Shown in pieces: positions 1-64,000 of a stretch of 64,000 nt of DNA (position 1 is the first letter of the stretch; each line of letters starts with the position of its first letter). A program made the position numbers and the translations under genes. The DNA comes from an uncultured Fibrobacter sp. (GTDB taxonomy: Bacteria; Fibrobacterota; Fibrobacteria; Fibrobacterales; Fibrobacteraceae). The stretch spans positions 1 through 64,000 of the forward strand of contig CAMKLO010000009.1 in the NCBI GenBank assembly GCA_946413655.1. Reading direction: 5' to 3'. The notes under the pieces were generated by a model. It worked only from the letters and a program-made list of their open reading frames with translations. It had not been told where the DNA came from and made no database searches.

Positions 1-104
1 AGCAGAACCTGCTTGTCTCGGATGACTTGAATCATCTTTTCGACGGACGAATTGACGATTGGATTCTGGACGATGATATCTGCATTGTCGGCTTTTTTGT
101 TCAT
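1..104 (-). CDS. ORF6N-domain DNA-binding protein, N-terminal part
   Basis: Only the first 34 codons are in the window; the gene runs off the left edge. It begins with ATG at 104-102 behind AAGGAG at 114-109. The visible end, VEKMIQVIRDKQVL, matches the start of the ORF6N/KilA-N-like DNA-binding domain, which typically opens with an IRxxQVxLDxDLA-type motif. Such proteins are frequent in prophages and accessory islands and are thought to bind DNA. The gene is divergent from the methyltransferase-helicase cluster and is preceded by its own promoter and a hairpin-rich leader (120-194). Family assignment rests on a short stretch, so confidence is moderate. Confidence 0.55.
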   Translation of the reverse strand, partial: MNKKADNADIIVQNPIVNSSVEKMIQVIRDKQVL

Positions 105-119
105 TTTTCTCCTTATAAC

Positions 120-159
120 AAAAAAAGCCGTGTCCTTTTTGATAAAAGTAACACGGCTT
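120..159 (-). terminator. Intrinsic terminator in the ORF6N leader
   Basis: Nine-base-pair stem AAGCCGTGT/ACACGGCTT, whose loop can itself pair (CTTTT/AAAAG), followed on the minus strand by TTTTTTT. It sits between the promoter at 200-228 and the ORF6N start codon, so ORF6N expression would need read-through or antitermination. Confidence 0.65.
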
Positions 160-194
160 GTCGCAGGCTTATCCTGCCACTATAGCTTAACTAT
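120..194 (-). ncRNA. Candidate structured leader or small RNA upstream of the ORF6N gene
   Basis: On the minus strand a transcript starting near 194 would fold into three successive hairpins: ATAG-TTAAG-CTAT, GCAGG-ATAAG-CCTGC and a long terminal stem AAGCCGTGT/ACACGGCTT (arms 151-159 and 125-133), followed by a run of seven T. The last hairpin is a textbook intrinsic terminator lying only a few bases before the AAGGAG of the ORF6N gene. The first two loops share a TAAG core. It could be an attenuator or an independent RNA of about 75 nt. It matches no RNA class I can name with certainty. Confidence 0.45.
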
Positions 195-199
195 TGGGG

Positions 200-228
200 A
201 ATATACAAAATACGGCGAGGGAAGGCAA
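200..228 (-). promoter_or_regulatory. Sigma-70-type promoter for the ORF6N leader
   Basis: Minus-strand TTGCCT (228-223), 17-bp spacer and TATATT (205-200). Transcription would start at about 193-194, directly before the first leader hairpin. Spacing and hexamers fit the sigma-70 consensus well. Confidence 0.6.
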
Positions 229-416
229 GTGGGGGTGGTTTGACTTCATCGGCGTCTTTGATGTCCTCATCCAGAGGGCTTATTATGCGAATATGTCGCG
301 GTTTTTGAGTTTTTCTTCCTTTATTTGCTTTAGACGTTACTTTTTGAAGTCTTTTTGCTTTATCTATCACTTATTTTTATATAGATTTTTAAACATAGTA
401 TAAAGCTTAAAAACTC

Positions 417-1007
417 ATGACAACATCCGTTGATTATTATAATAAAAATGCGAAGGAATACTCCAGCAGTACTATTGGTGTAGATTTTTCTGCCACGCAG
501 GATCGATTCCTCAATTATTTACCGCTACATGCGAAAATATTGGACTTTGGGTGTGGTGCTGGTCGTGATGCGAAAGCGTTCCTTATGAAAGGTTATGATG
601 TGGACGCTGTCGATGGTTCAGAAGAACTGTGCAAAATTGCCAGTGCCTACACGGGCCTTGCCGTTAGGCAAATGTTTTTTCAACAATTAGATGCTGTTGC
701 AAAATATGATGGAATTTGGGCGTGCGCTTCTATTCTTCATTTACCGAATGACGAACTTATTTCAGTTATGAAAAAAATGTCGGTGGCTCTAAAACCTACT
801 GGAATAATTTATACTTCGTTCAAGTATGGAACTTTTTCTGGCAAAAGAAACGACCGCTTTTTTTCTGATTTTACTGAGCAAACATTTACCGGATTTCTTT
901 TGAATATTCCAGAATTGAAATGCGATGAATACTGGATTTCTAAGGATGTAAGACCGAATAGGAGCGAAGAAAAATGGATGAATATAATCCTTTCCCGCAA
1001 AGCTTAG
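417..1007 (+). CDS. SAM-dependent class I methyltransferase
   Basis: A 196-residue protein with the SAM-binding motif I ILDFGCGAGRDAKAF at about residues 40-54 and an acidic strand-2 end (VDAVDGSEEL), typical of small type-11 methyltransferases. No DNA-methylase catalytic motif (DPPY or PCQ) is visible, so a base-modifying role cannot be claimed; the substrate is unknown. It overlaps the downstream HNH gene by 34 nt in another frame, which implies translational coupling. It opens the methyltransferase-HNH-helicase-helicase run. The ribosome binding site is poor; ATG at 417 is the first plausible start. Confidence 0.75.
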   Translation: MTTSVDYYNKNAKEYSSSTIGVDFSATQDRFLNYLPLHAKILDFGCGAGRDAKAFLMKGYDVDAVDGSEELCKIASAYTGLAVRQMFFQQLDAVAKYDGIWACASILHLPNDELISVMKKMSVALKPTGIIYTSFKYGTFSGKRNDRFFSDFTEQTFTGFLLNIPELKCDEYWISKDVRPNRSEEKWMNIILSRKA

Positions 1008-2158
1008 CTTTAGATATTAATTCGCCCTATTGCAATCAACTCGATGTCGAGTGCTTTTCGCTCATGATGAAAGATCCGACGTATTGTTACAAGTTCTACT
1101 GGCTTGAAGCGATTGTCAAACTGATTGATGAGGATGTGAATATTGCAAGTTTTGATGCGATTATTGACGAAATGATTGCGAATGCATGGTTCACTGTCCG
1201 TGAATACCACATTCATTTGAGCGGCATGCTGAAAGGCGAATTTCGCGATGCATTAGAATTGGCCGTTACTGATTTAGCCGAAAAGAGTGGCTTGCAATCC
1301 AATGCATCCAAGATAGAAATCAAGAATGCAATCAAAGATTTTAACGGAGATATTAAGAAGTATAAAATCGCATTGACAAAATACGTTCCTTACCGCGCAT
1401 TGGCCGGATTTTATAATCGCTATGAACAGGGCGGTGGTGCGAAAGTTAATTGGAATAGTGCCTCGGAAATTGTCGGATATACGCAAGTTGTGAATCGTCG
1501 TATTTTGCTACCGTACACCTTTGACGAAGGCTCGCAACTGAATCGTGTCGTTGTGTTCAATCCCGTTTGGAAGCAATATATCCAAGATAATTCTGTTGCG
1601 TTACTCGGATGGATTCAGCATGAAAAATCAAAATGGTTGCAAGTCAACAATCCCGAAGTTCCGGGTATTGTGTATAAACTTTCGCCTTTGGATGCAAGTG
1701 TACGAAAAATGGAGTATGTTCGTAAATTATGGGAACTTGTTCTAGAACGTGAAAAAATTCTTGATGTCTATACAAATAAGCCCATTGAAAAATCTGATTA
1801 CGATATAGATCATTTTATTCCTTGGTCTTTTGTGATGAATGATGAACTGTGGAATCTATCTCCGATGAATCCCGCTCTCAATTCCTCTAAGGGAAATCGT
1901 TTACCTCATTGGACTTTTTTTAAGCGATTTGCTTTGAACCAATATGAAATGTATCGATTGATGTGGAATGACGATTCTATCCGCGGCCGTTTTGAAAAAT
2001 GCTATCGCGATAATCTACATTCGATATGGGCTGAAACGGAGCTTTTTAGAGCGGGAAATAGTGAAGAACAATTTATCAATATTCTGCGAAAGAATATGCA
2101 GCCCGTATATGATTCTGCGAGACGGCAAGGATATGAAATTTGGAATTTTAAGGGATAA
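974..2158 (+). CDS. HNH-family endonuclease
   Basis: A 394-residue protein. The HNH core lies near residues 258-306: LDVYTNKPI, then DIDHFIPWSF with the paired D-H of the first catalytic strand, then NLSPMNPALNSSKGNRLP with the conserved Asn and a basic end. The zinc-binding Cys pairs of many HNH enzymes are absent. The N-terminal 250 residues resemble no domain I can name and may recognise the target. Its start lies inside the preceding methyltransferase gene, and the helicase gene starts 5 bp after its stop, so the three are probably one transcript. A defensive nuclease role is inference from context. Confidence 0.75.
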   Translation: MDEYNPFPQSLALDINSPYCNQLDVECFSLMMKDPTYCYKFYWLEAIVKLIDEDVNIASFDAIIDEMIANAWFTVREYHIHLSGMLKGEFRDALELAVTDLAEKSGLQSNASKIEIKNAIKDFNGDIKKYKIALTKYVPYRALAGFYNRYEQGGGAKVNWNSASEIVGYTQVVNRRILLPYTFDEGSQLNRVVVFNPVWKQYIQDNSVALLGWIQHEKSKWLQVNNPEVPGIVYKLSPLDASVRKMEYVRKLWELVLEREKILDVYTNKPIEKSDYDIDHFIPWSFVMNDELWNLSPMNPALNSSKGNRLPHWTFFKRFALNQYEMYRLMWNDDSIRGRFEKCYRDNLHSIWAETELFRAGNSEEQFINILRKNMQPVYDSARRQGYEIWNFKG

Positions 2159-2163
2159 GGCGT

Positions 2164-5100
2164 TTGCTAAACATGTTTGTGCTAATAATTGTATTATTCA
2201 CCTCAATTGCTCTTTTTTATGTAGCACGTCGTAGACAACTTGCTAAAGAATTTGAACAAAAAGTAGAAAGCTTCATAGAAGTATGTGATTCTTTTTTCGT
2301 TGACTTTGACGGGATTTTTAATCATTATATTCAGGATGCAGAAAGGGACGCTTTTGTTTCTAAGTATAAAACGTTATATTACGAGTTGCAACGGTATAGT
2401 GGTATTCCATCAAAAGTTGATGATTTTGTAAAGTTAGAAGATTTTAAGAAAAAGTACAAAGATTTCCCAAGGCTCGTTTTAGAATCGAATGTGGAAATCA
2501 AATGCAAAGAGTTTTTAATAGAAGTCAATTCGTTTTCAATTGAATATGATGGATTGTTTAAACACTATATTCAAGATGCAGAAAGAGATGCTTTTATTAA
2601 GAAATATCAAACATTGTATTTTGAATTGCAAGAGTGCAGTCAGAAGTCTTCAAAAGTAAAGACCTTTGTAAGATTAGAGGAGTTTAAAAGAAAGTATAAA
2701 AGTTTTCCAAGACTCGTTTTAGAATCAAATGCAGAGATTAAACGTAAAGAGCAACTCAAGTTGCTTTTGCAATTTGTGAATAGTTTTTTTGATGAACTAC
2801 GTTTGTTGACAACTCATTATGTTACGGATACTGATGGGGAAATATTTTATCATAAATGGGAAAAATTGTCTCAAGATGTTGCAACTTGTAATTTAAAAAC
2901 GAATGATGAAGAATTTGGGAAAATAAATCTTTTTGAAAAGATTTATAAAAACTTTTTCAATCATTTAGAAAATGCCAATAAATTATTTATTGCGCAAGAA
3001 TCCCAAAAATATGATTCTTTGTTTTCCGATATAGATGGTAAGTCTTTGGATTTGCAACAACGAGAGGCGGTCATAACCGATGAAGACAGAACACTTGTAC
3101 TTGCAGGGGCTGGTAGCGGAAAAACTCTTACGATTGCAGGCAAGGTTAAATATCTATGTGATGCAAAGAATGTAAATCCAGAAGAAATACTCCTTATTTC
3201 GTTTACAAAAAAATCTGCTCAAGAAATGACAGATAGAATTCAGAGAAAGTTGAGAATTCCTGTTAAATCAACAACTTTTCACAAGTTGGGTCTTGATATA
3301 ATCAAAAATGCTGAAGGGAAGAGTCCTCAGGTTTTTGAAAAATCTCTTTTTGATGAATTTATACATGACTTTTTTGAAAAAGAACTTGTTAATTATCCTG
3401 AATTGGTGAAAAATTTGATTGAATATTTTGCGTACTATATTGATATCCCGCAAAATATGGAAGAATGTTCATCGTTGGGTGAAATGTATGAGGCTGAAAA
3501 AAGTATAGACTTGGAAACGCTTAGATCGAAATATGATCAAGAAAAATACATACATGACGAAAAAAATAAGAAAGCGCAAAACCGCACTACATTGAAAAAT
3601 GAAAAAGTCAAGAGTTTGGAAGAAGTTCAGATTGCAAATTTTCTTTTTTTAAATGGAGTAAATTACGAATATGAAAAACTCTATCCTTTCGAAAGTCAGG
3701 ATCCCTTACGAAAAGCGTACAGGCCAGATTTTTATTTGAAAGATTATGATATATATTTAGAACATTTTGGAATAACAAGAGACTATACGGTTCCGTGGCT
3801 TTCTCTTGTTGAAGCTCAAAAATATTTAGATGGAATTGAATGGAAAAGAGAATTTCATAAGCAGAATAATACCAAGTTGATTGAAACTTATTCATACTAC
3901 AATTCAGAAGGTGTTCTCCTGCAAAAACTTGAGGAACTTCTAAAACAAAATGGGGTTGTTCTGAAATCAAGAAATTTCATGGATGTTTTCAATACTGTTT
4001 ACGCAACCAAGACGAATAAGTATTTCTCTGAATTTGTGAAGTTATGCGGAACTTTTATCGTACTTTTTAAGTCTAATAATTATACAGTAGAAACGATCGA
4101 TGATTGGAAAGATTGGCTTTCGTTAGAAGATAAAAGTTTCTTGCAAAGAAGAAACAATACCTTTTTGAATATAATAAGAGTAATATTAGATGCTTATCAA
4201 AAACACTTAATTGCCAATGATTCAATCGATTTTTCGGATATGATAAACAATGCGACTGAGAATGTTAATGGTGGTTGCGAAATTCCTTTGTATAAGTATG
4301 TGATTGTTGATGAATATCAGGATATCTCGAAGGCCAGATTTAATCTGTTAAAGGCTATTGTCGATAAAACAAAAGCGAAGTTATTCTGTGTAGGGGATGA
4401 CTGGCAATCCATATATAGGTTTGCTGGTAGCGATATTTCGTTATTTACCGATATTGCAAAGTATTTTGGAAAAACGAAAATATTGAAAATTGAGAAAACT
4501 TATCGTAATTCGCAAAAGTTAATCGATGAAGCTTCGCATTTTGTTTTGCAAAATCCACTTCAGCTCAAGAAATGTTTACGCTCCGATAAAAAGCTAGATT
4601 ATCCTCTTGTTTTTTGGGGCTTCGATGACAATCCGAGAAACGCTTTGCAAGCGATAATCAATAAAATTGCTTTGGATTATGGAACGAATTCGTCCATTTT
4701 ACTTTTAGGGAGAACAAATTACGATATAGAAATTGCAAAAGATACCGGCTTATTCCGAGAGATTCGGAAGAATGGTGCTGATGCGCTAGAGTACATTCAA
4801 AATCCGATGTTGTCAATACAATTCCTTTCCGTTCACAAATCCAAGGGATTGGAAGCTGATAATGTTATTCTTCTGAATTTTAGAAATGATAAACTTGGTT
4901 TTCCGAATCAGATGATTGATGATCCTGTTTTGAATTTTGTTCTTACAAATGCGGAAGATTACAGATTTGCGGAAGAACGTCGTTTATTTTATGTTGCTAT
5001 TACTCGAACAAAAAATAGAACCTATGTCCTTGTGGATAACAAGAACCCATCTCCATTTTTCAAGGAATTTTCAGAATCTACATCTGTATTCTTCAAATCA

Positions 5101-5388
5101 ACGGGACGAAGAACAAATGGAAAACTGACGAAATGTCCTCTTTGCAAAACGGGGGACTTGCTGAAAGTTGAACATGATGGAAAATCTTTTGTGGGGTGTT
5201 CTAATTTTCCTCGGTGTCGGTATGCGCAAAGAGACGTGACTATTTTGTCAAGTCCTAAAATATGTCCTAATTGTGGAGGGTTCCTTATAAAACGGAAAGG
5301 CTATAATGGCCATTATTTTGTGGGATGCTCTAATTATCCTACTTGCGAATATAAGGAAAAGTTCATTTGGAATGAGTTTAGCAACTGA
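2164..5388 (+). CDS. Membrane-anchored UvrD/Rep-type helicase with nuclease insert and topoisomerase zinc ribbons
   Basis: A 1074-residue superfamily 1 helicase. In order: one N-terminal membrane segment (about 3-21); three tandem copies of an 80-residue unit (about 33-118, 119-198, 199-276), the first two sharing HYIQDAERDAF and FPRLVLESN; Walker A AGAGSGKT near 315; an insert with IANFLFLNG, YRPDFYL and IYLEHFG (about 486-536) resembling the PD-(D/E)XK-like insert of DNA helicase IV relatives; Walker B VDEYQD near 713; motif VI YVAITRTKN near 942; and two four-Cys topoisomerase-type zinc ribbons (about 991-1021 and 1034-1063). Start may be TTG 2164, with AAGGGA upstream, or ATG 2173. It is likely a DNA-unwinding and cutting machine held at the membrane. 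Confidence 0.8.
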   Translation: MLNMFVLIIVLFTSIALFYVARRRQLAKEFEQKVESFIEVCDSFFVDFDGIFNHYIQDAERDAFVSKYKTLYYELQRYSGIPSKVDDFVKLEDFKKKYKDFPRLVLESNVEIKCKEFLIEVNSFSIEYDGLFKHYIQDAERDAFIKKYQTLYFELQECSQKSSKVKTFVRLEEFKRKYKSFPRLVLESNAEIKRKEQLKLLLQFVNSFFDELRLLTTHYVTDTDGEIFYHKWEKLSQDVATCNLKTNDEEFGKINLFEKIYKNFFNHLENANKLFIAQESQKYDSLFSDIDGKSLDLQQREAVITDEDRTLVLAGAGSGKTLTIAGKVKYLCDAKNVNPEEILLISFTKKSAQEMTDRIQRKLRIPVKSTTFHKLGLDIIKNAEGKSPQVFEKSLFDEFIHDFFEKELVNYPELVKNLIEYFAYYIDIPQNMEECSSLGEMYEAEKSIDLETLRSKYDQEKYIHDEKNKKAQNRTTLKNEKVKSLEEVQIANFLFLNGVNYEYEKLYPFESQDPLRKAYRPDFYLKDYDIYLEHFGITRDYTVPWLSLVEAQKYLDGIEWKREFHKQNNTKLIETYSYYNSEGVLLQKLEELLKQNGVVLKSRNFMDVFNTVYATKTNKYFSEFVKLCGTFIVLFKSNNYTVETIDDWKDWLSLEDKSFLQRRNNTFLNIIRVILDAYQKHLIANDSIDFSDMINNATENVNGGCEIPLYKYVIVDEYQDISKARFNLLKAIVDKTKAKLFCVGDDWQSIYRFAGSDISLFTDIAKYFGKTKILKIEKTYRNSQKLIDEASHFVLQNPLQLKKCLRSDKKLDYPLVFWGFDDNPRNALQAIINKIALDYGTNSSILLLGRTNYDIEIAKDTGLFREIRKNGADALEYIQNPMLSIQFLSVHKSKGLEADNVILLNFRNDKLGFPNQMIDDPVLNFVLTNAEDYRFAEERRLFYVAITRTKNRTYVLVDNKNPSPFFKEFSESTSVFFKSTGRRTNGKLTKCPLCKTGDLLKVEHDGKSFVGCSNFPRCRYAQRDVTILSSPKICPNCGGFLIKRKGYNGHYFVGCSNYPTCEYKEKFIWNEFSN

Positions 5389-5452
5389 TTGAAGTGGATT
5401 GTTTTTTCGTGCGAGACTTGTTTTGAAATTTTTTCTTATATATTTGTAGAGT

Positions 5453-8400
5453 ATGGATAATTTGCACGACTTTTTATTTTTTGATTTGGAATATAATCCT
5501 GGAACAGAAACGGTTCGGGAATACGGTTATATTCTAGGTGAAGAACGTGCTCGTGAAAAAAATCCAGCGAATTTAGAACTAGCGGCTCAAAAAGCGAAAT
5601 TTATTGTGGGGCACAATGTTCTCCGTCATGATGCTCCGATTCTTAGACAGTACTTTTCTATAGATTTCCCCAATGTTAAGGCGTTGGATACCTTGATGCT
5701 TTCTTCGTTATTGTTCCCGTGCAAACCGTATCACAAGTTGCGTAAGGAATATCTGAAAAACGAAGATGAACCATCAGATCCTTTAAAAGATGCAGAGCTT
5801 TGCAAACGACTTTTACAAGATTGCGTGGAAAAATGGGGTAGCTATCCTTGGCAACTTCGTTATCTCTTATTTCAGTTTTTAAAGAATGAACCTGGTTTTG
5901 CTCCGTTCTTTAATCTTGTAGAAGTTCCTGAACAAAGTGAATTGCGCTCCAATCTGTCTGAAATACAACGTTGGTTTACTGCGCATTATGAGAAATCGAT
6001 TTGCTTGCATCAAGATTTTGAAAACGAGTGGGCGGTCTATCGTGTCGAATGGTGTTTTCTTCTAACATTATTTCATGAAGAAGGACCTAGTGATTTTGTT
6101 CCCCATTGGGTTCGCTACCAGTACCCACATCTTGAAAGTATTTTGCATCGTCGTCGCCTTGTTCCTTGTGGCAATTCTCAATGTCCATATTGCTCCGAAC
6201 AGCTAAGTTCAATAAAACAATTAAAGAAATGGTTTGGATTTGATGCTTTCCGTTCTTTCGAAAAAGACGAGAAAATTCCTCTACAACAGCGAGTTGTTGA
6301 AACTGCAATGCGAGGCAAGTCCCTTTTAGCAGTTTTCCCGACTGGCGGTGGCAAGTCAATGACTTTTCAATTGCCTGCTTTGATTGCAGGTAGCCAAATT
6401 GGTGCACTGACGGTTGTGATTTCTCCGATTGTTGCTTTGATGAAAGACCAAGTGGATGTGTTGGAAAAGCGTTTTGGGATAGATCGTGCTGCGTATATAT
6501 ACTCACAAATTTCTCCATTAGAGCGAAAAAATACAATTAGGGCTATTCTTGATAATGAAAAAGACATTCTTTATATTTCGCCCGAAGCTCTTCGTTCCAA
6601 TACGATATTTAAATTGCTAAAACAACGCCGTATAAATCGATTTGTTATAGATGAAGCGCATTGCTTTAGCGCTTGGGGACAAGATTTCCGAGTCGATTAT
6701 CTTTATCTTGCCGATTTTATCAAAGATCTCGAAGAAGAAAAGCGCTTAGAATCATCTATTCCAATCAGTTGTTTTACGGCAACAGCGAAACAGGATGTCG
6801 TTGATGATATTTGTGGATATTTTAAGAAAAGAATGAATCTTGATTTGGTAAAGATTGTTAGCTCTGCAACAAGAAAAAATTTGGAATATTCTGTTATACT
6901 TGCATCTAGAGATAAACATGAACGTGGAAAAGAGCTTGTTAATTTGTTGAAGTTGTATGATGGGCCTAAAATAGTTTATGCAACTACAGTTAAAACAACC
7001 GAAAAATTAGCAGAAAGTTTAAAAGAGTATGGTTTCAAAAGCGGTTGCTATAATGGTCAAATGGATGCAGATATCAAAATAGATGTTCAGGAAGAATTTC
7101 AAAAAGCTGACGGAAATATTGATACAATTGTTGCTACTACAGCATTTGGAATGGGGGTTGACAAAGACAATGTTAAATTAGTTGCTCATTACGAAATCTC
7201 AAGTACATTAGAAAACTATGTGCAAGAGGCTGGTCGTGCGGGTAGAAAACCGGATATGCAGGCGTTCTGTGTTGCTTTGTACAATTCAAAAGATTTGGAT
7301 ACCAATTTTCAACTTCTACAGCAATCAAAATTATCTGAAAAAGAAATTGGTGACATTTGGCGTGTGTTAATAAAGCAAAGCGAAAAACGTGAACGGCTTG
7401 TGATGTCTGCTTTGGAAATTGCAGATAAATGCGGTTGGACTGAGCAAAATGAAAATATAGGAGCGCTAGAAACAAAAGTTAAACACGCCATTATGCTTTT
7501 GGAAGATCAGGGCTTTTTGAAAAGAAAACGTAATCAAACACAAGTATTTGGTTCCTCTATTGCCATAGAAACTGTTTCGCAGATTCGGTACATTTTAGAT
7601 AGTCCAAACATTGATAAGTTAAATACAATTGAAAACATCGCATTTAGAATCATGCGACATATTATCACTAAAAGATGGACAAAGAATCCTGAATGTACTC
7701 TTGATGATATCACAGTAAATTTGGGCATTGAACGAAAGGATGCAAATGAGGCTTTACGGCTGCTTCGTAGCAAACGTCTTTTAGACCAACGAAATGATTG
7801 GAGTGCAAAGATTCAACGCTTGGGGACCTTTAATTGCAAACGAATGCTGGAACGGGCGAAAGGTTTGCAAGAAATTCTGTTAAAAAGTTGTGAGGGACAT
7901 TGTATCAATGAGCCGTTTTTGCTGAATTTGACGAAAGTTAACGCTGCTCGAGGTGAAACTGAATCTGGAACTGAAACAAGGAAATGTCTGCAAATTTTGC
8001 GAGGTATTCTTCGTTATTGGGCTCATGAAAGTATTGCAGAAATTCATTTAATAGAGGCTGGTCATCAGCGATACCAAATTGAATTTCTAAAAGAACTTGA
8101 TATTGTCCGTAAGAATCTTGTTGATAACTGGGAATGTTTTGAAAAGATTATCGATACTCTGCTTGTTATACAAAAAGAGCAGGGAAAAAAGAAAGATGAT
8201 ACTCTTAATGATACTGTTTGGTTCTCTATAGACAATCTCATCTTGAGAATCTATGGGGAAAACGACATTGAAGACCTTGCAAGGCAAGCGCAATTTGAAT
8301 ATGCTTTACTCTTCTTGCATTTGATTGGAGCTATTTGTCTAGAAAATGGATTGATGGTATTCTATACCGGGCTTGTTTTGGATATAAGTCCTGAAAATAG

Positions 8401-10390
8401 GATAAAACCATTTAGCGAACAAGATTTTCAGAAACTCCACGACTTTTATGAAAACAAGGCTGAAGCGATTCATATTGTCGGCAGGTATGCCGAAATGATG
8501 CTTAATAATAAAGATGCCGCACAAGAATTGCTGAATGACTATTTTGCGTTGAATATTAACCAATTTCGTCAAAAATACATGATGTCTCCCGATGAAAAGG
8601 GTGCAGTTTCCATAAATTTGCGTGAACGTATAAACGCGGTTAATAAAGAACAGAAGGCCATTATCAAAAGTAATGCGAGACATATTTTAGTTGGCGCTGG
8701 ACCAGGGTCTGGCAAGACACACATGCTTGTTCATAAGGCCGCGTCTTTGTTGTGGCTCGAAGAGATTCAACCCAATTCTTTGTTGATGTTGACTTTTACA
8801 CGTTCAGCTTGTCGAGAACTTCGCAAGCGATTAAATGATTTGGCAAAGGGGTTGGCCCATGGTGTTACTATCACAACTTTCCATGCCTTAGCTTTTTCAA
8901 TTCTCGGAATTCAGGGCTCTAAGAAGGATTTTAAGAAGACGGGCAATGCGCAAAAAGGCGAAGAAATTATTAATAAAGCCGCAGAGGTCGTTGAATCAGG
9001 CGAAGATGTTGGAATTGGTTCACTAGGCGTTATTCTTGTTGATGAATTTCAAGACCTTTCTAGTTCGGAATACAAAATGTTAAAAGCCCTCTATAGGTAT
9101 GGAGATAAACCTCCGAGATTGATAGTTGTTGGGGATGATGACCAAAGTATTTTTGAGTTTCGAGGAAGTTCCTCTGAATTTTTTAGAAAATTTTCATCGG
9201 AATTTTCCAATACGAAAGAATTCTATTTAACGAATAATTATCGTTCTGCGGTAAATCTTGTTCGAGCAAATGAAGAAATATTGAGCTGTCTAAATTATCG
9301 AGTTAAAGATGGCAAGAAACAAGTTGCTGTTAATCCTGAACTTGGAAAACTTGAATTCTTTGAAGAATACGATAGAACGCGAGGTGCGTTTGCCGCTGCT
9401 GAAATTTTGGTTGAGAAATGTAAATTAGATAATGGTTCCGCTTGCATTCTAAGTCCAGAAAATTCAGAAGTGTTTTTGGCGGCAGCAAAATTAGAAGAAT
9501 TAGGAGTAGATTGTCGTGTCATAAAAAGCCAGGATCTAGAAAAATGTCCTGTGGAATCAGTTCGTGAAATTGTTGGTTTCAAAACAATTGTAGAAGCGGA
9601 TAAAGATATTGCAAAGAGATCTTGGACTATAGAGCTGTTCAAACAAATTGCAGAAAAGTATAAGAAAGACTATGAAGGCGAAAGTTCCTTTGAATTGTTA
9701 GATGCTGTAATCAACGACTTTATAGATGGTGAAGACGAAGTTGTTTTAAGTGATTTTGAACAATACCTAAACGAAGTCTCTTATGCTGACCTAAATAAAA
9801 AAGGAAATTTGCAGGTTAATGTTGGTACAATGCATAGTTCAAAAGGACTTGAATGGGATCACGTTATATTAAATCTTGGTGAATGGATTCCTGAAACTCA
9901 GGAACAATTCAGATTACTCTATGTTGCTGCAACGCGTGCCAAGAAAACCCTTACAGTATTAGGAACTGAGGCGAATCTTCCGAGTTCTTGGATTAAGAAT
10001 TTTAAAAATATGGGCAGACTTAAAGAATATAGTGTACCTAAGATAGTACACGTTGAAACCGGCTTAGATGATTTGGTCTTCAAATATATGCTTGTAAATG
10101 AAAAGAATAAAAGTCGGACACGATATTTACAAGAGAAATTTGCATCCATTCCATTGGGAACTGTAATTGAGATTAAATTTAATCAAGAATTTCAATGCTA
10201 CAACACGTACTTTAATGGGCGGTACGTTACCAAATTTTCTAATAAATTTGAAAAAGATTATCTCAGGAATCTCCAGAAAAATTTCTATAAGCCGAAAACA
10301 GCTAAATTAATCCAAGTTTGTAAATGGGAAGATGAATTTGGTCAGGCTATCTGGGTTCCATTGCTTAGCGTTGAATTTGAAAAGATGTAA
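5453..10390 (+). CDS. DEDD exonuclease-RecQ helicase-UvrD helicase fusion
   Basis: A 1645-residue three-part protein. Residues 1-130 form a DEDD-type 3'-5' exonuclease (FFDLEYN with D11 and E13; IVGHNVLRHDAPIL; DPLKDAELC). A small Cys cluster (CGNSQCPYC) precedes the RecQ helicase: Walker A FPTGGGKS near 296, DEAH box VIDEAHCFSAWG near 400, and the RecQ C-terminal motif ENYVQEAGRAGR near 587. The C-terminal third is a UvrD-type helicase: GAGPGSGKT near 1081, VDEFQD near 1197, GDDDQSIFEFRG near 1228, MHSSKGLEWD near 1460 and YVAATRAKK near 1490. It follows the other helicase by 64 bp. RecQ-UvrD fusions occur in anaerobes, but their role is not established; genome defence is inference. Confidence 0.85.
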   Translation: MDNLHDFLFFDLEYNPGTETVREYGYILGEERAREKNPANLELAAQKAKFIVGHNVLRHDAPILRQYFSIDFPNVKALDTLMLSSLLFPCKPYHKLRKEYLKNEDEPSDPLKDAELCKRLLQDCVEKWGSYPWQLRYLLFQFLKNEPGFAPFFNLVEVPEQSELRSNLSEIQRWFTAHYEKSICLHQDFENEWAVYRVEWCFLLTLFHEEGPSDFVPHWVRYQYPHLESILHRRRLVPCGNSQCPYCSEQLSSIKQLKKWFGFDAFRSFEKDEKIPLQQRVVETAMRGKSLLAVFPTGGGKSMTFQLPALIAGSQIGALTVVISPIVALMKDQVDVLEKRFGIDRAAYIYSQISPLERKNTIRAILDNEKDILYISPEALRSNTIFKLLKQRRINRFVIDEAHCFSAWGQDFRVDYLYLADFIKDLEEEKRLESSIPISCFTATAKQDVVDDICGYFKKRMNLDLVKIVSSATRKNLEYSVILASRDKHERGKELVNLLKLYDGPKIVYATTVKTTEKLAESLKEYGFKSGCYNGQMDADIKIDVQEEFQKADGNIDTIVATTAFGMGVDKDNVKLVAHYEISSTLENYVQEAGRAGRKPDMQAFCVALYNSKDLDTNFQLLQQSKLSEKEIGDIWRVLIKQSEKRERLVMSALEIADKCGWTEQNENIGALETKVKHAIMLLEDQGFLKRKRNQTQVFGSSIAIETVSQIRYILDSPNIDKLNTIENIAFRIMRHIITKRWTKNPECTLDDITVNLGIERKDANEALRLLRSKRLLDQRNDWSAKIQRLGTFNCKRMLERAKGLQEILLKSCEGHCINEPFLLNLTKVNAARGETESGTETRKCLQILRGILRYWAHESIAEIHLIEAGHQRYQIEFLKELDIVRKNLVDNWECFEKIIDTLLVIQKEQGKKKDDTLNDTVWFSIDNLILRIYGENDIEDLARQAQFEYALLFLHLIGAICLENGLMVFYTGLVLDISPENRIKPFSEQDFQKLHDFYENKAEAIHIVGRYAEMMLNNKDAAQELLNDYFALNINQFRQKYMMSPDEKGAVSINLRERINAVNKEQKAIIKSNARHILVGAGPGSGKTHMLVHKAASLLWLEEIQPNSLLMLTFTRSACRELRKRLNDLAKGLAHGVTITTFHALAFSILGIQGSKKDFKKTGNAQKGEEIINKAAEVVESGEDVGIGSLGVILVDEFQDLSSSEYKMLKALYRYGDKPPRLIVVGDDDQSIFEFRGSSSEFFRKFSSEFSNTKEFYLTNNYRSAVNLVRANEEILSCLNYRVKDGKKQVAVNPELGKLEFFEEYDRTRGAFAAAEILVEKCKLDNGSACILSPENSEVFLAAAKLEELGVDCRVIKSQDLEKCPVESVREIVGFKTIVEADKDIAKRSWTIELFKQIAEKYKKDYEGESSFELLDAVINDFIDGEDEVVLSDFEQYLNEVSYADLNKKGNLQVNVGTMHSSKGLEWDHVILNLGEWIPETQEQFRLLYVAATRAKKTLTVLGTEANLPSSWIKNFKNMGRLKEYSVPKIVHVETGLDDLVFKYMLVNEKNKSRTRYLQEKFASIPLGTVIEIKFNQEFQCYNTYFNGRYVTKFSNKFEKDYLRNLQKNFYKPKTAKLIQVCKWEDEFGQAIWVPLLSVEFEKM

Positions 10391-10537
10391 AAAAGTTTCT
10401 TTCGTATTAGGAATCATACCCCCCGTAAACCATAAATCGAAGGTTGTATAGGGCATCCTTCTAGAATCGATTAAAACGGATTCTTTTACACTAACGGATT
10501 TCCCTCGAAAAAATCGCTATCCGACAAAAACCTCGCG

Positions 10538-10617
10538 ATAATTCTCTAAATGTGCCAAAAAATATGAGATTTAGAGAATTATAAGCACTTTTTTGTGGTA
10601 TAACTCTCTAAATGTGC
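10538..10617. repeat. Three copies of an 18-bp motif, two direct and one inverted
   Basis: The motif ATAATTCTCTAAATGTGC lies at 10538-10555, its 14-bp inverted core ATTTAGAGAATTAT at 10569-10582, and a third copy with one change at 10600-10617. The first two make a large palindrome. The arrangement looks like a regulator binding region or the remains of a promoter whose gene was lost. The rest of the 348-bp gap (10391-10738) holds no gene. Confidence 0.6.
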
Positions 10618-10645
10618 GGTTTTGCGACTTTTTTGGAAACAAAGA

Positions 10646-10679
10646 ATGTCCGCTTGCTGGCGGACATAAATTTTTTTTT
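10646..10679 (+). terminator. Intrinsic terminator
   Basis: Perfect 8-bp stem ATGTCCGC/GCGGACAT with loop TTGCTG, followed by AAA and nine T. It probably ends transcription of the helicase cluster, although it lies 256 bp after the last stop codon. Confidence 0.7.
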
Positions 10680-10738
10680 GCGATGGGCTTTACTAATAAA
10701 GTTCCTACATAATTTGGAACTCTTTAGGGCGTATGGGT

Positions 10739-11296
10739 TTACGCCACCAAATCCATCAGGTCAAAGTACATCAAGCGCGTATGCGGGTCATCGTCTTCGA
10801 GGTTCATCATGCGGAACCCGTTCTTCTCGTAAAACGGAACGGCCCCCAAGTAGGCATCTACCGTTATAAAGCGGCAGCCCGTTTTGTTGTTGATGACGAA
10901 CATGGATTTGATGTAATCGAGCAATCCGGAACCAATTTGATTTCCTTTGGCTTGCTTATCAACTGCTAAGCGGCAGAGCTTTACGGCGGGGTAGCTTTTC
11001 AACCGTTTCTCGTTCGGGAATCCTTGCTTGCGGCGGAATCTGTTGAATTCCGTCATGCTCGGAAAATCGCTTGTCGCAATTTTGTCGTTCGCGAGGCTGA
11101 AGTAGGCTAGGGTTTGTTTTGATTCTGGGTCGATACATGTATAGCTGACCGCTAGCATGTGGTAGTCGAACAAAGAAGCTCTATTTGCTATATAGTCGTT
11201 CAAGTCCTTGTCGCCGCAGTCGAAATTCTCGACGGCGTTTGTGGGTTGCAACCTTACAATTTTGAATCTTTCGGGAATTCCACATGTCTGAACCAT
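10739..11296 (-). CDS. GNAT acetyltransferase toxin, TacT-like
   Basis: A 185-residue GNAT protein. It has the N-terminal signature of TacT-type toxins, NFDCGDKDLNDYI, the acetyl-CoA loop KGNQIGSGLL, and the C-terminal PFYEKNGF with the candidate catalytic Tyr. Known relatives acetylate the amino group of charged tRNAs and block translation; this is knowledge of the family, not shown here. Its start overlaps the end of the upstream small gene by 43 nt, typical of a coupled toxin-antitoxin pair. Start ATG 11296 is kept because later in-frame starts cut the conserved N-terminus. Confidence 0.75.
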   Translation of the reverse strand: MVQTCGIPERFKIVRLQPTNAVENFDCGDKDLNDYIANRASLFDYHMLAVSYTCIDPESKQTLAYFSLANDKIATSDFPSMTEFNRFRRKQGFPNEKRLKSYPAVKLCRLAVDKQAKGNQIGSGLLDYIKSMFVINNKTGCRFITVDAYLGAVPFYEKNGFRMMNLEDDDPHTRLMYFDLMDLVA

Positions 11297-11496
11297 GGGT
11301 CCACACCTCCGTTTGCTGCTTCGCGGGCGCGTTTTTCACGCATGCCATCTTCAAATGCTTTTTGGAAAATTTCATAGTTCCGTAAGCGGCGGGCGCGAGC
11401 TTCTGGAGTTTCGGGGTGCCTCTCCTGCATACGGGCGATAAACCGGCGAGCATCCTCGCCGAACAAGATAGGTGTTTCTCTGATGGGTCTTGCCAT
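11254..11496 (-). CDS. Putative antitoxin partner of the GNAT toxin
   Basis: An 80-residue, strongly charged protein beginning MARPIRETPILFGEDARRF, followed by a Glu/Arg-rich helical region. Small proteins with this opening are commonly found in front of GNAT toxins in Bacteroidota and relatives; I recognise the arrangement but no ribbon-helix-helix fold is evident by eye. It is first in the operon and overlaps the toxin gene by 43 nt, as expected for an antitoxin that may also autoregulate. Function is inferred from position. Confidence 0.6.
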   Translation of the reverse strand: MARPIRETPILFGEDARRFIARMQERHPETPEARARRLRNYEIFQKAFEDGMREKRAREAANGGVDPWFRHVEFPKDSKL

Positions 11497-11634
11497 GAGT
11501 GTCCTATTTGTTAGTTGTTAGAATAAAAGTAACTGATATATTAACGCCCGGCCAAGCCGGATGGCATCCTCAATGGATCCTTTTTTAAATATATAAAAGC
11601 GGAAAAAGAAGTGCAAGGGGGCTGGGTTTATGCC

Positions 11635-11658
11635 AAAAACCCCTCCCATCGGGAGGGG
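11635..11658 (-). terminator. Intrinsic terminator of glmS
   Basis: Minus-strand hairpin CCCCTCCC-GAT-GGGAGGGG followed by TTTTT, 60 bp after the glmS stop codon. It separates glmS from the toxin-antitoxin pair. Confidence 0.8.
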
Positions 11659-11717
11659 CTTGCGTTTTAAGCTTTATGTTCTAAGTTCCGCCAACTGTGG
11701 CAAAACTCTAAGACCTA

Positions 11718-13547
11718 TTATTCCACCGTCACGCTCTTGGCGAGGTTTCTCGGCTGGTCCACGTCGTTGCCGCGGAGAACGGCGATGTGGTAGGCGAGCA
11801 ACTGCAGCGGGATGCAGGTGACAATCGGCATGAGCATCGGGCGGGTCTTCGGCACTATAATGAGGTTGTCTGCGATTTCGTCGAGCGGGTGGCAGTCTTC
11901 CGTGGTGACGGCGATGACTTTACCGCCGCGGGCCTTGATTTCGCGGATGTTGCTGATAATCTTGTCGAAGAGCGAATCCTTCGGGGCGATGACCACGACC
12001 GGCATGTTTTCGTCGATAAGGGCGATGGGGCCGTGCTTCATTTCGGCGGCGGGGTAGCCTTCGGCGTGGATGTAGCTGATTTCCTTGAGCTTCAAGGCGC
12101 CTTCCATGGCGACCGGGTAGCAGAAGTGACGGCCGAGGTACAAGAAGTTGTTCGCCTTGCAGAGCGTCTTTGCAATTTCGGCGATGCTGTCGGAGAGCTT
12201 GAGCGTTTCGGCAACGAGGTCCGGAAGTTCCGTGAGTTCCTTGACGATGTCGGCGCCGGTTTCAAAGCTGAGTCGGCGCTGGCGACCGAGCAGGAGTGCT
12301 ATCATGGCAAGTACGGTGACCTGGCTTGTGAACGCCTTGGTGCTGGCTACGCCGATTTCCGGGCCTGCGTGCAGATAAACGCCGCCGTCGCTTGTGCGTG
12401 CGATGGTCGAGCCGACTCCGTTACAGATGGCAAGTGCAGTTGCGCCTTTCTGTTGCGCTTCCTTGAGGGCGGCGAGCGTGTCTGCGGTTTCGCCAGACTG
12501 GCTGATGGCAATTACGAGCGTGCCCGGTTTGATGATGGGGTTTCTGTAGCGGAACTCGGATGCGTATTCGACTTCGACCGGGACGCCGGCGAGGTCTTCG
12601 ATCATGTATTCACCGACCATGCCTGCATAGTAGCTGGTGCCGCAGGCGGTGATGATGATGCGGTTGATGTTCCTGAGTTCCTTGATGTTCGTGTCGAGGC
12701 CGGCGAGTTTCGCGTTTCCTTCGGCGGCGAGCAGGCGACCGCGCATGGTGTTGCGCAGCACTTCGGGCTGTTCGAAAATTTCCTTGAGCATGAAGTGCGG
12801 GAATCCGCCCTTGGCGACGGCGTCGGCGTCGAATTCCACGTCCTGGACTTCGCGCTGCACTTCGTGGCTGCTCATGTTCACGATGGAGTAGCTGCCGTCC
12901 TTGATTTGCACGATGTCGTTGTCGTCGAGATAGACGACTTTCTGCGTGTGGTTGATGATGGCGGAAACATCGCTGGCGAGGTAGAAGTCGCTGTCGTTTC
13001 CGATGCCGAGGATAAGCGGACTTCCGCGGCGGGCGCCAATCAAAACGTTTGGTTCTTCGTTGCAGATGACGCCAAGACCGAACGTTCCTTCGATTTGCTT
13101 GAGGGTCTTGAGCACGGCGGACTTCAGGTCGCCATTGTAATAGCGGGCGATGAGGTGGGCGACGACTTCCGTATCGGTTTCGGACTTGAATTCAACACCT
13201 TCGGAGATGAGCTTCGCCTTGAGGCTTGCGTAGTTCTCGATGATGCCGTTGTGGACAATCGAGATTTTTCCGTCAAAGCTTGTGTGCGGGTGCGCGTTTG
13301 ATTCGGTGGGGGCACCGTGAGTAGCCCAACGCGTGTGGGCGATGCCGATGGAACCCTTGATGGGGTAGTTTTTCAATTTGTCTTCGAGGGCCTTGATTTT
13401 TCCGGATGCGCGGACAACTTTGATTTGCCCTTGGTCGATGACGGCGACCCCCGAGCTATCATAGCCACGATATTCCATTTTCTTGAGACCTTCGACGAGA
13501 ACCGGAAGAGCCTCTCCTTTACCGATGTATCCGATAATTCCGCACAT
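11718..13547 (-). CDS. glmS: Glutamine-fructose-6-phosphate aminotransferase
   Basis: A 609-residue protein of the normal family length. It makes glucosamine-6-phosphate from fructose-6-phosphate and glutamine, the first step of UDP-GlcNAc synthesis for peptidoglycan and LPS. The N-terminal glutaminase domain starts MCGIIGYIG with the nucleophile Cys2, followed by EYRGYDSSGVA. Two sugar-isomerase (SIS) domains follow, with CGTSYYAG and SQSGETADT, and the end LAKSVTVE matches the family. It is a single-gene unit with its own terminator; no glmS ribozyme is evident in the 127-bp leader. Confidence 0.97.
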   Translation of the reverse strand: MCGIIGYIGKGEALPVLVEGLKKMEYRGYDSSGVAVIDQGQIKVVRASGKIKALEDKLKNYPIKGSIGIAHTRWATHGAPTESNAHPHTSFDGKISIVHNGIIENYASLKAKLISEGVEFKSETDTEVVAHLIARYYNGDLKSAVLKTLKQIEGTFGLGVICNEEPNVLIGARRGSPLILGIGNDSDFYLASDVSAIINHTQKVVYLDDNDIVQIKDGSYSIVNMSSHEVQREVQDVEFDADAVAKGGFPHFMLKEIFEQPEVLRNTMRGRLLAAEGNAKLAGLDTNIKELRNINRIIITACGTSYYAGMVGEYMIEDLAGVPVEVEYASEFRYRNPIIKPGTLVIAISQSGETADTLAALKEAQQKGATALAICNGVGSTIARTSDGGVYLHAGPEIGVASTKAFTSQVTVLAMIALLLGRQRRLSFETGADIVKELTELPDLVAETLKLSDSIAEIAKTLCKANNFLYLGRHFCYPVAMEGALKLKEISYIHAEGYPAAEMKHGPIALIDENMPVVVIAPKDSLFDKIISNIREIKARGGKVIAVTTEDCHPLDEIADNLIIVPKTRPMLMPIVTCIPLQLLAYHIAVLRGNDVDQPRNLAKSVTVE

Positions 13548-13674
13548 AAAAATACCTGTATCTAAAATTTTAGGTGAAAATATACTAATTGTAAAGGTAA
13601 AAAGAAAAAAAATGTAAGCTTTATCTACTTTGTTTTGCTATTTTAAAGTCGTCTATTTTTCATAGAGGATAAAA

Positions 13675-14484
13675 ATGAAGACTAAATTGATTCTTGCCGC
13701 TGGCGCTCTCGCCATGCTTATGACAGGTTGCGAACCGTGCAAAACCGCATCGACCGAAAAGACCTCGCTTGTGACTGAAAAGGACAAGTACAGCTACGCT
13801 CTCGGTGCCCATTTCGGTAACCAGGCTCGTTTCCAGCTCGTCACTCGCGATTCCATCGACCTCGACTTGGATCTCTTCATTCAGGCTTTCAAGGAACGCT
13901 ACAATGAAGATTCCGCCAAGTTCTTGATGAACGACTCCATCATCATGGAAACGCTCAACAAGCTTTCTGCAGACCGTCAGGCCGAAAAGATGAAGAAGGA
14001 CAGCATCGCCGCCGAAAAGAACAAGGCTGAAGGTGAAGCTTTCCTCGCTAAGAACAAGACTGCCGAAGGTGTCGTGACCACGGCTTCCGGTCTTCAGTAC
14101 AAGGTTGAAACCGAAGGTACTGGTGCAACCCCGACGGACGAAGACAAGGTCAAGGTCCACTATACCGGTACGCTTCTCAATGGCGAAAAGTTCGACAGCT
14201 CCATCGACCGTGGTCAGCCGCTTGAATTCCCGGTGACGGCCGTTATCGCTGGCTGGACGGAAATGCTCAAGCTCATGAAGGTTGGCGAAAAGGTCACCGC
14301 ATGGATTCCGAGCGAACTCGCTTACGGTCCGCGTGGCAACCGCGCTATCCCGGGCAACTCCGTGCTCAAGTTCGAAATGGAACTCTTGGAAGTGATTCCG
14401 CCTGCAAAGCCGGAAGAACCGAAGGCTGACGCAAAGAAGGCTGCCAAGCCGGCTAAGAAGCCCGCTGCTCCTGCTGCCAAGTAA
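13675..14484 (+). CDS. FKBP-type peptidyl-prolyl isomerase lipoprotein
   Basis: A 269-residue protein with a lipoprotein signal (ALAMLMTGC, Cys about residue 19), so it is probably anchored in the envelope. An N-terminal dimerisation-type region (KYSYALGAHFGNQ) is followed by a charged helical linker and a C-terminal FKBP domain (VKVHYTGTLLNGEKFDSS, AWIPSELAYG, LKFEMELLEV). The last 25 residues are an Ala/Lys/Pro-rich tail. This is the architecture of FkpA/Mip-type isomerases that help envelope proteins fold. GAGGATAAAA precedes the ATG and a terminator follows. Confidence 0.92.
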   Translation: MKTKLILAAGALAMLMTGCEPCKTASTEKTSLVTEKDKYSYALGAHFGNQARFQLVTRDSIDLDLDLFIQAFKERYNEDSAKFLMNDSIIMETLNKLSADRQAEKMKKDSIAAEKNKAEGEAFLAKNKTAEGVVTTASGLQYKVETEGTGATPTDEDKVKVHYTGTLLNGEKFDSSIDRGQPLEFPVTAVIAGWTEMLKLMKVGEKVTAWIPSELAYGPRGNRAIPGNSVLKFEMELLEVIPPAKPEEPKADAKKAAKPAKKPAAPAAK

Positions 14485-14512
14485 GCTTTAGCATTTCGCT
14501 AGAATTTGAATG

Positions 14513-14542
14513 CCTCGCGCCCACCCGCGCGGGGTATTTTTT
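14513..14542 (+). terminator. Intrinsic terminator after the FKBP gene
   Basis: Stem CCTCGCGC/GCGCGGGG (with one G-U pair) followed by TATTTTTT, 29 bp after the stop codon. It argues against placing the next gene's start upstream of 14543. Confidence 0.7.
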
Positions 14543-14577
14543 ATCTTTGCATTTGCATGTTTTCCGAGCGGGTGTCT

Positions 14578-15888
14578 ATGTCCAGAATTCTCTTTTTGTT
14601 GTGCATCGTTGTTGTTGCGCTTACCGGATGTAATGAACAGAAAAAAATCGATGCGTTGAAGCAAGAAAACGCAAGGCTCGAAGCGGCAGCGGATTCGCTC
14701 AAGGCCTTGATTGCAAAAGCTCAGGGCGAAACTTCGAAGTGGCTCGTGAAAAACGATACGGTCCGTGCGGGCGATGGCCTTTTCCAGGTGCTGTATCGCA
14801 TGAACATCAATGAAAAGGAACGCGGAAAAATCGTGATTGCGTTGCAGGACTCTGTTGAACTTTCTGCGCTTCGCGTAGGCCAGGTGTTCTATGCGGCGCT
14901 CGATTCCGCGGGCGATGTCCAGCGTTTCCGTTTTGCGCCGAACCCGGCGACGGTCCACATGCTGAGCAAGACGGATTCCGGTTTTGCCTATAGCCGTATC
15001 GATAAACCGGTGACGATTCGCCAGTCTGTTTTCGAGGGCGCTCTTGAAAATGGAAGCACGTTGAGCGGCATTTTGCACAAGGTCGGTATTCCGAGACGCA
15101 TGGTGGGTGTCGTGAGCGCAGTTCTGCAGTGCAAGGTTTCGTTCCAGCTGGCGCGTGCAGGCGACAAATTCCGCATTCTGCTCGAAGAAAAGTTCTATCA
15201 GGATTCTATCTGGATTAGCGGCAAGGTGCTCTATGCCGAATTCAACGGCCACACGGTCGGACATCACGAGGCGTTCCGTTACGAAGACCCGGATCCGAAG
15301 AGTTCCTTTAACGCCCACTATACCGAAAAAGGCGAGGCCCTGATTTTTGAAGGCCTCCGCTATCCGTTGGACCGTTTGCACATCACGAGTCCTTACGGTA
15401 CCCGCATCCATCCCATTACGGGTCGCCGCACCGTGCATCACGGTATCGACTACGGTAGCCCCAAGGGTTCGCCGGTTTATGCGGTCGCAGCCGGTGTCGT
15501 TACTGTTTCGGGTTACGATGACTTGAGCGGCAACAAGATTGCCATCCGCCACAGGGACAATTCCGAAAGCTGGTACATGCACTTGTCCGTTCGCGGCGTG
15601 AAAGTCGGCACGAAGGTCGCTCCGCGTCAGGTTATCGGAAAAGTGGGTTCTACGGGTCGCAGCACGGGCCCGCACTTGCACCTAGGCTTCAAGGACAATC
15701 GTGGCAACTGGATGAACCCGGCCAGGAAGACTATGATTGCAACGCCCAAGCTCGAAGGCAACCGTCTTGCCCGCCTCAAACAACGTGTGGCCGCCATCCG
15801 CAAGGAAATCGAACTTACGCTTGCTTCTCCGGCGGTCAAGGCGAACGATTCCACAGACGTGCTCGTTCGCATGCGCGTGCTGAAGTAG
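14578..15888 (+). CDS. M23-family metallopeptidase lipoprotein (LytM-like)
   Basis: The chosen ATG at 14578 gives a 436-residue protein with a clean lipoprotein signal (LCIVVVALTGC); an earlier in-frame start lies inside the preceding terminator. A short coiled coil (about 22-50) is followed by a substrate-like prodomain and the M23 domain with HHGIDYG (zinc ligands His and Asp) and GPHLHLGF. ITSPYGTRIHPITG is typical of the peptidoglycan-hydrolase or activator branch. It probably cuts peptidoglycan cross-links or activates an amidase at the cell envelope. Confidence 0.9.
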   Translation: MSRILFLLCIVVVALTGCNEQKKIDALKQENARLEAAADSLKALIAKAQGETSKWLVKNDTVRAGDGLFQVLYRMNINEKERGKIVIALQDSVELSALRVGQVFYAALDSAGDVQRFRFAPNPATVHMLSKTDSGFAYSRIDKPVTIRQSVFEGALENGSTLSGILHKVGIPRRMVGVVSAVLQCKVSFQLARAGDKFRILLEEKFYQDSIWISGKVLYAEFNGHTVGHHEAFRYEDPDPKSSFNAHYTEKGEALIFEGLRYPLDRLHITSPYGTRIHPITGRRTVHHGIDYGSPKGSPVYAVAAGVVTVSGYDDLSGNKIAIRHRDNSESWYMHLSVRGVKVGTKVAPRQVIGKVGSTGRSTGPHLHLGFKDNRGNWMNPARKTMIATPKLEGNRLARLKQRVAAIRKEIELTLASPAVKANDSTDVLVRMRVLK

Positions 15889-15916
15889 CTGCGGCGAACG
15901 TCGCAGTTGCTATTGA

Positions 15917-17284
15917 CTAATAGCTTTTCCTGAACTCTTTCGGTGGCATGAAGAAGCCGGGCATGGTGTCCTGTTCGATGCCCATTTTTGCGAAGTGTCC
16001 GGTGTTTACAGTTCCGTACCCGGCGGTTCGCAGGTAAGTTGCTTCCTTGGCGAGCTCTATGGCTTTCTTCATCGCCAATTCCCTGTCGCTAATGGGGAAG
16101 TCAGGTGCGATTCCGTACTTGTGGTAGGTGCTGAAGTTCTTGTCGATAATTTTCAAGCCGGTGATGATTGCCAATGAGAAAGACGGCGTCATGAATGAAG
16201 CTTGTCCGATTCCTTTACCGTAGGTGGTTGCCCCCACGATGGGAAGTTTCCTGTTCATGGTGACGGAAAGGAGCAGGACTTCGGAACAGCTTGCCGAGCC
16301 CTCGTTTGCGAGGAACACGAAATAGCGGTCCTTGGCGATACCATCGACTTCGTTGACTGCAAATGTCGTGTCGTAAGTCTGTCTGTATCTTATGGTATCA
16401 GCTACGGTTGAAATCACGCCTGCGGCCGAATCCCCTTTAGCGAGGAACTCCTGGGACATGGAAAAGCACTGGTCGCCGTCACCACCGCCGTTGTCGCGCA
16501 AGTCGATGATGGTAGCCTTGTAGTTTTCGGTTTGGCGCAGGTATCTGACAAATTCACCGTAGGTGCCGGAATCGTTTGACGTTTGCCCCGTGAACTCTTG
16601 AATCTTGATAATGGGGATGGAATCCCTGAACGAAAGTTCTACGGTCGGAGTGTAGTAGGGCTTGAGTATCACCGGAATGATGATTTCCGCGGAATCGCGT
16701 TTTACGGTGTATGTGATAACTTCGTTTTCTTCACCGGTGGAAAGCCTGTTGAAAACGGCGTCGCTTGTCGGGGCGACATTTTCGATGGCCGTGATTTGGT
16801 CGCCCACTTTGAGTCCTGCTTTGTACGCCGGGGAATTTTCGATGACTTTTGTAACAACGTTTTTTGAGTCCCGCTCAAACCCAGGATCCAGCTTTTGTTC
16901 GGATTCCATGAGGGAGGTGAGGACCGCTGCTGCTCGTGAAGGATCCACGTATTGGGTAAACGGGTCGAACATGCTTTCGTACATGTAGTAAAGGTCATAG
17001 TAATCCCAGGGAATTTCGTAATCAGCAAGGGCTCCATCCTTGACTTTTCCGATATAGGCTTCCGGTTCCCTCAGGTATTCCTTCGCGTTGTTGTAGTAGA
17101 AATAGAGAAGCTCGTAATTGTACAGGAATTCCTTGGATGCGCCTGTGATGCCGGATTGGGATGGCATCGAGTTGTCCGAGGTACAACCCGCGGCTCCCAA
17201 GCAACAAAGGACTCCTCCTGTGGAAATTAAAATCAATGATTTGATTTTAGAAAAACTTGCATGTAAAAATTGGAATCTGCCCAT
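15917..17284 (-). CDS. S41-family (C-terminal processing) peptidase lipoprotein, copy B
   Basis: A 455-residue lipoprotein (signal ending LGAAGC). It has a PDZ domain (YKAGLKVGDQITAIENV) and the S41 catalytic region with EGSASCSEV (Ser) and YGKGIGQA (Lys). The start ATG at 17284 has a strong AAGGAGGAG seven bases upstream, so its 52-nt overlap with the upstream gene is real. It pairs with the next gene, a diverged paralogue in the same operon. Both are probably envelope proteases; substrates are unknown. Confidence 0.9.
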   Translation of the reverse strand: MGRFQFLHASFSKIKSLILISTGGVLCCLGAAGCTSDNSMPSQSGITGASKEFLYNYELLYFYYNNAKEYLREPEAYIGKVKDGALADYEIPWDYYDLYYMYESMFDPFTQYVDPSRAAAVLTSLMESEQKLDPGFERDSKNVVTKVIENSPAYKAGLKVGDQITAIENVAPTSDAVFNRLSTGEENEVITYTVKRDSAEIIIPVILKPYYTPTVELSFRDSIPIIKIQEFTGQTSNDSGTYGEFVRYLRQTENYKATIIDLRDNGGGDGDQCFSMSQEFLAKGDSAAGVISTVADTIRYRQTYDTTFAVNEVDGIAKDRYFVFLANEGSASCSEVLLLSVTMNRKLPIVGATTYGKGIGQASFMTPSFSLAIITGLKIIDKNFSTYHKYGIAPDFPISDRELAMKKAIELAKEATYLRTAGYGTVNTGHFAKMGIEQDTMPGFFMPPKEFRKSY

Positions 17285-18558
17285 TCTATAGCTCCTCCTT
17301 CAAATTCCTTGATGTCGTCAGTCGTTTCAGTAAAATGCTTTGCGAGAACACTTTTTTCTTGCTTCGGAATCTTTACGCCATAGAGTTTGTTTGCAACCAA
17401 GGCTGCACAGGTATCATTGACGATTCCTCCTTCGCATTCGTACTTTGGAGAGATTCCTTTGCCGTGGTAAGAAGTTCCCTTGGGCGTTTTGAATTCGAGA
17501 CTTGTAATTGTGGCGAGCCCACGCTCGTAAGTCCAGATTTGGGATTGCCCGATTCCTTTCCCGAATGTCCTCGTACCGACCATAGGAATGTCTGTCAATT
17601 CGGTGACTGCCGCAATGAATATTTCGGAGGCGCTTGCGGAAGCCCGGTTGGCGAGGATGATGTATTTCCCGGATTCACCGATGTCGCCGGCTTTTGCTAC
17701 TGTGGCCGAAATTGAATTAACGGAACCTCCGTCCGCAGTCAGCGAGCGCATTTTTTTCGTCGATAGCGTTCCCTTGCTTACAAAGAGGTCTGCCATGCGG
17801 GTGCTCTGGAACACGTGCCCTCCGGGATTGTTGCGCAAGTCGAGAACGCGGACGCGCTTGTCTTTTTTTGTTGAGATCAGATAGTCTTTGAGTTCCCCGT
17901 AAGTTCCGGAATCCGGGTCGGCAGTTACGGGCTTGAATCCTTCGATTCTTACGAATATGATGCCCGGGGCGCCTGACTCGTTGAAAAGCGTATCGACAAA
18001 CACAGTCGGTGCATAGACTTCTTCTTTTTGAAGCTTGTACAGAGTCGTGTCGCCTTTATAGGCGATAAGAAGGTCGATGTTCTTATTGAACGTGAGGGTT
18101 GAATCGTAAGTGGCTTTGGCGTGTTCTCCCTTGAGTTCAATCCCGTTTACGCTGAGGATGTTTCCGTATCTTGGAATGCCGGCCCTCCCTGCGGGGCTTT
18201 TGGGATAAACGCGGGCGATGTAGATGGGATATTCTATACCGGTGATGTTGTAGTATCGCATCCCGACATCGCCACCGATGATTTTGCTTGTGTTGGTTTT
18301 GGTGGATTTGTCTTCGCTTTCTTTGCCGGGAGGCGTGTAGTATGTGTAGGGGTCTGTGAGCGGGTTGTAGAGGAGTTGGACTGAGTCTCCGTCTTTGGGC
18401 AGGTCCGGCAGTTCGTCCTCGTACAGGTATAGGCTTTGCAGGAGCCAGTAGTTAAAGGAATATTCGGTTGGCTCTGGCGTGCTGTTGACCGGATGGATAA
18501 AGTCGGAGCATCCCAGCAAGCTCATGAGCAAAGCTGCGAACAATATTCGAATTTTCAT
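17233..18558 (-). CDS. S41-family peptidase lipoprotein, copy A
   Basis: A 441-residue lipoprotein (LLMSLLGC). It has a PDZ-like region (PAGRAGIPRYGNILSVNG) and an S41 core with NNPGGH, RASASASEIF (catalytic Ser) and FGKGIGQS (catalytic Lys). It is the first gene of a two-gene S41 operon and shares architecture with copy B but diverges widely outside the core, indicating an old duplication. The C-terminal extension CEGGIVNDTCAA carries two Cys that could form a disulphide. Confidence 0.9.
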   Translation of the reverse strand: MKIRILFAALLMSLLGCSDFIHPVNSTPEPTEYSFNYWLLQSLYLYEDELPDLPKDGDSVQLLYNPLTDPYTYYTPPGKESEDKSTKTNTSKIIGGDVGMRYYNITGIEYPIYIARVYPKSPAGRAGIPRYGNILSVNGIELKGEHAKATYDSTLTFNKNIDLLIAYKGDTTLYKLQKEEVYAPTVFVDTLFNESGAPGIIFVRIEGFKPVTADPDSGTYGELKDYLISTKKDKRVRVLDLRNNPGGHVFQSTRMADLFVSKGTLSTKKMRSLTADGGSVNSISATVAKAGDIGESGKYIILANRASASASEIFIAAVTELTDIPMVGTRTFGKGIGQSQIWTYERGLATITSLEFKTPKGTSYHGKGISPKYECEGGIVNDTCAALVANKLYGVKIPKQEKSVLAKHFTETTDDIKEFEGGAIEWADSNFYMQVFLKSNH

Positions 18559-18600
18559 GACTTTATCCTTTGATTGTTTGACTTTTGTGTTGCCCTAAAA

Positions 18601-18684
18601 AGGAGATTCCCACCTAAAGGAGGCCATGCGCACTAAGGCAACAAGTTGCCAAGTGCTGTCCGCCCGGCTTATACCGGGAATGAC
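18601..18684 (-). repeat. 80-bp palindromic dispersed repeat, copy 1
   Basis: Read on the minus strand it runs GTCATTCCCGG...GCCGGGCGGACAG, then GCACTTGGCAAC-TT-GTTGCCTTAGTGC, then CCTCCTTTAGGTGG. A near-identical copy lies at 30491-30570 on the plus strand. The nested palindromes suggest a folded RNA or a REP-like mobile element. Here it sits upstream of the S41 operon. Confidence 0.75.
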
Positions 18685-18690
18685 AATTCT

Positions 18691-18733
18691 CTAGTAACTA
18701 ATAACTAGTAACTAGTAACTGCGGCGAAGCCGC
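18691..18733. repeat. Heptamer tandem repeat with adjacent GCGGC hairpin
   Basis: Four 7-bp units (CTAGTAA, CTAATAA, CTAGTAA, CTAGTAA) followed by hairpin GCGGC-GAA-GCCGC, which touches the LRR gene's stop codon. The same heptamer-hairpin pairing is found at 29132-29230. Confidence 0.75.
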
Positions 18734-19485
18734 TACTGATCGATGCTCAGTCCCTTCTTGTCGAGGATGACGCGCGGGATTCCGCCTTCGAGCGGGTTCT
18801 CGACAACGGAAATGGTTTCGAGGCTGTCGCATTCGGCGAGACTTTCAGGGAGGGTCGCGAGCTGGTTTGCGTCGAGAACGAGTTCCTTGAGCTTTTTCAG
18901 GTTGCCGAATTCGGACGGGATGGCGCCCAGGTTGTTGCCCGAGACCATCAGGACTTCGAGGGATTCCAGGTGCGAAAGCGATGCCGGAATGCTGGTCAGC
19001 TCGTTGTTGTCCAGGTAGAGCTTGCGGAGCTTTTTAAGATTGCCGAGTGTCGCCGGGACTTCGGAAAGCATGTTGTCGTGGAGCGACAGCTTGGTCACGT
19101 TCTGGCACTTGCCGATTTCGCTGGTGAGGTCCAGAAGCTGGTTCTTGGCGATGTTCACCGTATCGAGCTTGGAGAGCTTGCCGATAGAATCGGGGAGTTC
19201 GGACAGGCTGTTGTAGCCCAGGTACAAGTGTTCCAGGTTTGCAAGGTCACCGATGGAATCCGGAAGTTCCATGAGGTCGTTTTCGCTCACGGAGAGACTC
19301 TTCAAGTTCTTCAAGAGACCGATATCTTCGGGAATCTCGACGAGCAAGTTGCGGTCCAGGTTGAGTTCTTCGAGAGAATCAATTTCGAAAAGTTCGGGTG
19401 GCAACAGGCGCAGCCCCTTCTGGGACAAGTCCAACGACTTCGCTTTTTCTTCTTTAGCTTTGGCTATGATATCTAGTAAATTCAT
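18733..19485 (-). CDS. Leucine-rich-repeat protein
   Basis: With ATG at 19485, behind AGGAG, the protein has 250 residues and no signal peptide, so it is probably cytoplasmic. Nine or so LRR units of about 23 residues (LxxLxLxxNxLxxLPxxIGxLxxL) run from residue 25 to the end, in the style of bacterial Ras-suppressor-like LRR proteins. It most likely binds another protein; no enzymatic domain is present. A longer upstream start would add 24 residues without a ribosome binding site and is not used. Confidence 0.85.
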   Translation of the reverse strand: MNLLDIIAKAKEEKAKSLDLSQKGLRLLPPELFEIDSLEELNLDRNLLVEIPEDIGLLKNLKSLSVSENDLMELPDSIGDLANLEHLYLGYNSLSELPDSIGKLSKLDTVNIAKNQLLDLTSEIGKCQNVTKLSLHDNMLSEVPATLGNLKKLRKLYLDNNELTSIPASLSHLESLEVLMVSGNNLGAIPSEFGNLKKLKELVLDANQLATLPESLAECDSLETISVVENPLEGGIPRVILDKKGLSIDQ

Positions 19486-19856
19486 AAAAAGACTCCTAAT
19501 ATTTAAATCATAGCTTTTTTGATAAAAAAAACGTGGAATGGCACGAAAAAAACACAAAAATTTAACGGGTTTCCTAAAAGGATGTTTTCAACGAAAAAGG
19601 GGATGTTTTACAATTAGGACATAACTCTTCTAATTCCTATCAACCCCGATTTTGTTGGTGCTTTTTCCCCCGTTTTGTTAAATTTTGTGTACGTTTGTGC
19701 ACTTAAAAAGCGGATTTTTAGCAAAAAAATGTAAGTTTTATCTTTTTTTGCACGCAAATATTAAGATTTGAAACTATTTTTAGGGTGCAAATTACGAAAT
19801 AATCCAATATATAATATTATTGTATATTGTATTTCAGTGTAATTATTGAGGAAAAA
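19486..19856. other. 371-bp AT-rich gap between divergent LRR and AIPR genes
   Basis: No credible gene. It contains the start regions of both divergent genes, long A and T tracts, and a T-rich stretch near 19735-19755. No convincing operator or terminator was found. Confidence 0.5.
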
Positions 19857-21749
19857 ATGGAACTAACAAAATCGCAGGAACGCCGCTTAGCATTTGTCGC
19901 TAGCCTCTTGAGCTTGAACCCTAACGACCCAAACGATAGAATCAAGGCACTCCGGCATCTGAACCTAGATGAGAATGGATGCTTCCACGGCTTCCAGTAT
20001 TCACAGGGCTTTATGGAGTTCTTCATTTTCTTGGACGAAGATACTCCGCTCGAAAAAGTGGTTGCCCATCTGAATTCAGATTTGAAGCAGCTGCAGATTG
20101 CCGTGTTCCGCACCAGCGATCCGACAAATCCGTTCTTCCTCTCGCTTCGCGAAGAAGCCGACCCGTGGGCGGTCAATAAGATTTCCGAAGACGATGCCGA
20201 AGAAGACGATGATACGCCTGCAAGCCGTCCGTACATGGAAACTTTGGAGATTACGGTTCTCCGCACGCGTGCCACTCGCGACATCACCGACTCGGAACTC
20301 GAACGCACGCTCAAGGACATGCGCCGTAAGCTCATGCTCTGGAAGACCGATGTGAAGGCTAAGCTTGAAATCATCGCTGAACACGATGACCTCACTCGTG
20401 ACTTCCGCAGTGCGGATGACAAGCTTGAAATTGTGATGGATTCCGAACCGCTCCACCTCACTAGCGATCACGGCGAGCTTTTCCTCGGCTTCTGCCCGAT
20501 TCGCACGATTTTTGACTACCACGTTGCTTTGGGCAAGCGCCTCAAGACGAAGCACAACATGGCTATTGTCTCCAGCAACATCCGTACTTACCTCGGTAAC
20601 CTCACGCACACGAATGCGGCTCTTATCGACGCCTTCCAGACGATGGAACGCAATGATGACAAGAACGTGAACGTGGATGATTTCCCGTTCCTCCACAACG
20701 GTATGACCCTCACGGGCGACGACCTGCGCCTCAAGGAACGCGACGGCAAGAAGGTGCTTTTCATTGAACGCCCGAAGATCATCAACGGAGCCCAGTCCCT
20801 CTTCACGTACGAACAGTACGCCAAAAAGAGCAAGAAGCCTGTGAATCCGCAGGTGCTCGTGAAGGTGGTTGTGCCGTACCAGGGCGCCGACAATTTCTTG
20901 AACCAGGTGACGATGGCGAACAACCGCCAGAACCCGGTGTTCAGCTACCATCTGCGTGCGGCAGACGACTTGCAGTTCTTCATTTGGCAGCGTTACCAGG
21001 AAGAAGGCTTTACCTATGTGTATAAGGACGGCGTACGTCTCAAAGCCCGTACCCGTAAGCTTGAAGTCCGTATGCGTCCGGAACTGGCAAAGACCTTGTT
21101 CCTCATGGACGGAAAGCTCAGCGAATGCCGCTCCAGCGACTGCATCTTTGACAAGGAAACGCTCTACCAGCGCTGCTTCGGTGCGTTTGTGCGCGTCGCC
21201 CCTGAAAAGGAAAAGGACTTCGTCCGTAAGACCATTGCCTTCACGAAGGCATGGCAGCTTCTCAGCCGTCTCCCGATCAAGATCCGCAAGGTCACGCCGG
21301 GCAAGGGCGTGTCCATCGAAGCGAACGACGATAACCCGCTGACCCGCATCACGTGGAACGGTCGCCTTGAAGACAAGTTCATTTTCCGTAGCGCCGTGAG
21401 GGACCTCGTGGTGGCCCTCGCTCTTAAGCACTGGCTTGTTTACGGCAATCCGATCCAGGACTTCGAATGGCTTGTCGAAAACGAACTCAACTTCAACGAT
21501 TCCATCCTCAAGTACGCTTCCCGTATCTATACGGACGACTTGAAGAACATCTTGATTACTGAATTCAAGGACAACACGAACTACTACGATACCATTACTA
21601 CAATTGACAAGGATTCCGGCGAATCTGTGGAACGTCGCTTGTGGAAGGGTTTCTCGACTACGGCTACTTACGACAAGATGATGGATCTTCTGTGCAAGAA
21701 GAACCCGGCTTGGGAAAAGTGCCGCGGCGGCATCGAAATGTTCCTCTAA
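19857..21749 (+). CDS. AIPR-family protein (abortive infection phage resistance domain)
   Basis: A 630-residue protein. The AIPR core is seen at about 235-320: SSNIRTYLGN, a following FPFLHNGMTL (the family has an FxxxNNG-type motif) and ERPKIINGAQS (family IxNGxQT). The N-terminal 150 residues are acidic and unassigned. AIPR proteins are linked to phage resistance and occur in some defence systems such as Mza, but this gene stands alone and has the GC-rich codon use of its core neighbours, so it may be a resident gene. Start ATG 19857 follows GAGG; a terminator follows. Confidence 0.8.
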   Translation: MELTKSQERRLAFVASLLSLNPNDPNDRIKALRHLNLDENGCFHGFQYSQGFMEFFIFLDEDTPLEKVVAHLNSDLKQLQIAVFRTSDPTNPFFLSLREEADPWAVNKISEDDAEEDDDTPASRPYMETLEITVLRTRATRDITDSELERTLKDMRRKLMLWKTDVKAKLEIIAEHDDLTRDFRSADDKLEIVMDSEPLHLTSDHGELFLGFCPIRTIFDYHVALGKRLKTKHNMAIVSSNIRTYLGNLTHTNAALIDAFQTMERNDDKNVNVDDFPFLHNGMTLTGDDLRLKERDGKKVLFIERPKIINGAQSLFTYEQYAKKSKKPVNPQVLVKVVVPYQGADNFLNQVTMANNRQNPVFSYHLRAADDLQFFIWQRYQEEGFTYVYKDGVRLKARTRKLEVRMRPELAKTLFLMDGKLSECRSSDCIFDKETLYQRCFGAFVRVAPEKEKDFVRKTIAFTKAWQLLSRLPIKIRKVTPGKGVSIEANDDNPLTRITWNGRLEDKFIFRSAVRDLVVALALKHWLVYGNPIQDFEWLVENELNFNDSILKYASRIYTDDLKNILITEFKDNTNYYDTITTIDKDSGESVERRLWKGFSTTATYDKMMDLLCKKNPAWEKCRGGIEMFL

Positions 21750-21789
21750 TTTATTTTTGGATTAGGGGCTAGAATCCGATTTTGAAATG

Positions 21790-21820
21790 CTCCCGTGAAA
21801 ACGGGGGTGTTTCTTTTTTT
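21790..21820 (+). terminator. Intrinsic terminator after the AIPR gene
   Basis: Stem CTCCCGT/ACGGGGG with loop GAAA followed by TGTTTCTTTTTTT, 41 bp after the stop codon. Confidence 0.75.
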
Positions 21821-21862
21821 CTATGTTATCGGTGCTAATTTTGAACGTCGTGTTTTTGTATT

Positions 21863-24800
21863 TTGTCACCGTTGCGTTTTAGAAAGATTATCAAGTCCGC
21901 CCTTTGGGGTTTTGCTGCGTGCAGCTTTGTCGCTGTCGGTTCCGTCTGGTCTCAGGACGGGACTCTTAGCTCGTATGAATCACTTTTTGACGATGAACTC
22001 TTCCAAGATGTACCTCCGGTATCGTCGGCTTCCGTAGCGGAATCCTCGGTTTCGGCTGCACCCGCTTCGGCGGTCTCTTCTGTAGTTCCGGTATCTTCCG
22101 CGGTAGCTCCGGTTTCGTCGTCTCAACCGTCTGTGGTGGTGTCGTCTGCGACGCTTCCTGCGTCTTCTCCGGCAGTGGCGCCTTTGTCCTCTGCCGTGCA
22201 GTCGGTGGCCTCTGCCAGCACACCTTTGTCATTGGCGGCTCAGTCTTCTGCGGTTCTGCCGTCTTCGTCCGAAGTCCCTTTGTCTTCAGCGATGTTGCCG
22301 TTGTCGGAGGCGGTTTCTTCGTCTTCCGTCGAGCGCGTTTCTTCGGCGAGCGCATCGACCACTGTAGCCGCTTCGGAAACACCTGCTGAGACAGCCTCCG
22401 AAAGCCAGTCGGATGAATGGACGCCCGCCATCAAGTACATTCCGGTGCCTAAATCGACATCCCCGCTCGATGGTCTTCTCCCGATGGGCGGTATCGGCAT
22501 GCGTCCTGGGCTCATGAATACGTCCAGGGGACAATTGTTCACTCACGATATCGATGTGGCGACTCGTGAAATTGACGTGACGGAAAAGCGCGTGAATACG
22601 CTTAACCGCACGGATACGACGGTTCTCTGGACATCGCATTATCCGGAACTTGCGGATTACGTTTCGGACATGTACGATGTAGGCCGCAAACGCCTTTGGC
22701 TTAACGGTCTTGTGGGGCAACACGATGGCGGCTACGAGGCTCCCGAAACGGGGTCTGTTTTTGATATCACGATTCCGGTGAATATGCCCGCGTGGATGAA
22801 GGACTTCGGGTTCAACAAGCCGAAACTCATGTTGAAGGGCTCGATGGATATCCGCTTCAAGGGCTACGGCGAAAAGGACGATGCCGAGGGCAGCACCAAG
22901 ACGAGCTTGTGGCCGTCTCCGTCGTTGGACTACAATCCGAGCTTCATGGTCGAGGGTAAAATCGGGCCGTACATCACTGTCGAAATCAAGAACGTCGATG
23001 AAGGCCTCGGTGCGCAGAACGAGGTTCGTGTCGTCTATGAAGAATCGTTCAAGGGAGAATTCGAAGACTACATCTTGCAGCGTGTAGAAGCGGGTACTAC
23101 GAACTTGTCGTTGGCCGGTACGGAGTTTACCGGTTATTCCGAAAACCACCAGGGTCTTTTCGGTATCAAGGCGGAATGGAAACTGGGCGACTGGAAACTC
23201 ACGACAATCGCTTCGCAGGACGGCGGTGAACAGGAAGAGTATTCCATCAAGGCGAACGAATCGACGACAGAATTCCAGGTGACGGACAAGCAGTTCATGG
23301 CGTACCGCTATTACTTCTTGAACCTCGATGCGAGGAACGCCTATATTGAAAATGCGATTAGCGGCAATCCGCCATCGAAACCCGATGTCTCTGGATTGAG
23401 ATTGTACAAGAGAAGTTCGTTGAACAATACGAACGAGGTCATAAAGAACGTGACCGTCGTGTATAAGACTCCGCAAGGGAAGCTGATAACAAAGACTGTT
23501 GACCGCATGGAAGAAATCCCAGATGACGATTATGATTACGATCGTAATACGGGTATCTTGAGGATTAATGGAGTCAACCGCAATACACTTATTGCAGCAA
23601 ACTACAGTAGTGAAAAAGAAAACCGCAAGGGAAAGACTCTGCACGATGGTGGCGAGGCCGTGCTTGTCCAGTGGGACGCAACACTTAGCGAACTTACGGA
23701 TATCGACAAGTTGATGTTGCGCAATGTGTATTCCATCGGTATCTCGGATGCGAGCGCGAATAGCTTTGTCCTCCGCATGAAAAACAAGGCGGGCATTTCG
23801 GGCGATTACCTCAAGAAACTTGGACTTGCCGATGAAAATACCGGCACTCCATTGGTGAACGATGCTGCCATTTTCAAGAAAGATGCTTCGGGTAGCTACA
23901 CAGGTGAAATGTGGTTGCCTTGTAGGAAAGTTGAAGATTACGATTCCACGTTGAACTATCAGGAACGGTACAAGCTCGCGAAAGCGAACTGCTTGGAACC
24001 GTTGCGTAATCTGGATTCGACTGCCGCCATGCAGCAACTTTATTCGCTTCCTGTCTATAACTTGGGTCGTTATACAAATCGCTTTTACTTTGAATCCGTG
24101 GGCAAGCGCCGTAACTCTATGCTCAGCGTGCGCGACCCGAATTCGAGCTACTCTGTCAATAGCGGAAGTTGCATGGATATTTCTCCAGGTTCCGAAAAGG
24201 TGACAGCCGGTTCTACGACGCTTATCCGCGGTACGGACTACGAAGTCAACTACGAACTTGGCCAGATTGAACTTTTGAGTGACCGCGCCTTGGATCCGAA
24301 CAAGGAAATCAAGGTCAAGTTTGAATGCGAACCTTTGTTTGAAGTCGATAACAAGCTCCTTCTCGGCGCCCGTGCGGAGTTGCCGCTCGACCTTTATGGC
24401 TTTGGCGCCGGTTCTGTGTTTGGTGTTACCGCTCTTTACAGGAGCCAGAGCACTACCGCCGAAGTCCCGACGCTTGGCAACGAACCTTATTCGAGTTTCC
24501 TCTGGGGCTTCAACGTCCGCTTGCAGGATTCCGTGCAGGCACTCACGGACTTGGTGAACGCGATTCCGGGCATCAGCACCACGGCTTCCTCGAATTGGCG
24601 TGTCGAAGCGGAATTCGCCGGTAGCCGCCACAATGCGAATACCAGTAAGGACCAGACCGCGCTTGTTGAAGATTTCGAATCGACGGCGACAGGCCTTGTG
24701 TATCCGTTGTCGAGACTTTCCTGGTATCCGGCGTCTCCTCCGGGTGGCGTAGATTCGCTCCCATCGACTTATATCGAGAATTTGGATTTCCGCCATAAAG

Positions 24801-27800
24801 GTGAATTTATCTGGCACAGCAACAATACGGAACTTTACAAGTACATTTACAATAGTGTAGGCAATTCCGATGTCGATAACCAGCACCTGACCGTGCTCAA
24901 GATGACGCTCCGTCCGAACGATGACTTGATGGGCAATTCGTGGGGCGGTATCATGCGTCCGAACAGCTCGTATTATCAGGATATGAGCGAGATGAAGTAT
25001 ATCGAAGTCGTCGCTCGCGGTAATTCCGGTTCCATTTTTATTGACCTCGGTCTTATTAGCGAAGATATTTCGATAAATGGTGAAAAGCCGAATGGCATAT
25101 ACGATGGTGAAAACCAGATTGGCATGACAACGGCTCAGCATGACCGCGGACTTGACGGCAAGATTGGTACTGAAGAATACAAGATTGTTTGGGATTGCCG
25201 CATTGCGGGCTGCGATTCGATTCGATATACTTCTGCGAATGTCGATATTTCGACGAAGGATATTGCGGGTGATGACTTCAAGGATCTGGATGAAGAAAGC
25301 GATCCGCCTGCAAGTATTAACGGAACGGAAAACAACTTGGGCGAGCGCGCCTACGATACTGAAGATATCAATAGGAACGGTTCTCTTGATATGGACATCA
25401 GCTTTGTCCGTTACCGAATCGATCTCTCGGACACTGACGAGGCGAACTTCGAAAAGCTCAAGAACGGTTGGCGCAGGTGGCGCATTCCGCTGAACCAGTA
25501 CGATACGATTGTTTCTCCGACCGGTGGTAACTACAAGGAAATTCTTGCGGAATCCCAGTTTACCCGTATGTGGCTAGGCCGTCTTAATCCGGGCGTTTCA
25601 GAAGCGAAGGTTCAGGTTGTGAGCCTCTCGGTTCTTGGCAACGCGTGGGAAGAGACTTCGGTTGCAGATCTTTATCGCACAAACACGAACGAAAATTCCC
25701 AGATTGTCGAAGTGAACGGTGTCGAGAATCGTATTTCCGAATATGTCGCGACACGCGATACGACGTACATCAAGGTTTCCACGATTAACAACCGCGAAAA
25801 CGCGAAGGAATACGTCAAGTCCCCGAATACGGTGACGGAACGCGATGCGGATTCGAATGCCCCGCTCAAAGAAACGGCTCTTGTTCTGGATTATCACAAT
25901 ATGAGCCCCGGCCAAGAAGTGGGTGTTACTCGCTTGTTCGAAACGGATACGAAGAACTTCTCGTCTTACAAGTCTTTGAAGATGGAAATCCATTACCAGA
26001 CGGACAAGAAAATAGATAAGGCTCCGGTGCGCTTTGCGCTCCAGTTCGGTGAAGGCTCTATAGAAGGTTCCAATGACTATTACGAATGGAGCTTCCGCCC
26101 GAAGGTTTTGCGCTACGATTGCTCCCGCGACGTGGATTGCCATGAACAGAACTGGCTCGACAACGCCTTTGCCATGGACTTGGTTGATTTCTCTGACCTC
26201 AAGCGTGGCCGCCATCCGCCTTACCTTGAACCGGTCGTGAAAAAGTTGCCTGGCGATCGTGAAGAACAGCTACGCTTAGTCGGTAACCCCTCTATCACGA
26301 AGGTCGATTGGATTCGTTTTGTGATTATCGCGGATTCGACGGCATCGCCCGAAGACCTCAAGGGTACTTTCTGGCTGAACGATTTGCGCCTTTCTGATAT
26401 GGATACGGAATGGGGTTATGCCGCCCGTGTGAACGCTCAGGTGAACTTTGCAGACTTCATTTCTCTTTCGGGTGCCGTACGCTATCAGGACGGTGATTTC
26501 GCGACACTCTCCAATTCCGGTCGTTCTCCGAAGCCGGACCCGGCTCAGGCTGCATCCCAGCTCGATGTGTCGGCGGACATTTCCATTGCGCTCAACAAGT
26601 TCTTGAACGATTCGCTGGGTTTCCATATCCCGATGTCGTTCGGTTACCACAGTTCGACGAAGCGTCCGTACATGAAGCCTACCGACGACATGATGCTTAG
26701 AAAGAGCAGCTTTGTGGATTTGACGGGAGACATGTTCCAGGGCGATCTTGCCGTGGAATCGGACGATGATGAAAACGAGTTGAGGGATAATGCTGAATCC
26801 AAAGGTTATCAATCCTATGTGCAAGACTTGAGCTTCAGTATCAGCTACCATAAGGATTACAAGGCAAGCGAAACGAAACTGGGCGAATTCCTGTCGCAAG
26901 CATTCTTGGAACGCCCGGCGCTGAGCTATTCTTATCACCAGTCCGAAGGCCGTTCAACGACATCGGCGGATTCCACCTATTCGTACCACACTTTGTTCGA
27001 ATATAAGTTGGGTACGTTCAGCATGTTCAAGTTCAAGCCGTTTGAAGGACTCTCGAAGTATTCTTGGCTCAAGGATTTCTCCAAGACGGAATTTGAACCG
27101 TGGCCGCAGACCTTTGACTTGACTTTGTTCGACTTTAACTATGTACGCTATGTGAACCAGACTCGTGACCCTGATTTTGTGGAACCGCAGGTCGATAAGG
27201 TGGTGACTTATACCGCGGAACTCAACCACAAACTGAACATGCGCTGGAACATCCTTTCGTTCCTCTCCGTGAATTATTCCGTGAACATCAAGCGTGATAT
27301 GTTTGGCGGTGGCGACCGCGAAGGGTTCACGAAAGAAAATTTCTTTAGCACGTCTGAAGGCGGGCTGTTCGCGAGCGGCTACATCTTTGACCACGACCAT
27401 TCCGATCGAAAGGTCTATATGTCTCGTGATAGTGTTGTAGTTATTCCGATGGATACCATTGCAAAGACTTCTGCCTCGGGCAAGCCGATGGCGATTGATT
27501 TGCAGAATCCGGATTCTTACGAAATCCGTTACGATACGACCTCGTTCTACAAGATTGATAGCGTTGGCCATCGTGAATATGGACGTGCATATGGTATCCT
27601 CCGTAACGAACGTTCCAGAAATCAGCAGTTCAGGATAAACTTTAATCCCAAGCTGATTCCGTTCATCCCGTTCAATATGCAGTTCTCGTCTGATTTCAAT
27701 CAGCAGAAGAGTATTCCGGATGATTTCGATTTCTATGACAAGGCCAGCATCGACAAAAACTACTGGACCATATCGCAGACGAACCGCTTCGAGTTTACGC

Positions 27801-29131
27801 CGACTTTCAAGATTATTGAATTGGCGGAATTGTTCGGCAAGGACAATGCTGTTTCGGGATTCTTGAACAAACTCAAGTGGCGTGAGGTGAAGTTCAACTG
27901 GAACGCAAGTACGAATACCGTCGGTGAAAACTTTACGCTTGCTCAATTGTACGAAGAACAGAAAGTGACTCCGTTCCAGTATTACCTCTATGGCTTGGGT
28001 CTTGGAGACGGTCATGGTGGCCGCGGACTTTGGAACATCATGACGGGTAACATGGGACTTACCGATCGTGACGACTTTACCGGATTTGCTCAGTACCGCA
28101 ACAAGCATGTGGATACGCTTGTTTATCAGGGCAGTTTCCGCAATTCTGTGTCTCGCTCGCTGCAAATGTCAACGGGACTCACCTTGCCGTTCTGGGATAT
28201 TTCTGTTGCCGCTGATTTCCAGTGGAAAGAGGACTTCGCGCAGTCCCGCGAATACCCGCTGTATATCGACACGACGACGGTATTCCCGAAGTTCGGTATC
28301 GGCATTTCTATCCCGAATATCGCGCAAAAGGTTTCGTTCTTGAACAGCTTCCGCAGCGTGAGCTTGAACCATCGCTTTGACTATAGCCGCACGGTGACAA
28401 AACGGCCTTTCCAGAGTGCTGAAGATTCCTGGGCGAGCGTGTGGAACTTTAATCCGCTGATTCGTATCACGTTCCTTACACAGAACAATTTGCGTATTGA
28501 AAACAACGTCCGCATGAAGATTGAATCTATGGACCGTCGCCCGAAAGACGAAGTGATTTCCAATCCGTGCTGGCCCAAGGATACTTCTGCAAACTGCACT
28601 GATACGACAAGTTACTTCCTCGAAACGCCGTGGATTCCGACATCGCTTTACAATGACTTTGCCATTAACATTGGCGATGACTTTACGATTACGTATCCGC
28701 TCAAGATAGACAAGGGCTTCCAGCTTTGGAAATGGTTCTTCAAACTCAAGAACGATATTGATTTGAAGCTGACTGCCGGTTACGATTACAAGAAGACGAT
28801 TCGCAAGGAATACACTCCGGTTGATGGCTATGACATGAGAAACGCAGAATCCGGTACGGATGGCGTGTTTAAGCAATGGTCGTACGATTCGGGAATTCCT
28901 GAAAACGAGAGGACCATATACAAGCCGAAACTGGAAATGACTTACCGCACGGTTCCGTCGAGAACGCATGAATGGTTCATTCGTCCGAGCGCTTCTTATA
29001 CGTTCAACAAGATGGCTTCGCTGAGTTCATACATTGAGTATAGACAAATTCACGAAAAGCTGGACGACGAAACGGCTCACGTGCGTCAAATTTTGCAGTT
29101 CGAACTTGCGTTGATGCTGAGATTTGACTAA
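21863..29131 (+). CDS. sprA: SprA/Sov-type outer-membrane translocon of the type IX secretion system
   Basis: A 2422-residue protein, the size expected for SprA, the giant beta-barrel through which T9SS cargo crosses the outer membrane. After a signal peptide (to about residue 31) comes a 150-residue Ser/Ala/Val/Pro-rich linker typical of Fibrobacter. Recognisable SprA segments include PAWMKDFGFNKPKLMLKGS, GPYITVEIKNVDEG, the SIFIDLGLISEDISINGE block and many alternating aromatic strands up to a C-terminal FELALMLRFD ending. No ATG is available; TTG 21863 or TTG 21872 are possible starts. It stands between terminators and repeats, apart from other T9SS genes. The C-terminal domain of the protein at 35691 may be a cargo signal. 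Confidence 0.88.
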   Translation: MSPLRFRKIIKSALWGFAACSFVAVGSVWSQDGTLSSYESLFDDELFQDVPPVSSASVAESSVSAAPASAVSSVVPVSSAVAPVSSSQPSVVVSSATLPASSPAVAPLSSAVQSVASASTPLSLAAQSSAVLPSSSEVPLSSAMLPLSEAVSSSSVERVSSASASTTVAASETPAETASESQSDEWTPAIKYIPVPKSTSPLDGLLPMGGIGMRPGLMNTSRGQLFTHDIDVATREIDVTEKRVNTLNRTDTTVLWTSHYPELADYVSDMYDVGRKRLWLNGLVGQHDGGYEAPETGSVFDITIPVNMPAWMKDFGFNKPKLMLKGSMDIRFKGYGEKDDAEGSTKTSLWPSPSLDYNPSFMVEGKIGPYITVEIKNVDEGLGAQNEVRVVYEESFKGEFEDYILQRVEAGTTNLSLAGTEFTGYSENHQGLFGIKAEWKLGDWKLTTIASQDGGEQEEYSIKANESTTEFQVTDKQFMAYRYYFLNLDARNAYIENAISGNPPSKPDVSGLRLYKRSSLNNTNEVIKNVTVVYKTPQGKLITKTVDRMEEIPDDDYDYDRNTGILRINGVNRNTLIAANYSSEKENRKGKTLHDGGEAVLVQWDATLSELTDIDKLMLRNVYSIGISDASANSFVLRMKNKAGISGDYLKKLGLADENTGTPLVNDAAIFKKDASGSYTGEMWLPCRKVEDYDSTLNYQERYKLAKANCLEPLRNLDSTAAMQQLYSLPVYNLGRYTNRFYFESVGKRRNSMLSVRDPNSSYSVNSGSCMDISPGSEKVTAGSTTLIRGTDYEVNYELGQIELLSDRALDPNKEIKVKFECEPLFEVDNKLLLGARAELPLDLYGFGAGSVFGVTALYRSQSTTAEVPTLGNEPYSSFLWGFNVRLQDSVQALTDLVNAIPGISTTASSNWRVEAEFAGSRHNANTSKDQTALVEDFESTATGLVYPLSRLSWYPASPPGGVDSLPSTYIENLDFRHKGEFIWHSNNTELYKYIYNSVGNSDVDNQHLTVLKMTLRPNDDLMGNSWGGIMRPNSSYYQDMSEMKYIEVVARGNSGSIFIDLGLISEDISINGEKPNGIYDGENQIGMTTAQHDRGLDGKIGTEEYKIVWDCRIAGCDSIRYTSANVDISTKDIAGDDFKDLDEESDPPASINGTENNLGERAYDTEDINRNGSLDMDISFVRYRIDLSDTDEANFEKLKNGWRRWRIPLNQYDTIVSPTGGNYKEILAESQFTRMWLGRLNPGVSEAKVQVVSLSVLGNAWEETSVADLYRTNTNENSQIVEVNGVENRISEYVATRDTTYIKVSTINNRENAKEYVKSPNTVTERDADSNAPLKETALVLDYHNMSPGQEVGVTRLFETDTKNFSSYKSLKMEIHYQTDKKIDKAPVRFALQFGEGSIEGSNDYYEWSFRPKVLRYDCSRDVDCHEQNWLDNAFAMDLVDFSDLKRGRHPPYLEPVVKKLPGDREEQLRLVGNPSITKVDWIRFVIIADSTASPEDLKGTFWLNDLRLSDMDTEWGYAARVNAQVNFADFISLSGAVRYQDGDFATLSNSGRSPKPDPAQAASQLDVSADISIALNKFLNDSLGFHIPMSFGYHSSTKRPYMKPTDDMMLRKSSFVDLTGDMFQGDLAVESDDDENELRDNAESKGYQSYVQDLSFSISYHKDYKASETKLGEFLSQAFLERPALSYSYHQSEGRSTTSADSTYSYHTLFEYKLGTFSMFKFKPFEGLSKYSWLKDFSKTEFEPWPQTFDLTLFDFNYVRYVNQTRDPDFVEPQVDKVVTYTAELNHKLNMRWNILSFLSVNYSVNIKRDMFGGGDREGFTKENFFSTSEGGLFASGYIFDHDHSDRKVYMSRDSVVVIPMDTIAKTSASGKPMAIDLQNPDSYEIRYDTTSFYKIDSVGHREYGRAYGILRNERSRNQQFRINFNPKLIPFIPFNMQFSSDFNQQKSIPDDFDFYDKASIDKNYWTISQTNRFEFTPTFKIIELAELFGKDNAVSGFLNKLKWREVKFNWNASTNTVGENFTLAQLYEEQKVTPFQYYLYGLGLGDGHGGRGLWNIMTGNMGLTDRDDFTGFAQYRNKHVDTLVYQGSFRNSVSRSLQMSTGLTLPFWDISVAADFQWKEDFAQSREYPLYIDTTTVFPKFGIGISIPNIAQKVSFLNSFRSVSLNHRFDYSRTVTKRPFQSAEDSWASVWNFNPLIRITFLTQNNLRIENNVRMKIESMDRRPKDEVISNPCWPKDTSANCTDTTSYFLETPWIPTSLYNDFAINIGDDFTITYPLKIDKGFQLWKWFFKLKNDIDLKLTAGYDYKKTIRKEYTPVDGYDMRNAESGTDGVFKQWSYDSGIPENERTIYKPKLEMTYRTVPSRTHEWFIRPSASYTFNKMASLSSYIEYRQIHEKLDDETAHVRQILQFELALMLRFD

Positions 29132-29230
29132 GGCGGCGTAGCCGCCAGTTACTAGTTAATAGTTAGTAGTTACTAGAAAAATCGAACTTAAAAATCTAGT
29201 AACTAGTAACTTGGAACTCGTAACTTATTC
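29132..29230. repeat. Hairpin plus two heptamer arrays in inverted orientation
   Basis: GGCGGC-GTA-GCCGCC (29132-29146) directly after the sprA stop, then GTTACTA, GTTAATA, GTTAGTA, GTTACTA (29148-29175), a 20-bp gap, and CTAGTAA, CTAGTAA, CTTGGAA, CTCGTAA, CTTATTC (29196-29230). The two arrays are inverse in sense and could form a long imperfect stem. Confidence 0.75.
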
Positions 29231-29274
29231 GGTGGTTAATTGTGCTCAATATTGTACGTGGAGTAAAATAGGGA

Positions 29275-30351
29275 ATGTCGAAAGTAAAGGTGGTTGTAGG
29301 CATGAGCGGTGGCGTGGATTCGTCTGTCGCGGCGCTACTTTTGCAACAGCAGGGCTACGAAGTCGTTGGTGTGACGCTTCGCGTGCTGCCCGACGTTGGC
29401 GTACAAGAATCTTCGTTTGATGCGGAAAATGACCCGAGCGTGTTGCGTGCGAGAGCGATTGCCGAAAAACTCGGTATTGAGCATCATGTGGCGAACTGCT
29501 CCGATACGTTTACGAATGAAGTTTTAAAACGCTGCCATGATGATTTTTCGCAGGCGCGGACACCGAACCCCTGCTGCTATTGCAATCGCTTTATCAAGTT
29601 TGGCTGGATGATGGATTACGCGAAATCGCTTGGCGCAGATTTCTTGGCGACGGGGCATTATGTGCGTATCGAAGAAATGGGCGGCGTCCGCAGGCTTTTG
29701 CGAGGCCGCGACTCCAGCAAGGACCAGAGCTATTTTTTGTTCTGGGTTCCCGATGAACGCCGCAATCACGTGCTTACGCCGCTTGGAACGTACGTGAAAA
29801 GCGAAGTCCGCGAAATCGCCGAGCAGAACGGCTTTGTGAACGCCAAGACGGGCGACAGTCAGGACATTTGCTTTGACATTTACGGTTCGCAGTACACGGG
29901 GTTTCTCAAGGACCGCTTTGGCGAAATGACACGCCCGGGCCGCTTCGTGGATGAAAAGGGCAAGGTCTGGAATACGCACGATGGGTTCCATAAATATACA
30001 GTCGGTCAGCGCAAAGGTCTGGGCGTGGCGATAGGTGTGCCCGCATTCGTGAAGCATGTGAACCCTGCGACGGGTGACATTTTGGTGACGGGCGACAAGT
30101 CGTCGGTCTGCTTTGACCGCGTGGAAATGGTGAACTGCGAATGGCACGGAGATGCGCGGGAGGTCGGGACGACGTTCCGCGCCGAAGGCATGGTGCGTTA
30201 CCGCCAACGTGCGGTGGGTTGCGAAGTGACGATTGTCGATACGGACAAAGCTGTTGCCGTTTTTGACGAACCGCTCTTTGCTGTGACGCCCGGACAGTGC
30301 GCCGTCTTTTACGATGGCGACATGGTCCTCGGCGGCGGACAAATTGTGTAG
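29275..30351 (+). CDS. mnmA: tRNA-specific 2-thiouridylase
   Basis: A 358-residue enzyme of normal length that adds sulphur to U34 of tRNA Lys, Glu and Gln. Visible are the PP-loop GMSGGVDSSVA (residues 9-19), the first catalytic Cys in PNPCCYCNRF, the second in DSQDICFDI, and KYTVGQRKGLG. The C-terminal beta-barrel region (RVEMVNCEWHG, VRYRQRAVGCEV) is intact. It lies alone between repeat clusters. Confidence 0.97.
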   Translation: MSKVKVVVGMSGGVDSSVAALLLQQQGYEVVGVTLRVLPDVGVQESSFDAENDPSVLRARAIAEKLGIEHHVANCSDTFTNEVLKRCHDDFSQARTPNPCCYCNRFIKFGWMMDYAKSLGADFLATGHYVRIEEMGGVRRLLRGRDSSKDQSYFLFWVPDERRNHVLTPLGTYVKSEVREIAEQNGFVNAKTGDSQDICFDIYGSQYTGFLKDRFGEMTRPGRFVDEKGKVWNTHDGFHKYTVGQRKGLGVAIGVPAFVKHVNPATGDILVTGDKSSVCFDRVEMVNCEWHGDAREVGTTFRAEGMVRYRQRAVGCEVTIVDTDKAVAVFDEPLFAVTPGQCAVFYDGDMVLGGGQIV

Positions 30352-30400
30352 AGCTTTGAGGTATGGGGTGTGGGGATGGTGCGTTGCACCTCTGAGGTCG
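30352..30400 (-). repeat. CATACCT hairpin repeat, diverged copy
   Basis: On the minus strand, GGTGC-AAC-GCACC is followed by CCCCACACCCCATACCTC. The layout matches the copies at 38923-38965 and 40453-40490, where the hairpin is GGGGC/GCCCC: the stem bases differ but pairing is kept. Confidence 0.55.
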
Positions 30401-30490
30401 CTTAGCTTTGAGGTTTGTTGCCGATGCGGTCATCTTGAGGACTGAAGGTTCGATATGGGGCAGAATACCATTGTTTGTAGGTGGAGCAAT

Positions 30491-30570
30491 GTCATTTCAG
30501 ACTTGACCGGGCGGACAGCACTTGGCAACCTGTTGCCTTAGTGCGCATGGCCACCTTTAGGTGGAAATTG
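30491..30570 (+). repeat. 80-bp palindromic dispersed repeat, copy 2
   Basis: Near-identical to 18601-18684 in the opposite orientation. It contains GCACTTGGCAAC-CT-GTTGCCTTAGTGC and ends in CCACCTTTAGGTGG, followed here by AAATTGCTTTTTTT, so this copy may act as a terminator. The remainder of the 30352-30607 gap holds no gene. Confidence 0.75.
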
Positions 30571-30607
30571 CTTTTTTTATTTGCAAAATTTATATTTTAG
30601 CTGTAAT

Positions 30608-30955
30608 ATGATTCGCTACATTGCCATAATCCTTTTGCTTGCCTCGTCCTTGTGGGCGAAAAAAGAATACTTTATTCTGCCTGTTCAATTGCAGGGCGTT
30701 CACGAAGATTATGCCGAAAAAATAACTTCGTTGGTCAAGGAGTATGCCGCTATAGATGGCTTTGCCATTGTCTCCAAAAAAGAAGATTGCGATTACCTGT
30801 TGCAAATAAAATTGCTTCGTGAAGAATTTGGTGTTGCCGTTATTTTTGAAAAGCGAAAAAAGAACGATAAAGTTGTATGGTCATACGGACATATCGCCTA
30901 TACGCCTAACGATTTTATTCCTATTGTGAGCCATGTCTCGCATGAAATAAAGTGA
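30608..30955 (+). CDS. Small secreted protein of unknown function
   Basis: With ATG at 30608 the product has 115 residues and a clear signal peptide (MIRYIAIILLLASSLWA, cleavage after about residue 17). An earlier TTG would spoil the signal and is not used. The mature part is a mixed alpha/beta sequence (SLVKEYAAIDGFAIVSKKED, YLLQIKLLREEFGVAVIFEK) that resembles small periplasmic proteins with a TolB N-terminal-like fold, but I cannot assign it. The next gene, a small lipoprotein, follows after 37 bp and is likely co-transcribed. Confidence 0.6.
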   Translation: MIRYIAIILLLASSLWAKKEYFILPVQLQGVHEDYAEKITSLVKEYAAIDGFAIVSKKEDCDYLLQIKLLREEFGVAVIFEKRKKNDKVVWSYGHIAYTPNDFIPIVSHVSHEIK

Positions 30956-30992
30956 TAATTTTGATGATTTCTATAAGAGAAAGTTTGGGCGT

Positions 30993-31430
30993 ATGAATCG
31001 AGTTCTTGTTTTGTTTGTACTGTCTTTGTTGCTTGTGGGATGCATGGGCATGAAAGTCCGTGTTTCTGATGGCAGGGGAGATTATTCTATTTATAAGAAC
31101 GGTTCTTTAGCCTGTTCACGAAGTGATAGTTGCGAGGTTTTCCCATCAGGTGATGCCGTGTATCTAGAAGCCCGCCGAAACAATGTTGTTTATAGTGGCA
31201 TGGCCGTTTATAGGGAATGCCGCTCTTATGACGGTGCTTCTGGACCGTCGTCAATTTCACCGACAAACGATTTTTTAACTGTTTCTGTTTTGGGTACGGT
31301 ATCGTTTGCTTCTTGGGCGGCTACGGCTGGCGATTGCCGGGGCTATTTCCCACGTGAAGTTGTTATCCCCGTCGATCTTAAAGATTCTCTACGGGCGAAG
31401 AACTTCCCTTGGGACAAGCCGATAAAGTAA
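30993..31430 (+). CDS. Small lipoprotein of unknown function
   Basis: A 145-residue protein with a strong lipoprotein signal (LLLVGC, Cys about residue 17). The mature part begins KVRVSDGRGDYSIYKNGSLAC and contains five further Cys, a Ser/Gly stretch and a short hydrophobic region (FLTVSVLGTVSFASWAATAG) that could be a membrane-associated hairpin. No family recognised. It probably shares a transcript with the secreted protein just upstream. Confidence 0.6.
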   Translation: MNRVLVLFVLSLLLVGCMGMKVRVSDGRGDYSIYKNGSLACSRSDSCEVFPSGDAVYLEARRNNVVYSGMAVYRECRSYDGASGPSSISPTNDFLTVSVLGTVSFASWAATAGDCRGYFPREVVIPVDLKDSLRAKNFPWDKPIK

Positions 31431-31554
31431 CATAACTTTTAAACCGCCAATGACAAAAATTTGCTGGATCCTATCGGTCGCGACGCTTCCTCTAGGATGA
31501 CGCTTTTTTCCTACTTGCACTTTCACTTCGTTCAAGTGCCAATAGTGTGCAAGG

Positions 31555-31725
31555 TTATGACGCAGCAGAATACTTGTATTTTGATATGTCATAATCGCAG
31601 CCACGAACGCCAACGGCGTTCAATGCTGGCCTCGGTCATGTCCATACAAAAGCGTACAAAGCGAATGCCGCAAAAATGCTTGCATTTTTTATGGCTGAGC
31701 TGAAGTTGCGGACGCGAAGCGTCAA
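31555..31725 (+). repeat. Double-hairpin repeat family, clear copy with a degenerate copy before it
   Basis: The clear copy is 31661-31725: GCGAATGCCGC, then stem AAAATGC-TT-GCATTTT, then ATGGCTGAG, then GACGC-GAA-GCGTC-AAC. A looser copy at 31555-31626 has AATAC-TT-GTATT and AACGCC-AAC-GGCGTT-CAA. Related copies are at 34686-34755, 35086-35145 and 49412-49482. The rest of the 31431-31877 gap is non-coding. Confidence 0.65.
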
Positions 31726-31831
31726 CTATGGCCGCGACGCTCGACCTACGCATTTGCACTTCGTGCAACCCCTTCGGCTCGGATATACGAAAATAAATTT
31801 TCATGCATCACTCGCCTTACTGGGGTTTGTC

Positions 31832-31880
31832 CTACTGCCTACTAACCACTAACCACTGTTTACTAACCACTATTTACTTA
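31832..31880. repeat. Heptamer tandem repeat
   Basis: Seven consecutive 7-bp units: CTACTGC, CTACTAA, CCACTAA, CCACTGT, TTACTAA, CCACTAT, TTACTTA. It runs into the stop region of the batE-like gene. Units are degenerate but stay in register. Confidence 0.75.
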
Positions 31881-32648
31881 TTTCACAATCCCGACTTCAC
31901 TGAGTTTCACGAAACCGCGGATTTTTTCGCCGAGGCGGATTTCTGCAAAGCTCCCCTGTTCGCCGATGACTTCAAAACTCGTGCCTTCGCTAAGCGTGTT
32001 TAGCGTTTGCGACTTGTCGCTTGGGGCGCTGGTGACATCGGCACTTGAGGCAGTGACGACGCCTGTGATGTCCGTTTCGAGTGTGTACATTTTATAAAGC
32101 GCACTTGCTCCGACAGTGCAGAGAATGACGCTCATGCCGAATACAACGCCTGTACAGATGTTCTTGCCGCGTTCGCCTTTCACGAATCGACGGGCGAGAA
32201 TCACGAGTGCAATTGCCCAAAAGAGAACGAGCGAAATGTTCATCTGGCTCTTGAGCGAAATTGCATGGTGCAAACTCATTAAGCCTTGCAAAATCGGGTT
32301 CTCTTCTTCGTCGCCTTCTTTATCCTTGGTCTTGGTTTGTGCGTAATTCAGGTTGTGCTGAATGTCGTCGTCGCTTGGATGCAAGCGGAGTGCGGACTTG
32401 TAATAGAAAATCGCAAAACCGAGTTTGCCACTGCGGTAGTAGGCGTTGCCTAAATTGTAATAGAGGTCCGCATTGACGATGCCTTCGTCAACGCACGTAC
32501 GCCATTCGTCAATAGCGCGCTCAAAATCGTTTTCGTTGTACGCCTTTGTTCCGGCGTCGATGCCATTGCATTTCTCGGTCGCAACACTTGCTGTTGCCAT
32601 GAGCAAAAGCGCAGCCACGATTGTCAAAAAAATTCTATTCAGTTTCAT
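31878..32648 (-). CDS. batE: BatE-like TPR/SH3-domain protein
   Basis: A 256-residue envelope protein. Signal peptide (to about 23), then TPR-like helices (AIDEWRTCVDEG, ADLYYNLGNAYYRSGKLGFAIFYYKSALRLHP), two membrane segments (about 140-155 and 168-186), and a C-terminal bacterial SH3-like domain (LNTLSEGTSFEVIGEQGSF). This is the BatE layout of the Bacteroides aerotolerance (bat) operon. It follows batD on the same strand after 55 bp. The von Willebrand-domain partners BatA and BatB are not in the window. The exact role of Bat proteins is unclear. Confidence 0.8.
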   Translation of the reverse strand: MKLNRIFLTIVAALLLMATASVATEKCNGIDAGTKAYNENDFERAIDEWRTCVDEGIVNADLYYNLGNAYYRSGKLGFAIFYYKSALRLHPSDDDIQHNLNYAQTKTKDKEGDEEENPILQGLMSLHHAISLKSQMNISLVLFWAIALVILARRFVKGERGKNICTGVVFGMSVILCTVGASALYKMYTLETDITGVVTASSADVTSAPSDKSQTLNTLSEGTSFEVIGEQGSFAEIRLGEKIRGFVKLSEVGIVK

Positions 32649-32703
32649 AAAATCTTCCGTTGGAAATCTCCGCTTGGAGGCGGGAATGACATGTTAAATG
32701 TTT

Positions 32704-34515
32704 TTATAGCTTCAGTTCCTCGCAAAGTTTTTCGACATCCGCGAGCATTTGGGACTGTTCTTCGGTCGATGCCGTGACAGGTGCGAAACGCACGAAGGCG
32801 CATTTTTCGAGCCAGCTGTCGATGGCGTCGATTGTCTCGCTCTTGACGTTCAGCTTGGCGAGTTCCTCCTTCATCTGCGGGCGGGTCATGCCCTTGAATT
32901 CGAGGTTCGTCAAGTTGCTGAGATAGTCGATGAGGCCGTTTTCGAGAGCCGCATAGAACGCCTTGCCGTCACCTTTCTTGAGTGCTGCACGCGCGTCTGC
33001 GAACTTTTCTTTGAGCAGTTTGTTGGCCTTGCCCTTGCGGACTAGGGCCGTATTGCTGTTGCGCTTGCGGCTTCTTGTGATGAGAGCGTTTGCAATCAGG
33101 TAGAATGGAATCGCCGCGATAAATAGAATCCAGAAGACGATACTCCTGTGCGGTGCCGAAGATTCGCTTTTGCTCGAAACCGGATGGATGAAGCGAATGT
33201 CGCTGCCGAGGAATTCGATTTCTTGCTTTTGCACTGCCGGAGTCGATGGGCTTGCAGAAACCGGAGCCTGATAGATTGGCTCTGCGGGGGCGTCGCCCTT
33301 TTCGACTTCGATGGTCCACGGGCCAGCCGATGCTGTTTCGTATTTCTTTTTGGCGGGGTTGAACCAGGAATATGTAATGGCCGGGATTTCAAATGTGCCT
33401 TTTTTCTTGGGATAGAGGAACACCTTGATGTCCTTCGAGGTGACGACCTTGTTGCCCGTGATTTTCTTGTTGATGCTGTTTTCGGGCGGCACGGAGCGGA
33501 ATTCGCTAAAGTCGGGGAGCTTCGGGTCGGTAATCGTGCCCGGAGTGCCATCACCCCTGATGCTGATTGCGAGCGTCAGAGCTTCGCCGACCTTGAGGTT
33601 TGTGCGGTCGAAATTGGCGCTAAAACTGTACGAGCCGACCATTCCCGAAAAGTCTTCGGGCTTGCCCTCGGCCGGGAGCGGAAGGACGTTGATGGCGAGC
33701 GGGGCGGTGGAGGTTTCCGTTTCGATGGATTCCTGCTTGACGCTACGGCTGGAGAACGACATGCCGCCCATCTGCTTCTTTTCTTCGACGACTTTGGGTT
33801 CGCCGAGCTTGGTATATTTGAACTTGAACGACGGAATTTCAAGCGTTCCGCTCTTGGTCGGGCTCAGCCAGGCGAATTTTGCGGTGGCCTTCATTTCGCG
33901 GCGGGTGCCTTCGACGGGCTTGAAATCCAGATTGGAAAGGTCGTTACGGTGGACGATAAAATCGTTACCCGTGCTCATGTCGGTCGCTTGGAGGCCGCCC
34001 TGGAAATGCTCGAACGTGTGGAGGCTCAAGGTGACGCTGAACTGTTCGCCTTCGTAAATGGACTTTTTGCTCGGGGTGAGGCTTGCGGCAAGGGCGTCGT
34101 CGCTATAGGAACGCTGCACGTTGACCGGAATCTTGTTGCTGATGAGGTTCGGTTCCCCGCCGATGTTCCAGGTAAGCGATCCCAGGTCCTGCATACCCGT
34201 TTTTCTGGGGGCTTTTATTTTGAACGAATAGACACGAGCCTTGTAAGGCCTTCCGCCACCACCGAAAAACGAGTCGAAAAAGTCATCCATGTCCGGACGC
34301 ATGACCTGGTCGGCACTGTCGATGCCGAGAAGCTTGAAGTTGTTGCGGGTCTCCAGATGGAGGGCGCCCCTATTTTGAGGCAGTTCCTGCAACGGGACGA
34401 TGAACTGCAACTTGAATGTCTGACCCGCTTCGATGCGGTCCGTATCGACTTGGAGAGAAGGCTTCGCGCTTACAAATGCTGCTAAACTGAGACATAAAAG
34501 CAAAAATCGTTTCAT
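32704..34515 (-). CDS. batD: BatD-like protein (oxygen-tolerance family)
   Basis: A 603-residue protein. Signal peptide (LLLCLSLAAFVSA), then repeated immunoglobulin-like beta domains (LQVDTDRIEAGQTFKLQF; SLTPSKKSIYEGEQFSVTLSL; DRTNLKVGEALTLAISIRG), each with the proline/glycine-rich spacing of BatD, one membrane helix (about 455-475) and a C-terminal helical cytoplasmic domain. It precedes batE in an apparent operon. Family members belong to MoxR-AAA/Bat envelope systems; a chaperone or stress role is proposed but not proven. Confidence 0.85.
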   Translation of the reverse strand: MKRFLLLCLSLAAFVSAKPSLQVDTDRIEAGQTFKLQFIVPLQELPQNRGALHLETRNNFKLLGIDSADQVMRPDMDDFFDSFFGGGGRPYKARVYSFKIKAPRKTGMQDLGSLTWNIGGEPNLISNKIPVNVQRSYSDDALAASLTPSKKSIYEGEQFSVTLSLHTFEHFQGGLQATDMSTGNDFIVHRNDLSNLDFKPVEGTRREMKATAKFAWLSPTKSGTLEIPSFKFKYTKLGEPKVVEEKKQMGGMSFSSRSVKQESIETETSTAPLAINVLPLPAEGKPEDFSGMVGSYSFSANFDRTNLKVGEALTLAISIRGDGTPGTITDPKLPDFSEFRSVPPENSINKKITGNKVVTSKDIKVFLYPKKKGTFEIPAITYSWFNPAKKKYETASAGPWTIEVEKGDAPAEPIYQAPVSASPSTPAVQKQEIEFLGSDIRFIHPVSSKSESSAPHRSIVFWILFIAAIPFYLIANALITRSRKRNSNTALVRKGKANKLLKEKFADARAALKKGDGKAFYAALENGLIDYLSNLTNLEFKGMTRPQMKEELAKLNVKSETIDAIDSWLEKCAFVRFAPVTASTEEQSQMLADVEKLCEELKL

Positions 34516-34588
34516 GACCCATAATTTACCAAATTTTGATGAGCGAGATGGGGTTTGGGGAGGCTTTTCTAATTAAAAACGAGATGGT

Positions 34589-34614
34589 GATTCCGGCTCG
34601 GTGGCCGGAATGAC
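34589..34614 (-). repeat. REP-like palindrome
   Basis: Minus strand GTCATTCCGGCC-ACCGAG-CCGGAATC: a GTCAT-led palindrome of the same type as 46266-46294 and 51616-51640. Confidence 0.6.
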
Positions 34615-34685
34615 AATCGCGGAAAAAAGAATCTTGTATTGCAATAAGCGTCGGCCAAGGTAGAACCTTCGCAATAGCGTGCAAA

Positions 34686-34755
34686 ACGAGTGCCGCAGCG
34701 GCAAGCTTGCTTGCCGATATGGCCGAGTGAAGCCGCTGACGCCGTAGGCGTCAAC
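34686..34755 (+). repeat. Double-hairpin repeat family, best copy
   Basis: ACGAGTGCCGCAG, perfect stem CGGCAAGC-TT-GCTTGCCG, ATATGGCCGAG, a short spacer, then perfect stem GACGCC-GTA-GGCGTC and CAAC. The stems differ in sequence from those of other copies while pairing is kept. It lies in an 380-bp gene-free stretch between batD and the micro-gene. Confidence 0.75.
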
Positions 34756-34836
34756 TCCGAGCTGGGGCCCCTCCCGCATGAATGACTTGTTAAATTTGCA
34801 ATTTGAAAAAAAAGCGCAAATTTATATTTTTCCCCC

Positions 34837-34865
34837 TTGAAACGTTAGTAAAATTTTGTTAATAT
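34837..34865 (+). promoter_or_regulatory. Promoter of micro-gene copy 1
   Basis: TTGAAA (34837-34842), exactly 17 bp, TAATAT (34860-34865). The same element with the same spacing precedes copy 2 at 36650, and conservation extends upstream through a TTTTTCCCC tract. It should be a strong sigma-70 promoter. Confidence 0.8.
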
Positions 34866-34895
34866 TGGGCGCGTCAAAACAAGGAGTCAAAAAAT

Positions 34896-34961
34896 ATGTA
34901 CTGCATTCTCGCCGCCCTCTTGGTCAAAAGCTTCAAAAAGCACATCAAGAACGCTCAATAA
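34896..34961 (+). CDS. 21-residue cationic hydrophobic micropeptide, copy 1
   Basis: ATG at 34896 behind AAGGAG (9-nt spacing) opens 21 codons: MYCILAALL, then V, then KSFKK and a basic tail (HIKNAQ). A sister gene at 36707 encodes the same opening and KSFKK core. Promoter, ribosome binding site, frame and terminator are all conserved between copies, while third codon positions differ (CTC/CTT, TTC/TTT, AAA/AAG), a sign of selection on the peptide. A short hydrophobic helix followed by lysines is the pattern of type I toxins and of membrane-active peptides; which of these it is cannot be told. I know no family that matches. Confidence 0.7.
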   Translation: MYCILAALLVKSFKKHIKNAQ

Positions 34962-34993
34962 AATAAAAGTTTATCTCTCTCTCTAATTATGAT

Positions 34994-35029
34994 GCCACGG
35001 ATATTTTCCGTGGCTTTGCTTATTTTTAT
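34994..35029 (+). terminator. Terminator of micro-gene copy 1
   Basis: Perfect 8-bp stem GCCACGGA/TCCGTGGC with loop TATTT, followed by TTTGCTTATTTTTAT. With the promoter it delimits a transcript of about 155 nt. Confidence 0.8.
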
Positions 35030-35085
35030 AAAATTTCATGCCCCACCGTCATATTCGAAGCGAAGCGTAGGGACAACTTCAAAAG

Positions 35086-35145
35086 GCGAGAGTCGCGACC
35101 AAACTTGTTTGGACCGAGCCAAAGAGGTTGGGGCTTTGCCCCATC
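35086..35145 (+). repeat. Double-hairpin repeat family, diverged copy
   Basis: GCGAGAGTCGCGA, stem CCAAAC-TT-GTTTGG, ACCGAGCC, then stem GGGGC-TTT-GCCCC. The leading 11 bases are identical to the copy inside the Rhs gene (49412). Both stems have different bases from other copies but still pair. Confidence 0.65.
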
Positions 35146-35270
35146 CATACAGTTCTGGTTAAATGTCATGCCCCACCCCGATGTCTTTGACTACTTGCAG
35201 CTGTGCTGCTTAGTAGTCATGATCCGCGTATGGGGAGGGCATCTCCTTTCTCTGTAAATTGTTTCAAACG

Positions 35271-35314
35271 ATTGCACTATGAGGATGTGTTAATTGTACT
35301 ATGAGGATGTGTTA
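35271..35314. repeat. 22-bp tandem duplication
   Basis: Two adjacent copies of ATTG(C/T)ACTATGAGGATGTGTTA with a single mismatch, 50 bp before the start of the truncated gene at 35365. A recent duplication or a paired binding site. Confidence 0.7.
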
Positions 35315-35364
35315 GTATATATTATTTTTTATGGTTTGCTAGTAAAAATGTTATACTAGTTCTG

Positions 35365-35694
35365 TTGTTGGCTTTTTTACATGTCAATGAGAATATTCAT
35401 TGGAATACGACTATTGAAAATCAAAATTTTGGCGACATCGCAAAAGGTTTTAAATTATATTATTATGGTAGCGAACGATTCTTTGTCCATGGAGTATGGG
35501 CAGGAACATTGATTGTTCCAAATGCAAAATTGGTATTGGGTCAGACTCAAAATAAGAAATTATATGGCCAGTTTTATGGAAAGGGTGTTACCGTCCATCA
35601 ATATTCTAAAATTTTCCGCGTTCAGTTTAAACCACAGAAATCAATTACATCCAATGCACAACTTAACGTGGCTTGGTTAGGAGGTAAAAAATGA
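35365..35694 (+). pseudogene. Probable 5'-truncated surface protein fragment
   Basis: An open frame of about 109 codons without a good start. Upstream of TTG 35365 the frame stays open and encodes a signal-peptide-like run (KNVILVLLLAFLHVNE) but offers no ATG, GTG or TTG before the next stop, so the 5' end appears lost or changed. The C-terminal part (GTLIVPNAKLVLGQTQNKKLYGQFYGKGVTVHQYSK, written here only as landmarks GTLIVPNAKL and YGKGVTVHQY) resembles beta-rich segments of large Fibrobacter surface proteins. Its stop overlaps the next ATG as ATGA, so the two are translationally coupled. Confidence 0.45.
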
Positions 35695-36488
35695 AAAAAG
35701 TATCTATTTTGTTGTTTGTTTTAGCCACAATCCTATGGGCAGAAATCGATATAGAAATAGCAATTCAAATAGATAATCTCCCTGAAGAAATTTTTGAAAT
35801 CTATAACATGGACGAAAAAAATGGAGATTGTGCTATTTACAATGGGAAAAGGACGAAATCAGATTTTGGAGCTTGTGGGTATGATGGATTGTGTGCCGCA
35901 ATACTCGATATCGATGTTTTATTTGGATGGACTGGGGTTTCTAATAATGGTCTTGAAATCTATACTCTTACTGGAGCGACTCACTCATGGAGAGAAGTTC
36001 TTGAAGATGAATTTAATCATTTTAGGCAATGTAAAGGGATTATAGCCAATGATTCTACGTACAATTCCATGTTTGCGGAAATAGATTCCTTTCTTGTTCC
36101 AGAAATTGATAAGTATTTGCAAAATGAATCCCAAAAACGTATAATGCTTGTTTATAATTATGCTATGGGATCGGTAAGACCTGCAGAAATAGCCATTCCT
36201 GGTGGGGGCTGTGACTTATGTTTCATTGGCATGGCTTCAGACACCGTCAAAGCCCGCAACACCGCCATTTCGAGCATCGCTCCGGCCAAATACAAACTCG
36301 AAACAATCCGCGTGCAGAACCATCGCTTGACGGCTTCTCCGAAATTGCTTGGCCGCGAATTCACACTATTTGACGTCAACGGTCACGAACTCCGCCGTGG
36401 AACACTGCAAAACAACATGCCGCTCCCCGCATACCCCACCGTCATCAAAATCCAAGGCTTCGGAACTAGACTGCTCAACAGTCGTTAG
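35691..36488 (+). CDS. Secreted protein with possible type IX C-terminal sorting domain
   Basis: A 265-residue protein with a signal peptide (SILLFVLATILWA). The first 180 residues match no family I know and contain six Cys and a helix EVLEDEFNHFRQC. The last 85 residues (REFTLFDVNGHELRRG, MPLPAYPTVIKIQG) resemble the beta-sandwich C-terminal domains that route Fibrobacter proteins through the type IX system, consistent with sprA in this window. Base composition changes sharply near 36226: AT-rich before, GC-rich after, so the gene looks like a mosaic of an acquired N-terminus and a resident sorting domain. Confidence 0.6.
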   Translation: MKKVSILLFVLATILWAEIDIEIAIQIDNLPEEIFEIYNMDEKNGDCAIYNGKRTKSDFGACGYDGLCAAILDIDVLFGWTGVSNNGLEIYTLTGATHSWREVLEDEFNHFRQCKGIIANDSTYNSMFAEIDSFLVPEIDKYLQNESQKRIMLVYNYAMGSVRPAEIAIPGGGCDLCFIGMASDTVKARNTAISSIAPAKYKLETIRVQNHRLTASPKLLGREFTLFDVNGHELRRGTLQNNMPLPAYPTVIKIQGFGTRLLNSR

Positions 36489-36649
36489 TCGATAGCTGAC
36501 TGCAACATATTGCATCCTTTGCCATCCTTGACCGTCTGGGAGAGGGGAGGGCTGCCTTTGTGGACGCGCTTAGAGGTCGTCTAGGCGTGCTTTTGACATC
36601 GGCATGGATGAATTATCAAAAAAATCGGCAAAATATATACTTTTTCCCC

Positions 36650-36678
36650 TTGAAACGTTAGTAAAACTTTGTTAATAT
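36650..36678 (+). promoter_or_regulatory. Promoter of micro-gene copy 2
   Basis: TTGAAA (36650-36655), 17 bp, TAATAT (36673-36678), nearly identical to the copy 1 promoter, including the bases between the hexamers (one change). Confidence 0.8.
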
Positions 36679-36706
36679 TGGCGCCGTCAAAAATAAAGGA
36701 GTCTAA

Positions 36707-36769
36707 ATGTACTGCATTCTTGCCGCCCTCTTGATCAAAAGCTTTAAGAAATACGCAAAACGCGCTTAA
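36707..36769 (+). CDS. 20-residue cationic hydrophobic micropeptide, copy 2
   Basis: ATG at 36707 behind AAGGAG (5-nt spacing). The peptide opens MYCILAALL, then I, then KSFKK, and ends YAKRA. It is the paralogue of the micro-gene at 34896, 1.8 kb away on the same strand, and has its own promoter and terminator. Differences in the tail keep the positive charge. It precedes malQ but is separated from it by a terminator, so it is not an obvious leader peptide for malQ. Confidence 0.7.
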   Translation: MYCILAALLIKSFKKYAKRA

Positions 36770-36798
36770 TTTTTGAAGAAGGATTGAGGAAACGAAAC

Positions 36799-36826
36799 GG
36801 TCTCGGGTTTTTCCGGGCCTTTTTTG
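36799..36826 (+). terminator. Terminator of micro-gene copy 2
   Basis: Stem GGTC(T)CGG/CCGGGCC with one bulged T and loop GTTTTT, followed by TTTTTTG. It ends a transcript of about 140 nt and lies 54 bp before malQ. Confidence 0.65.
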
Positions 36827-36879
36827 TTTGCTAGTTTTTTGAAAGTTTCTATTTACAAAAATAGAGTTATATTTATGCC

Positions 36880-38853
36880 ATGCGATATGGTGATTTAACT
36901 TCTTTTCAGACCGGCGTAGCCGTCCCTCTTTTCAGTCTTTACAGCAAGCACAGCATTGGCATTGGGGAATTCTTGGACTTGATTCCGTTTGCCCAGTGGT
37001 CCAAGTATTGCGGATTCAATATTATCCAGCTTTTGCCTGTCAACGATACAGGGTCTGAGTCGAGCCCTTACAGTGCCCGCAGCGCGTTTGCGTTGAACCC
37101 GGTTTTTATCAACGTCCAGTCTGTCGAAGGGGCTTCGGAGTTTGAAAACGAAATAGAAAACGCCAAGGAACAGTTCGCAGGTATCGAGCGCGTGGATTAC
37201 TATCGCATTACCACGTGGAAGCGCGCGATTCTCCGCAAGATTTTTGATTCCCGTTACGACCAGCTCAAGTCCTCCAAGAAACTCCTTGCTTGGGTCGATA
37301 AGAATGCATGGGTCAAGTCGTATTGCGTCTATTGCACGCTCAAGGTGCAGAACAACGAGGCTAGCTGGAGGGACTGGAAAAAGTACCAGAATCCGTCTGC
37401 TGCTGATGTCGATAAGCTTTGGATGAAAAATTACAGGGACACGTTGTTCCAGGCGTGGATGCAATATACCGCCGAAGGGCAGTTTACCGCCGCCGTGAAC
37501 GAGGTTTCCAAGCTGGGCCTTCGCCTGAAGGGTGACGTGCCTATCCTCATCAACGAAGACAGTGCCGATGTCTGGTTCGACCGCAAGTATTTCTCGCTTG
37601 CCGACCGTGCGGGTGCCCCTCCTGACATGTTCAGCTACGGCGGCCAGAACTGGGGATTCCCGACTTACCGCTGGGACGTGCTCGAAGCGGATGGCTTTGG
37701 CTGGTGGCGCCGTCGTTTGGCCCAGGCGAGCAAGTTCTATCACGCTTATCGCATTGACCACGTGCTTGGATTTTTCCGCATCTGGGCGATTCCTGAAACC
37801 GAGGTGACAGGTATCCTTGGACGTTTCCAGCCGTCGATTCCGCTCACTTGGGATGTGCTCCGTAATGCAGGCTTCTGCCGTGAAACGCTTGAATATTTGC
37901 GCCGCCCGAATTATTCCGTGGATCAGTTGCGTGAATTTCTCGGCAACGAAACGGACAGGCTCATATCACTGTATTTTGAAAATTTGCCGGGAAAGTTCGA
38001 CCGCTTTGTCGTCAAGCCGGATCTTTTGTCAGAACGTGCTATTATCGCTCTTGATGAACCGCAAGAAGTCAAGGATTCCATGCTCCGCGTTTATTGGAAT
38101 CGCGTGTTCATCCCAACGGGCGACGAAAACACTTACTATCCGTACTGGTACTGGTACAACCAGCCAGTGCTCTTTACGCTCCCGCAGAACGAACAGCAGA
38201 AACTCCACGAATTGATTGGCCAGAACGAACAGGCGCAAAACGCTCTTTGGGAACAGAACGCCATGAAGCTTTTGTCCGTGCTTGCGAACGAGACGGATAT
38301 GCTGGTCTGTGCCGAAGACTTGGGGGCCGTGCCGCCCTGCGTGCCGTCCGTGCTCAAAAAGCTGAATATCATGTCGTTACGCATCGAACGGTGGGCCCGT
38401 AATTGGAACGTGCCGTATTCTCCGTATTATAGCATGGAAGATTACCCGCGTCTCTCGGTCTGCACTACGAGCTGCCACGATACATCGACACTGCGTGGAC
38501 TTTGGGAAGAGGCCGATTTCGACAAGGCTTTCTACTGGTCGCATGCAGGTTTGCCGGGAGTTGCTCCCGAAAAGCTTACGCCGCCTGTGGTGCGCGATAT
38601 TCTTTCGCATGTGTTTAAGGCGAATAGCTTGTTCTGCATCCCGCCGATTCAGGATTACCTTGCGCTTTCTGCATCACTCTCGGAATGCGACCCGAAGGAA
38701 GAACGCGTCAATATCCCGGGAACGGTCGGCTCGCAGAACTGGACGTACCGCACGCCGTGCTGCGTCGAGGACCTGCTTGCGAATTTGGGTCTGATTTCGG
38801 AAATCGGCAAGCTCGTCGAAGAACGTAGAAACCGAGCTTTGTGGAAAATTTAG
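36880..38853 (+). CDS. malQ: 4-alpha-glucanotransferase
   Basis: A 657-residue GH77 enzyme that transfers alpha-1,4-glucan chains between maltodextrins (disproportionating enzyme). Landmarks: SYNDTG-like pocket LLPVNDTGSESSPYSARSAF, GDVPILINEDSADVW, the nucleophile region AYRIDHVLGFFRIW, the acid/base region CAEDLGAVPPCV and the end CTTSCHDTSTLRGLW. All catalytic carboxylates appear present. It is followed 220 bp later by a GH13 enzyme on the same strand, suggesting a glycogen or maltodextrin locus. Confidence 0.95.
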   Translation: MRYGDLTSFQTGVAVPLFSLYSKHSIGIGEFLDLIPFAQWSKYCGFNIIQLLPVNDTGSESSPYSARSAFALNPVFINVQSVEGASEFENEIENAKEQFAGIERVDYYRITTWKRAILRKIFDSRYDQLKSSKKLLAWVDKNAWVKSYCVYCTLKVQNNEASWRDWKKYQNPSAADVDKLWMKNYRDTLFQAWMQYTAEGQFTAAVNEVSKLGLRLKGDVPILINEDSADVWFDRKYFSLADRAGAPPDMFSYGGQNWGFPTYRWDVLEADGFGWWRRRLAQASKFYHAYRIDHVLGFFRIWAIPETEVTGILGRFQPSIPLTWDVLRNAGFCRETLEYLRRPNYSVDQLREFLGNETDRLISLYFENLPGKFDRFVVKPDLLSERAIIALDEPQEVKDSMLRVYWNRVFIPTGDENTYYPYWYWYNQPVLFTLPQNEQQKLHELIGQNEQAQNALWEQNAMKLLSVLANETDMLVCAEDLGAVPPCVPSVLKKLNIMSLRIERWARNWNVPYSPYYSMEDYPRLSVCTTSCHDTSTLRGLWEEADFDKAFYWSHAGLPGVAPEKLTPPVVRDILSHVFKANSLFCIPPIQDYLALSASLSECDPKEERVNIPGTVGSQNWTYRTPCCVEDLLANLGLISEIGKLVEERRNRALWKI

Positions 38854-38922
38854 GCGTTGAGCACGCTACGCTTGGGCACGCCTTGCTTTGCAAGGCTTTG
38901 GGGCTTTCTTATTACAATAGCT

Positions 38923-38965
38923 CATACCTCATATCCCAAGGGGCGTAAGCCCCGAGCCCATACCT
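38923..38965 (+). repeat. CATACCT hairpin repeat
   Basis: CATACCTCATATCCC, hairpin GGGGC-GTAA-GCCCC, then GAGCCCATACCTT. The same layout is found at 40453-40490 and, with different stem bases, at 30352-30400. Confidence 0.7.
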
Positions 38966-39019
38966 TCACTGGATCCCCTCCCTTCGGTCTAGGATGATCG
39001 CTTCGAGGATGGCAAAACC

Positions 39020-39074
39020 CTAACCACTAACCACTGTTTACTTCCTACTTCTAACTTCCTACTTCCTACTACAC
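39020..39074. repeat. Heptamer tandem repeat abutting the amylase start codon
   Basis: Eight heptamers in register: CTAACCA twice, CTGTTTA, CTTCCTA, CTTCTAA, CTTCCTA twice, CTACACA. The last base is the A of the amylase ATG, so the array occupies the whole ribosome-binding region and leaves no Shine-Dalgarno sequence. Confidence 0.8.
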
Positions 39075-40334
39075 ATGCCATTCCCCACCTGGATCAAAGA
39101 CGCTATTTTCTATCAGATTTTTCCGGACCGCTTTTGCCGTTCGGAACGTTATAAGGCTGTCGGAAAATTTGTCCCGTGGGATAGCAAACCGACTCGCGAA
39201 AACATGTTCGGCGGGAATCTCGCCGGGATTATCGACAAACTAGAGTATATAGCGTCGCTTGGCGTGAACGCTATTTACCTTTGCCCGATTTTCAAGAGCA
39301 ATTCCAATCACCGCTACCATACGGTCGATTACTTTGAAATTGACCCCGTGCTGGGGACGCTCAAGGATTTTGACAATCTCGTCAAGAAGGCGCACAAACT
39401 TGGCCTCCGCGTGATTCTGGACGGTGTTTTCAACCACTGTTCACGAGGTTTTTTCCAGTTCAACAGCTTGATGGAACTGGGCAGGAATTCCCCGTATGTC
39501 GATTGGTTCCATGTGCATGGCTGGCCGCTCCATGCGTATTCCGGCAAGCCCAATTACGATTGCTGGTGGGGGTTCCCGGCGCTCCCGAAGTTCAATACCG
39601 ACAATCCCGATGTTCGCGAATACCTTTTCTCGGTGGGTGAGTACTGGATGAAACGAGGCATAGATGGCTGGCGCCTCGACGTGCCGAACGAAATTGACGA
39701 CGATAGCTTTTGGCAGGAATTCCGCCGCCGCATCAAGGCGATTAACCCCGAGGCCTACATTGTCGGTGAAATCTGGGACGAGCCCTCGCGTTGGCTCAAG
39801 GGCGACCAGTTTGACGGTGTGATGAACTACCCGCTGAGGCGGGCGGTGTTGGCGTACCTCTTTGACGAAAAGCCGATTAAACTTGCCGAGTTTGCAAAAA
39901 GGCTCCGCGATGCGTTCCCTGCAGGGCGTTTTGGCGTGCCGATGAACTTGCTCGGGAGTCACGATACGATTCGACTGGCGACGCTTCCGTGCTCAAATTT
40001 GCAGCGGGTGAAGTTGGCGCTATCGATTCTGTTCTTTTTGCCTGGGGCCCCGTGCGTTTATTATGGCGATGAAATTGGCATGGAAGGCGGCAAGGATCCC
40101 GACAACCGCAGGACGTTCCCGTGGGGAACGCTCTCCGATGGGCGCCGTAGCCCCATCTTCCGATTCTTGAACGAACTTATAACGCTTAGGAACGAGGAAC
40201 GCGTGTTGCGCGACGGAAAACTCGAAATCGCCTACCATGCCGGCAACCTGAATATCGTCCGTTCCCTCGGCAAGAAAAAGATGACGCTTTGCATCTCGAA
40301 TGCGTTGCCTGACCCGACGTTTGAAATGAAGTAA
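39075..40334 (+). CDS. GH13 alpha-amylase-family glycosidase
   Basis: A 419-residue cytoplasmic enzyme without a signal peptide. Begins WIKDAIFYQIFPDRFCR, then the conserved GH13 regions: GVFNHC, GWRLDVPNE (nucleophile Asp), IVGEIWDE (acid/base Glu) and LGSHDTIR (stabiliser Asp). The YQIFPDRF start and GHLAG-type loop (GGNLAGI) point to the cyclomaltodextrinase/neopullulanase branch. With malQ it probably degrades internal maltodextrins. A heptamer array replaces the normal ribosome binding site. Confidence 0.93.
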   Translation: MPFPTWIKDAIFYQIFPDRFCRSERYKAVGKFVPWDSKPTRENMFGGNLAGIIDKLEYIASLGVNAIYLCPIFKSNSNHRYHTVDYFEIDPVLGTLKDFDNLVKKAHKLGLRVILDGVFNHCSRGFFQFNSLMELGRNSPYVDWFHVHGWPLHAYSGKPNYDCWWGFPALPKFNTDNPDVREYLFSVGEYWMKRGIDGWRLDVPNEIDDDSFWQEFRRRIKAINPEAYIVGEIWDEPSRWLKGDQFDGVMNYPLRRAVLAYLFDEKPIKLAEFAKRLRDAFPAGRFGVPMNLLGSHDTIRLATLPCSNLQRVKLALSILFFLPGAPCVYYGDEIGMEGGKDPDNRRTFPWGTLSDGRRSPIFRFLNELITLRNEERVLRDGKLEIAYHAGNLNIVRSLGKKKMTLCISNALPDPTFEMK

Positions 40335-40351
40335 ACAGGATGACAAAATGA

Positions 40352-40421
40352 AGAATTAAGAATTAAGAATGAATTTTTCAACTTTCAATTTTTAATTTTT
40401 AATTCTTAATTCATTAATCAC
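40352..40421. repeat. Heptamer tandem repeat forming a long inverted repeat
   Basis: Ten heptamers in register: AAGAATT twice, AAGAATG, AATTTTT, CAACTTT, CAATTTT, TAATTTT, TAATTCT, TAATTCA, TTAATCA. The first half (GAATTAAGAATTAAGAA) pairs with the second (TTCTTAATTC), so it may also act as a terminator after the amylase gene. Confidence 0.75.
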
Positions 40422-40452
40422 AAGCATTTCTTGTTACATTACGTCCATGCCC

Positions 40453-40490
40453 CATACCTCAAAGGGGCGCAAGCCCCGTGCCCATACCTT
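40453..40490 (+). repeat. CATACCT hairpin repeat
   Basis: CATACCTCAAA, hairpin GGGGC-GCAA-GCCCC, CGTGCCCATACCTT; second close copy of the element at 38923-38965. Confidence 0.7.
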
Positions 40491-40503
40491 ATACACTCCT
40501 TAT

Positions 40504-40608
40504 CGCAAACAAGCCAGGCGTTACGGGCTGGCATCTGAAGCCCGTTTGAGGAGGTGATGGAAGACCCGGAGGGGCTGCAATCAGGGGGAAACATCCCCCT
40601 TTTTATAC
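40504..40608 (+). ncRNA. Candidate structured RNA or leader upstream of secDF
   Basis: A GC-rich block in an AT-rich gap. GCCAG...CTGGC and ACGGGCT...AGCCCGT are hairpins that share the GGGCTGGC segment and so exclude each other; then GAGGAGGTGATGG, a G/C-rich stretch, and a terminator GGGGG-AAACA-TCCCCC-TTTTT (about 40583-40604). Mutually exclusive stems before a terminator resemble an attenuator or riboswitch, but no known class matches and no clear promoter was found. Confidence 0.35.
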
Positions 40609-40617
40609 CTAAAATTC

Positions 40618-40652
40618 CTTCCTACTTCCTACTTCCTACCTCCTACTTTTCT
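40618..40652. repeat. Heptamer tandem repeat
   Basis: CTTCCTA three times, CCTCCTA, CTTTTCT, in register, ending about 50 bp before the secDF start. Confidence 0.75.
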
Positions 40653-40700
40653 ATCTTTGTCGCCGCACTAGTATGTTGAATGCCTTTTAAGGGATTACAA

Positions 40701-43337
40701 ATGAATAAACATAAATTCGGCTTGCGAGAACTAGTCATTCTCGCTGTCATCATTCTTTCGGCCTACTCTGTATGGCCTTCTATTCAGGTTCACTCCAAGA
40801 AGGGGGATGCTAAGAAGACGTTCCTCAAGGAAAATCCGAAGCTCGGAGCAAGTTCCATTAATTTTGGCTTGGATCTTGCCGGTGGTACCAGCATCACGCT
40901 GCAGATTGATCAGTCCAGCCTCAAGGAAGGCGACGATATCAAGGATATTCAGGCTCAGTCCCTCGAAATCATCCGTAACCGCGTTGACCAATATGGTCTT
41001 TCCGAACCGCAGATTTCCCCGACCGGTGACGACCGCATCGTCGTTGAACTGGCTGGTGTGGACGACTCCACTGCCAAGGCTCTCGTGGGTTCTACCGCTA
41101 AGCTCGAATTCAAGATTCTTGCCGAATCTGAAAAGTTTGCGCAGGTGGTCAGCCTGATTGACGGTTACCTCACTCGCCAGACGACGGACATTGTTGCTGA
41201 TTCCGCTGTGACGGATTCTGTGAAGAAGGATTCTTCTAGCAAGGATACCGCGAAGAAGGAAGCCTTGTCTGATGACGAACTTTTGGCTGGTGGCGTCGCA
41301 AAGACTGAACCTGCTGCAGAAAAGAAGGATTCCGCTGTTGCCGAATCTGAGGCCGCTCCGGCAGACGTGGTCGGACAGCCGCTTTCCTCTTTCTTCATCT
41401 CTTTTGGCAATGGCGGTTTCATTGCTGAAGAAAGCATCGAAAAGGTCAAGAAACTCCTCGAAACGGAAGGCGTCCAGAAGCTCATTCCGCGTGATGTCGC
41501 ATTCGCTTTCGGTAGCGGTCTTGAAAAGCTCCGCCGCGATTCCAAGGTCAAGGCCAAGCGCCTTTACCTCCTCCGTCGCCGTGCCGAAATGGGCGGTGAC
41601 GATATTACGGACGCTCGCCCGTACCGCGTAAGCGACGGTGTCAGCGCCGGTGAAGTGGCCGTGAACCTCCGCTTCGGTGGCATCGGCCCCAAGAAGTTCT
41701 CCGCTGTGACTGCCGCCAACGTCGGCAAGCAGATGGCCATCGTTCTTGACAACCAAGTTATTTCTGCTCCGGTCATCCGTGACCGTATCCCGAACGGCGA
41801 AGCCCAGATTACCGGTCTCGAAGACATGGCCGAAGCTAACCGCCTCGCTGTCGTCTTGAAGGCTGGTGCCCTCAAGGCCCCGATGCAGATTATCGAAAGC
41901 CGTACCGTCGGTGCAACCCTCGGTGAAGAAAACATTGTCCAGGGCTTCGGCTCCGGTGCAATCGGCCTCTTGATCTGCTTGGTGTTCATGGTCGCTTACT
42001 ACCGCCTGGGTGGCTTCATCGCCAGCGTCGGCGTGGTAATCAACGCCCTCGTGACTGCCGCCGTGATGTCCGTGTTCAATGCAACGCTTACGTTGCCGGG
42101 TATTGCGGGCTTCATCCTCGTCGTCGGTATGTCTCTCGACGCGAACGTGATTATTTTCGAACGTATCCGTGAAGAACTCAAGAACGGTCTTACCGCTCGC
42201 GCCGCTGTCGCGAAGGGTTACGAACGTGCTTTCAGCGCCATCTTGGACTCCAACTTGACGACGGTTTTGACGGGCCTTATTTTGTACAAAATCGGTACCG
42301 GTTCCGTCAAGGGTTTCGGTCTTACGCTTACCATCGGTATTCTTACGTCCCTCTTCTGCGCTATTACGATTTCCCGTGCAATTCTCGATTGGAGACTTGC
42401 TAAGCGCGACAGGACTTCGCTTTCCATTGGTTCTGGCTTCAAGGCTTTGAACAATGCGAACCTCCCGCTCATGAAGAACCGCGGCAAGTTCAAGGCTCTC
42501 TCTTGGATTTTGATTATTGCAAGTATCGCTTGCATCGCCGTGAAGGGCTTCGACTTCAGTATCGACTTCACGGGTGGTCAGGTCTATACGATTCAGTATC
42601 AGGATGACGCCAAGCATGAAACCGATTTGAACAAGGCTTTGAGCAAGGCTGGTATCCAGGGCGCTCGCGTCCGTTCTCTCGGTGGTACGTCTGCCAACTC
42701 TTACCAGATTAGTGTCCGCGCTGATGACGCCAACTTTGAAGTGGCCATGGCCAAGGCTTTCGAAGCCGCTAACCAGAAGTGCCAAATTGTGGCAAAGGAC
42801 GCTGTGGGTCCGACTATTGGTAAGGAACTCCGCTTCAATGCTATTTTGTCTGTGATTCTCGCATGGCTTGGCATCGCCCTCTACGTTTGGGTTCGATTCG
42901 GTAAGCTCGGTCTTGGCTTTGGCGTTGCTGCAGTGCTTGGCCTTATTCACGATACCATCATCACGCTTGGCTTCATCTCGGCATTCAGCCTCTCCTTCGA
43001 CGGCGCCTTGATTGCTTCGCTCCTCACGATGATTGGTTACTCCGTGAACGACACCATCGTGAACTTCGACCGCATTCGTGAAAATACGGCTCTGTTCGGC
43101 TCTGCCAACTACGAACGTACAATCAACAGCTCTTTGAACCAGTGCTTCAGCCGTACGGTGATTACCTCTCTCACGACTCTCTTCGTTTGCGTGGTGCTCG
43201 CTGTTATGGGTGGTTCTTCCATCCGCGACTTCGGTCTTGTTCAGTGCTTCGGTATCCTTATCGGTACTTACTCTTCTGTGTGCGTCTGCTCTCCGATCGT
43301 TCTGTGGTGGAGCAAGAAGTTCAAGAAGGGTGTGTAA
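40701..43337 (+). CDS. secDF: Fused SecD-SecF protein-export membrane protein
   Basis: ATG 40701 with AAGGGA upstream gives 878 residues; an earlier ATG at 40680 lacks a ribosome binding site. The SecD half has FGLDLAGGTSITLQI, the P1 head region and six membrane segments (GFGSGAIGLLICLVFMVAYY, VVGMSLDANVIIFERIREEL). The SecF half has FSIDFTGGQ and GYSVNDTIVNFDRIREN. A 65-residue Lys/Ser/Asp/Ala-rich insert (about 170-235) in the first periplasmic domain is unusual and probably a flexible linker. SecDF uses the proton gradient to pull exported proteins across the inner membrane. Confidence 0.95.
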   Translation: MNKHKFGLRELVILAVIILSAYSVWPSIQVHSKKGDAKKTFLKENPKLGASSINFGLDLAGGTSITLQIDQSSLKEGDDIKDIQAQSLEIIRNRVDQYGLSEPQISPTGDDRIVVELAGVDDSTAKALVGSTAKLEFKILAESEKFAQVVSLIDGYLTRQTTDIVADSAVTDSVKKDSSSKDTAKKEALSDDELLAGGVAKTEPAAEKKDSAVAESEAAPADVVGQPLSSFFISFGNGGFIAEESIEKVKKLLETEGVQKLIPRDVAFAFGSGLEKLRRDSKVKAKRLYLLRRRAEMGGDDITDARPYRVSDGVSAGEVAVNLRFGGIGPKKFSAVTAANVGKQMAIVLDNQVISAPVIRDRIPNGEAQITGLEDMAEANRLAVVLKAGALKAPMQIIESRTVGATLGEENIVQGFGSGAIGLLICLVFMVAYYRLGGFIASVGVVINALVTAAVMSVFNATLTLPGIAGFILVVGMSLDANVIIFERIREELKNGLTARAAVAKGYERAFSAILDSNLTTVLTGLILYKIGTGSVKGFGLTLTIGILTSLFCAITISRAILDWRLAKRDRTSLSIGSGFKALNNANLPLMKNRGKFKALSWILIIASIACIAVKGFDFSIDFTGGQVYTIQYQDDAKHETDLNKALSKAGIQGARVRSLGGTSANSYQISVRADDANFEVAMAKAFEAANQKCQIVAKDAVGPTIGKELRFNAILSVILAWLGIALYVWVRFGKLGLGFGVAAVLGLIHDTIITLGFISAFSLSFDGALIASLLTMIGYSVNDTIVNFDRIRENTALFGSANYERTINSSLNQCFSRTVITSLTTLFVCVVLAVMGGSSIRDFGLVQCFGILIGTYSSVCVCSPIVLWWSKKFKKGV

Positions 43338-43390
43338 TTAGACTATAGAACGGGCCTTCGACCCTATAGACTAAAGACGAAAGAGAAATT

Positions 43391-43416
43391 GCCCCGGCTT
43401 TGCCGGGGCTTTTTAT
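43391..43416 (+). terminator. Intrinsic terminator of secDF
   Basis: Perfect 8-bp stem GCCCCGGC-TTT-GCCGGGGC followed by TTTTTATATAT, 54 bp after the stop codon. Confidence 0.9.
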
Positions 43417-43446
43417 ATATATTTCTTTTTAAAAAGTGGAGTTGAT

Positions 43447-44553
43447 ATGATTTTGAAAAATTTCACGTCATTCGCAGTAGTCCTTTCGTTCCTTATCGCT
43501 TGTAGTAACTCTGATCCGGTCGCTCCGCAATCAAACGATAGTTTTGCAGTATCTTGTTCGTCAAGTAAATCTCTTAGCAGTAGCTCGAACAAACGTCGGT
43601 CATCCTCGAGTTCGGGCAAAATTTTATCTAGCAGTTCGAGGGGGGCCGTTTTGCAATCGAGCAACGCTTCGAACAGTTCTTCTGGCAAAAGTTCCTCCAG
43701 CGAAAAGGGAACCGTTAGCAGTTCCTCCGCTGTATCCAGCAGTTCAGAAAATTCTTGGTATTGGGATATTCCGAAAGAGTCTTATTTTAATCCTGACATA
43801 GAGTATGGCTCCATAATCGACGAACGCGACGGAAAAAAATACAAGACCGTCAAGATAAATAACCTCACTTGGCTTGCCGAAAATCTGAACTATGCCGACA
43901 GCGCAAAAACGCCCAGCTTGAAAGATAAAAGCTGGTGTTACGATGATGTTCCGTCCCATTGCGATGTATTGGGACGTCTGTACACTTGGGCTGCAGCAAT
44001 AGACTCGGCAGCACTTGCGTCCGACAAGAAGAACCCGCAAAGTTGTGGGTTCAAAAAGGCTTGCTCCTTACCCTCTAGAGTGCGTGGTATCTGCCCTTCG
44101 GGCTGGCATCTGCCGACAGTAAAGGAGTTCGAAAATTTAGGATTGGGCGGGGATAGTGACTTGAGGCACAAGTCGAATACCGGATGGGTAGATGATTATA
44201 ACGGTACGAACGCCAGCGGTTTTACTGCTTTACCCGCTGGCTCTGTCCGTAACGATATATTCAGTGGTGTTGGTGAATGGGTTTATTATTGGAGTAAAGA
44301 TGATGATATGCGTCAAATCCCAAATTTTGGTGGCCATGGAGGAGTCCCAAGTAAGGTTGAAAATTCTGGAGCTTGCATAATGCATTTCTTGGTTAGCCCC
44401 TATGATGTCAGCTTCTACTTTGGCGATAAAAGACATGGTCTTTCGATTCGTTGCGTCATGGACTACGACACGATTCAAGGCTGGAGCTGGGATGTACCGA
44501 AGGAAGAACGGTTTAATCCAAACATCGTTTACGATAGCATAATCGACGAGTGA
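43447..44553 (+). CDS. FISUMP-domain lipoprotein, first part up to an in-frame TGA
   Basis: A lipoprotein (VVLSFLIAC, Cys 19) with an 85-residue Ser-rich linker and one FISUMP domain (Fibrobacter succinogenes major paralogous domain) at about 105-340: YKTVKINNLTWLAENLNYADS, CDVLGRLYTWAAAID, GICPSGWHLPTVKEF, SIRCVMD. After this the sequence begins a second domain (WSWDVPKEERFNPNIVYDSIIDE) and hits TGA at 44551-44553. The first domain has DERDGKKYKT at the matching place, so a CGA codon seems to have become TGA. The frame continues open to 45168. Confidence 0.85.
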   Translation: MILKNFTSFAVVLSFLIACSNSDPVAPQSNDSFAVSCSSSKSLSSSSNKRRSSSSSGKILSSSSRGAVLQSSNASNSSSGKSSSSEKGTVSSSSAVSSSSENSWYWDIPKESYFNPDIEYGSIIDERDGKKYKTVKINNLTWLAENLNYADSAKTPSLKDKSWCYDDVPSHCDVLGRLYTWAAAIDSAALASDKKNPQSCGFKKACSLPSRVRGICPSGWHLPTVKEFENLGLGGDSDLRHKSNTGWVDDYNGTNASGFTALPAGSVRNDIFSGVGEWVYYWSKDDDMRQIPNFGGHGGVPSKVENSGACIMHFLVSPYDVSFYFGDKRHGLSIRCVMDYDTIQGWSWDVPKEERFNPNIVYDSIIDE

Positions 44554-45168
44554 GACAACAAGGTTTATAAGACCGTTAAAATTGGCGACCAGACATGGAT
44601 GGCCGAAAATTTGAACTACGCCGACAGTATTAGGACTCCAAGCTTAATAGGACATAGCGCCTGCTATGACAATGACAGCGCAAAGTGCAACAAGATTGGT
44701 CGCCTCTATCAATGGGAAGCTGCTATTGATTCGGTTGCGCTTGTGACGGATGAGGCTAATCCGCAGGAATGTGGATTTCAGAGAGACTGTATTTTGCCAA
44801 CTCGGGTTCAAGGAATTTGTCCTAAAGGATGGCACCTGCCAGACAGTACAGAATGGAGTACTTTAATTGCGTATGCGGGCGAAAGATCACAAGGCGGGAA
44901 AATGCTCAAATCTATAAGCGGCTGGAATGCTGAGGGACCGTCGTTTGATCATAAGGATCGAAACGGGGTTGATGCTTACGGTTTTTCTGGCCTGCCTGCA
45001 GGCCGTTTTAAAAGTCAAGGCGAATATGCCGGGGTATTTACTCGTTTTTGGGGCTTCTTCGCTGGTGGCTGTTGCGAAATAACCATGTCACTGGATGGTA
45101 GTGACTGGGTATCTTTGGAGGCCTTCCACGAACATGAAGCTTTCTCCATCCGCTGCATCAAGGACTGA
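44554..45168 (+). pseudogene. Second FISUMP domain of the interrupted lipoprotein
   Basis: Same reading frame as the preceding part with no other stop. It encodes DNKVYKTVKIGDQTWMAENLNYADS (shown here as landmarks YKTVKIGDQTW and AENLNYADS), CNKIGRLYQWEAAID, GICPKGWHLPDSTEW and SIRCIKD, a complete FISUMP core. An independent start for it (first ATG at 44599) would cut into the domain and lacks a signal peptide. So either a single nonsense change truncated a two-domain surface protein, or the TGA is read through. Confidence 0.75.
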
Positions 45169-45226
45169 TGCCGTCTCCTCGACTTTTCTTACGTATGGCT
45201 TTACGAGGGTTTCTTTTTTGCTTTTT

Positions 45227-45261
45227 TCTCTAGTCTCTAGTCTCTAGTCTCTCGTCATTTT
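45227..45261. repeat. Heptamer tandem repeat
   Basis: TCTCTAG three times, TCTCTCG, then TCATTTT, in register, 35 bp before the corA start codon. Confidence 0.75.
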
Positions 45262-45295
45262 TCTATATTATTCCCCGTTCGATAAAGGGGGCGGT

Positions 45296-46228
45296 ATGCT
45301 CAAGTATTACAAAATCGAATCCGGTCGTCTCGCGGTGGCTCCGAACGAAGAAGCCGCTGACATCGTTATGATGGGTTCTCTAAGCCAGGAACAGCGAAGC
45401 GTCCTGGTTAAGGAATATGAGATTACGGAACATACCATAGCATCCGCATTCGACTCCGACGAACTTTCCCGTATAGAATACGACGATGATTTCACGACCA
45501 TCGTGTTCAAGAAGCCCAAGAACTATTCCGCCGAGGACAATTTCCAGTTCCGCGTGGAATCCTTCGGCATATTCATTTTCAAAGACTGGGTCCTGCTTTT
45601 GACGGACACCGACATCCCTGTGATGGACGAACGCAAGTTCTCGAAAATCGACAGTTTGAACACGTTTGTGCTCCGCGTGCTGAGCTACGCCATCGCACAC
45701 TTCAACGAGCATTTGAAAATCATCAACCGTATCAACGACGACTTGGAACAGCGACTCAACACGTCGATGGAGAACAAGTATCTCCTCTCGATGTTCAGCC
45801 TGAACAAGGGCTTGATTTACTACGTGAGCGCATTGAACAGCAACGACACGCTCTTTCGCAAGTTGCAGCTTGGCCGCAGCCTCAACTGGACCGAAGCCGA
45901 GCGCGAACTCCTCGAAGATATCCAGATTGAAAACGGGCAGAGCTTGCAACAGGCTAACATCTACGCCAACATTTTGACATCCATGATGGATGCCCGCGCA
46001 AGCGTCATCAACAACAACGTGAACCAGTTGATGAAAAACCTCACCATCGTGACGATTTCCATATCGCTCCCGACGTTCTTCGCGAGTTTGTTCGGCATGA
46101 ACGTGAAACTCCCGTTCGGCATGAATGGCGACGCCACCGTTGGCTCGCCCGCAGCGTTCTGGTACATCATCGTCATCTGCATTTTGTCTGTGATAGCCTT
46201 TTTGGCCGTGTGGATGCGTAAGAAGTAA
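45296..46228 (+). CDS. corA: CorA-family magnesium/cobalt transporter
   Basis: A 310-residue protein of normal CorA length. The N-terminal cytoplasmic domain and long helices lead to two C-terminal membrane segments with the signature FGMNVKLPFG between them (the GMN selectivity motif is intact) and a basic end, WMRKK. It forms pentameric Mg2+ channels in the inner membrane in known members. GGGGGCGGT precedes the ATG. A single-gene unit between a heptamer array and a REP-like palindrome. Confidence 0.92.
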   Translation: MLKYYKIESGRLAVAPNEEAADIVMMGSLSQEQRSVLVKEYEITEHTIASAFDSDELSRIEYDDDFTTIVFKKPKNYSAEDNFQFRVESFGIFIFKDWVLLLTDTDIPVMDERKFSKIDSLNTFVLRVLSYAIAHFNEHLKIINRINDDLEQRLNTSMENKYLLSMFSLNKGLIYYVSALNSNDTLFRKLQLGRSLNWTEAERELLEDIQIENGQSLQQANIYANILTSMMDARASVINNNVNQLMKNLTIVTISISLPTFFASLFGMNVKLPFGMNGDATVGSPAAFWYIIVICILSVIAFLAVWMRKK

Positions 46229-46265
46229 TTTAGTTGTACTGTCAACTCTGGACTTTTTTGACCTT

Positions 46266-46294
46266 GTCATCCCGGCCGTAGTGCCGGGATCTCC
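46266..46294 (+). repeat. REP-like palindrome
   Basis: GTCATCCCGGC-CGTAGT-GCCGGGAT followed by CTCC. A close relative lies at 51616-51640. Both mark the edges of the Rhs-containing region. Confidence 0.7.
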
Positions 46295-46434
46295 TTACAC
46301 GATTTTTAGAGACATAAAGCCTCGAAACAACAGTCATCCTCCGATAGGAGAATCCATACAGCACTTGTTACAAATACATGGACTTTTAACCGGAATTTGT
46401 TATATTAATTAACGGATATCTTTTGAGGTCCTGT

Positions 46435-46527
46435 ATGAAAAAGATTCTCGCCGGCTTGCTTGCGCTTGGAAGGCTCGTTTTTTTTGGGGGGGGCTCTTAT
46501 GAAGAGCGTCGTGATGTAACAAATTAG
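46435..46527 (+). pseudogene. Lipoprotein signal remnant
   Basis: ATGAAAAAGATTCTCGCCGG opens a 30-codon frame whose first nine codons are identical in DNA to the pseudogene at 51747. The expected lipobox Cys is missing (LVFFGGGS) within a run of eight T and eight G, and the frame stops at TAG. It shares the TTGTTATATT promoter region with 51747. It looks like the decayed start of a lipoprotein gene. Confidence 0.6.
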
Positions 46528-46643
46528 GCTAAGGTGGAGTATTTATGGTGTCCAAGATTAGATTCCGCAATTGTGGAATGGATGCCGAAAGTAGAAAAAC
46601 TGACTTCTTCATATAAAGAATTGGCTGATTAGATAAAACTTAT

Positions 46644-46823
46644 ATGAAATATAACTTGCATACACCCTATCCAGGATACGATGACAATTTAATGGGTGGC
46701 CATGGTTCATTTGAATTAAAAGAACAGCAAATCGAGGAAATGTGGGGGCCAGATCGTTCCGATTTTAATGATGTTGAACTAAGCAATCGTTATAAGGCGA
46801 ATGATATTAGAGAGGTAAAATAA
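46644..46823 (+). CDS. Small 59-residue protein, possible toxin-tip or immunity remnant
   Basis: Starts with ATG 46644 and ends in TAATG, so its stop shares a base with the start of the next gene. The peptide (MKYNLHTPYPGYDDNLMGGH...) matches no family I know. The 90 bp before it also keep an open frame (landmarks EYLWCPRLDSAIVEW, LTSSYKELAD) that ends at TAG 46630-46632, without a start. These look like C-terminal scraps of polymorphic toxin genes. Translational coupling to the lipoprotein downstream is likely. Confidence 0.4.
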   Translation: MKYNLHTPYPGYDDNLMGGHGSFELKEQQIEEMWGPDRSDFNDVELSNRYKANDIREVK

Positions 46824-47419
46824 TGGAAAAATGGTTAGTTATTGTATTTTGTTTTACTTGTTTGATGTCTTGCACGAAAGTGGATGATAACGATAGGATT
46901 AAGGAAATCGATTTTTCAGAGTTGGAATTGGATACTCCGGATAGTCGTATTCCTATAAAAAACATTGTAAAGAAATTAAAGAAAAGACACCATACAGAAA
47001 ATAATCTTTTTGTAGCCGATTGCATGACTATTGAATTGCCGGAATCCTTTCATGCGGAATTCTTTACTCATTGGGAAATGGGTGATCAGTATTATGTTGT
47101 AAAAAATTCTAAAGACATCGAGTTTATGCATTTTGATATTGGTTTGCGGTCATTATCAGGACTTGGAAAACAGATTGATGTAGATTCGCTAACAAATGAC
47201 TTTATTGTTGATGCGAAGAGAGACACGATTTCAGAACTGCATGGAAAAATCATAAAAATACAGAATGTCGTACTGCAAGCCAAACGACGTATAAATAAAT
47301 GGTATTATCCCTATGTTGTTGAATTTTCATGTTTCCCTGATTTTGTAGAGCCCCTTACATGTGAGAAAATTATATCCTCTGCAAAAACAAATCATGATTG
47401 TTTAGAAGGAAAAGAGTAG
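46823..47419 (+). CDS. Lipoprotein of unknown function, possibly Rhs-linked immunity
   Basis: A 198-residue lipoprotein (FCFTCLMSC, Cys about 16) with an acidic mature N-terminus and no recognised domain. It is AT-rich compared with core genes, as are other tip-proximal genes of Rhs islands, and is followed 25 bp later by an Rhs core fragment. That position, directly before an Rhs seam, is where displaced immunity genes accumulate. The immunity role is inference. Confidence 0.5.
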   Translation: MEKWLVIVFCFTCLMSCTKVDDNDRIKEIDFSELELDTPDSRIPIKNIVKKLKKRHHTENNLFVADCMTIELPESFHAEFFTHWEMGDQYYVVKNSKDIEFMHFDIGLRSLSGLGKQIDVDSLTNDFIVDAKRDTISELHGKIIKIQNVVLQAKRRINKWYYPYVVEFSCFPDFVEPLTCEKIISSAKTNHDCLEGKE

Positions 47420-47451
47420 TTTTATCAAATATTTTTCCTGCGTTTTGAAAA

Positions 47452-47520
47452 AAAAATACCAAGGATAAATTCAAGGGATTTAAAATTTCCTATGATTGGA
47501 GAGGCTCGCTTGTTGGGCTA
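47452..47520 (+). pseudogene. Rhs core fragment interrupted by the AAA-ATPase cassette
   Basis: Codes for KDKFKGFKISYDWRG, which aligns with KDKSKRLKHLYDWSG at 50538-50583 and with the YDWRGMPVEF motif of the Rhs core. It breaks off after the direct repeat TATGATTGGAGAGG (47491-47504); the core resumes after the cassette at 49159. Confidence 0.55.
47491..47504 (+). repeat. 14-bp direct repeat, left copy
   Basis: TATGATTGGAGAGG, identical to 49159-49172. The two copies flank the AAA-ATPase gene and both encode YDWRG of the Rhs core. Confidence 0.75.
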
Positions 47521-47555
47521 TTGCCACAGATAATCGCTTTAATTATATTACCAGT

Positions 47556-49148
47556 ATGGCGTTAAAGAAGTTCCCCATCGGTGTGCAGGATTTCGCAGTC
47601 ATCCGCGAAGAAGGTTTTTACTACGTTGATAAGACAGACCTTATCTACCAGATGACGCATACAAGCAAGTATTACTTCCTTTCGCGTCCGCGCCGTTTCG
47701 GGAAATCGCTGCTGGTAAGTACCCTCCAGTATTATTTCGAGGGGCGCAAGGACCTGTTCACGGGCCTCGCGATGGAGAAACTCGAGACCGAGTGGAAAAA
47801 GTACCCGGTGTTCAAACTGAGCTTTGCCGGGAACAAGTTCATTACCGAAGAGGACCTGGCAGATACGCTCAACCTGAAGCTTGGCGAATGGGAACGCCTG
47901 TACGGGCTTGTGCCGTCCGAAAAGTCGGCTTGGGGAGTGCGTTTCGAGTTGCTCATCAAGGCCGCCTATGACACCACAGGCATGCCTCCTGTGGTGCTTG
48001 TCGATGAATACGACGCCCCGCTGCTGGATTCCATGGAAAATCCGGAACTCCAGCTCACGCTCAAGAACGAGATGCGCAAGCTTTTCAGCCCGCTCAAGGA
48101 TTTGGGCGGCATCCTCCGCTTCGTGTTCCTCACGGGCATCAGCAAGTTCAGCCAGCTCAGCATCTTCAGCGAGCTCAACAACCTGAAAGTCATCACGATG
48201 AACGATGACTATGCGGCTATTTGCGGCATTACGAAGGAAGAAGTGCTGACGCAGATGCAGCCCGAAATTCAGGCGCTTGCCGACAAAAATGGCATGACTT
48301 ATGACGAGGCCTGCGAGGCGCTCAAACGCCAGTACGACGGTTATCATTTCAGTAAAAACTCACCGGACGTTTTCAATCCGTTCAGCCTGATCAATTCGCT
48401 AAGTGATGGAGAACTAGCCAATTACTGGTTCGCGACCGGCACGCCGACAATCCTCACGAAACTTGTAAAAAAGTACAAGATGGACGCGGAACTGTTTGAT
48501 AAGGGTTTTGCAGTAGCGCCCGAGGTGTTTGATGCGCCTACCGAGACCGCAGAAAACCCGATTCCGATGCTTTACCAGAGCGGATACCTTACGATCAGGG
48601 AATTCCACAATGGCAGCTTTACGCCCTACGTGCTCGCATTTCCGAATCATGAAGTATCCGAGGGCTTTACCAAGTGCCTGTTGACATTCTACACCAAACA
48701 GGATGCCGCAGCCTATTCGTCTGTCGTGAGCCGTGTTATCCAGGGAATGGAGAATGGTGACGTAGATTCGGTACTCCAGGTTATCAGGGCGTACATGAGC
48801 GGTGTACCATACGACGCCGAATCGCAGAACGAATTACATTACAAGACAATTGTGTATTGCGTGTTCAGCCTCGCGACCCCCTATCTCACCCGTTGCGAAG
48901 AAAAATCTGCTGCGGGGCGCTGCGATGTTGTTGTTGAGACCGCCAATGCGGTTTACGTTTTCGAATTCAAGCTAGATAGTTCGGCGACTGTGGATGACGC
49001 CTTGAAACAGATTGATGACAAGGGTTACCTGATTCCGTATTCCGCGACACTTGCCAAGGACGGCTCGCCAAAGAAACTGTTCAAAATCGGCGTGACCTTC
49101 GATGCAGAAAAACGCACCATCGGTGAATGGAAAATTGTAGAGGCATAG
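47556..49148 (+). CDS. AAA-ATPase with PD-(D/E)XK nuclease domain
   Basis: ATG 47556 gives 530 residues, beginning MALKKFPIGVQDFAVIREEG. The AAA-ATPase-like domain has FPIGVQDF, YYVDKTDLI, Walker-A-like SRPRRFGKSLLVS and Walker B VLVDEYDAPLLDS. The C-terminal PDDEXK_9-type domain has RCDVVVETANAVYVFEFKLD with the D...ExK core. These proteins are multi-copy in Fibrobacter and Bacteroides and often vary in position; their function is unknown, with mobility or defence suggested. This copy is GC-rich, unlike its surroundings, and sits between two 14-bp direct repeats in an Rhs gene. Confidence 0.9.
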   Translation: MALKKFPIGVQDFAVIREEGFYYVDKTDLIYQMTHTSKYYFLSRPRRFGKSLLVSTLQYYFEGRKDLFTGLAMEKLETEWKKYPVFKLSFAGNKFITEEDLADTLNLKLGEWERLYGLVPSEKSAWGVRFELLIKAAYDTTGMPPVVLVDEYDAPLLDSMENPELQLTLKNEMRKLFSPLKDLGGILRFVFLTGISKFSQLSIFSELNNLKVITMNDDYAAICGITKEEVLTQMQPEIQALADKNGMTYDEACEALKRQYDGYHFSKNSPDVFNPFSLINSLSDGELANYWFATGTPTILTKLVKKYKMDAELFDKGFAVAPEVFDAPTETAENPIPMLYQSGYLTIREFHNGSFTPYVLAFPNHEVSEGFTKCLLTFYTKQDAAAYSSVVSRVIQGMENGDVDSVLQVIRAYMSGVPYDAESQNELHYKTIVYCVFSLATPYLTRCEEKSAAGRCDVVVETANAVYVFEFKLDSSATVDDALKQIDDKGYLIPYSATLAKDGSPKKLFKIGVTFDAEKRTIGEWKIVEA

Positions 49149-49158
49149 TCTTCTGATT

Positions 49159-49172
49159 TATGATTGGAGAGG
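49159..49172 (+). repeat. 14-bp direct repeat, right copy
   Basis: TATGATTGGAGAGG, the right-hand partner of 47491-47504, two bases before the ATG of the Rhs fragment. Confidence 0.75.
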
Positions 49173-49173
49173 T

Positions 49174-50007
49174 ATGTCGGTTGAATTTCGACTAGAACCT
49201 ACGGGAAGTTCCAGCGACACCGCCCGCCTTTCGATGATGTACGACGGGTCGGGACGAAGAATTTCCAAGACTCGCTGGGTCAAAAAGGTCGGCGCGCAGG
49301 ACTGGGAAAAGGAACTCGTGACGCATTACACCGGCATCGGAACGGAAATCCGCGAGGAGTTCCACAACGGAACCCGCGAAAAGGTCAACGTCGTCGTCAA
49401 AAGCTTGCTAGGCGAGAGTCGCAAGAACAAGCTAGCTTGTTCTTATGACCGAGCCGCAGCAGCGGACGCCGGAGGCGTCAACATGCCGCAAGGATTGGGG
49501 CGCTATGGAATAGAAGACGCCGAAAGACCCGATTTCGACGGCATGACAGGTGACGGACTCATAGGCTACATCCCGAACGCAAAATTCGAATGGTACCTGA
49601 AGAACCATCTCGGTTCCACGATGCTCGTGTATGGCACGCAGTGGGTCAATGATGAAAACCTCGCCGATGTGGGTGCGCCGATTGCCGCATACGACTACCG
49701 CGCCTTCGGCGAAATGGTAACACTCTCGCAGCCCTCGGACAAGGTTACTGAAAACTTCACAGGAAAAGAACTTGACGACGAGACGCAGATGGACTATTTC
49801 GGTGCGAGGTATCTAGACCCGATGCTTGGAATGTGGGTTTCCGCGGACCCAGCAAGGCAGTTTGCTAGCCCGTATCTGTATGCGGGAAATGGTGTGAATC
49901 AGGTTCAATTTATTGATAAAAGCGGAAATTATATGATTCGCCAACGAGCTGGATCCTATGAAATAAAGCCAGTGAGTAAAGGTGAGGCTATTTTTGGTTG
50001 GTTATGA
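49174..50007 (+). CDS. Rhs core C-terminal fragment with short tip
   Basis: A 277-residue piece of an Rhs repeat protein lacking the large N-terminal shell. It starts inside the core (SVEFRLEPTGSS after YDWRG) and contains the hallmark region EWYLKNHLGSTMLV, YDYRAFGEM, FTGKELDDETQMDYFGARYLDPMLGMWVSADP and YLYAGNGVNQVQFIDKSGN. After this comes a unique tip of about 25 residues ending GWL. A palindromic repeat (49412-49482) is inserted in frame at about residues 80-103. Without signal or shell it is unlikely to be a working toxin. It overlaps the next gene by ATGA. Confidence 0.85.
   Translation: MSVEFRLEPTGSSSDTARLSMMYDGSGRRISKTRWVKKVGAQDWEKELVTHYTGIGTEIREEFHNGTREKVNVVVKSLLGESRKNKLACSYDRAAAADAGGVNMPQGLGRYGIEDAERPDFDGMTGDGLIGYIPNAKFEWYLKNHLGSTMLVYGTQWVNDENLADVGAPIAAYDYRAFGEMVTLSQPSDKVTENFTGKELDDETQMDYFGARYLDPMLGMWVSADPARQFASPYLYAGNGVNQVQFIDKSGNYMIRQRAGSYEIKPVSKGEAIFGWL
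49412..49482 (+). repeat. Double-hairpin repeat inserted in frame in the Rhs gene
   Basis: GCGAGAGTCGC, perfect stem AAGAACAAGC-TA-GCTTGTTCTT, ATGACCGAGCCG, then perfect stem GACGCC-GGA-GGCGTC and CAAC. The copies at 31661, 34686 and 35086 are intergenic; this one is translated as ESRKNKLACSYDRAAAADAG, without breaking the frame. Confidence 0.75.
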
Positions 50008-50141
50008 AAAAAACCGATTTGGGCGATGTTATATATGGGGCAGGGGATCTTGCGAAAAAAGGAAGTGTTCGTGCTTCTGGTATTACAGGATTCCTTTTCT
50101 CTTTGTTCGATGTTTTTACAGGCTATGGTAATGTTAAATGA
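50004..50141 (+). CDS. 45-residue protein behind the Rhs fragment
   Basis: ATG overlaps the Rhs stop (ATGA) and its own stop overlaps the next start (ATGA). The product, with landmarks TDLGDVIYGAGDLAKKGSV and GFLFSLFDVFTGYG, has one hydrophobic segment. It could be a separate small protein or the shifted end of the Rhs tip: the sequence would read on smoothly if one base were gained or lost near 50003. Confidence 0.45.
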   Translation: MKKTDLGDVIYGAGDLAKKGSVRASGITGFLFSLFDVFTGYGNVK

Positions 50142-50428
50142 AAAAAAATATCTTTTTTGCTCTTTTATTAATAGTCTTTTGTTTATTATATATTCTTTTT
50201 ATAGACAAAAGTGATTGCATTGATTTTTGGTCTTTTGTTCCTCCTTTTTCTATATGGCTTTCATTTTACATATTCTATTTGTCTGGTGGCTATGGAAGTG
50301 CCTTAGCTCAGTCCAAAGCTATAAGAGGAGAATATGTCGTTGATTCGGAAACGGAAGATTTTGATGAAATGTTGAAAATCAAAAGAGAACGAGATAATAC
50401 AACAACTCCTAAACATGATAATAAATAA
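50138..50428 (+). CDS. Small two-helix membrane protein, candidate immunity protein
   Basis: A 96-residue protein with two membrane segments (FFALLLIVFCLLYILFI and WSFVPPFSIWLSFYIFYL) and a charged cytoplasmic tail (ETEDFDEMLKIKRERD). It is translationally coupled to the 45-residue gene and lies directly after an Rhs tip, the usual place for an immunity gene. A terminator follows. The immunity role is inference from position. Confidence 0.55.
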   Translation: MKKNIFFALLLIVFCLLYILFIDKSDCIDFWSFVPPFSIWLSFYIFYLSGGYGSALAQSKAIRGEYVVDSETEDFDEMLKIKRERDNTTTPKHDNK

Positions 50429-50468
50429 AGTGTTGTTATTTAGAAGGTTTTAGTTAATAATTTTTTAA

Positions 50469-50499
50469 GGCTTCAGTTTTTTTGCTGAGGTCTTTTTTT
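50469..50499 (+). terminator. Intrinsic terminator
   Basis: Stem GGCTTCAG/CTGAGGTC (two G-U pairs), loop of T and G, then seven T. Ends the Rhs tip and immunity unit. Confidence 0.65.
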
Positions 50500-50583
50500 G
50501 ACGGCTTTTTCCTGTATGATTCAGAAGTCGATCTGGTCAAGGATAAATCCAAACGTTTGAAACATTTGTATGATTGGAGTGGT

Positions 50584-51009
50584 ATGCCAATCGAATTTAT
50601 ACAACAGTCGCAACCTACGGGTTTAGGTAAAAATGTAATTTTACTAATCTTATGCTTTATTCTTATTGGTTGTCAACAAACTGAGAATACAAAAGATGTT
50701 GAGGCTGTTTTAAACAAAATTTTGAAATGCTATGGCTATGAAAATATGCCGACAGAACGTGTTTTCTTTAAAAATAATCGAATTTTTTTAGAAAGTTACC
50801 AATGTATGGTATCATTTGAACTTCCCATAGAATGTGATACAACGAAGCGATATCCAGACATGTGTGGTGGAGCGGGAAATTCATTTTGGATAGATAGTTT
50901 TGACAAAACTTTTAATGTGACGATAAATGAGAATTTGACAGATTCTTCGCTTTCAAATTTCATTGTCTCCAATTTAAATGGAGTCCACCTTTGGAGTGGG
51001 CCTTTCTGA
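50584..51009 (+). CDS. Rhs seam fused to a lipoprotein, N-terminal half
   Basis: From 50520 the DNA encodes an Rhs core stretch (KDKSKRLKHLYDWSG) which runs without a stop into ATG 50584: MPIEFIQQSQPTGLGKN, then a lipoprotein signal (ILLILCFILIGC). So the Rhs core is joined to the signal region of a lipoprotein. The mature part (142 residues in total) has three further Cys and no known domain. It ends at TGA 51007 while the next frame opens at 50978; the two are probably halves of one protein split by a frameshift. Confidence 0.5.
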   Translation: MPIEFIQQSQPTGLGKNVILLILCFILIGCQQTENTKDVEAVLNKILKCYGYENMPTERVFFKNNRIFLESYQCMVSFELPIECDTTKRYPDMCGGAGNSFWIDSFDKTFNVTINENLTDSSLSNFIVSNLNGVHLWSGPF

Positions 51010-51598
51010 ACAACTTGAACTGAAAAAAAGTACCACAGAATATTTCCCGTATGTCTTGTTTTTCTATGGCGGAACGGATTCTGCGTTTGTCAAGAATATC
51101 GAAAAGTTTAGGAAAAGTTTTGCGAATGGTGTATGGCAAGATTCCGTGGCTCGGGTCAAGTCGGCAGACTATCTTTTAAAAAACTATTATATGTTGGATG
51201 AAATTTTAGGTGATTGGGCGCATAAAGAGAAACTTGATCGCTGGGAATATGATTATTGTTATGTATTGAATTATATGTCGAACATGCTGTCAAAGGGGTA
51301 TGATTCGTTGCGTTGTTCTTATAGTGGACAAACTTTTCAGATTTCGTCACCGTTATCGGAATTCTACAAGGACAGTGTTGTTTGTGTGGATCTAGTATCT
51401 GTGAAAGTTGAATCATGCGTTTTGGTAAGGCTTTTCACCGATTTGGAAAAGAAACTAGGCACATGTGTCTATGAGAAAAATGCCAAAGATGTTACAAAGG
51501 AATATGATGGTAATACTTATATTTGCGGACATCCATATGAAATTCTAATCCCTGACTCAACGAACGTTGAAAACTGGAAATTGAAAAGGGATGATTAA
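50978..51598 (+). CDS. C-terminal half of the split lipoprotein
   Basis: A 206-residue open frame overlapping the previous one by 32 nt. Its first residues look out of place for a start, and there is no signal peptide, whereas SEQLELKKSTTEYFPYVLFF follows naturally on the previous frame's NLNGVHLWSGPF. The rest (FVKNIEKFRKSFANGVWQD, DRWEYDYCYVLNYMSNML) matches nothing known. AT-rich like the rest of the Rhs tail region. Most likely a frameshifted gene. Confidence 0.45.
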   Translation: MESTFGVGLSEQLELKKSTTEYFPYVLFFYGGTDSAFVKNIEKFRKSFANGVWQDSVARVKSADYLLKNYYMLDEILGDWAHKEKLDRWEYDYCYVLNYMSNMLSKGYDSLRCSYSGQTFQISSPLSEFYKDSVVCVDLVSVKVESCVLVRLFTDLEKKLGTCVYEKNAKDVTKEYDGNTYICGHPYEILIPDSTNVENWKLKRDD

Positions 51599-51615
51599 AA
51601 ACCTTTTCTGAGACT

Positions 51616-51689
51616 GTCATCCCGGCCGCAGTGCCGGAATCAGTTTTCTCCCCGTCATCCTGAGAGGCGTAAAGCCTCGAAGGATCCAA
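51616..51689 (+). repeat. REP-like palindrome and GAGGC hairpin
   Basis: GTCATCCCGGC-CGCAGT-GCCGGAAT (51616-51640), then GTCATCCTGA with GAGGC-GTAAA-GCCTC and GAAGGATCC. The same two-part layout, more decayed, follows corA at 46266-46360. Confidence 0.65.
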
Positions 51690-51746
51690 TGCGTTGCTTT
51701 TTATACATAATTTGTTATATTCATTAGCATAACGATTGGGTTTTAT

Positions 51747-52352
51747 ATGAAAAAGATTCTCGCCGGCTTGCTTTTGCTCGGGATGTTCGCATTCTGAGAC
51801 TGTACTTATTTTGATTTTGACGACGAATCGGATTATGCTCCGAGTGTCCACGATGCCGTCGGTTGCTGGATTTCTACGGAAAATCTAAGTGCGGAGGTTC
51901 TTGTAAATAAAGGAACGTCTTATTTTCAAGATTTTGAATACGTTGATGTTATCCCTTTAAAAACATGTATAGAACTTTGTATTAACGAAGATTTTTCTTT
52001 TACTTATGTTTCAAGAATTATTGGCAAGGATGCTTATCCTGACATTTCTTTAGATTTATATGGAATTGTAGAGCCGGGTTCTGTTGACTTCCTAGGCAGT
52101 GGCGGTACAAAGTGGAAATTTTATTGGTCGAGAAATAATAATGTTTTTGAATCTGTGGATGATTCTGGAAAGTTAGGTTTTGCTTTCAGTTCCGATAATG
52201 AAATTCGTTTAATAGAAGGTTATTTGAGTGGGGTGCAATTGTGGCATTATAGATATGGAAACGATAATTTTTCACCCTATTATACGGAACCCAAAAGAAA
52301 ATATTCCCGTACAAAAGACAATAACGCTTGCAATGGTGTAAACGTAAAATAG
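51747..52352 (+). pseudogene. Lipoprotein of the tandem array, copy 1, with in-frame TGA
   Basis: One frame from ATG 51747 to 52352 broken only by TGA at 51795-51797 (codon 17). Copies 2 and 3 have TGT GGC TGC here (FAFCGC, the lipobox); this copy has TGA GAC TGT. The rest is well kept: ESDYAPSVHDAVGCW, TENLSAEVL, KTCIELCINEDFSFTYVSR, and the end KYSRTKDNNACNGVN. The loss hits the lipidation site. A promoter-like TTGCTT-16 bp-TATATT lies upstream. Confidence 0.75.
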
Positions 52353-52362
52353 GGAGAGGACA

Positions 52363-52926
52363 ATGAAAAAGTTTTTGTTGATAATATTGCTCCCTACACT
52401 TGTTTTTGCGAGTGATTACAAGTCACGTTTTTATGCAGGTGGAAGTATCTCGCATTCAAAGATCTCTGTATCTGGAAACGGACCGAATGGATCTTTTTGT
52501 GGGAATGGTGATATCCACGTTTATGGTGGCTGGGAATATCGCCTTGCTCGATGGTTCTCGTTGTCGCCTGCTTTAGGTTTTGAGCGTAATGGTTGGTCTT
52601 GGGAACGTGCCGGGCATGAAGGGAGTGTTTCGTATTTCAATCCTTATTTGCGGCTGTCTTTTGACTTTCATGTCCATGATTTTTATATGAATTTTGGGGG
52701 CGCTTTTGGATTTCCTTTCTATTTTGGCGGAGAACTAGATGGAAAAAATACATCGGATGATTTTCCTAAAGATTTTATGTACAGTGTACAACTCTTTTAT
52801 TCAATAGGTTATACGATAAAGGATCATTATCGGGTTGGTTTTATTCAAGGTTCTGAAGGTCTTTTGGCAACTTTCCATGATGTGCTGATTCTTCCTATAG
52901 GCGTTTACTTTACTTACCTGTTCTAG
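52363..52926 (+). CDS. Small outer-membrane beta-barrel protein, copy 1
   Basis: A 187-residue protein with a signal peptide (LLIILLPTLVFA) and alternating aromatic strands ending in FTYLF, the terminal-Phe signal of outer-membrane barrels. Landmarks shared with copies 2 and 3: YKSRF(Y/F)AGG, CGNGD, GGWE(Y/F)R, GWSW(D/E)RAGHEGS, SYFNPYLRL and YSIGYTIKD. Probably an eight-stranded barrel. It follows its partner lipoprotein pseudogene after 10 bp. Function unknown. Confidence 0.75.
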   Translation: MKKFLLIILLPTLVFASDYKSRFYAGGSISHSKISVSGNGPNGSFCGNGDIHVYGGWEYRLARWFSLSPALGFERNGWSWERAGHEGSVSYFNPYLRLSFDFHVHDFYMNFGGAFGFPFYFGGELDGKNTSDDFPKDFMYSVQLFYSIGYTIKDHYRVGFIQGSEGLLATFHDVLILPIGVYFTYLF

Positions 52927-52963
52927 TTTTTCTGTCCTTGCAAAAAAGAATTATATTTATAAC

Positions 52964-53539
52964 ATGTTTAACAAATTTATCATGTTGCTTGTATCGCTCG
53001 GAATGTTCGCATTCTGTGGCTGCTCTTATTTTGACTATGCCGATGATGAATCGGACTATGCTCCGGGCGTTCATGACGCCGTCGGTTGCTGGCTCTCTAC
53101 AGAAAATTTGAGCGTGGATGTTAAAGTTGATAAGACTACGATGTACAAAATTGATTATCAACACTTCGATGTAACGCCAGCACAAACTTGTATGGAATTC
53201 TGCGTTCGTGTAGATTCCTCTTTTACTTATGTTGCCAGAATAACTGGTGTAGATGTCCTTCCAAACGTTTCTACTGATATAAATGGTACTGTTGACCCTT
53301 TGCCTGTTTATATTGCTGGCACGGGTGGATTTGAATGGATTTTTGATTGGTCTCAAGGGAATGGTAATGGCCTTGATGATAAAAAAAGTTTGCCGATCCT
53401 TTTGATCGATGGCAAACTGAGTGGCGTTGGCTTACTGCTTTTTCATAGCAATCGTAATCTTGACTTTCGTAATGAATTGTCCCGAAAATATTCTCGTACA
53501 AAAGACGAAAATGCTTGCAATGCAGTGAACGCGAAATAG
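52964..53539 (+). CDS. Lipoprotein of the tandem array, copy 2
   Basis: A 191-residue lipoprotein (LGMFAFCGC). The mature region starts with an acidic stretch (FDYADDESDYAPG) and has a paired-Cys core (TCMEFCVRVDSSFTY) and a C-terminal KYSRTKDENACN. The preceding 38 bp, with TTGCAAAAAAGAATTATATT, are nearly identical to those before copy 3 and probably hold a promoter. The barrel partner follows after 10 bp. No family recognised; the pair may form a surface complex. Confidence 0.7.
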   Translation: MFNKFIMLLVSLGMFAFCGCSYFDYADDESDYAPGVHDAVGCWLSTENLSVDVKVDKTTMYKIDYQHFDVTPAQTCMEFCVRVDSSFTYVARITGVDVLPNVSTDINGTVDPLPVYIAGTGGFEWIFDWSQGNGNGLDDKKSLPILLIDGKLSGVGLLLFHSNRNLDFRNELSRKYSRTKDENACNAVNAK

Positions 53540-53549
53540 GGGGTGGACG

Positions 53550-54146
53550 ATGAAAAAGTTTTTATTGTTATTGTTGCTCCCTGTGATTGTTCTTGCGAAC
53601 GATTACAAATCTCGTTTTTTTGCGAGCGGTGTCATTGCTTTGTCCAAAGTTAAAGTGGAATCCAGGTATGATGGGAGATGGGTGCATGATGGCAGTCATT
53701 TCTTGGGCAATGGCGATATTCAAGTCTATGGTGGCTGGGAATTTCGTCCGCTACGTTGGTTCTCTTTGTCTCCGGCTTTTGGTTTCCAACGCAATGGTTG
53801 GTCTTGGGACCGTGCTGGTCATGAAGGGAGCATCTCGTATTTTAATCCTTATTTACGCTTGGGGCTGGGCTTCTACATCAAAAAAATGATTTATATAGAA
53901 TTGGCTGGTACTTATGGTTTCCCGACGTTCTTCTGGGGTGAACAGGATGGAAAGAGCACGACGGCGGACATACCGCAAGAAAATGCGTGGAGCTCATCTG
54001 GAATTTTTTCTATAGGTTACATGATAAACGAGCATTACCGTGTTGGTTTGACGATGGGGAATGACTACGTTTATTCATCATTAGATGGTATAGGGACGCA
54101 TGTGTATGTCAATCCTTTAGGCGTGTTCTTTACCTACTTGTTCTAA
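53550..54146 (+). CDS. Small outer-membrane beta-barrel protein, copy 2
   Basis: A 198-residue signal-peptide barrel protein (LLLLLLPVIVLA) ending FFTYLF, with the family landmarks GNGDIQVYGGWEFR, GWSWDRAGHEGS and YFNPYLRLG. It differs from copies 1 and 3 mainly in an extra segment after KVKVESRYDGRWVHDGS, likely an extracellular loop. It forms a two-gene unit with the lipoprotein at 52964. Confidence 0.75.
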   Translation: MKKFLLLLLLPVIVLANDYKSRFFASGVIALSKVKVESRYDGRWVHDGSHFLGNGDIQVYGGWEFRPLRWFSLSPAFGFQRNGWSWDRAGHEGSISYFNPYLRLGLGFYIKKMIYIELAGTYGFPTFFWGEQDGKSTTADIPQENAWSSSGIFSIGYMINEHYRVGLTMGNDYVYSSLDGIGTHVYVNPLGVFFTYLF

Positions 54147-54183
54147 TTTTTCTATCCCTGCAAAAAAGAATTATATTTACAAC

Positions 54184-54798
54184 ATGCTAAACAAATTTAT
54201 CATGTTGCTTGTATTGCTCGGAATGTTCGCATTCTGTGGCTGTTCTTATTTTGACTTTGACGATGAGTCGGACTATGCTCCGGGCATTCAAGACGTCGTT
54301 GGTTGTTGGGTCTCTACAGAAAATTTGAGCACAAATGTTCTTGCAAATATGGGAACGTCTTCTTTACCGGATTATCAATACGTTGATGCGTTCCCTTCAA
54401 AAACTTGCGTAGAGTTTTGTGTCCAAGATAATTCTTCATTCACATATATCGCGAAATTTGCTGCTGGTTTGGATTATTTTCCAGATTTTTCGGCAAGTTT
54501 GTATGGAACAGTTGATGTTCGTCCCGTTAATGCATTGGGTGAAGGAGGAACTTCATGGGTTTTCAATTGGTCTAAAAGAAATGTCGTTAAGTCATCTGAT
54601 GGGGATTCTACCAAGCAAAAATATGACTTTGTAAGTGAAACTGGAATTCGTTTAGTTGATGGAAAGTTGAATGGTCTTCGTTTCGACGGCTTGAAATATG
54701 AAGATAATAATCGACATATAGGTTTTTATTCAGAATCGAAAAGAATATTCTCTCGTTCAAGTGATAAAAACGCTTGTGATGATTTTACTGCAAATTAG
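54184..54798 (+). CDS. Lipoprotein of the tandem array, copy 3
   Basis: A 204-residue lipoprotein with the same signal (FAFCGC) and acidic start (FDDESDYAPG) as copy 2, the paired-Cys core TCVEFCVQDNSSFTY and an end IFSRSSDKNACD. The middle (DYFPDFSASLYG, GGTSWVFNWSKRN) is more like copy 1 than copy 2. Own promoter-like region 54147-54183. The barrel partner follows after 9 bp. Confidence 0.7.
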   Translation: MLNKFIMLLVLLGMFAFCGCSYFDFDDESDYAPGIQDVVGCWVSTENLSTNVLANMGTSSLPDYQYVDAFPSKTCVEFCVQDNSSFTYIAKFAAGLDYFPDFSASLYGTVDVRPVNALGEGGTSWVFNWSKRNVVKSSDGDSTKQKYDFVSETGIRLVDGKLNGLRFDGLKYEDNNRHIGFYSESKRIFSRSSDKNACDDFTAN

Positions 54799-54807
54799 GG
54801 GTGGAAA

Positions 54808-55368
54808 ATGAAAAAAATTTTGTTGATGTTGCTGCTCCCTACACTCGTTTTGGCAAGTGAATATAAGTCGCGTTTTTTTGCAGGTGGAATTATAGCCCAT
54901 TCGCTGATTGAATCATCTGCTAGGTTTTGTGGCAATGGTGATCTTCATATATTGGGTGGTTGGGAATTTCGTCCCGTTAGTTGGTTCTCGATGTCGCCAG
55001 CTTTAGTTTTTGAACGCAATGGCTGGTCTTGGGACCGTGCCGGGCATGAAGGAAGTATTTCGTATTTCAATCCCTATTTGCGCTTATCTCTTGATTTTCA
55101 TGTAAAAGGTGTCGTTGCAAGTGTTGGTGGCTCTTATGGCCGTCCAGTCTTCTTTTGGGGTGAACTAGATGGTAAAAAAACGACAACGGATGATTCATTA
55201 GATATGGATTATAGTGGATCTATTTTTTACTCGATAGGTTATACAATAAAAGATCGTTATCGAGTTGGTCTTATTCAAAGAATGGATGGACTTTATATAT
55301 CTGATCATGAAAAGTATGAGACCGTGAGGGTTTTTATGATAGGAGCTTTCTTCACCTATCTGTTCTAA
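54808..55368 (+). CDS. Small outer-membrane beta-barrel protein, copy 3
   Basis: A 186-residue signal-peptide barrel protein (LMLLLPTLVLA) ending FFTYLF, with FCGNGDLHILGGWEFR, GWSWDRAGHEGS, YFNPYLRLS and YSIGYTIKDRYRVG. Last gene of the array; a bidirectional terminator follows. Confidence 0.75.
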   Translation: MKKILLMLLLPTLVLASEYKSRFFAGGIIAHSLIESSARFCGNGDLHILGGWEFRPVSWFSMSPALVFERNGWSWDRAGHEGSISYFNPYLRLSLDFHVKGVVASVGGSYGRPVFFWGELDGKKTTTDDSLDMDYSGSIFYSIGYTIKDRYRVGLIQRMDGLYISDHEKYETVRVFMIGAFFTYLF

Positions 55369-55378
55369 TTGATTGTAC

Positions 55379-55411
55379 AAAAAAAACGCGGCTTTAAAAC
55401 CGCGTTTTTTT
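55379..55411. terminator. Bidirectional terminator
   Basis: Stem ACGCGG/CCGCGT flanked by A and T runs on either side (AAAAAAAACGCGG ... CCGCGTTTTTTT), between the converging barrel array and polyprenyl synthase gene. Confidence 0.85.
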
Positions 55412-55429
55412 ATGCGTATAAAATGTTTT

Positions 55430-56431
55430 CTAATTCCCGCGTTCGCTCATGCTCGAGAACATGGCAACCAATTCTTCGGTAAAGTTGCTTTTGGGGAATT
55501 TGTCTGCGATTGCCAATGCCTGTTCGAGGTGTTCCAGCGCTTCTGCTTTTGCCTTCTCTAGACTCTTTTTGGCTGTCAACCGTTCGAAAATCTTTTCGGG
55601 GACGCCGTCTTCCGAGGCTTTCGCGATAAGGCTCTCCATTTCGGTGCGTTCTTCGGCGTTGCAGTCTTCAAAGTAATAGAGCAACGGGAGCGTGATGAGC
55701 CCGTTCGAAAGATCTGTGAACTTCGCCTTGTCCATGTTGACGGAGCCGTAACCGTAATCGAGCAGGTCGTCGATGATTTGGAACGCGATGCCGAAGTGCG
55801 TTCCCATTTTGGCGCATTCGTCAACTGTCGGCTGGTCGAAACCTGCCAATATGCCGCCGATTCGTGCTGCGGCATAAATGAGTGCGGCTGTCTTTCCGTC
55901 GATAATTTCATTGTAATCTTTACGGGAAAGTCCCATGTCGCCGCTATGGTCCAGTTCCAAGATTTCCCCGACGATGAGCTTGTCTGCAGCATCGGAAATG
56001 ATGGCGGGGATGTTCGCTTCTTCGTCGATGACGCAACGCATGGACTGCGAAAGTACGTAGTCGCCAATGAGCACGGCTATTTGCGTTCCCCATTCGCGGT
56101 GGGCGGTTTTTTGCCCGCGTCGAACGTCGGTCCCGTCGATGATGTCATCATGGACTAGACTTGCGAGGTGCAAGAGTTCTACGGCAGCGCAAGCATGAGC
56201 CACGCGGTTGAGGTCGGGCTTTTCTGTACCGCAATTAGCAAGCAGGCACAGCAGCGTCGAACGGATGCGCTTCCCTTTACGGCTGAACAGCGAAACAAGA
56301 CGATCAACAATCCCGGCAGGGGCTTTTTTTGCCACCTGCATGATGACGTTTTCCGTCTGTTCCAATTCTTCTTTAACTAGATCACGGGCTTGCGATAAGA
56401 CTGCTTTGAAGTCGGCTTTCGTCGGACTCAT
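55430..56431 (-). CDS. ispB: Polyprenyl diphosphate synthase
   Basis: A 333-residue trans-isoprenyl diphosphate synthase. The first Asp-rich motif is LVHDDIIDGTDVRRG and the second QIIDDLLDYGYG, with GKRIRSTL and GKTAALIYAAA between. It makes the long isoprenoid chain of menaquinone, probably octaprenyl; chain length cannot be read with certainty. It begins one base after the gyrB stop, so it is the last gene of the gyrB operon. Confidence 0.93.
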   Translation of the reverse strand: MSPTKADFKAVLSQARDLVKEELEQTENVIMQVAKKAPAGIVDRLVSLFSRKGKRIRSTLLCLLANCGTEKPDLNRVAHACAAVELLHLASLVHDDIIDGTDVRRGQKTAHREWGTQIAVLIGDYVLSQSMRCVIDEEANIPAIISDAADKLIVGEILELDHSGDMGLSRKDYNEIIDGKTAALIYAAARIGGILAGFDQPTVDECAKMGTHFGIAFQIIDDLLDYGYGSVNMDKAKFTDLSNGLITLPLLYYFEDCNAEERTEMESLIAKASEDGVPEKIFERLTAKKSLEKAKAEALEHLEQALAIADKFPKSNFTEELVAMFSSMSERGN

Positions 56432-58393
<1,962 letters not shown>

Positions 58394-58717
58394 TTAGACG
58401 AATCGTATTCCTTGAATAAACGGTCTCCCCAAAAGGGTATTACACTTACCAATAATAGCTTTTTTTTGGATGCTTAGTTCGAACTTGAGCGCCGAATTGT
58501 CGGCATGAAGCACCAATATATTTTTGTCTATTTTTTGGGGCTTTACATGGCCTACTAGGAGGGGCCCGACCACCTCCGAAAAACGCTCTGAAATCGTTTT
58601 GAAGTGGAGATCTTCGGAGATGTGTCTCTTTGCAAGGACTTGTTCCAAAAGGACGCTAATGTCCTGAACTTTGTTCCCCGTATAACTCTTATTGCTTGTG
58701 CGCTTGGTCTCAAACAT
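58394..58717 (-). CDS. DUF721 (DciA-like) protein
   Basis: A 107-residue protein with the DUF721 pattern: FSEVVGPLLVGHVKPQKIDKNILVLHADNSALKFELSIQKK, cited by landmarks VVGPLLVGHV and LHADNSALKFEL. Related DciA proteins load the replicative helicase DnaB in bacteria that lack DnaC/DnaI. The position next to gyrB is classical for this family. Translation is probably coupled to its neighbours (18 and 21 bp gaps). Confidence 0.82.
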   Translation of the reverse strand: MFETKRTSNKSYTGNKVQDISVLLEQVLAKRHISEDLHFKTISERFSEVVGPLLVGHVKPQKIDKNILVLHADNSALKFELSIQKKAIIGKCNTLLGRPFIQGIRFV

Positions 58718-58735
58718 TTGTATAAATTCATCGCG

Positions 58736-59500
58736 TTAGACGAGCAATAGTTTGGAGAGCGTGAACCCGCCAATCAAGATGCTTGTCATGCCGGCGACGA
58801 CGGTCGCCTTGGTGCTCTTGCCTACGCCTTCTGCACCGCTGTGGGTGAAGAATCCGAAGAAGCATGCGTAGCTCGAAATAAAGAATCCGTAAAGTGTCGC
58901 CTTGATGAGACCTACGACCAAGTCCCAGTTTTGGTAGAACATACGCACGCCGTAGAAGAACACCGAGAATGAAACTTCTTTGTATAGGTGAGCGACTTCG
59001 TAACCGCCGACAATACCGATAAAAATGCTTAAGATGGTGAGCACCGGGAGCATGATGACGGTTGCGATAAGTCTTGGCGCAAGCAAGTACTTGTAGGGAT
59101 TCAAACCTAATACTTTGTACGCATCGAGCTGCTCTGTGACGGCCATTGTTCCCAGTTCCGAACACATCGAAGCGCCGATTCGTCCAGCAAGCACCATCGC
59201 CGTAAGGATAGGGCAGAGTTCCACCATGACGGATTTACCGACCGCCATGCCGACAAACATCATGGGAATCATGTCGCCGAACTGGTAGGCGAGCTGCCAC
59301 GACATGATGGCTCCTGTAGCAAGCGATGCCGCGAACACCACGGGAATACTCGTGATTCCCACGTGGTGCATCTGCTCCACGGTCGTGTGCAAATTCGTGA
59401 ACGCTCCAGGGATATTCTTGAACAGTTCCCAGATGAACACAATGTAGCTCACAACCTTGTTCAGGAAGCGTCTTACGACCTTGCCCAGGCCTTCTGCCAT
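58736..59500 (-). CDS. mlaE: MlaE-family ABC transporter permease
   Basis: A 254-residue inner-membrane permease from ATG 59500; a TTG at 59521 would add seven residues. About five membrane segments and the family signature HHVGITSIPVV, MFVGMAVGKS, CPILTAMVLAGRIGASMCSELGTM (core LAGRIGASMCSELG) and MAVTEQLDAYKVLGLNP. MlaE proteins move phospholipids between membranes with MlaF (ATPase) and MlaD, neither of which is in the window. It follows a protease gene after 30 bp. Confidence 0.92.
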   Translation of the reverse strand: MAEGLGKVVRRFLNKVVSYIVFIWELFKNIPGAFTNLHTTVEQMHHVGITSIPVVFAASLATGAIMSWQLAYQFGDMIPMMFVGMAVGKSVMVELCPILTAMVLAGRIGASMCSELGTMAVTEQLDAYKVLGLNPYKYLLAPRLIATVIMLPVLTILSIFIGIVGGYEVAHLYKEVSFSVFFYGVRMFYQNWDLVVGLIKATLYGFFISSYACFFGFFTHSGAEGVGKSTKATVVAGMTSILIGGFTLSKLLLV

Positions 59501-59530
59501 TTTGTTTACCAGCGAAATCAATTTGGACCG

Positions 59531-61318
59531 TTATTTCTTTGCCTTGGCGGCGGCTTTCTTTTTCGATTTCGGCGGAGCGCTAATCAGTTTCTTGTAAAGT
59601 TGGGCATCGCTCAGATACTTGATGGCTTCGTTCAACTGCTTGTCGCGCTTGAGCGAGAACGCCGTGCTGACGGAATCGTTCACGAATGCAGTGAGGAGCT
59701 CGCGTTTGATGCCGTCCTTGATGTAGTCCTTGTTCGCTTCGAACTGGGCATCGCGGTTATCTTCGAGAGCTTTGCGCATGTCGCCGATTCTCTTGACGAG
59801 ATTGGAATCCGAGATGGTCTTTGCGCTATCGCCCATGTAGTTCTGTTCGCGGATGATGCTCTTTTCAAGCTGATCCACGCCGACGAGGGCGTTGCTCTTG
59901 ACCTTCATGAAGTTCGTGTCTTTTTTGCAGAACGCTTTGAACTGCGTAAAGAGAGAATCCGGAACGACCCAGTCGGAGTTCATCTTGACGCCTGCTTTTT
60001 CGAGGCTTGGACGAATCTTTACAGCGAACTTGAAGTACATGGCCATGCGTTCCTGCACCTGGACGACCCAAGGCATCGGGTCGAGTTCCACATCGACGTC
60101 AGGCTTGATGCCACCACCGCCGAACATCATGCGGCCGTTGTTCGTGTAGAACGTGTCGCGCTTGGCGGTATCGGCCTTGACGGTGTCTGCCTTTGCTGTA
60201 TCTTTTTCTTCTTCGTCTATTTCTTCGTCTTGCAACGAAAGTCCCTTGATGCCATTTTCGGGCTTGTTGATGCAACGTCCGAAAGGCAGGTAGTAGAATG
60301 CGGTCGTAAGCTTGAGGGCGTTGCCCGCGTTGTCAAGCGGGAAGATGGTCTGCACGGAACCTTTACCGAACGATGTCTTGCCGACGATCAATGCGCGGTC
60401 CCAGTCCTGCAGTGCGCCGGAGACGATTTCTGCCGCACTGGCAGACCCTTGGTTCACAAGGACGACCATCGGGACTTCGGGCTTGACGAGTGGCGTTCTG
60501 CGGGCGGCGCTTTCAGTCTTTTGCGTGCGACCGCGAGTGCTCACGATGACGTTGCCCGGCTTGAGGAACAGTTCGCTAATTTCGATGGCCTGGTTCAAGA
60601 GTCCACCCGGATTGTAGCGCATGTCGAGGATGAGCTTCTTCATGCCCTGCTTCTGGAGGTTCCTGATGGCGTTTTCAACATCGCTTGTCGTCTTGTCGCT
60701 AAATGTCGCGAGCTTGATATAGCCGATTTCCGGCGATACCATGCCGTAATAGGGAACGGCGTGGACGATGATTTCGGCTCTCGTGATGGTGAAGTCCATG
60801 AGGTCGGGGACGCCTTCACGTTCAATGGCGACGGTCACGTCCGTGCCGATTTTACCGCGGAGCTTATTGACAGCGTCGTCTAGCGAAAGACCCTTGGTTT
60901 CTTTGCCGTCGATTTTGCGGATGCGGTCGCCCGCGCGGATGCCGAGCTTGAATGCCGGTGTGCCGGAAAGCGGCGAAATAACGGTGAGGATGTTGTCGCG
61001 GAGGCTGATGGTGATGCCCACGCCGCCGAACTTGCCTTCCATCGAAACACGGAGGCTTTCGTAATCCTTCGGGGCGAACACGGTGGTGTGCGGATCCAGA
61101 ATATTTCTGATGCCGTTGATCGCGGCGTCCGTAATCTCCGTCGGGTTGACTTCTTCAACATACTTACGATTGATTTCGGAAAGGACCTTGTTCAATCGTG
61201 AAACTTCATCGTAAAAATCTCCGGGAGGAGTTTTCTTGTCGGTAGCGGCGTTCGCGATGCAGAATGCGGACAGCGTCGCCATAAATACAGAGCGGAAACA
61301 AAAAGATTTGAACATCAT
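59531..61318 (-). CDS. S41-family carboxy-terminal processing protease
   Basis: A 595-residue Prc/CtpA-type protease with a signal peptide (FMATLSAFCIANA). PDZ domain (FGGVGITISLRDN, AFKLGIRAGDRIRKIDGKE), catalytic core with DMRYNPGGLLNQAI, QGSASAAEIVSGAL (Ser) and GKTSFGKGSVQT (Lys), then a Lys/Asp-rich insert and a 200-residue helical C-terminal domain ending in a basic tail (PPKSKKKAAAKAKK). It is the longest of three S41 proteases in the window. First gene of a likely operon with mlaE, DUF721, gyrB and ispB. Confidence 0.93.
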   Translation of the reverse strand: MMFKSFCFRSVFMATLSAFCIANAATDKKTPPGDFYDEVSRLNKVLSEINRKYVEEVNPTEITDAAINGIRNILDPHTTVFAPKDYESLRVSMEGKFGGVGITISLRDNILTVISPLSGTPAFKLGIRAGDRIRKIDGKETKGLSLDDAVNKLRGKIGTDVTVAIEREGVPDLMDFTITRAEIIVHAVPYYGMVSPEIGYIKLATFSDKTTSDVENAIRNLQKQGMKKLILDMRYNPGGLLNQAIEISELFLKPGNVIVSTRGRTQKTESAARRTPLVKPEVPMVVLVNQGSASAAEIVSGALQDWDRALIVGKTSFGKGSVQTIFPLDNAGNALKLTTAFYYLPFGRCINKPENGIKGLSLQDEEIDEEEKDTAKADTVKADTAKRDTFYTNNGRMMFGGGGIKPDVDVELDPMPWVVQVQERMAMYFKFAVKIRPSLEKAGVKMNSDWVVPDSLFTQFKAFCKKDTNFMKVKSNALVGVDQLEKSIIREQNYMGDSAKTISDSNLVKRIGDMRKALEDNRDAQFEANKDYIKDGIKRELLTAFVNDSVSTAFSLKRDKQLNEAIKYLSDAQLYKKLISAPPKSKKKAAAKAKK

Positions 61319-61363
61319 GCGTTAAAGATACAATTTCCTTGGAAAATGCACCACCTTATAAGG

Positions 61364-61391
61364 AAAAACCGGCTACGAATAGCCGGTTTTT
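61364..61391. terminator. Bidirectional terminator downstream of the sigma-factor gene
   Basis: Perfect stem AAAAACCGGCTA/TAGCCGGTTTTT with loop CGAA, continuing into a T run on both strands; 43 bp after the sigma-factor stop codon. Confidence 0.85.
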
Positions 61392-61434
61392 TTTAGAAAG
61401 GAGAGAGTATGAAACTTTTTTGGACGAGTGCACG

Positions 61435-62286
61435 TTAAGCAGCTTCGCTGAGGAGGCGTTCGACATTAGCTTCGCGGAGCTTGTTCAAGGCGTTTTCCTT
61501 GAGCTGGCGCACGCGTTCCTTGGAAAGACCCACCATCGGAGCGATTTCCTTCAAGTTCAGGTCGGAATCCATCTTGAAACCGTAATAGAGCTTGAGAATT
61601 TCTTTTTCTTGATCGGAGAGGTTCTTGTCCATTACTTTGTTGAAAACGTCAGTGCGGTTGTTGCTTTCGGCGAGTTCGTCGGCGCGGTTCTCTGTGTCAA
61701 AGATGGTATCGCCAAGCGTCAAGTCGCTGTCGTCGCCGACCGGAGAGTCGAGGGATGCAGACGAATTGCCCATCATCAGGATCTTTTCAATTTCGTTTGC
61801 TTTGTACTTGGAGAGTCCTTCGAGCGATTGCGTATTGACTGCAAACGAGCCGCCGATGACTTGGTGAACATCTTTTGCGTGACGGTTGAAGCGGCGCAAC
61901 ATCAGCTCTTTTTCGGCGCTGATGCGAATCATGCGGCCCTTTTCGGAGAGCGCACGAGTGATGTTCTGGCGAATCCACCACACGGCGTAGCTGATAAACT
62001 TGATTTTCAAGGAGCGGTCGAAACGACGAGCGGCTTCGATGAGGCCCATGTTCCCTTCGTTGATGAGTTCCATGATGTCAAGACCACGACCCTTGTAGAG
62101 GTTTGCAATGTTGACGACAAAACGGAGATTGGAATTGACCAACATGTCCAGGGCGGCTTTGTTGCCTTCGGCAGACTTCTTGAGCAATACCGTTTCCTGT
62201 TCTCTAGTGAGTAATGGATAACGCGAAATGTCGTTCAAGTATTGCATGTAAATGTCTTTTTGTTCTCTATTGTTAAGGGTCTTCAT
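61435..62286 (-). CDS. Sigma-70-family RNA polymerase sigma factor (RpoD/RpoS-type)
   Basis: A 283-residue sigma factor without region 1.1. Region 1.2 (YLNDISRYPLLTREQE), region 2 (NLRFVVNIANLYKGRGLDIMELINEGNMGLIEAARRFD, core GLDIMELINEGNMGLIEA), 2.3-2.4 (FISYAVWWIRQNI), region 3, and region 4 (LKEIAPMVGLSKERVRQLKENALNKLR). The length and make-up are like the short primary sigma of Bacteroidota, but a stationary-phase RpoS role is equally possible. GAGGAGGT lies just before the ATG. Promoters found in this window are of the usual TTGAAA/TAATAT kind. Confidence 0.9.
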   Translation of the reverse strand: MKTLNNREQKDIYMQYLNDISRYPLLTREQETVLLKKSAEGNKAALDMLVNSNLRFVVNIANLYKGRGLDIMELINEGNMGLIEAARRFDRSLKIKFISYAVWWIRQNITRALSEKGRMIRISAEKELMLRRFNRHAKDVHQVIGGSFAVNTQSLEGLSKYKANEIEKILMMGNSSASLDSPVGDDSDLTLGDTIFDTENRADELAESNNRTDVFNKVMDKNLSDQEKEILKLYYGFKMDSDLNLKEIAPMVGLSKERVRQLKENALNKLREANVERLLSEAA

Positions 62287-62395
62287 GGTAACCTCCTCGT
62301 TTTTACATCATCAAATTTACCTCCAGTTAAAGTTCCTTGTGTCATTAAAAGGAATGCTGCTTGCAAAAGTTAAATTGAGTTTTTGTTAAAAAAAA

Positions 62396-62426
62396 TCGTG
62401 ATTTTTGTCACGAAATTGTCATGACA
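62396..62426. promoter_or_regulatory. Two candidate operators between the sigma factor and histidine kinase genes
   Basis: TCGTGA-TTTTTG-TCACGA (62396-62413) is a perfect palindrome with the GTGA-N6-TCAC core of CRP/FNR-family sites. Four bases later comes a second perfect palindrome, TGTCATGACA (62417-62426). They lie 36 bp before the kinase start and about 115 bp before the divergent sigma gene. Confidence 0.5.
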
Positions 62427-62462
62427 GCCCAAAATAGTGGTTTTTAAACTAAATTTTTTGCT

Positions 62463-63686
62463 ATGCATGACAATTCATCTACAAATAGTACAAATGACCG
62501 CTTAGGTTTTTTCCAACGGACTCGTAACAAATTCGCCGTTTTGCAAGAAATTGGCTTTGAACGCAATGAAAACAAGTTACGTAAATTGTTGAAAGACGAA
62601 CGAGACTTGGTCCAGTTCCCGATTCCGCTTTTCTTGCCAGCTTTTTTAGTTTGGCTGTTCATGCTCTTGTTCCCGCTGGTGCTTATTCTAGATCCGACAA
62701 ACGCTTTGAACATGAGTGTGAATATTAAAGGGCTGGTTGGTTTTTATTTGCCCATGCTGAGTACTGTTTTCATTTTTATTTTGAACCAAAGATTTTTGGT
62801 ACCGCAACTTGTATTTAAAAAACGCTACGCTCTTTACTTCGTGTGTAATTCAATATTGGTGGTGGCGACACTGTTCTTTAGAGAAGTGACGTTCTTTGTG
62901 ATGGAACGTAACCCCAATGAAGGGGTCGTGGGTTTCTTTAGTTCGTATTGTTTTTCTTTTGTTAAAGGCCATTTTGGCGTTTGGCCTGTCTTATCGTTTA
63001 CTTTCTTGGTTGCGTTTGTTTGTGTGCTTTGCGTGCTATACCACGTGATGTTTCGCCAGATTGTTCGTGCGTTTGTGTTGCGTGAACAGAAACGTTCGGA
63101 GCTGCAATACGAATTAGATTTCTTAAAGAACCAATTGAGCCCGCATTTTCTCTTCAATACATTAAACAACATTTCGGCTCTTATCCAGATTGATGCAAAA
63201 CGTGCAGAGAGCTCTATGAATAAACTTTCACAACTTTTACGTATGATGCTGTACCAAGTCAAGGATAAATATATTACATTGCAGGAAGATGTTGATATTT
63301 TGCAAAAGTATGCCGACTTGGAAAAACTTCGTTTGGACGAAAGTTTTGATTTTGTGTTTGATGTAAAACTTGAAAATCCGAACGTAAAGATAGAACCTTT
63401 GCTGATGATGCCTTTGATGGAAAACGCGATGAAACATTGCGTGAATCCGAACGGCAAAAGCTTTGCGCATGTTTCGATAACACAATCGGGAAATCAAGTT
63501 CATTTTCATTCCGAAAATTCCAACTTCCCAAGAAAGTCAAGCCGCAAGAGTGGTGGCCTCGGGCTTTCTACGTTCGAAAAACGTTTGGACTTGATGTATC
63601 TTGATGCACATGAGTATTCCGTGAATATTGTCGATGATATATATATAAGTGATTTGATTTTGCACTTGAAAAAAGAAAATTCATAA
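62463..63686 (+). CDS. LytS/YehU-type sensor histidine kinase
   Basis: A 407-residue membrane kinase. Four predicted membrane segments (about 58-75, 92-112, 125-140, 177-200) are followed by a short coiled coil and the His_kinase domain of the LytS class: LKNQLSPHFLFNTLNNISALI with the phospho-acceptor His, MPLMENAMKHCVNP (N box) and SGGLGLSTFEKRL (G box). No extracellular sensor domain is evident. Its LytTR-type response regulator is not adjacent downstream within the window; the next gene is a secreted protein. Two palindromes lie in its promoter region. Confidence 0.9.
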   Translation: MHDNSSTNSTNDRLGFFQRTRNKFAVLQEIGFERNENKLRKLLKDERDLVQFPIPLFLPAFLVWLFMLLFPLVLILDPTNALNMSVNIKGLVGFYLPMLSTVFIFILNQRFLVPQLVFKKRYALYFVCNSILVVATLFFREVTFFVMERNPNEGVVGFFSSYCFSFVKGHFGVWPVLSFTFLVAFVCVLCVLYHVMFRQIVRAFVLREQKRSELQYELDFLKNQLSPHFLFNTLNNISALIQIDAKRAESSMNKLSQLLRMMLYQVKDKYITLQEDVDILQKYADLEKLRLDESFDFVFDVKLENPNVKIEPLLMMPLMENAMKHCVNPNGKSFAHVSITQSGNQVHFHSENSNFPRKSSRKSGGLGLSTFEKRLDLMYLDAHEYSVNIVDDIYISDLILHLKKENS

Positions 63687-63850
63687 ATTTTTAGTTTACC
63701 CCTTTACATTTCGAAAATAATATTGTAGTTTATTAATCACCTTGAGTTGTTGCTTGAGGTCCTTACTTTTATCTTTTATCTAAATCTTTCCCTATATCGT
63801 TACGGCTGAACAAGCCTGTTTATTCTAAAAATCATCAAAAAGGAAATCCT

Positions 63851-64000
63851 ATGGCTAATAGGATGTTTAAAGGTATTGCCTTAATGGGGGCTTTGTTTGC
63901 TCTCAATGGCTTTGCCGATGAATGTAGGGGCGTCGCGCTGTATTCAGACGGTAGCGATAATGGTCAAATGTTAGAAACGGGGAGGAGTTTCCCGGAACCG
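63851..64000 (+). CDS. Secreted protein, N-terminal part
   Basis: ATG 63851 behind AAAAAGGAAA. Only 50 codons are in the window. A signal peptide (FKGIALMGALFALNGFA, cleavage after about residue 22) is followed by DECRGVALYSDGSDNGQ. Too short to assign; the gene continues beyond the right edge. The 164 bp before it hold no gene. Confidence 0.7.
   Translation, partial: MANRMFKGIALMGALFALNGFADECRGVALYSDGSDNGQMLETGRSFPEP

Follow-up and report, generated by a model that had tools for sequence, protein, structure and literature searches.

A conserved methyltransferase-HNH gene pair with exchangeable neighbours in a composite gene cluster of Fibrobacter

From our analysis of the window (a 64,000-nucleotide stretch of DNA from an uncultured Fibrobacter sp.), four neighbouring genes encoding a SAM methyltransferase (MT), an HNH nuclease-type protein (HNH), a UvrD-type helicase (UvrD) and a RecQ-UvrD fusion have come together by chance, as parts that travel separately, and are not one system. 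The cluster is of composite origin, the catalytic residues of HNH are intact, and partners have been exchanged repeatedly. Because in Fibrobacteraceae MT and HNH adjoin each other in every case, while UvrD and RecQ-UvrD are distributed independently, the overlapping MT-HNH pair is the conserved unit. The explanation that we consider fairly probable is that a mobile MT-HNH cassette, a separate UvrD and an independent RecQ-UvrD make up the cluster, with HNH cutting invading DNA and MT acting as a methylase of something other than DNA. A mistaken four-gene system is replaced in this way by a testable two-gene unit, widespread and, as far as tested, unnamed, and the question is raised why a small, apparently non-DNA methyltransferase travels with an HNH nuclease near so many immune systems.

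The four genes and their products

The initial annotation had described four co-directional ORFs, all of which are present in an AT-rich block (GC 32-39% at the cluster vs ∼50% over most of the remaining window), and the identities it proposed for MT, HNH, UvrD and RecQ-UvrD were confirmed by Pfam domains. The contig starts 416 bases ahead of MT, the first gene of the conserved pair (417..1007, + strand), which encodes a 196-aa class I SAM methyltransferase of TehB/UbiG/NTMT-like type (Pfam Methyltransf_25). It overlaps by 34 bases the second gene, HNH (974..2158, + strand), whose 394-aa product combines a helical N-terminal domain with a C-terminal Cas9-like nuclease domain (Pfam HNH_4). The UvrD/helicase IV-like gene (2164..5388, + strand), a separate module able to follow HNH, opens as an ORF at TTG 2164; the true start is probably ATG 2173, the start kept in relatives, and the HNH-UvrD gap is 14 bases if this start is assumed. 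After a further 64 bases comes the RecQ-UvrD gene (5453..10390, + strand; 1645 aa), an independent single-gene passenger of an insertion hotspot.

The UvrD protein is laid out as an N-terminal membrane segment, a repeated stalk, a UvrD core with a PD-(D/E)XK-like insert and two C4 zinc ribbons; Pfam recognises the UvrD part and two topoisomerase-type zinc ribbons, and the conserved PD-(D/E)XK-like motif RPDFYLKDYDIYLEH backs the nuclease-like insert proposed earlier. The fusion protein, read before as exonuclease-RecQ-UvrD, stands in its RecQ and UvrD parts by Pfam (DEAD/Helicase_C and UvrD), and its N-terminal DEDD exonuclease, which has no Pfam match, is a putative assignment from motifs read by eye. 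Against NCBIfam, the four proteins gave partial matches far under the cut-off, the one exception being a match of the fusion to the general RecQ family model, and PADLOC gave, among the best 25 families per protein, generic domain matches only (the UvrD cores to GajB, the RecQ core to DpdF and the HNH motif to Cas9).

The lack of a match between the four-gene set and any named system holds for the matches listed from PADLOC-DB 2.0.0 (2023), in which a named MT-HNH pair was not found either. Among the Pfam and PADLOC matches listed for the four proteins, we found no core component of BREX (BrxC, PglZ, BrxX/PglX; up to the contig start), no DrmB (DUF1998) or DrmA of DISARM, and no ZorA/ZorB of Zorya. 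Gabija GajB and helicase IV models match the UvrD core of both window helicases, but these add a membrane segment, a PD-(D/E)XK insert and zinc ribbons, or a RecQ fusion, and GajA is neither among the PADLOC matches listed for the four window proteins nor nearby. A description of the MT-HNH pair was likewise not found in open-access literature on combinations of DUF3427, HNH, methyltransferase, RecQ-UvrD, DdmDE and Wadjet, and main-text passages of DefensePredictor (PMC13092281) and of BREX and Dnd surveys (PMC12839542, PMC10853773) carry no mention of it.

Assembly of the cluster at insertion hotspots

We surveyed 111 Fibrobacteraceae genomes, counted by their G handles only; some genomes bear duplicate names (e.g., L002 = G083, L003 = G086, L004 = G040, and L005 = G092), and the genome of the window, G000, is 88% complete. 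MT was found in nine of the 111 and HNH in the same nine, the two being adjacent in every case. Orthologues of UvrD (≥56% identity) occur in 12 genomes, six of them adjoining HNH, closely 3' of six of the nine MT-HNH pairs, and six in genomes that have neither MT nor HNH. Long RecQ-UvrD homologues are present in 29 genomes, only four of which (G000, G083, G086, and G040, the last cut by a contig end) have them next to MT-HNH-UvrD, and in G084 MT-HNH-UvrD and RecQ-UvrD lie on different contigs. A tenth Fibrobacteraceae match to HNH, in G041, is marginal.

The window cluster adjoins glmS (11718..13547, - strand), the fixed flank of an insertion hotspot; scpA, the opposite flank, would lie past the contig end and is found on the other side in G083 and G086. 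By hand count, the glmS-scpA gap is below 1 kb in 47 Fibrobacter genomes (e.g., 116 bp in G063) and is filled by inserts of 3.5-14.4 kb in 14. Those examined carry UvrD alone (G022), UvrD with one more gene (G064), RecQ-UvrD accompanied by one passenger or two (G084, G060), or the full set of four (G083, G086); in G089, RecQ-UvrD adjoins glmS at a contig end. Between the window cluster and glmS lies a GNAT acetyltransferase gene (10739..11296, - strand), presumably a hotspot passenger, which together with the 80-aa ORF at 11254-11496 resembles a GNAT toxin-antitoxin pair. Upstream of MT, an ORF6N-domain gene (3..104, - strand) does exist as annotated, with its first 34 residues inside the window and the rest lost at the contig start. 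The regulatory role suggested for it is unlikely, since at the same hotspot in L150 an ORF6N gene accompanies RecQ-UvrD without MT-HNH, indicating a hotspot passenger outside the module.

The initial annotation had taken the four genes as a single modification-plus-degradation machine, in which MT would tag self DNA and HNH with two helicases would destroy untagged DNA. This would agree with the operon-like tight spacing in G000, G083 and G086, in which the whole block is 92-96% identical in DNA. However, many genomes have UvrD or RecQ-UvrD but no MT-HNH, also at the same hotspot, MT-HNH occurs without UvrD or RecQ-UvrD in Lachnospiraceae, and MT has no DNA-methyltransferase features; we regard such a machine as highly improbable and rejected a single four-gene system on the unlinked occurrence of the parts. 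The view that these are horizontally acquired genes of defence type was judged right, and of the proposed linkage in relatives, that of MT with HNH persists across phyla while that of UvrD and RecQ-UvrD does not.

A second hotspot adjoins genes resembling xpt-pbuX (named by eye from sequence); there, G084 and G018 have MT-HNH-UvrD, and G025 has RecQ-UvrD but no MT-HNH. At this site, G092 (L005) and G084 (L157) are 91% identical across 7.1 kb, and the identity ends exactly at the HNH stop codon, after which G092 has genes related to DdmD (E 3e-66 vs PDB 9ix4) and DdmE (E 1e-12 vs 9iw3) and G084 has UvrD, before both rejoin the same flank. In a third Fibrobacter genome, G051 (L008), a SauUSI-like DUF3427 helicase with NUDIX stands right after MT-HNH. 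As the third genes of G092, G084 and G051 differ, the third gene is exchangeable and MT-HNH is constant; the exact UvrD/DdmDE swap at one locus is a clean natural case of defence loci trading parts. Fragments of the same GNAT/80-aa ORF pair as in the window flank the second hotspot (L005).

The same swap could be read in another way, with MT-HNH-UvrD as a true three-gene system of Fibrobacter whose membrane-anchored UvrD translocase/nuclease needs HNH and in whose place other helicases (UvrD, DdmD, SauUSI-like, Z1) serve elsewhere. The close position of UvrD after most Fibrobacteraceae pairs, the switch to DdmDE precisely at the HNH stop codon and the many third genes that are SF1/SF2 helicases argue for it. 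Nevertheless, six genomes have UvrD without MT-HNH, the pair is alone in many Lachnospiraceae, and the Dnd and BREX neighbours of relatives are not simple helicase partners; we hold this reading to be possible but doubtful.

Predicted activities of MT and HNH

Residues D279, H280, N294 and N303 of HNH are invariant in 58 sequences and form a Cas9-type HNH motif, their roles being those we assume by analogy with the HNH domain of Cas9. Because of this invariance, the enzyme is probably active. The predicted model of HNH is of moderate quality (mean pLDDT 76.6), lowest in the catalytic part, and its N-terminal half is helical with a weak winged-helix resemblance; the best structural matches of this half, ORC winged-helix domains, reach Z ≤6.2, under the reliable level, and a Foldseek search gave no significant match.

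The model of MT is of high confidence (pLDDT 95.9). Its nearest solved relative is RPA2492 of Rhodopseudomonas palustris (PDB 3e23; E 1.6e-38; TM 0.87), a structural-genomics entry titled 'uncharacterized protein' that offers no clue to the substrate, and the matches that follow are peptide N-terminal methyltransferases and small-molecule methyltransferases. Pfam and a motif check revealed neither a DNA-methyltransferase domain nor a [DNS]PP[YFW] motif in MT, the 50 best structural matches listed contain no DNA methyltransferase, and no target-recognition domain is present, for which 196 aa leave no room. Since both the motif and the space for such a domain are lacking, MT probably does not shield host DNA as a restriction-modification methylase would, and 'modification' in that sense, as annotated before, does not stand.

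In favour of a type II restriction-modification pair whose DNA methyltransferase would be unconventional, the MT gene overlaps the endonuclease gene, as in many such operons, in which the endonuclease gene stands next to the methyltransferase gene. Type II systems differ in having a [DNS]PP[YFW] or C5-methyltransferase motif and a target-recognition domain, neither of which the window MT has, and its listed structural matches include no DNA methyltransferase; moreover, HNH occurs repeatedly without MT on its tree, a state that should kill the host if the nuclease were of the classical restriction type. The classical form was rejected for the absent MT motifs, and the unconventional one appears improbable.

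The explanation we favour is, instead, a mobile two-gene cassette to whose 3' end a separate UvrD helicase-nuclease has been added, with an independently travelling RecQ-UvrD gene beside them, all within the glmS-scpA hotspot. HNH would be a DNA endonuclease cleaving invading DNA, which would give the pair a presumed anti-phage function. MT, whose translation is coupled to that of HNH, would not be a sequence-specific DNA methylase and may have a protein or a small molecule as its substrate. Most simply, it would guard the host from the HNH nuclease; it might otherwise prime HNH by a non-DNA methylation.

The pair and its neighbours beyond Fibrobacter

In a scan of 84,980 species, 226 of 237 pattern matches were confirmed as HNH relatives, and the best 80 of these belong to Fibrobacter, Lachnospiraceae and other Clostridia. 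MT lies nearby in 59 of these 80 HNH-seeded loci, mostly overlapping HNH by 28-40 bases. Of 397 genomes drawn around one Lachnospiraceae genome, 79 have HNH, and at 77 HNH loci of this draw, which partly shares genomes with the best 80 so that the two samples are not fully independent, MT makes up 24% of the genes at offset 1, falling to 1/146 (0.7%) at offset 2 and to zero beyond. This drop is a sharp signal of linkage. When viral contigs were searched with MT as the seed, an HNH-type protein stood beside MT in 7/11 loci, in one of them separated by one small ORF, and each of these proteins falls into one of three related subfamilies; profile patterns of HNH itself found no relatives in viral contigs, the MT-seeded matches there being of other HNH subfamilies. 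The pair is also carried by Acinetobacter and Roseomonas plasmids. Whether a search starts from MT or from HNH, the two are found side by side in different genera and phyla.

Defence systems frequently neighbour the pair. In a Lachnospiraceae relative (L210), dndCDE-dndA lies directly ahead of HNH-MT, with dndC, dndD and dndE above curated cut-offs, and Dnd genes are present in six of the 77 tallied HNH loci. Wadjet JetA/C/D lies 40 bp upstream of the pair in L024, DdmDE adjoins it in L005 and in the Lachnospiraceae locus L039, BREX is beside the more distant plasmid pairs L241 and L244, type I-F CRISPR is beside L243, and a TmtA-like gene (L075) or a type I methyltransferase (L060) is near others. 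SauUSI-like DUF3427 helicases and NUDIX are further neighbours of HNH-family relatives. On the HNH tree, MT as a partner needs 21 changes, at least 15 of them on well supported branches, which is indicative that HNH has repeatedly been with and without MT; MazG needs eight changes and Dnd five.

Three of these neighbours invite comparison with the window. Nucleases of Dnd phosphorothioation loci include DndI (PMC11662687) and wHTH-SAD(SRA)-HNH proteins (PMC10853773). The likeness is that an HNH nuclease directly follows dndCDE-cysteine desulfurase in L210, and HNH relatives are also near Dnd-type genes on cyanobacterial plasmids; the window HNH differs in that no DUF262/DUF1524, SRA or sulfur-binding domain was detected in it and in being paired with a small MT. 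There is no dndC match in the 88% complete window genome and none above the cut-off in the 111 genomes. SauUSI-type enzymes (PLD-helicase-DUF3427), next to or fused with which MT relatives are also found, are frequent neighbours of HNH relatives but are different enzymes, absent from the window cluster, one of which takes the position of UvrD in G051. DdmDE fills the same slot in G092, and the window cluster lacks both DdmD and DdmE.

Several nucleotide-related genes point to another possible role, namely that MT is a nucleotide house-cleaning or modifying enzyme which, like neighbouring NUDIX and MazG, shields the host from the modification-sensing nucleases it encodes. Fusions of the NUDIX-MT kind were found at five loci (L019, L022, L080, L170, and L183), DCTPP1-like MazG and CTP-pyrophosphohydrolase-like NUDIX adjoin HNH in relatives, and the association of NUDIX with DUF3427 helicases is upheld both with and without tree correction. 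SauUSI cleaves DNA bearing m5C/hm5C (PMC3874153). Invariant Arg/Lys residues in MT would fit an anionic substrate. On the other side, the window has neither NUDIX nor MazG next to MT-HNH, and a protein substrate fits equally, peptide N-terminal methyltransferases being among the nearest structural matches of known substrate. The mutual replacement of MT by MazG, significant only without tree correction (Fisher p 0.007), is not upheld on the HNH tree, where informative pairs are too few, and was rejected. On balance, we think a nucleotide-directed MT rather unlikely.

As for the mobile cassette that we favour, many genomes encode the pair in line with a defence system of helicase or translocase type (UvrD, DdmDE, SauUSI-like, Wadjet, or Dnd), to which it could add a nuclease or serve as a back-up. 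The next-door helicase or translocase, which is lineage-specific, may hand DNA to HNH or be a second, independent defence. A bolder version, that MT-HNH is an undescribed and promiscuous add-on immune cassette giving unrelated DNA-targeting defences (Wadjet, DdmDE, Dnd, BREX, SauUSI-type, and UvrD nucleases) a shared nuclease made safe by non-DNA methylation, is in our estimation a tentative prospect. Shared hotspots, and not joint action, may account for the defence genes nearby. A tracked partner of any kind is absent from 20 of the 77 HNH loci in the 397-genome draw, and the pair is also found alone amid ordinary genes (e.g., upstream of apparent RNA polymerase genes in L035).

House-cleaning enzymes and NUDIX fusions around HNH

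A repeated gene set was found around the HNH nuclease gene in several loci of its relatives (L020, L027, L189, L195, and L238), where HNH is accompanied by an SLFN-g3/GIY-YIG helicase, a DCTPP1-like MazG, a second MazG-like protein, a SauUSI-like DUF3427 helicase, and NUDIX. Because dNTP house-cleaning enzymes co-occur here with a modification-dependent nuclease, the composition of the set suggests that it guards against self-cutting at misincorporated modified cytosine. At five other loci, the SAM methyltransferase (MT) adjoining HNH carries a NUDIX domain at its N-terminus (L019:9039-10037, L022:4714-5943, L080:9027-10001, L170, and L183). We also noticed a PLD-helicase and MT fused into one protein on a Polaromonas plasmid (L242:6001-7758); this fusion is apparently cut short close to a transposase.

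N-terminus of the UvrD protein

A membrane segment is conserved at the N-terminus of the UvrD protein (N-terminal region, window 2173-2900) and its relatives (L156-L162), with a stalk of ∼80-aa repeats C-terminal to it. The lengths of UvrD relatives (991, 1071, and 1156 aa) differ in steps of about one stalk repeat.

Fibrobacter insertion hotspots

Two insertion hotspots, both with exchangeable defence-type genes, were observed in Fibrobacter, namely the glmS-scpA interval and an interval found in loci L005, L157, and L159. The window also encodes a GNAT acetyltransferase with an 80-aa partner upstream (10739-11496), possibly a toxin-antitoxin pair, pieces of which also occur at the second hotspot (L005 16344-16801).

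Follow-up and report, generated by a model that had tools for sequence, protein, structure and literature searches.

CydX, KdpF, MgtS, AcrZ, and SgrT are small membrane proteins of about 20 to 50 residues that modulate larger complexes; stand-alone or operon-borne, overlooked by gene-calling programs, conserved within a single lineage, and dependent on a partner, they are described proteins to which the Fibrobacter micro-gene reported here can be likened. Most of them have a complete transmembrane helix or an identified partner, whereas the Fibrobacter peptide has a ten-residue hydrophobic stub and, unlike them, no family match. SpoVM, a 26-residue membrane-surface peptide of Bacillus sporulation, resembles it in size and in hydrophobic and basic make-up, and binding to the membrane periphery is plausible for the Fibrobacter peptide, but no sequence relationship is claimed and Fibrobacter is non-sporulating. 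Membrane type I toxins are hydrophobic, shorter than 60 residues, and basic toward the C terminus, and several contain a cysteine (PMC8309996); those of clostridia are located largely in prophages (PMC6563280).

The micro-gene was analyzed in a 64,000-nucleotide stretch of DNA from an uncultured Fibrobacter sp. (the window). As summarized in Table 1, the preliminary description of two paralogous, complete transcription units was accurate, as promoter, AAGGAG, open reading frame (ORF), and terminator hairpin with T-run are present in both copies. Over their first 15 codons, copies A and B are distinguished by four synonymous differences and one conservative replacement (V10I). The terminator hairpin of copy A was also found in copy 1 of related species, and copy 2 of the clade retains the terminator of copy B. 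Between the copies (window 35365-36488) are two ORFs of 109 and 265 amino acids, neither with a Pfam match, and in related two-copy species the copy-to-copy distance is just ~0.2 to 0.9 kb. Upstream of copy A, TTGTATTGCAATAAGCGTCGGCC (window 34634-34656) occurs once in the window; with hardly any change it is present again, in a repeat-like stretch, ahead of copy 1 in L223 (a contig classified as viral) and near batD in locus L162.

Table 1. Features of the two micro-gene units and their neighbors in the window
Feature	Position	Strand	Description
batD (Pfam BatD)	32704..34515	-	Divergent neighbor; landmark of the syntenic locus across the genus
Copy A unit	34837-35026	+	Promoter to terminator
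Copy A promoter	34809..34865	+	A/T-rich upstream block, CCC, -35, 17-bp spacer, -10; conserved in all clades
Copy A -35	34837-34842	+	TTGAAA
Copy A -10	34860-34865	+	TAATAT
Copy A discriminator	34866..34874	+	TGGGCGCGT (consensus TGGCGCCGT)
Copy A Shine-Dalgarno	34881-34886	+	AAGGAG; anti-SD duplex -7.8 kcal/mol
Copy A micro-gene	34896-34961	+	MYCILAALLVKSFKKHIKNAQ, 21 codons, then stop
Copy A intrinsic terminator	34994..35026	+	GCCACGGATATTTTCCGTGGC and T-rich tail; hairpin 34994-35014
Copy B unit	36650-36825	+	Promoter to terminator
Copy B promoter	36622..36678	+	A/T-rich upstream block, -35, 17-bp spacer, -10
Copy B -35	36650-36655	+	TTGAAA
Copy B -10	36673-36678	+	TAATAT
Copy B discriminator	36679..36687	+	TGGCGCCGT
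Copy B Shine-Dalgarno	36696-36701	+	AAGGAG; anti-SD duplex -8.3 kcal/mol
Copy B micro-gene	36707-36769	+	MYCILAALLIKSFKKYAKRA, 20 codons, then stop; commonest form in the genus
Copy B intrinsic terminator	36799..36825	+	GGTCTCGGGTTTTTCCGGGCC TTTTTT; hairpin 36799-36819, T6 36820-36825
malQ (4-alpha-glucanotransferase)	36880..38853	+	Downstream neighbor in the window's clade only; context, outside the unit

Absence from other Fibrobacter genomes, or frame breaks in orthologues, had been named beforehand as grounds for discarding the micro-gene; both checks were made, and it withstood them. Searching the DNA of 80 Fibrobacter genomes revealed it in most of them, and a degenerate peptide pattern placed it in 68 of the 80 (83 copies in total, with two tandem copies in 15 genomes, including that of the window); 88 genomes from the rest of the phylum gave no match. 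When a similar peptide pattern was run, by exact matching, on 84,980 species, each represented by one genome, it returned 42 contigs, every one of which bears the label Fibrobacter or Fibrobacterales. Homologues in other genera were sought with relaxed patterns and rejected, as these gave only chance matches inside unrelated reading frames. One small clade carries a diverged form, MYCLLAYLIVKQLKSGKALI, with the same promoter in front.

In nearly every genome with a readable flank, the micro-gene is divergent from batD, and in most of the genus it lies tail to tail with a gene read from its sequence, rather than from a family search, as an MqnC-like radical SAM gene; malQ takes the place of this neighbor in the window's clade. 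Genomes without the micro-gene (e.g., G011, G038, and G041) have the mqnC-like gene and batD close together, with no micro-gene remnant between the two; at locus L168 the interval is about 40 bases. Presence of the micro-gene changes about five times on the batD tree, which is consistent with acquisition close to the root of the genus and a few later losses. Four nearly complete Fibrobacter genomes lack it, and the micro-gene is thus dispensable in part of the genus; its absence from G061, an incomplete assembly, may be due to disturbance of the batD locus there. In that genome (L162, G061:C4:231-3259), a partial, stop-containing second batD-like copy (51% identity) adjoins the intact batD, and the adjacent flank is without a micro-gene. 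Overall, the micro-gene has been passed on vertically at a single chromosomal locus, and the window's clade carries it as a tandem duplication.

A mobile or phage origin was rejected, as the sole viral-contig match, L223, proved to be a piece of Fibrobacter chromosome carrying a phage-like insert. This insert of ~11 kb (2950-14150), flanked by batD on one side and the first micro-gene copy on the other, contains integrase, head-morphogenesis-like, and sigma-factor-like genes (named from sequence only); it probably represents entry of a prophage into the batD/micro-gene intergenic space.

The same synteny bears on the idea that the ORF is a leader peptide or attenuator of its downstream gene, for which the window offers a short ORF and then a terminator 110 bp ahead of malQ, in the same direction. 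However, the downstream gene varies between clades and in most of the genus is the convergent mqnC-like gene, so the micro-gene is not a leader peptide; for malQ itself this role was excluded on synteny, since a same-direction malQ is found in one clade only. Furthermore, the window's clade has two tandem units up to 1.8 kb apart, selection acts on residues throughout the peptide, and no codon type is repeated in a run. We therefore give this explanation hardly any credence.

Analysis of 55 distinct sequences yielded a pN/pS of 0.15 in frame, compared with 1.49 and 2.24 in the other two frames. Shuffling of alignment columns, a null that preserves the relatedness of the sequences, gave a pN/pS of 0.75 with a minimum of 0.24, and 0 of 200 shuffles reached the observed value. 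Third positions carried 59% of the differences; M1, Y2, C3, L5, A6, and K11 were invariant, and the reading frame intact, in 83/83 copies, and no promoter copy with a broken ORF behind it was found among the genomes of the genus. Every ORF is followed by a terminator-like hairpin and T-run, the sequence of which differs between clades while the structure is kept. The unbroken frame, the low pN/pS, the fixed promoter spacer, and the terminators with kept structure and changing sequence together indicated that the micro-gene is a translated gene, and its pattern of sequence change is that of a gene selected as a peptide. Thus, selection at the protein level and an ORF below the usual gene-calling limit (20/21 codons), both proposed in the preliminary description, were borne out. 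Having an ORF of fewer than 50 codons, its own translation signals, and protein-level selection, the product can be classed as a microprotein.

Synonymous change was lower in codons 2 to 6 (0.27 versus 0.55), which could stem from translation initiation in this region or from pairing with an RNA. In clades with a long leader, a stem recurs at the 5′ end with differing sequences (mean score of 14.7 versus 7.0 in shuffles), which fits a stable mRNA; no consensus structure emerged when the leader alignment was folded with RNAalifold, so support for the stem consists of this per-sequence score against shuffles. Both features also speak for a transcript that is a dual-function or purely regulatory small RNA with a secondary ORF. 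This is very unlikely, given the strong amino-acid-level selection across the whole ORF, a leader that in the window's clade is short (~20 bases), unstructured, and devoid of the 5′-end stem, and an Rfam search that identified no known RNA family. A single sub-threshold match to L20_leader (Rfam), in L049, was discarded.

Alignment of 82 copies (76 distinct) on the -35 element showed a promoter spacer fixed at 17 bp throughout, with a consensus comprising an A-run and AATATATA upstream of -35, CCCTTG, GTAAAA within the spacer, TTGT before -10, and TTGGC after it. The upstream block is A/T-rich and the discriminator G+C-rich, both being marks of strong, growth-rate-controlled promoters in Escherichia coli, and by analogy they may carry the same meaning in Fibrobacter. 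In the genomes searched, the extended 41-bp promoter core was found only upstream of the micro-gene; a shared regulon was rejected, since looser matches occurred at about chance level. In the two-copy loci L005-L019, the tandem copies mostly differ in promoter and terminator and encode nearly the same peptide, copy 1 often having TATCAT at -10 and copy 2 TTGACG at -35, as if the two were expressed under different conditions.

Codon adaptation to ribosomal-protein genes averaged 0.709 over the copies, which are related and thus do not constitute 83 independent samples, compared with 0.729 for ribosomal-protein genes, in a reference set that includes a few same-locus ORFs other than ribosomal proteins, and 0.553 for 29 large genes of the window. 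The peptide recoded with ribosomal-protein-like codons scored 0.718, and with background codons 0.513 (SD, 0.096); the window copies taken singly were middling (0.66 and 0.57). Codon use and promoter make-up together suggest strong, growth-linked expression. They could instead serve a cytosolic, basic peptide that binds nucleic acid or the ribosome and is made in proportion to ribosomes, for which the rRNA-like promoter make-up, a charge of up to +6, and nearly invariant K11, K15, and K18 in the main form also speak. Nevertheless, the best-conserved part of the peptide is its hydrophobic MYC-L-A start and not the basic tail, and we consider such a binder improbable, albeit deserving of some weight.

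Hydrophobicity is concentrated in the N-terminal half of the peptide, as a run from M1 to V10 of only about ten residues followed by a basic tail, and net charge ranges from +3 to +6 across copies; those of the window have 20 to 21 residues, a GRAVY of 0.44 to 0.56, and a charge of +4/+5. A classical amphipathic helix found no support, since the helical hydrophobic moment was not above that of shuffled versions of the peptide. As the moment is not significant and ten hydrophobic residues are too short for a bilayer, membrane association is deduced from composition.

From this composition the preliminary description had likened the peptide to type I toxins and membrane-active peptides. A type I toxin would be a small hydrophobic peptide that harms the membrane once freed from an antisense RNA, and in a broader sense the peptide may be membrane-active. 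The resemblance itself holds: with fewer than 60 residues, a hydrophobic N terminus, a basic C terminus, and a cysteine, the peptide has the composition of such toxins (PMC8309996). It is like Fst/Ldr, TisB, IbsC, AapA1, and Hok in being very short with a hydrophobic stretch and a basic C terminus, cysteine and tandem copies being shared with some of them; the tandem duplication in 15 genomes also fits, and an RNA pairing with codons 2 to 6 could cause their low synonymous change. The identity as a toxin, in contrast, was not supported. In the search for an antisense RNA over the unit, the best minus-strand promoter averaged 4.30 mismatches, compared with 4.03 in shuffles; this sequence scan, which an unusual promoter could escape, thus revealed no conserved antisense promoter above shuffles. 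No stretch elsewhere in the genome was complementary beyond chance, as a trans-acting RNA would be, and occlusion of the ribosome-binding site was no greater than in shuffles. Without a conserved antisense promoter or a complementary trans RNA, type I toxin status is unsupported. Moreover, the peptide differs from the toxins named above in its ten-residue hydrophobic run, its ribosomal-protein-like codons, and its genus-wide inheritance at a single place, vertical and chromosomal rather than on prophages or plasmids, unlike the largely prophage-borne toxins of clostridia (PMC6563280). The promoter and the codons seem suited to strong expression at a constant level, and no Pfam, NCBIfam, or PHROGs family matched. 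A type I toxin is thus an unlikely reading.

Searches of the peptide against Pfam, NCBIfam, PHROGs, and PDB sequences gave no match at E values up to 10, where queries of 20 residues have little profile power. No mention of the peptide sequence was found in the literature searched, and a literature search on Fibrobacter small proteins or start sites returned nothing relevant. The micro-gene is a new family among bacterial microproteins.

On balance, we favor a genus-specific micro-gene that is strongly expressed with growth and whose peptide serves as an accessory or modulator at the membrane surface rather than as a poison. Judged from promoter, codons, and composition, the 20-residue peptide is probably strongly expressed and membrane-held. 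Expression would be coupled to growth and the peptide would remain inside the cell, where its hydrophobic N-terminal decapeptide MYCILAALLV, with the invariant Cys3, would dip into the cytoplasmic membrane from its inner side, with the Lys/Arg tail resting on a partner or on the head groups of the lipids. From this position, the peptide could serve as a small auxiliary factor that assists or modulates either a membrane protein or the membrane surface. More tentatively, and with appreciable doubt, the micro-gene may be among the shortest known stand-alone genes for a protein to be conserved so widely, with a growth-coupled, Cys3-containing, Fibrobacter-specific role at the membrane surface exerted via a partner or mechanism unlike those of described microproteins.

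These results indicated that comparative genomics alone can establish a very short gene, through its frame, codon-position bias, and terminator turnover. Being invisible to the usual gene callers, the micro-gene is probably missing from transcriptome and proteome tables. Fibrobacter, a bacterium of rumen and gut across which the micro-gene has stayed nearly constant, is a main cellulose degrader of the rumen; its genus-specific biology is mostly unexplained, and one 63-base ORF with one promoter at one place offers a precise target for knock-out or tagging.
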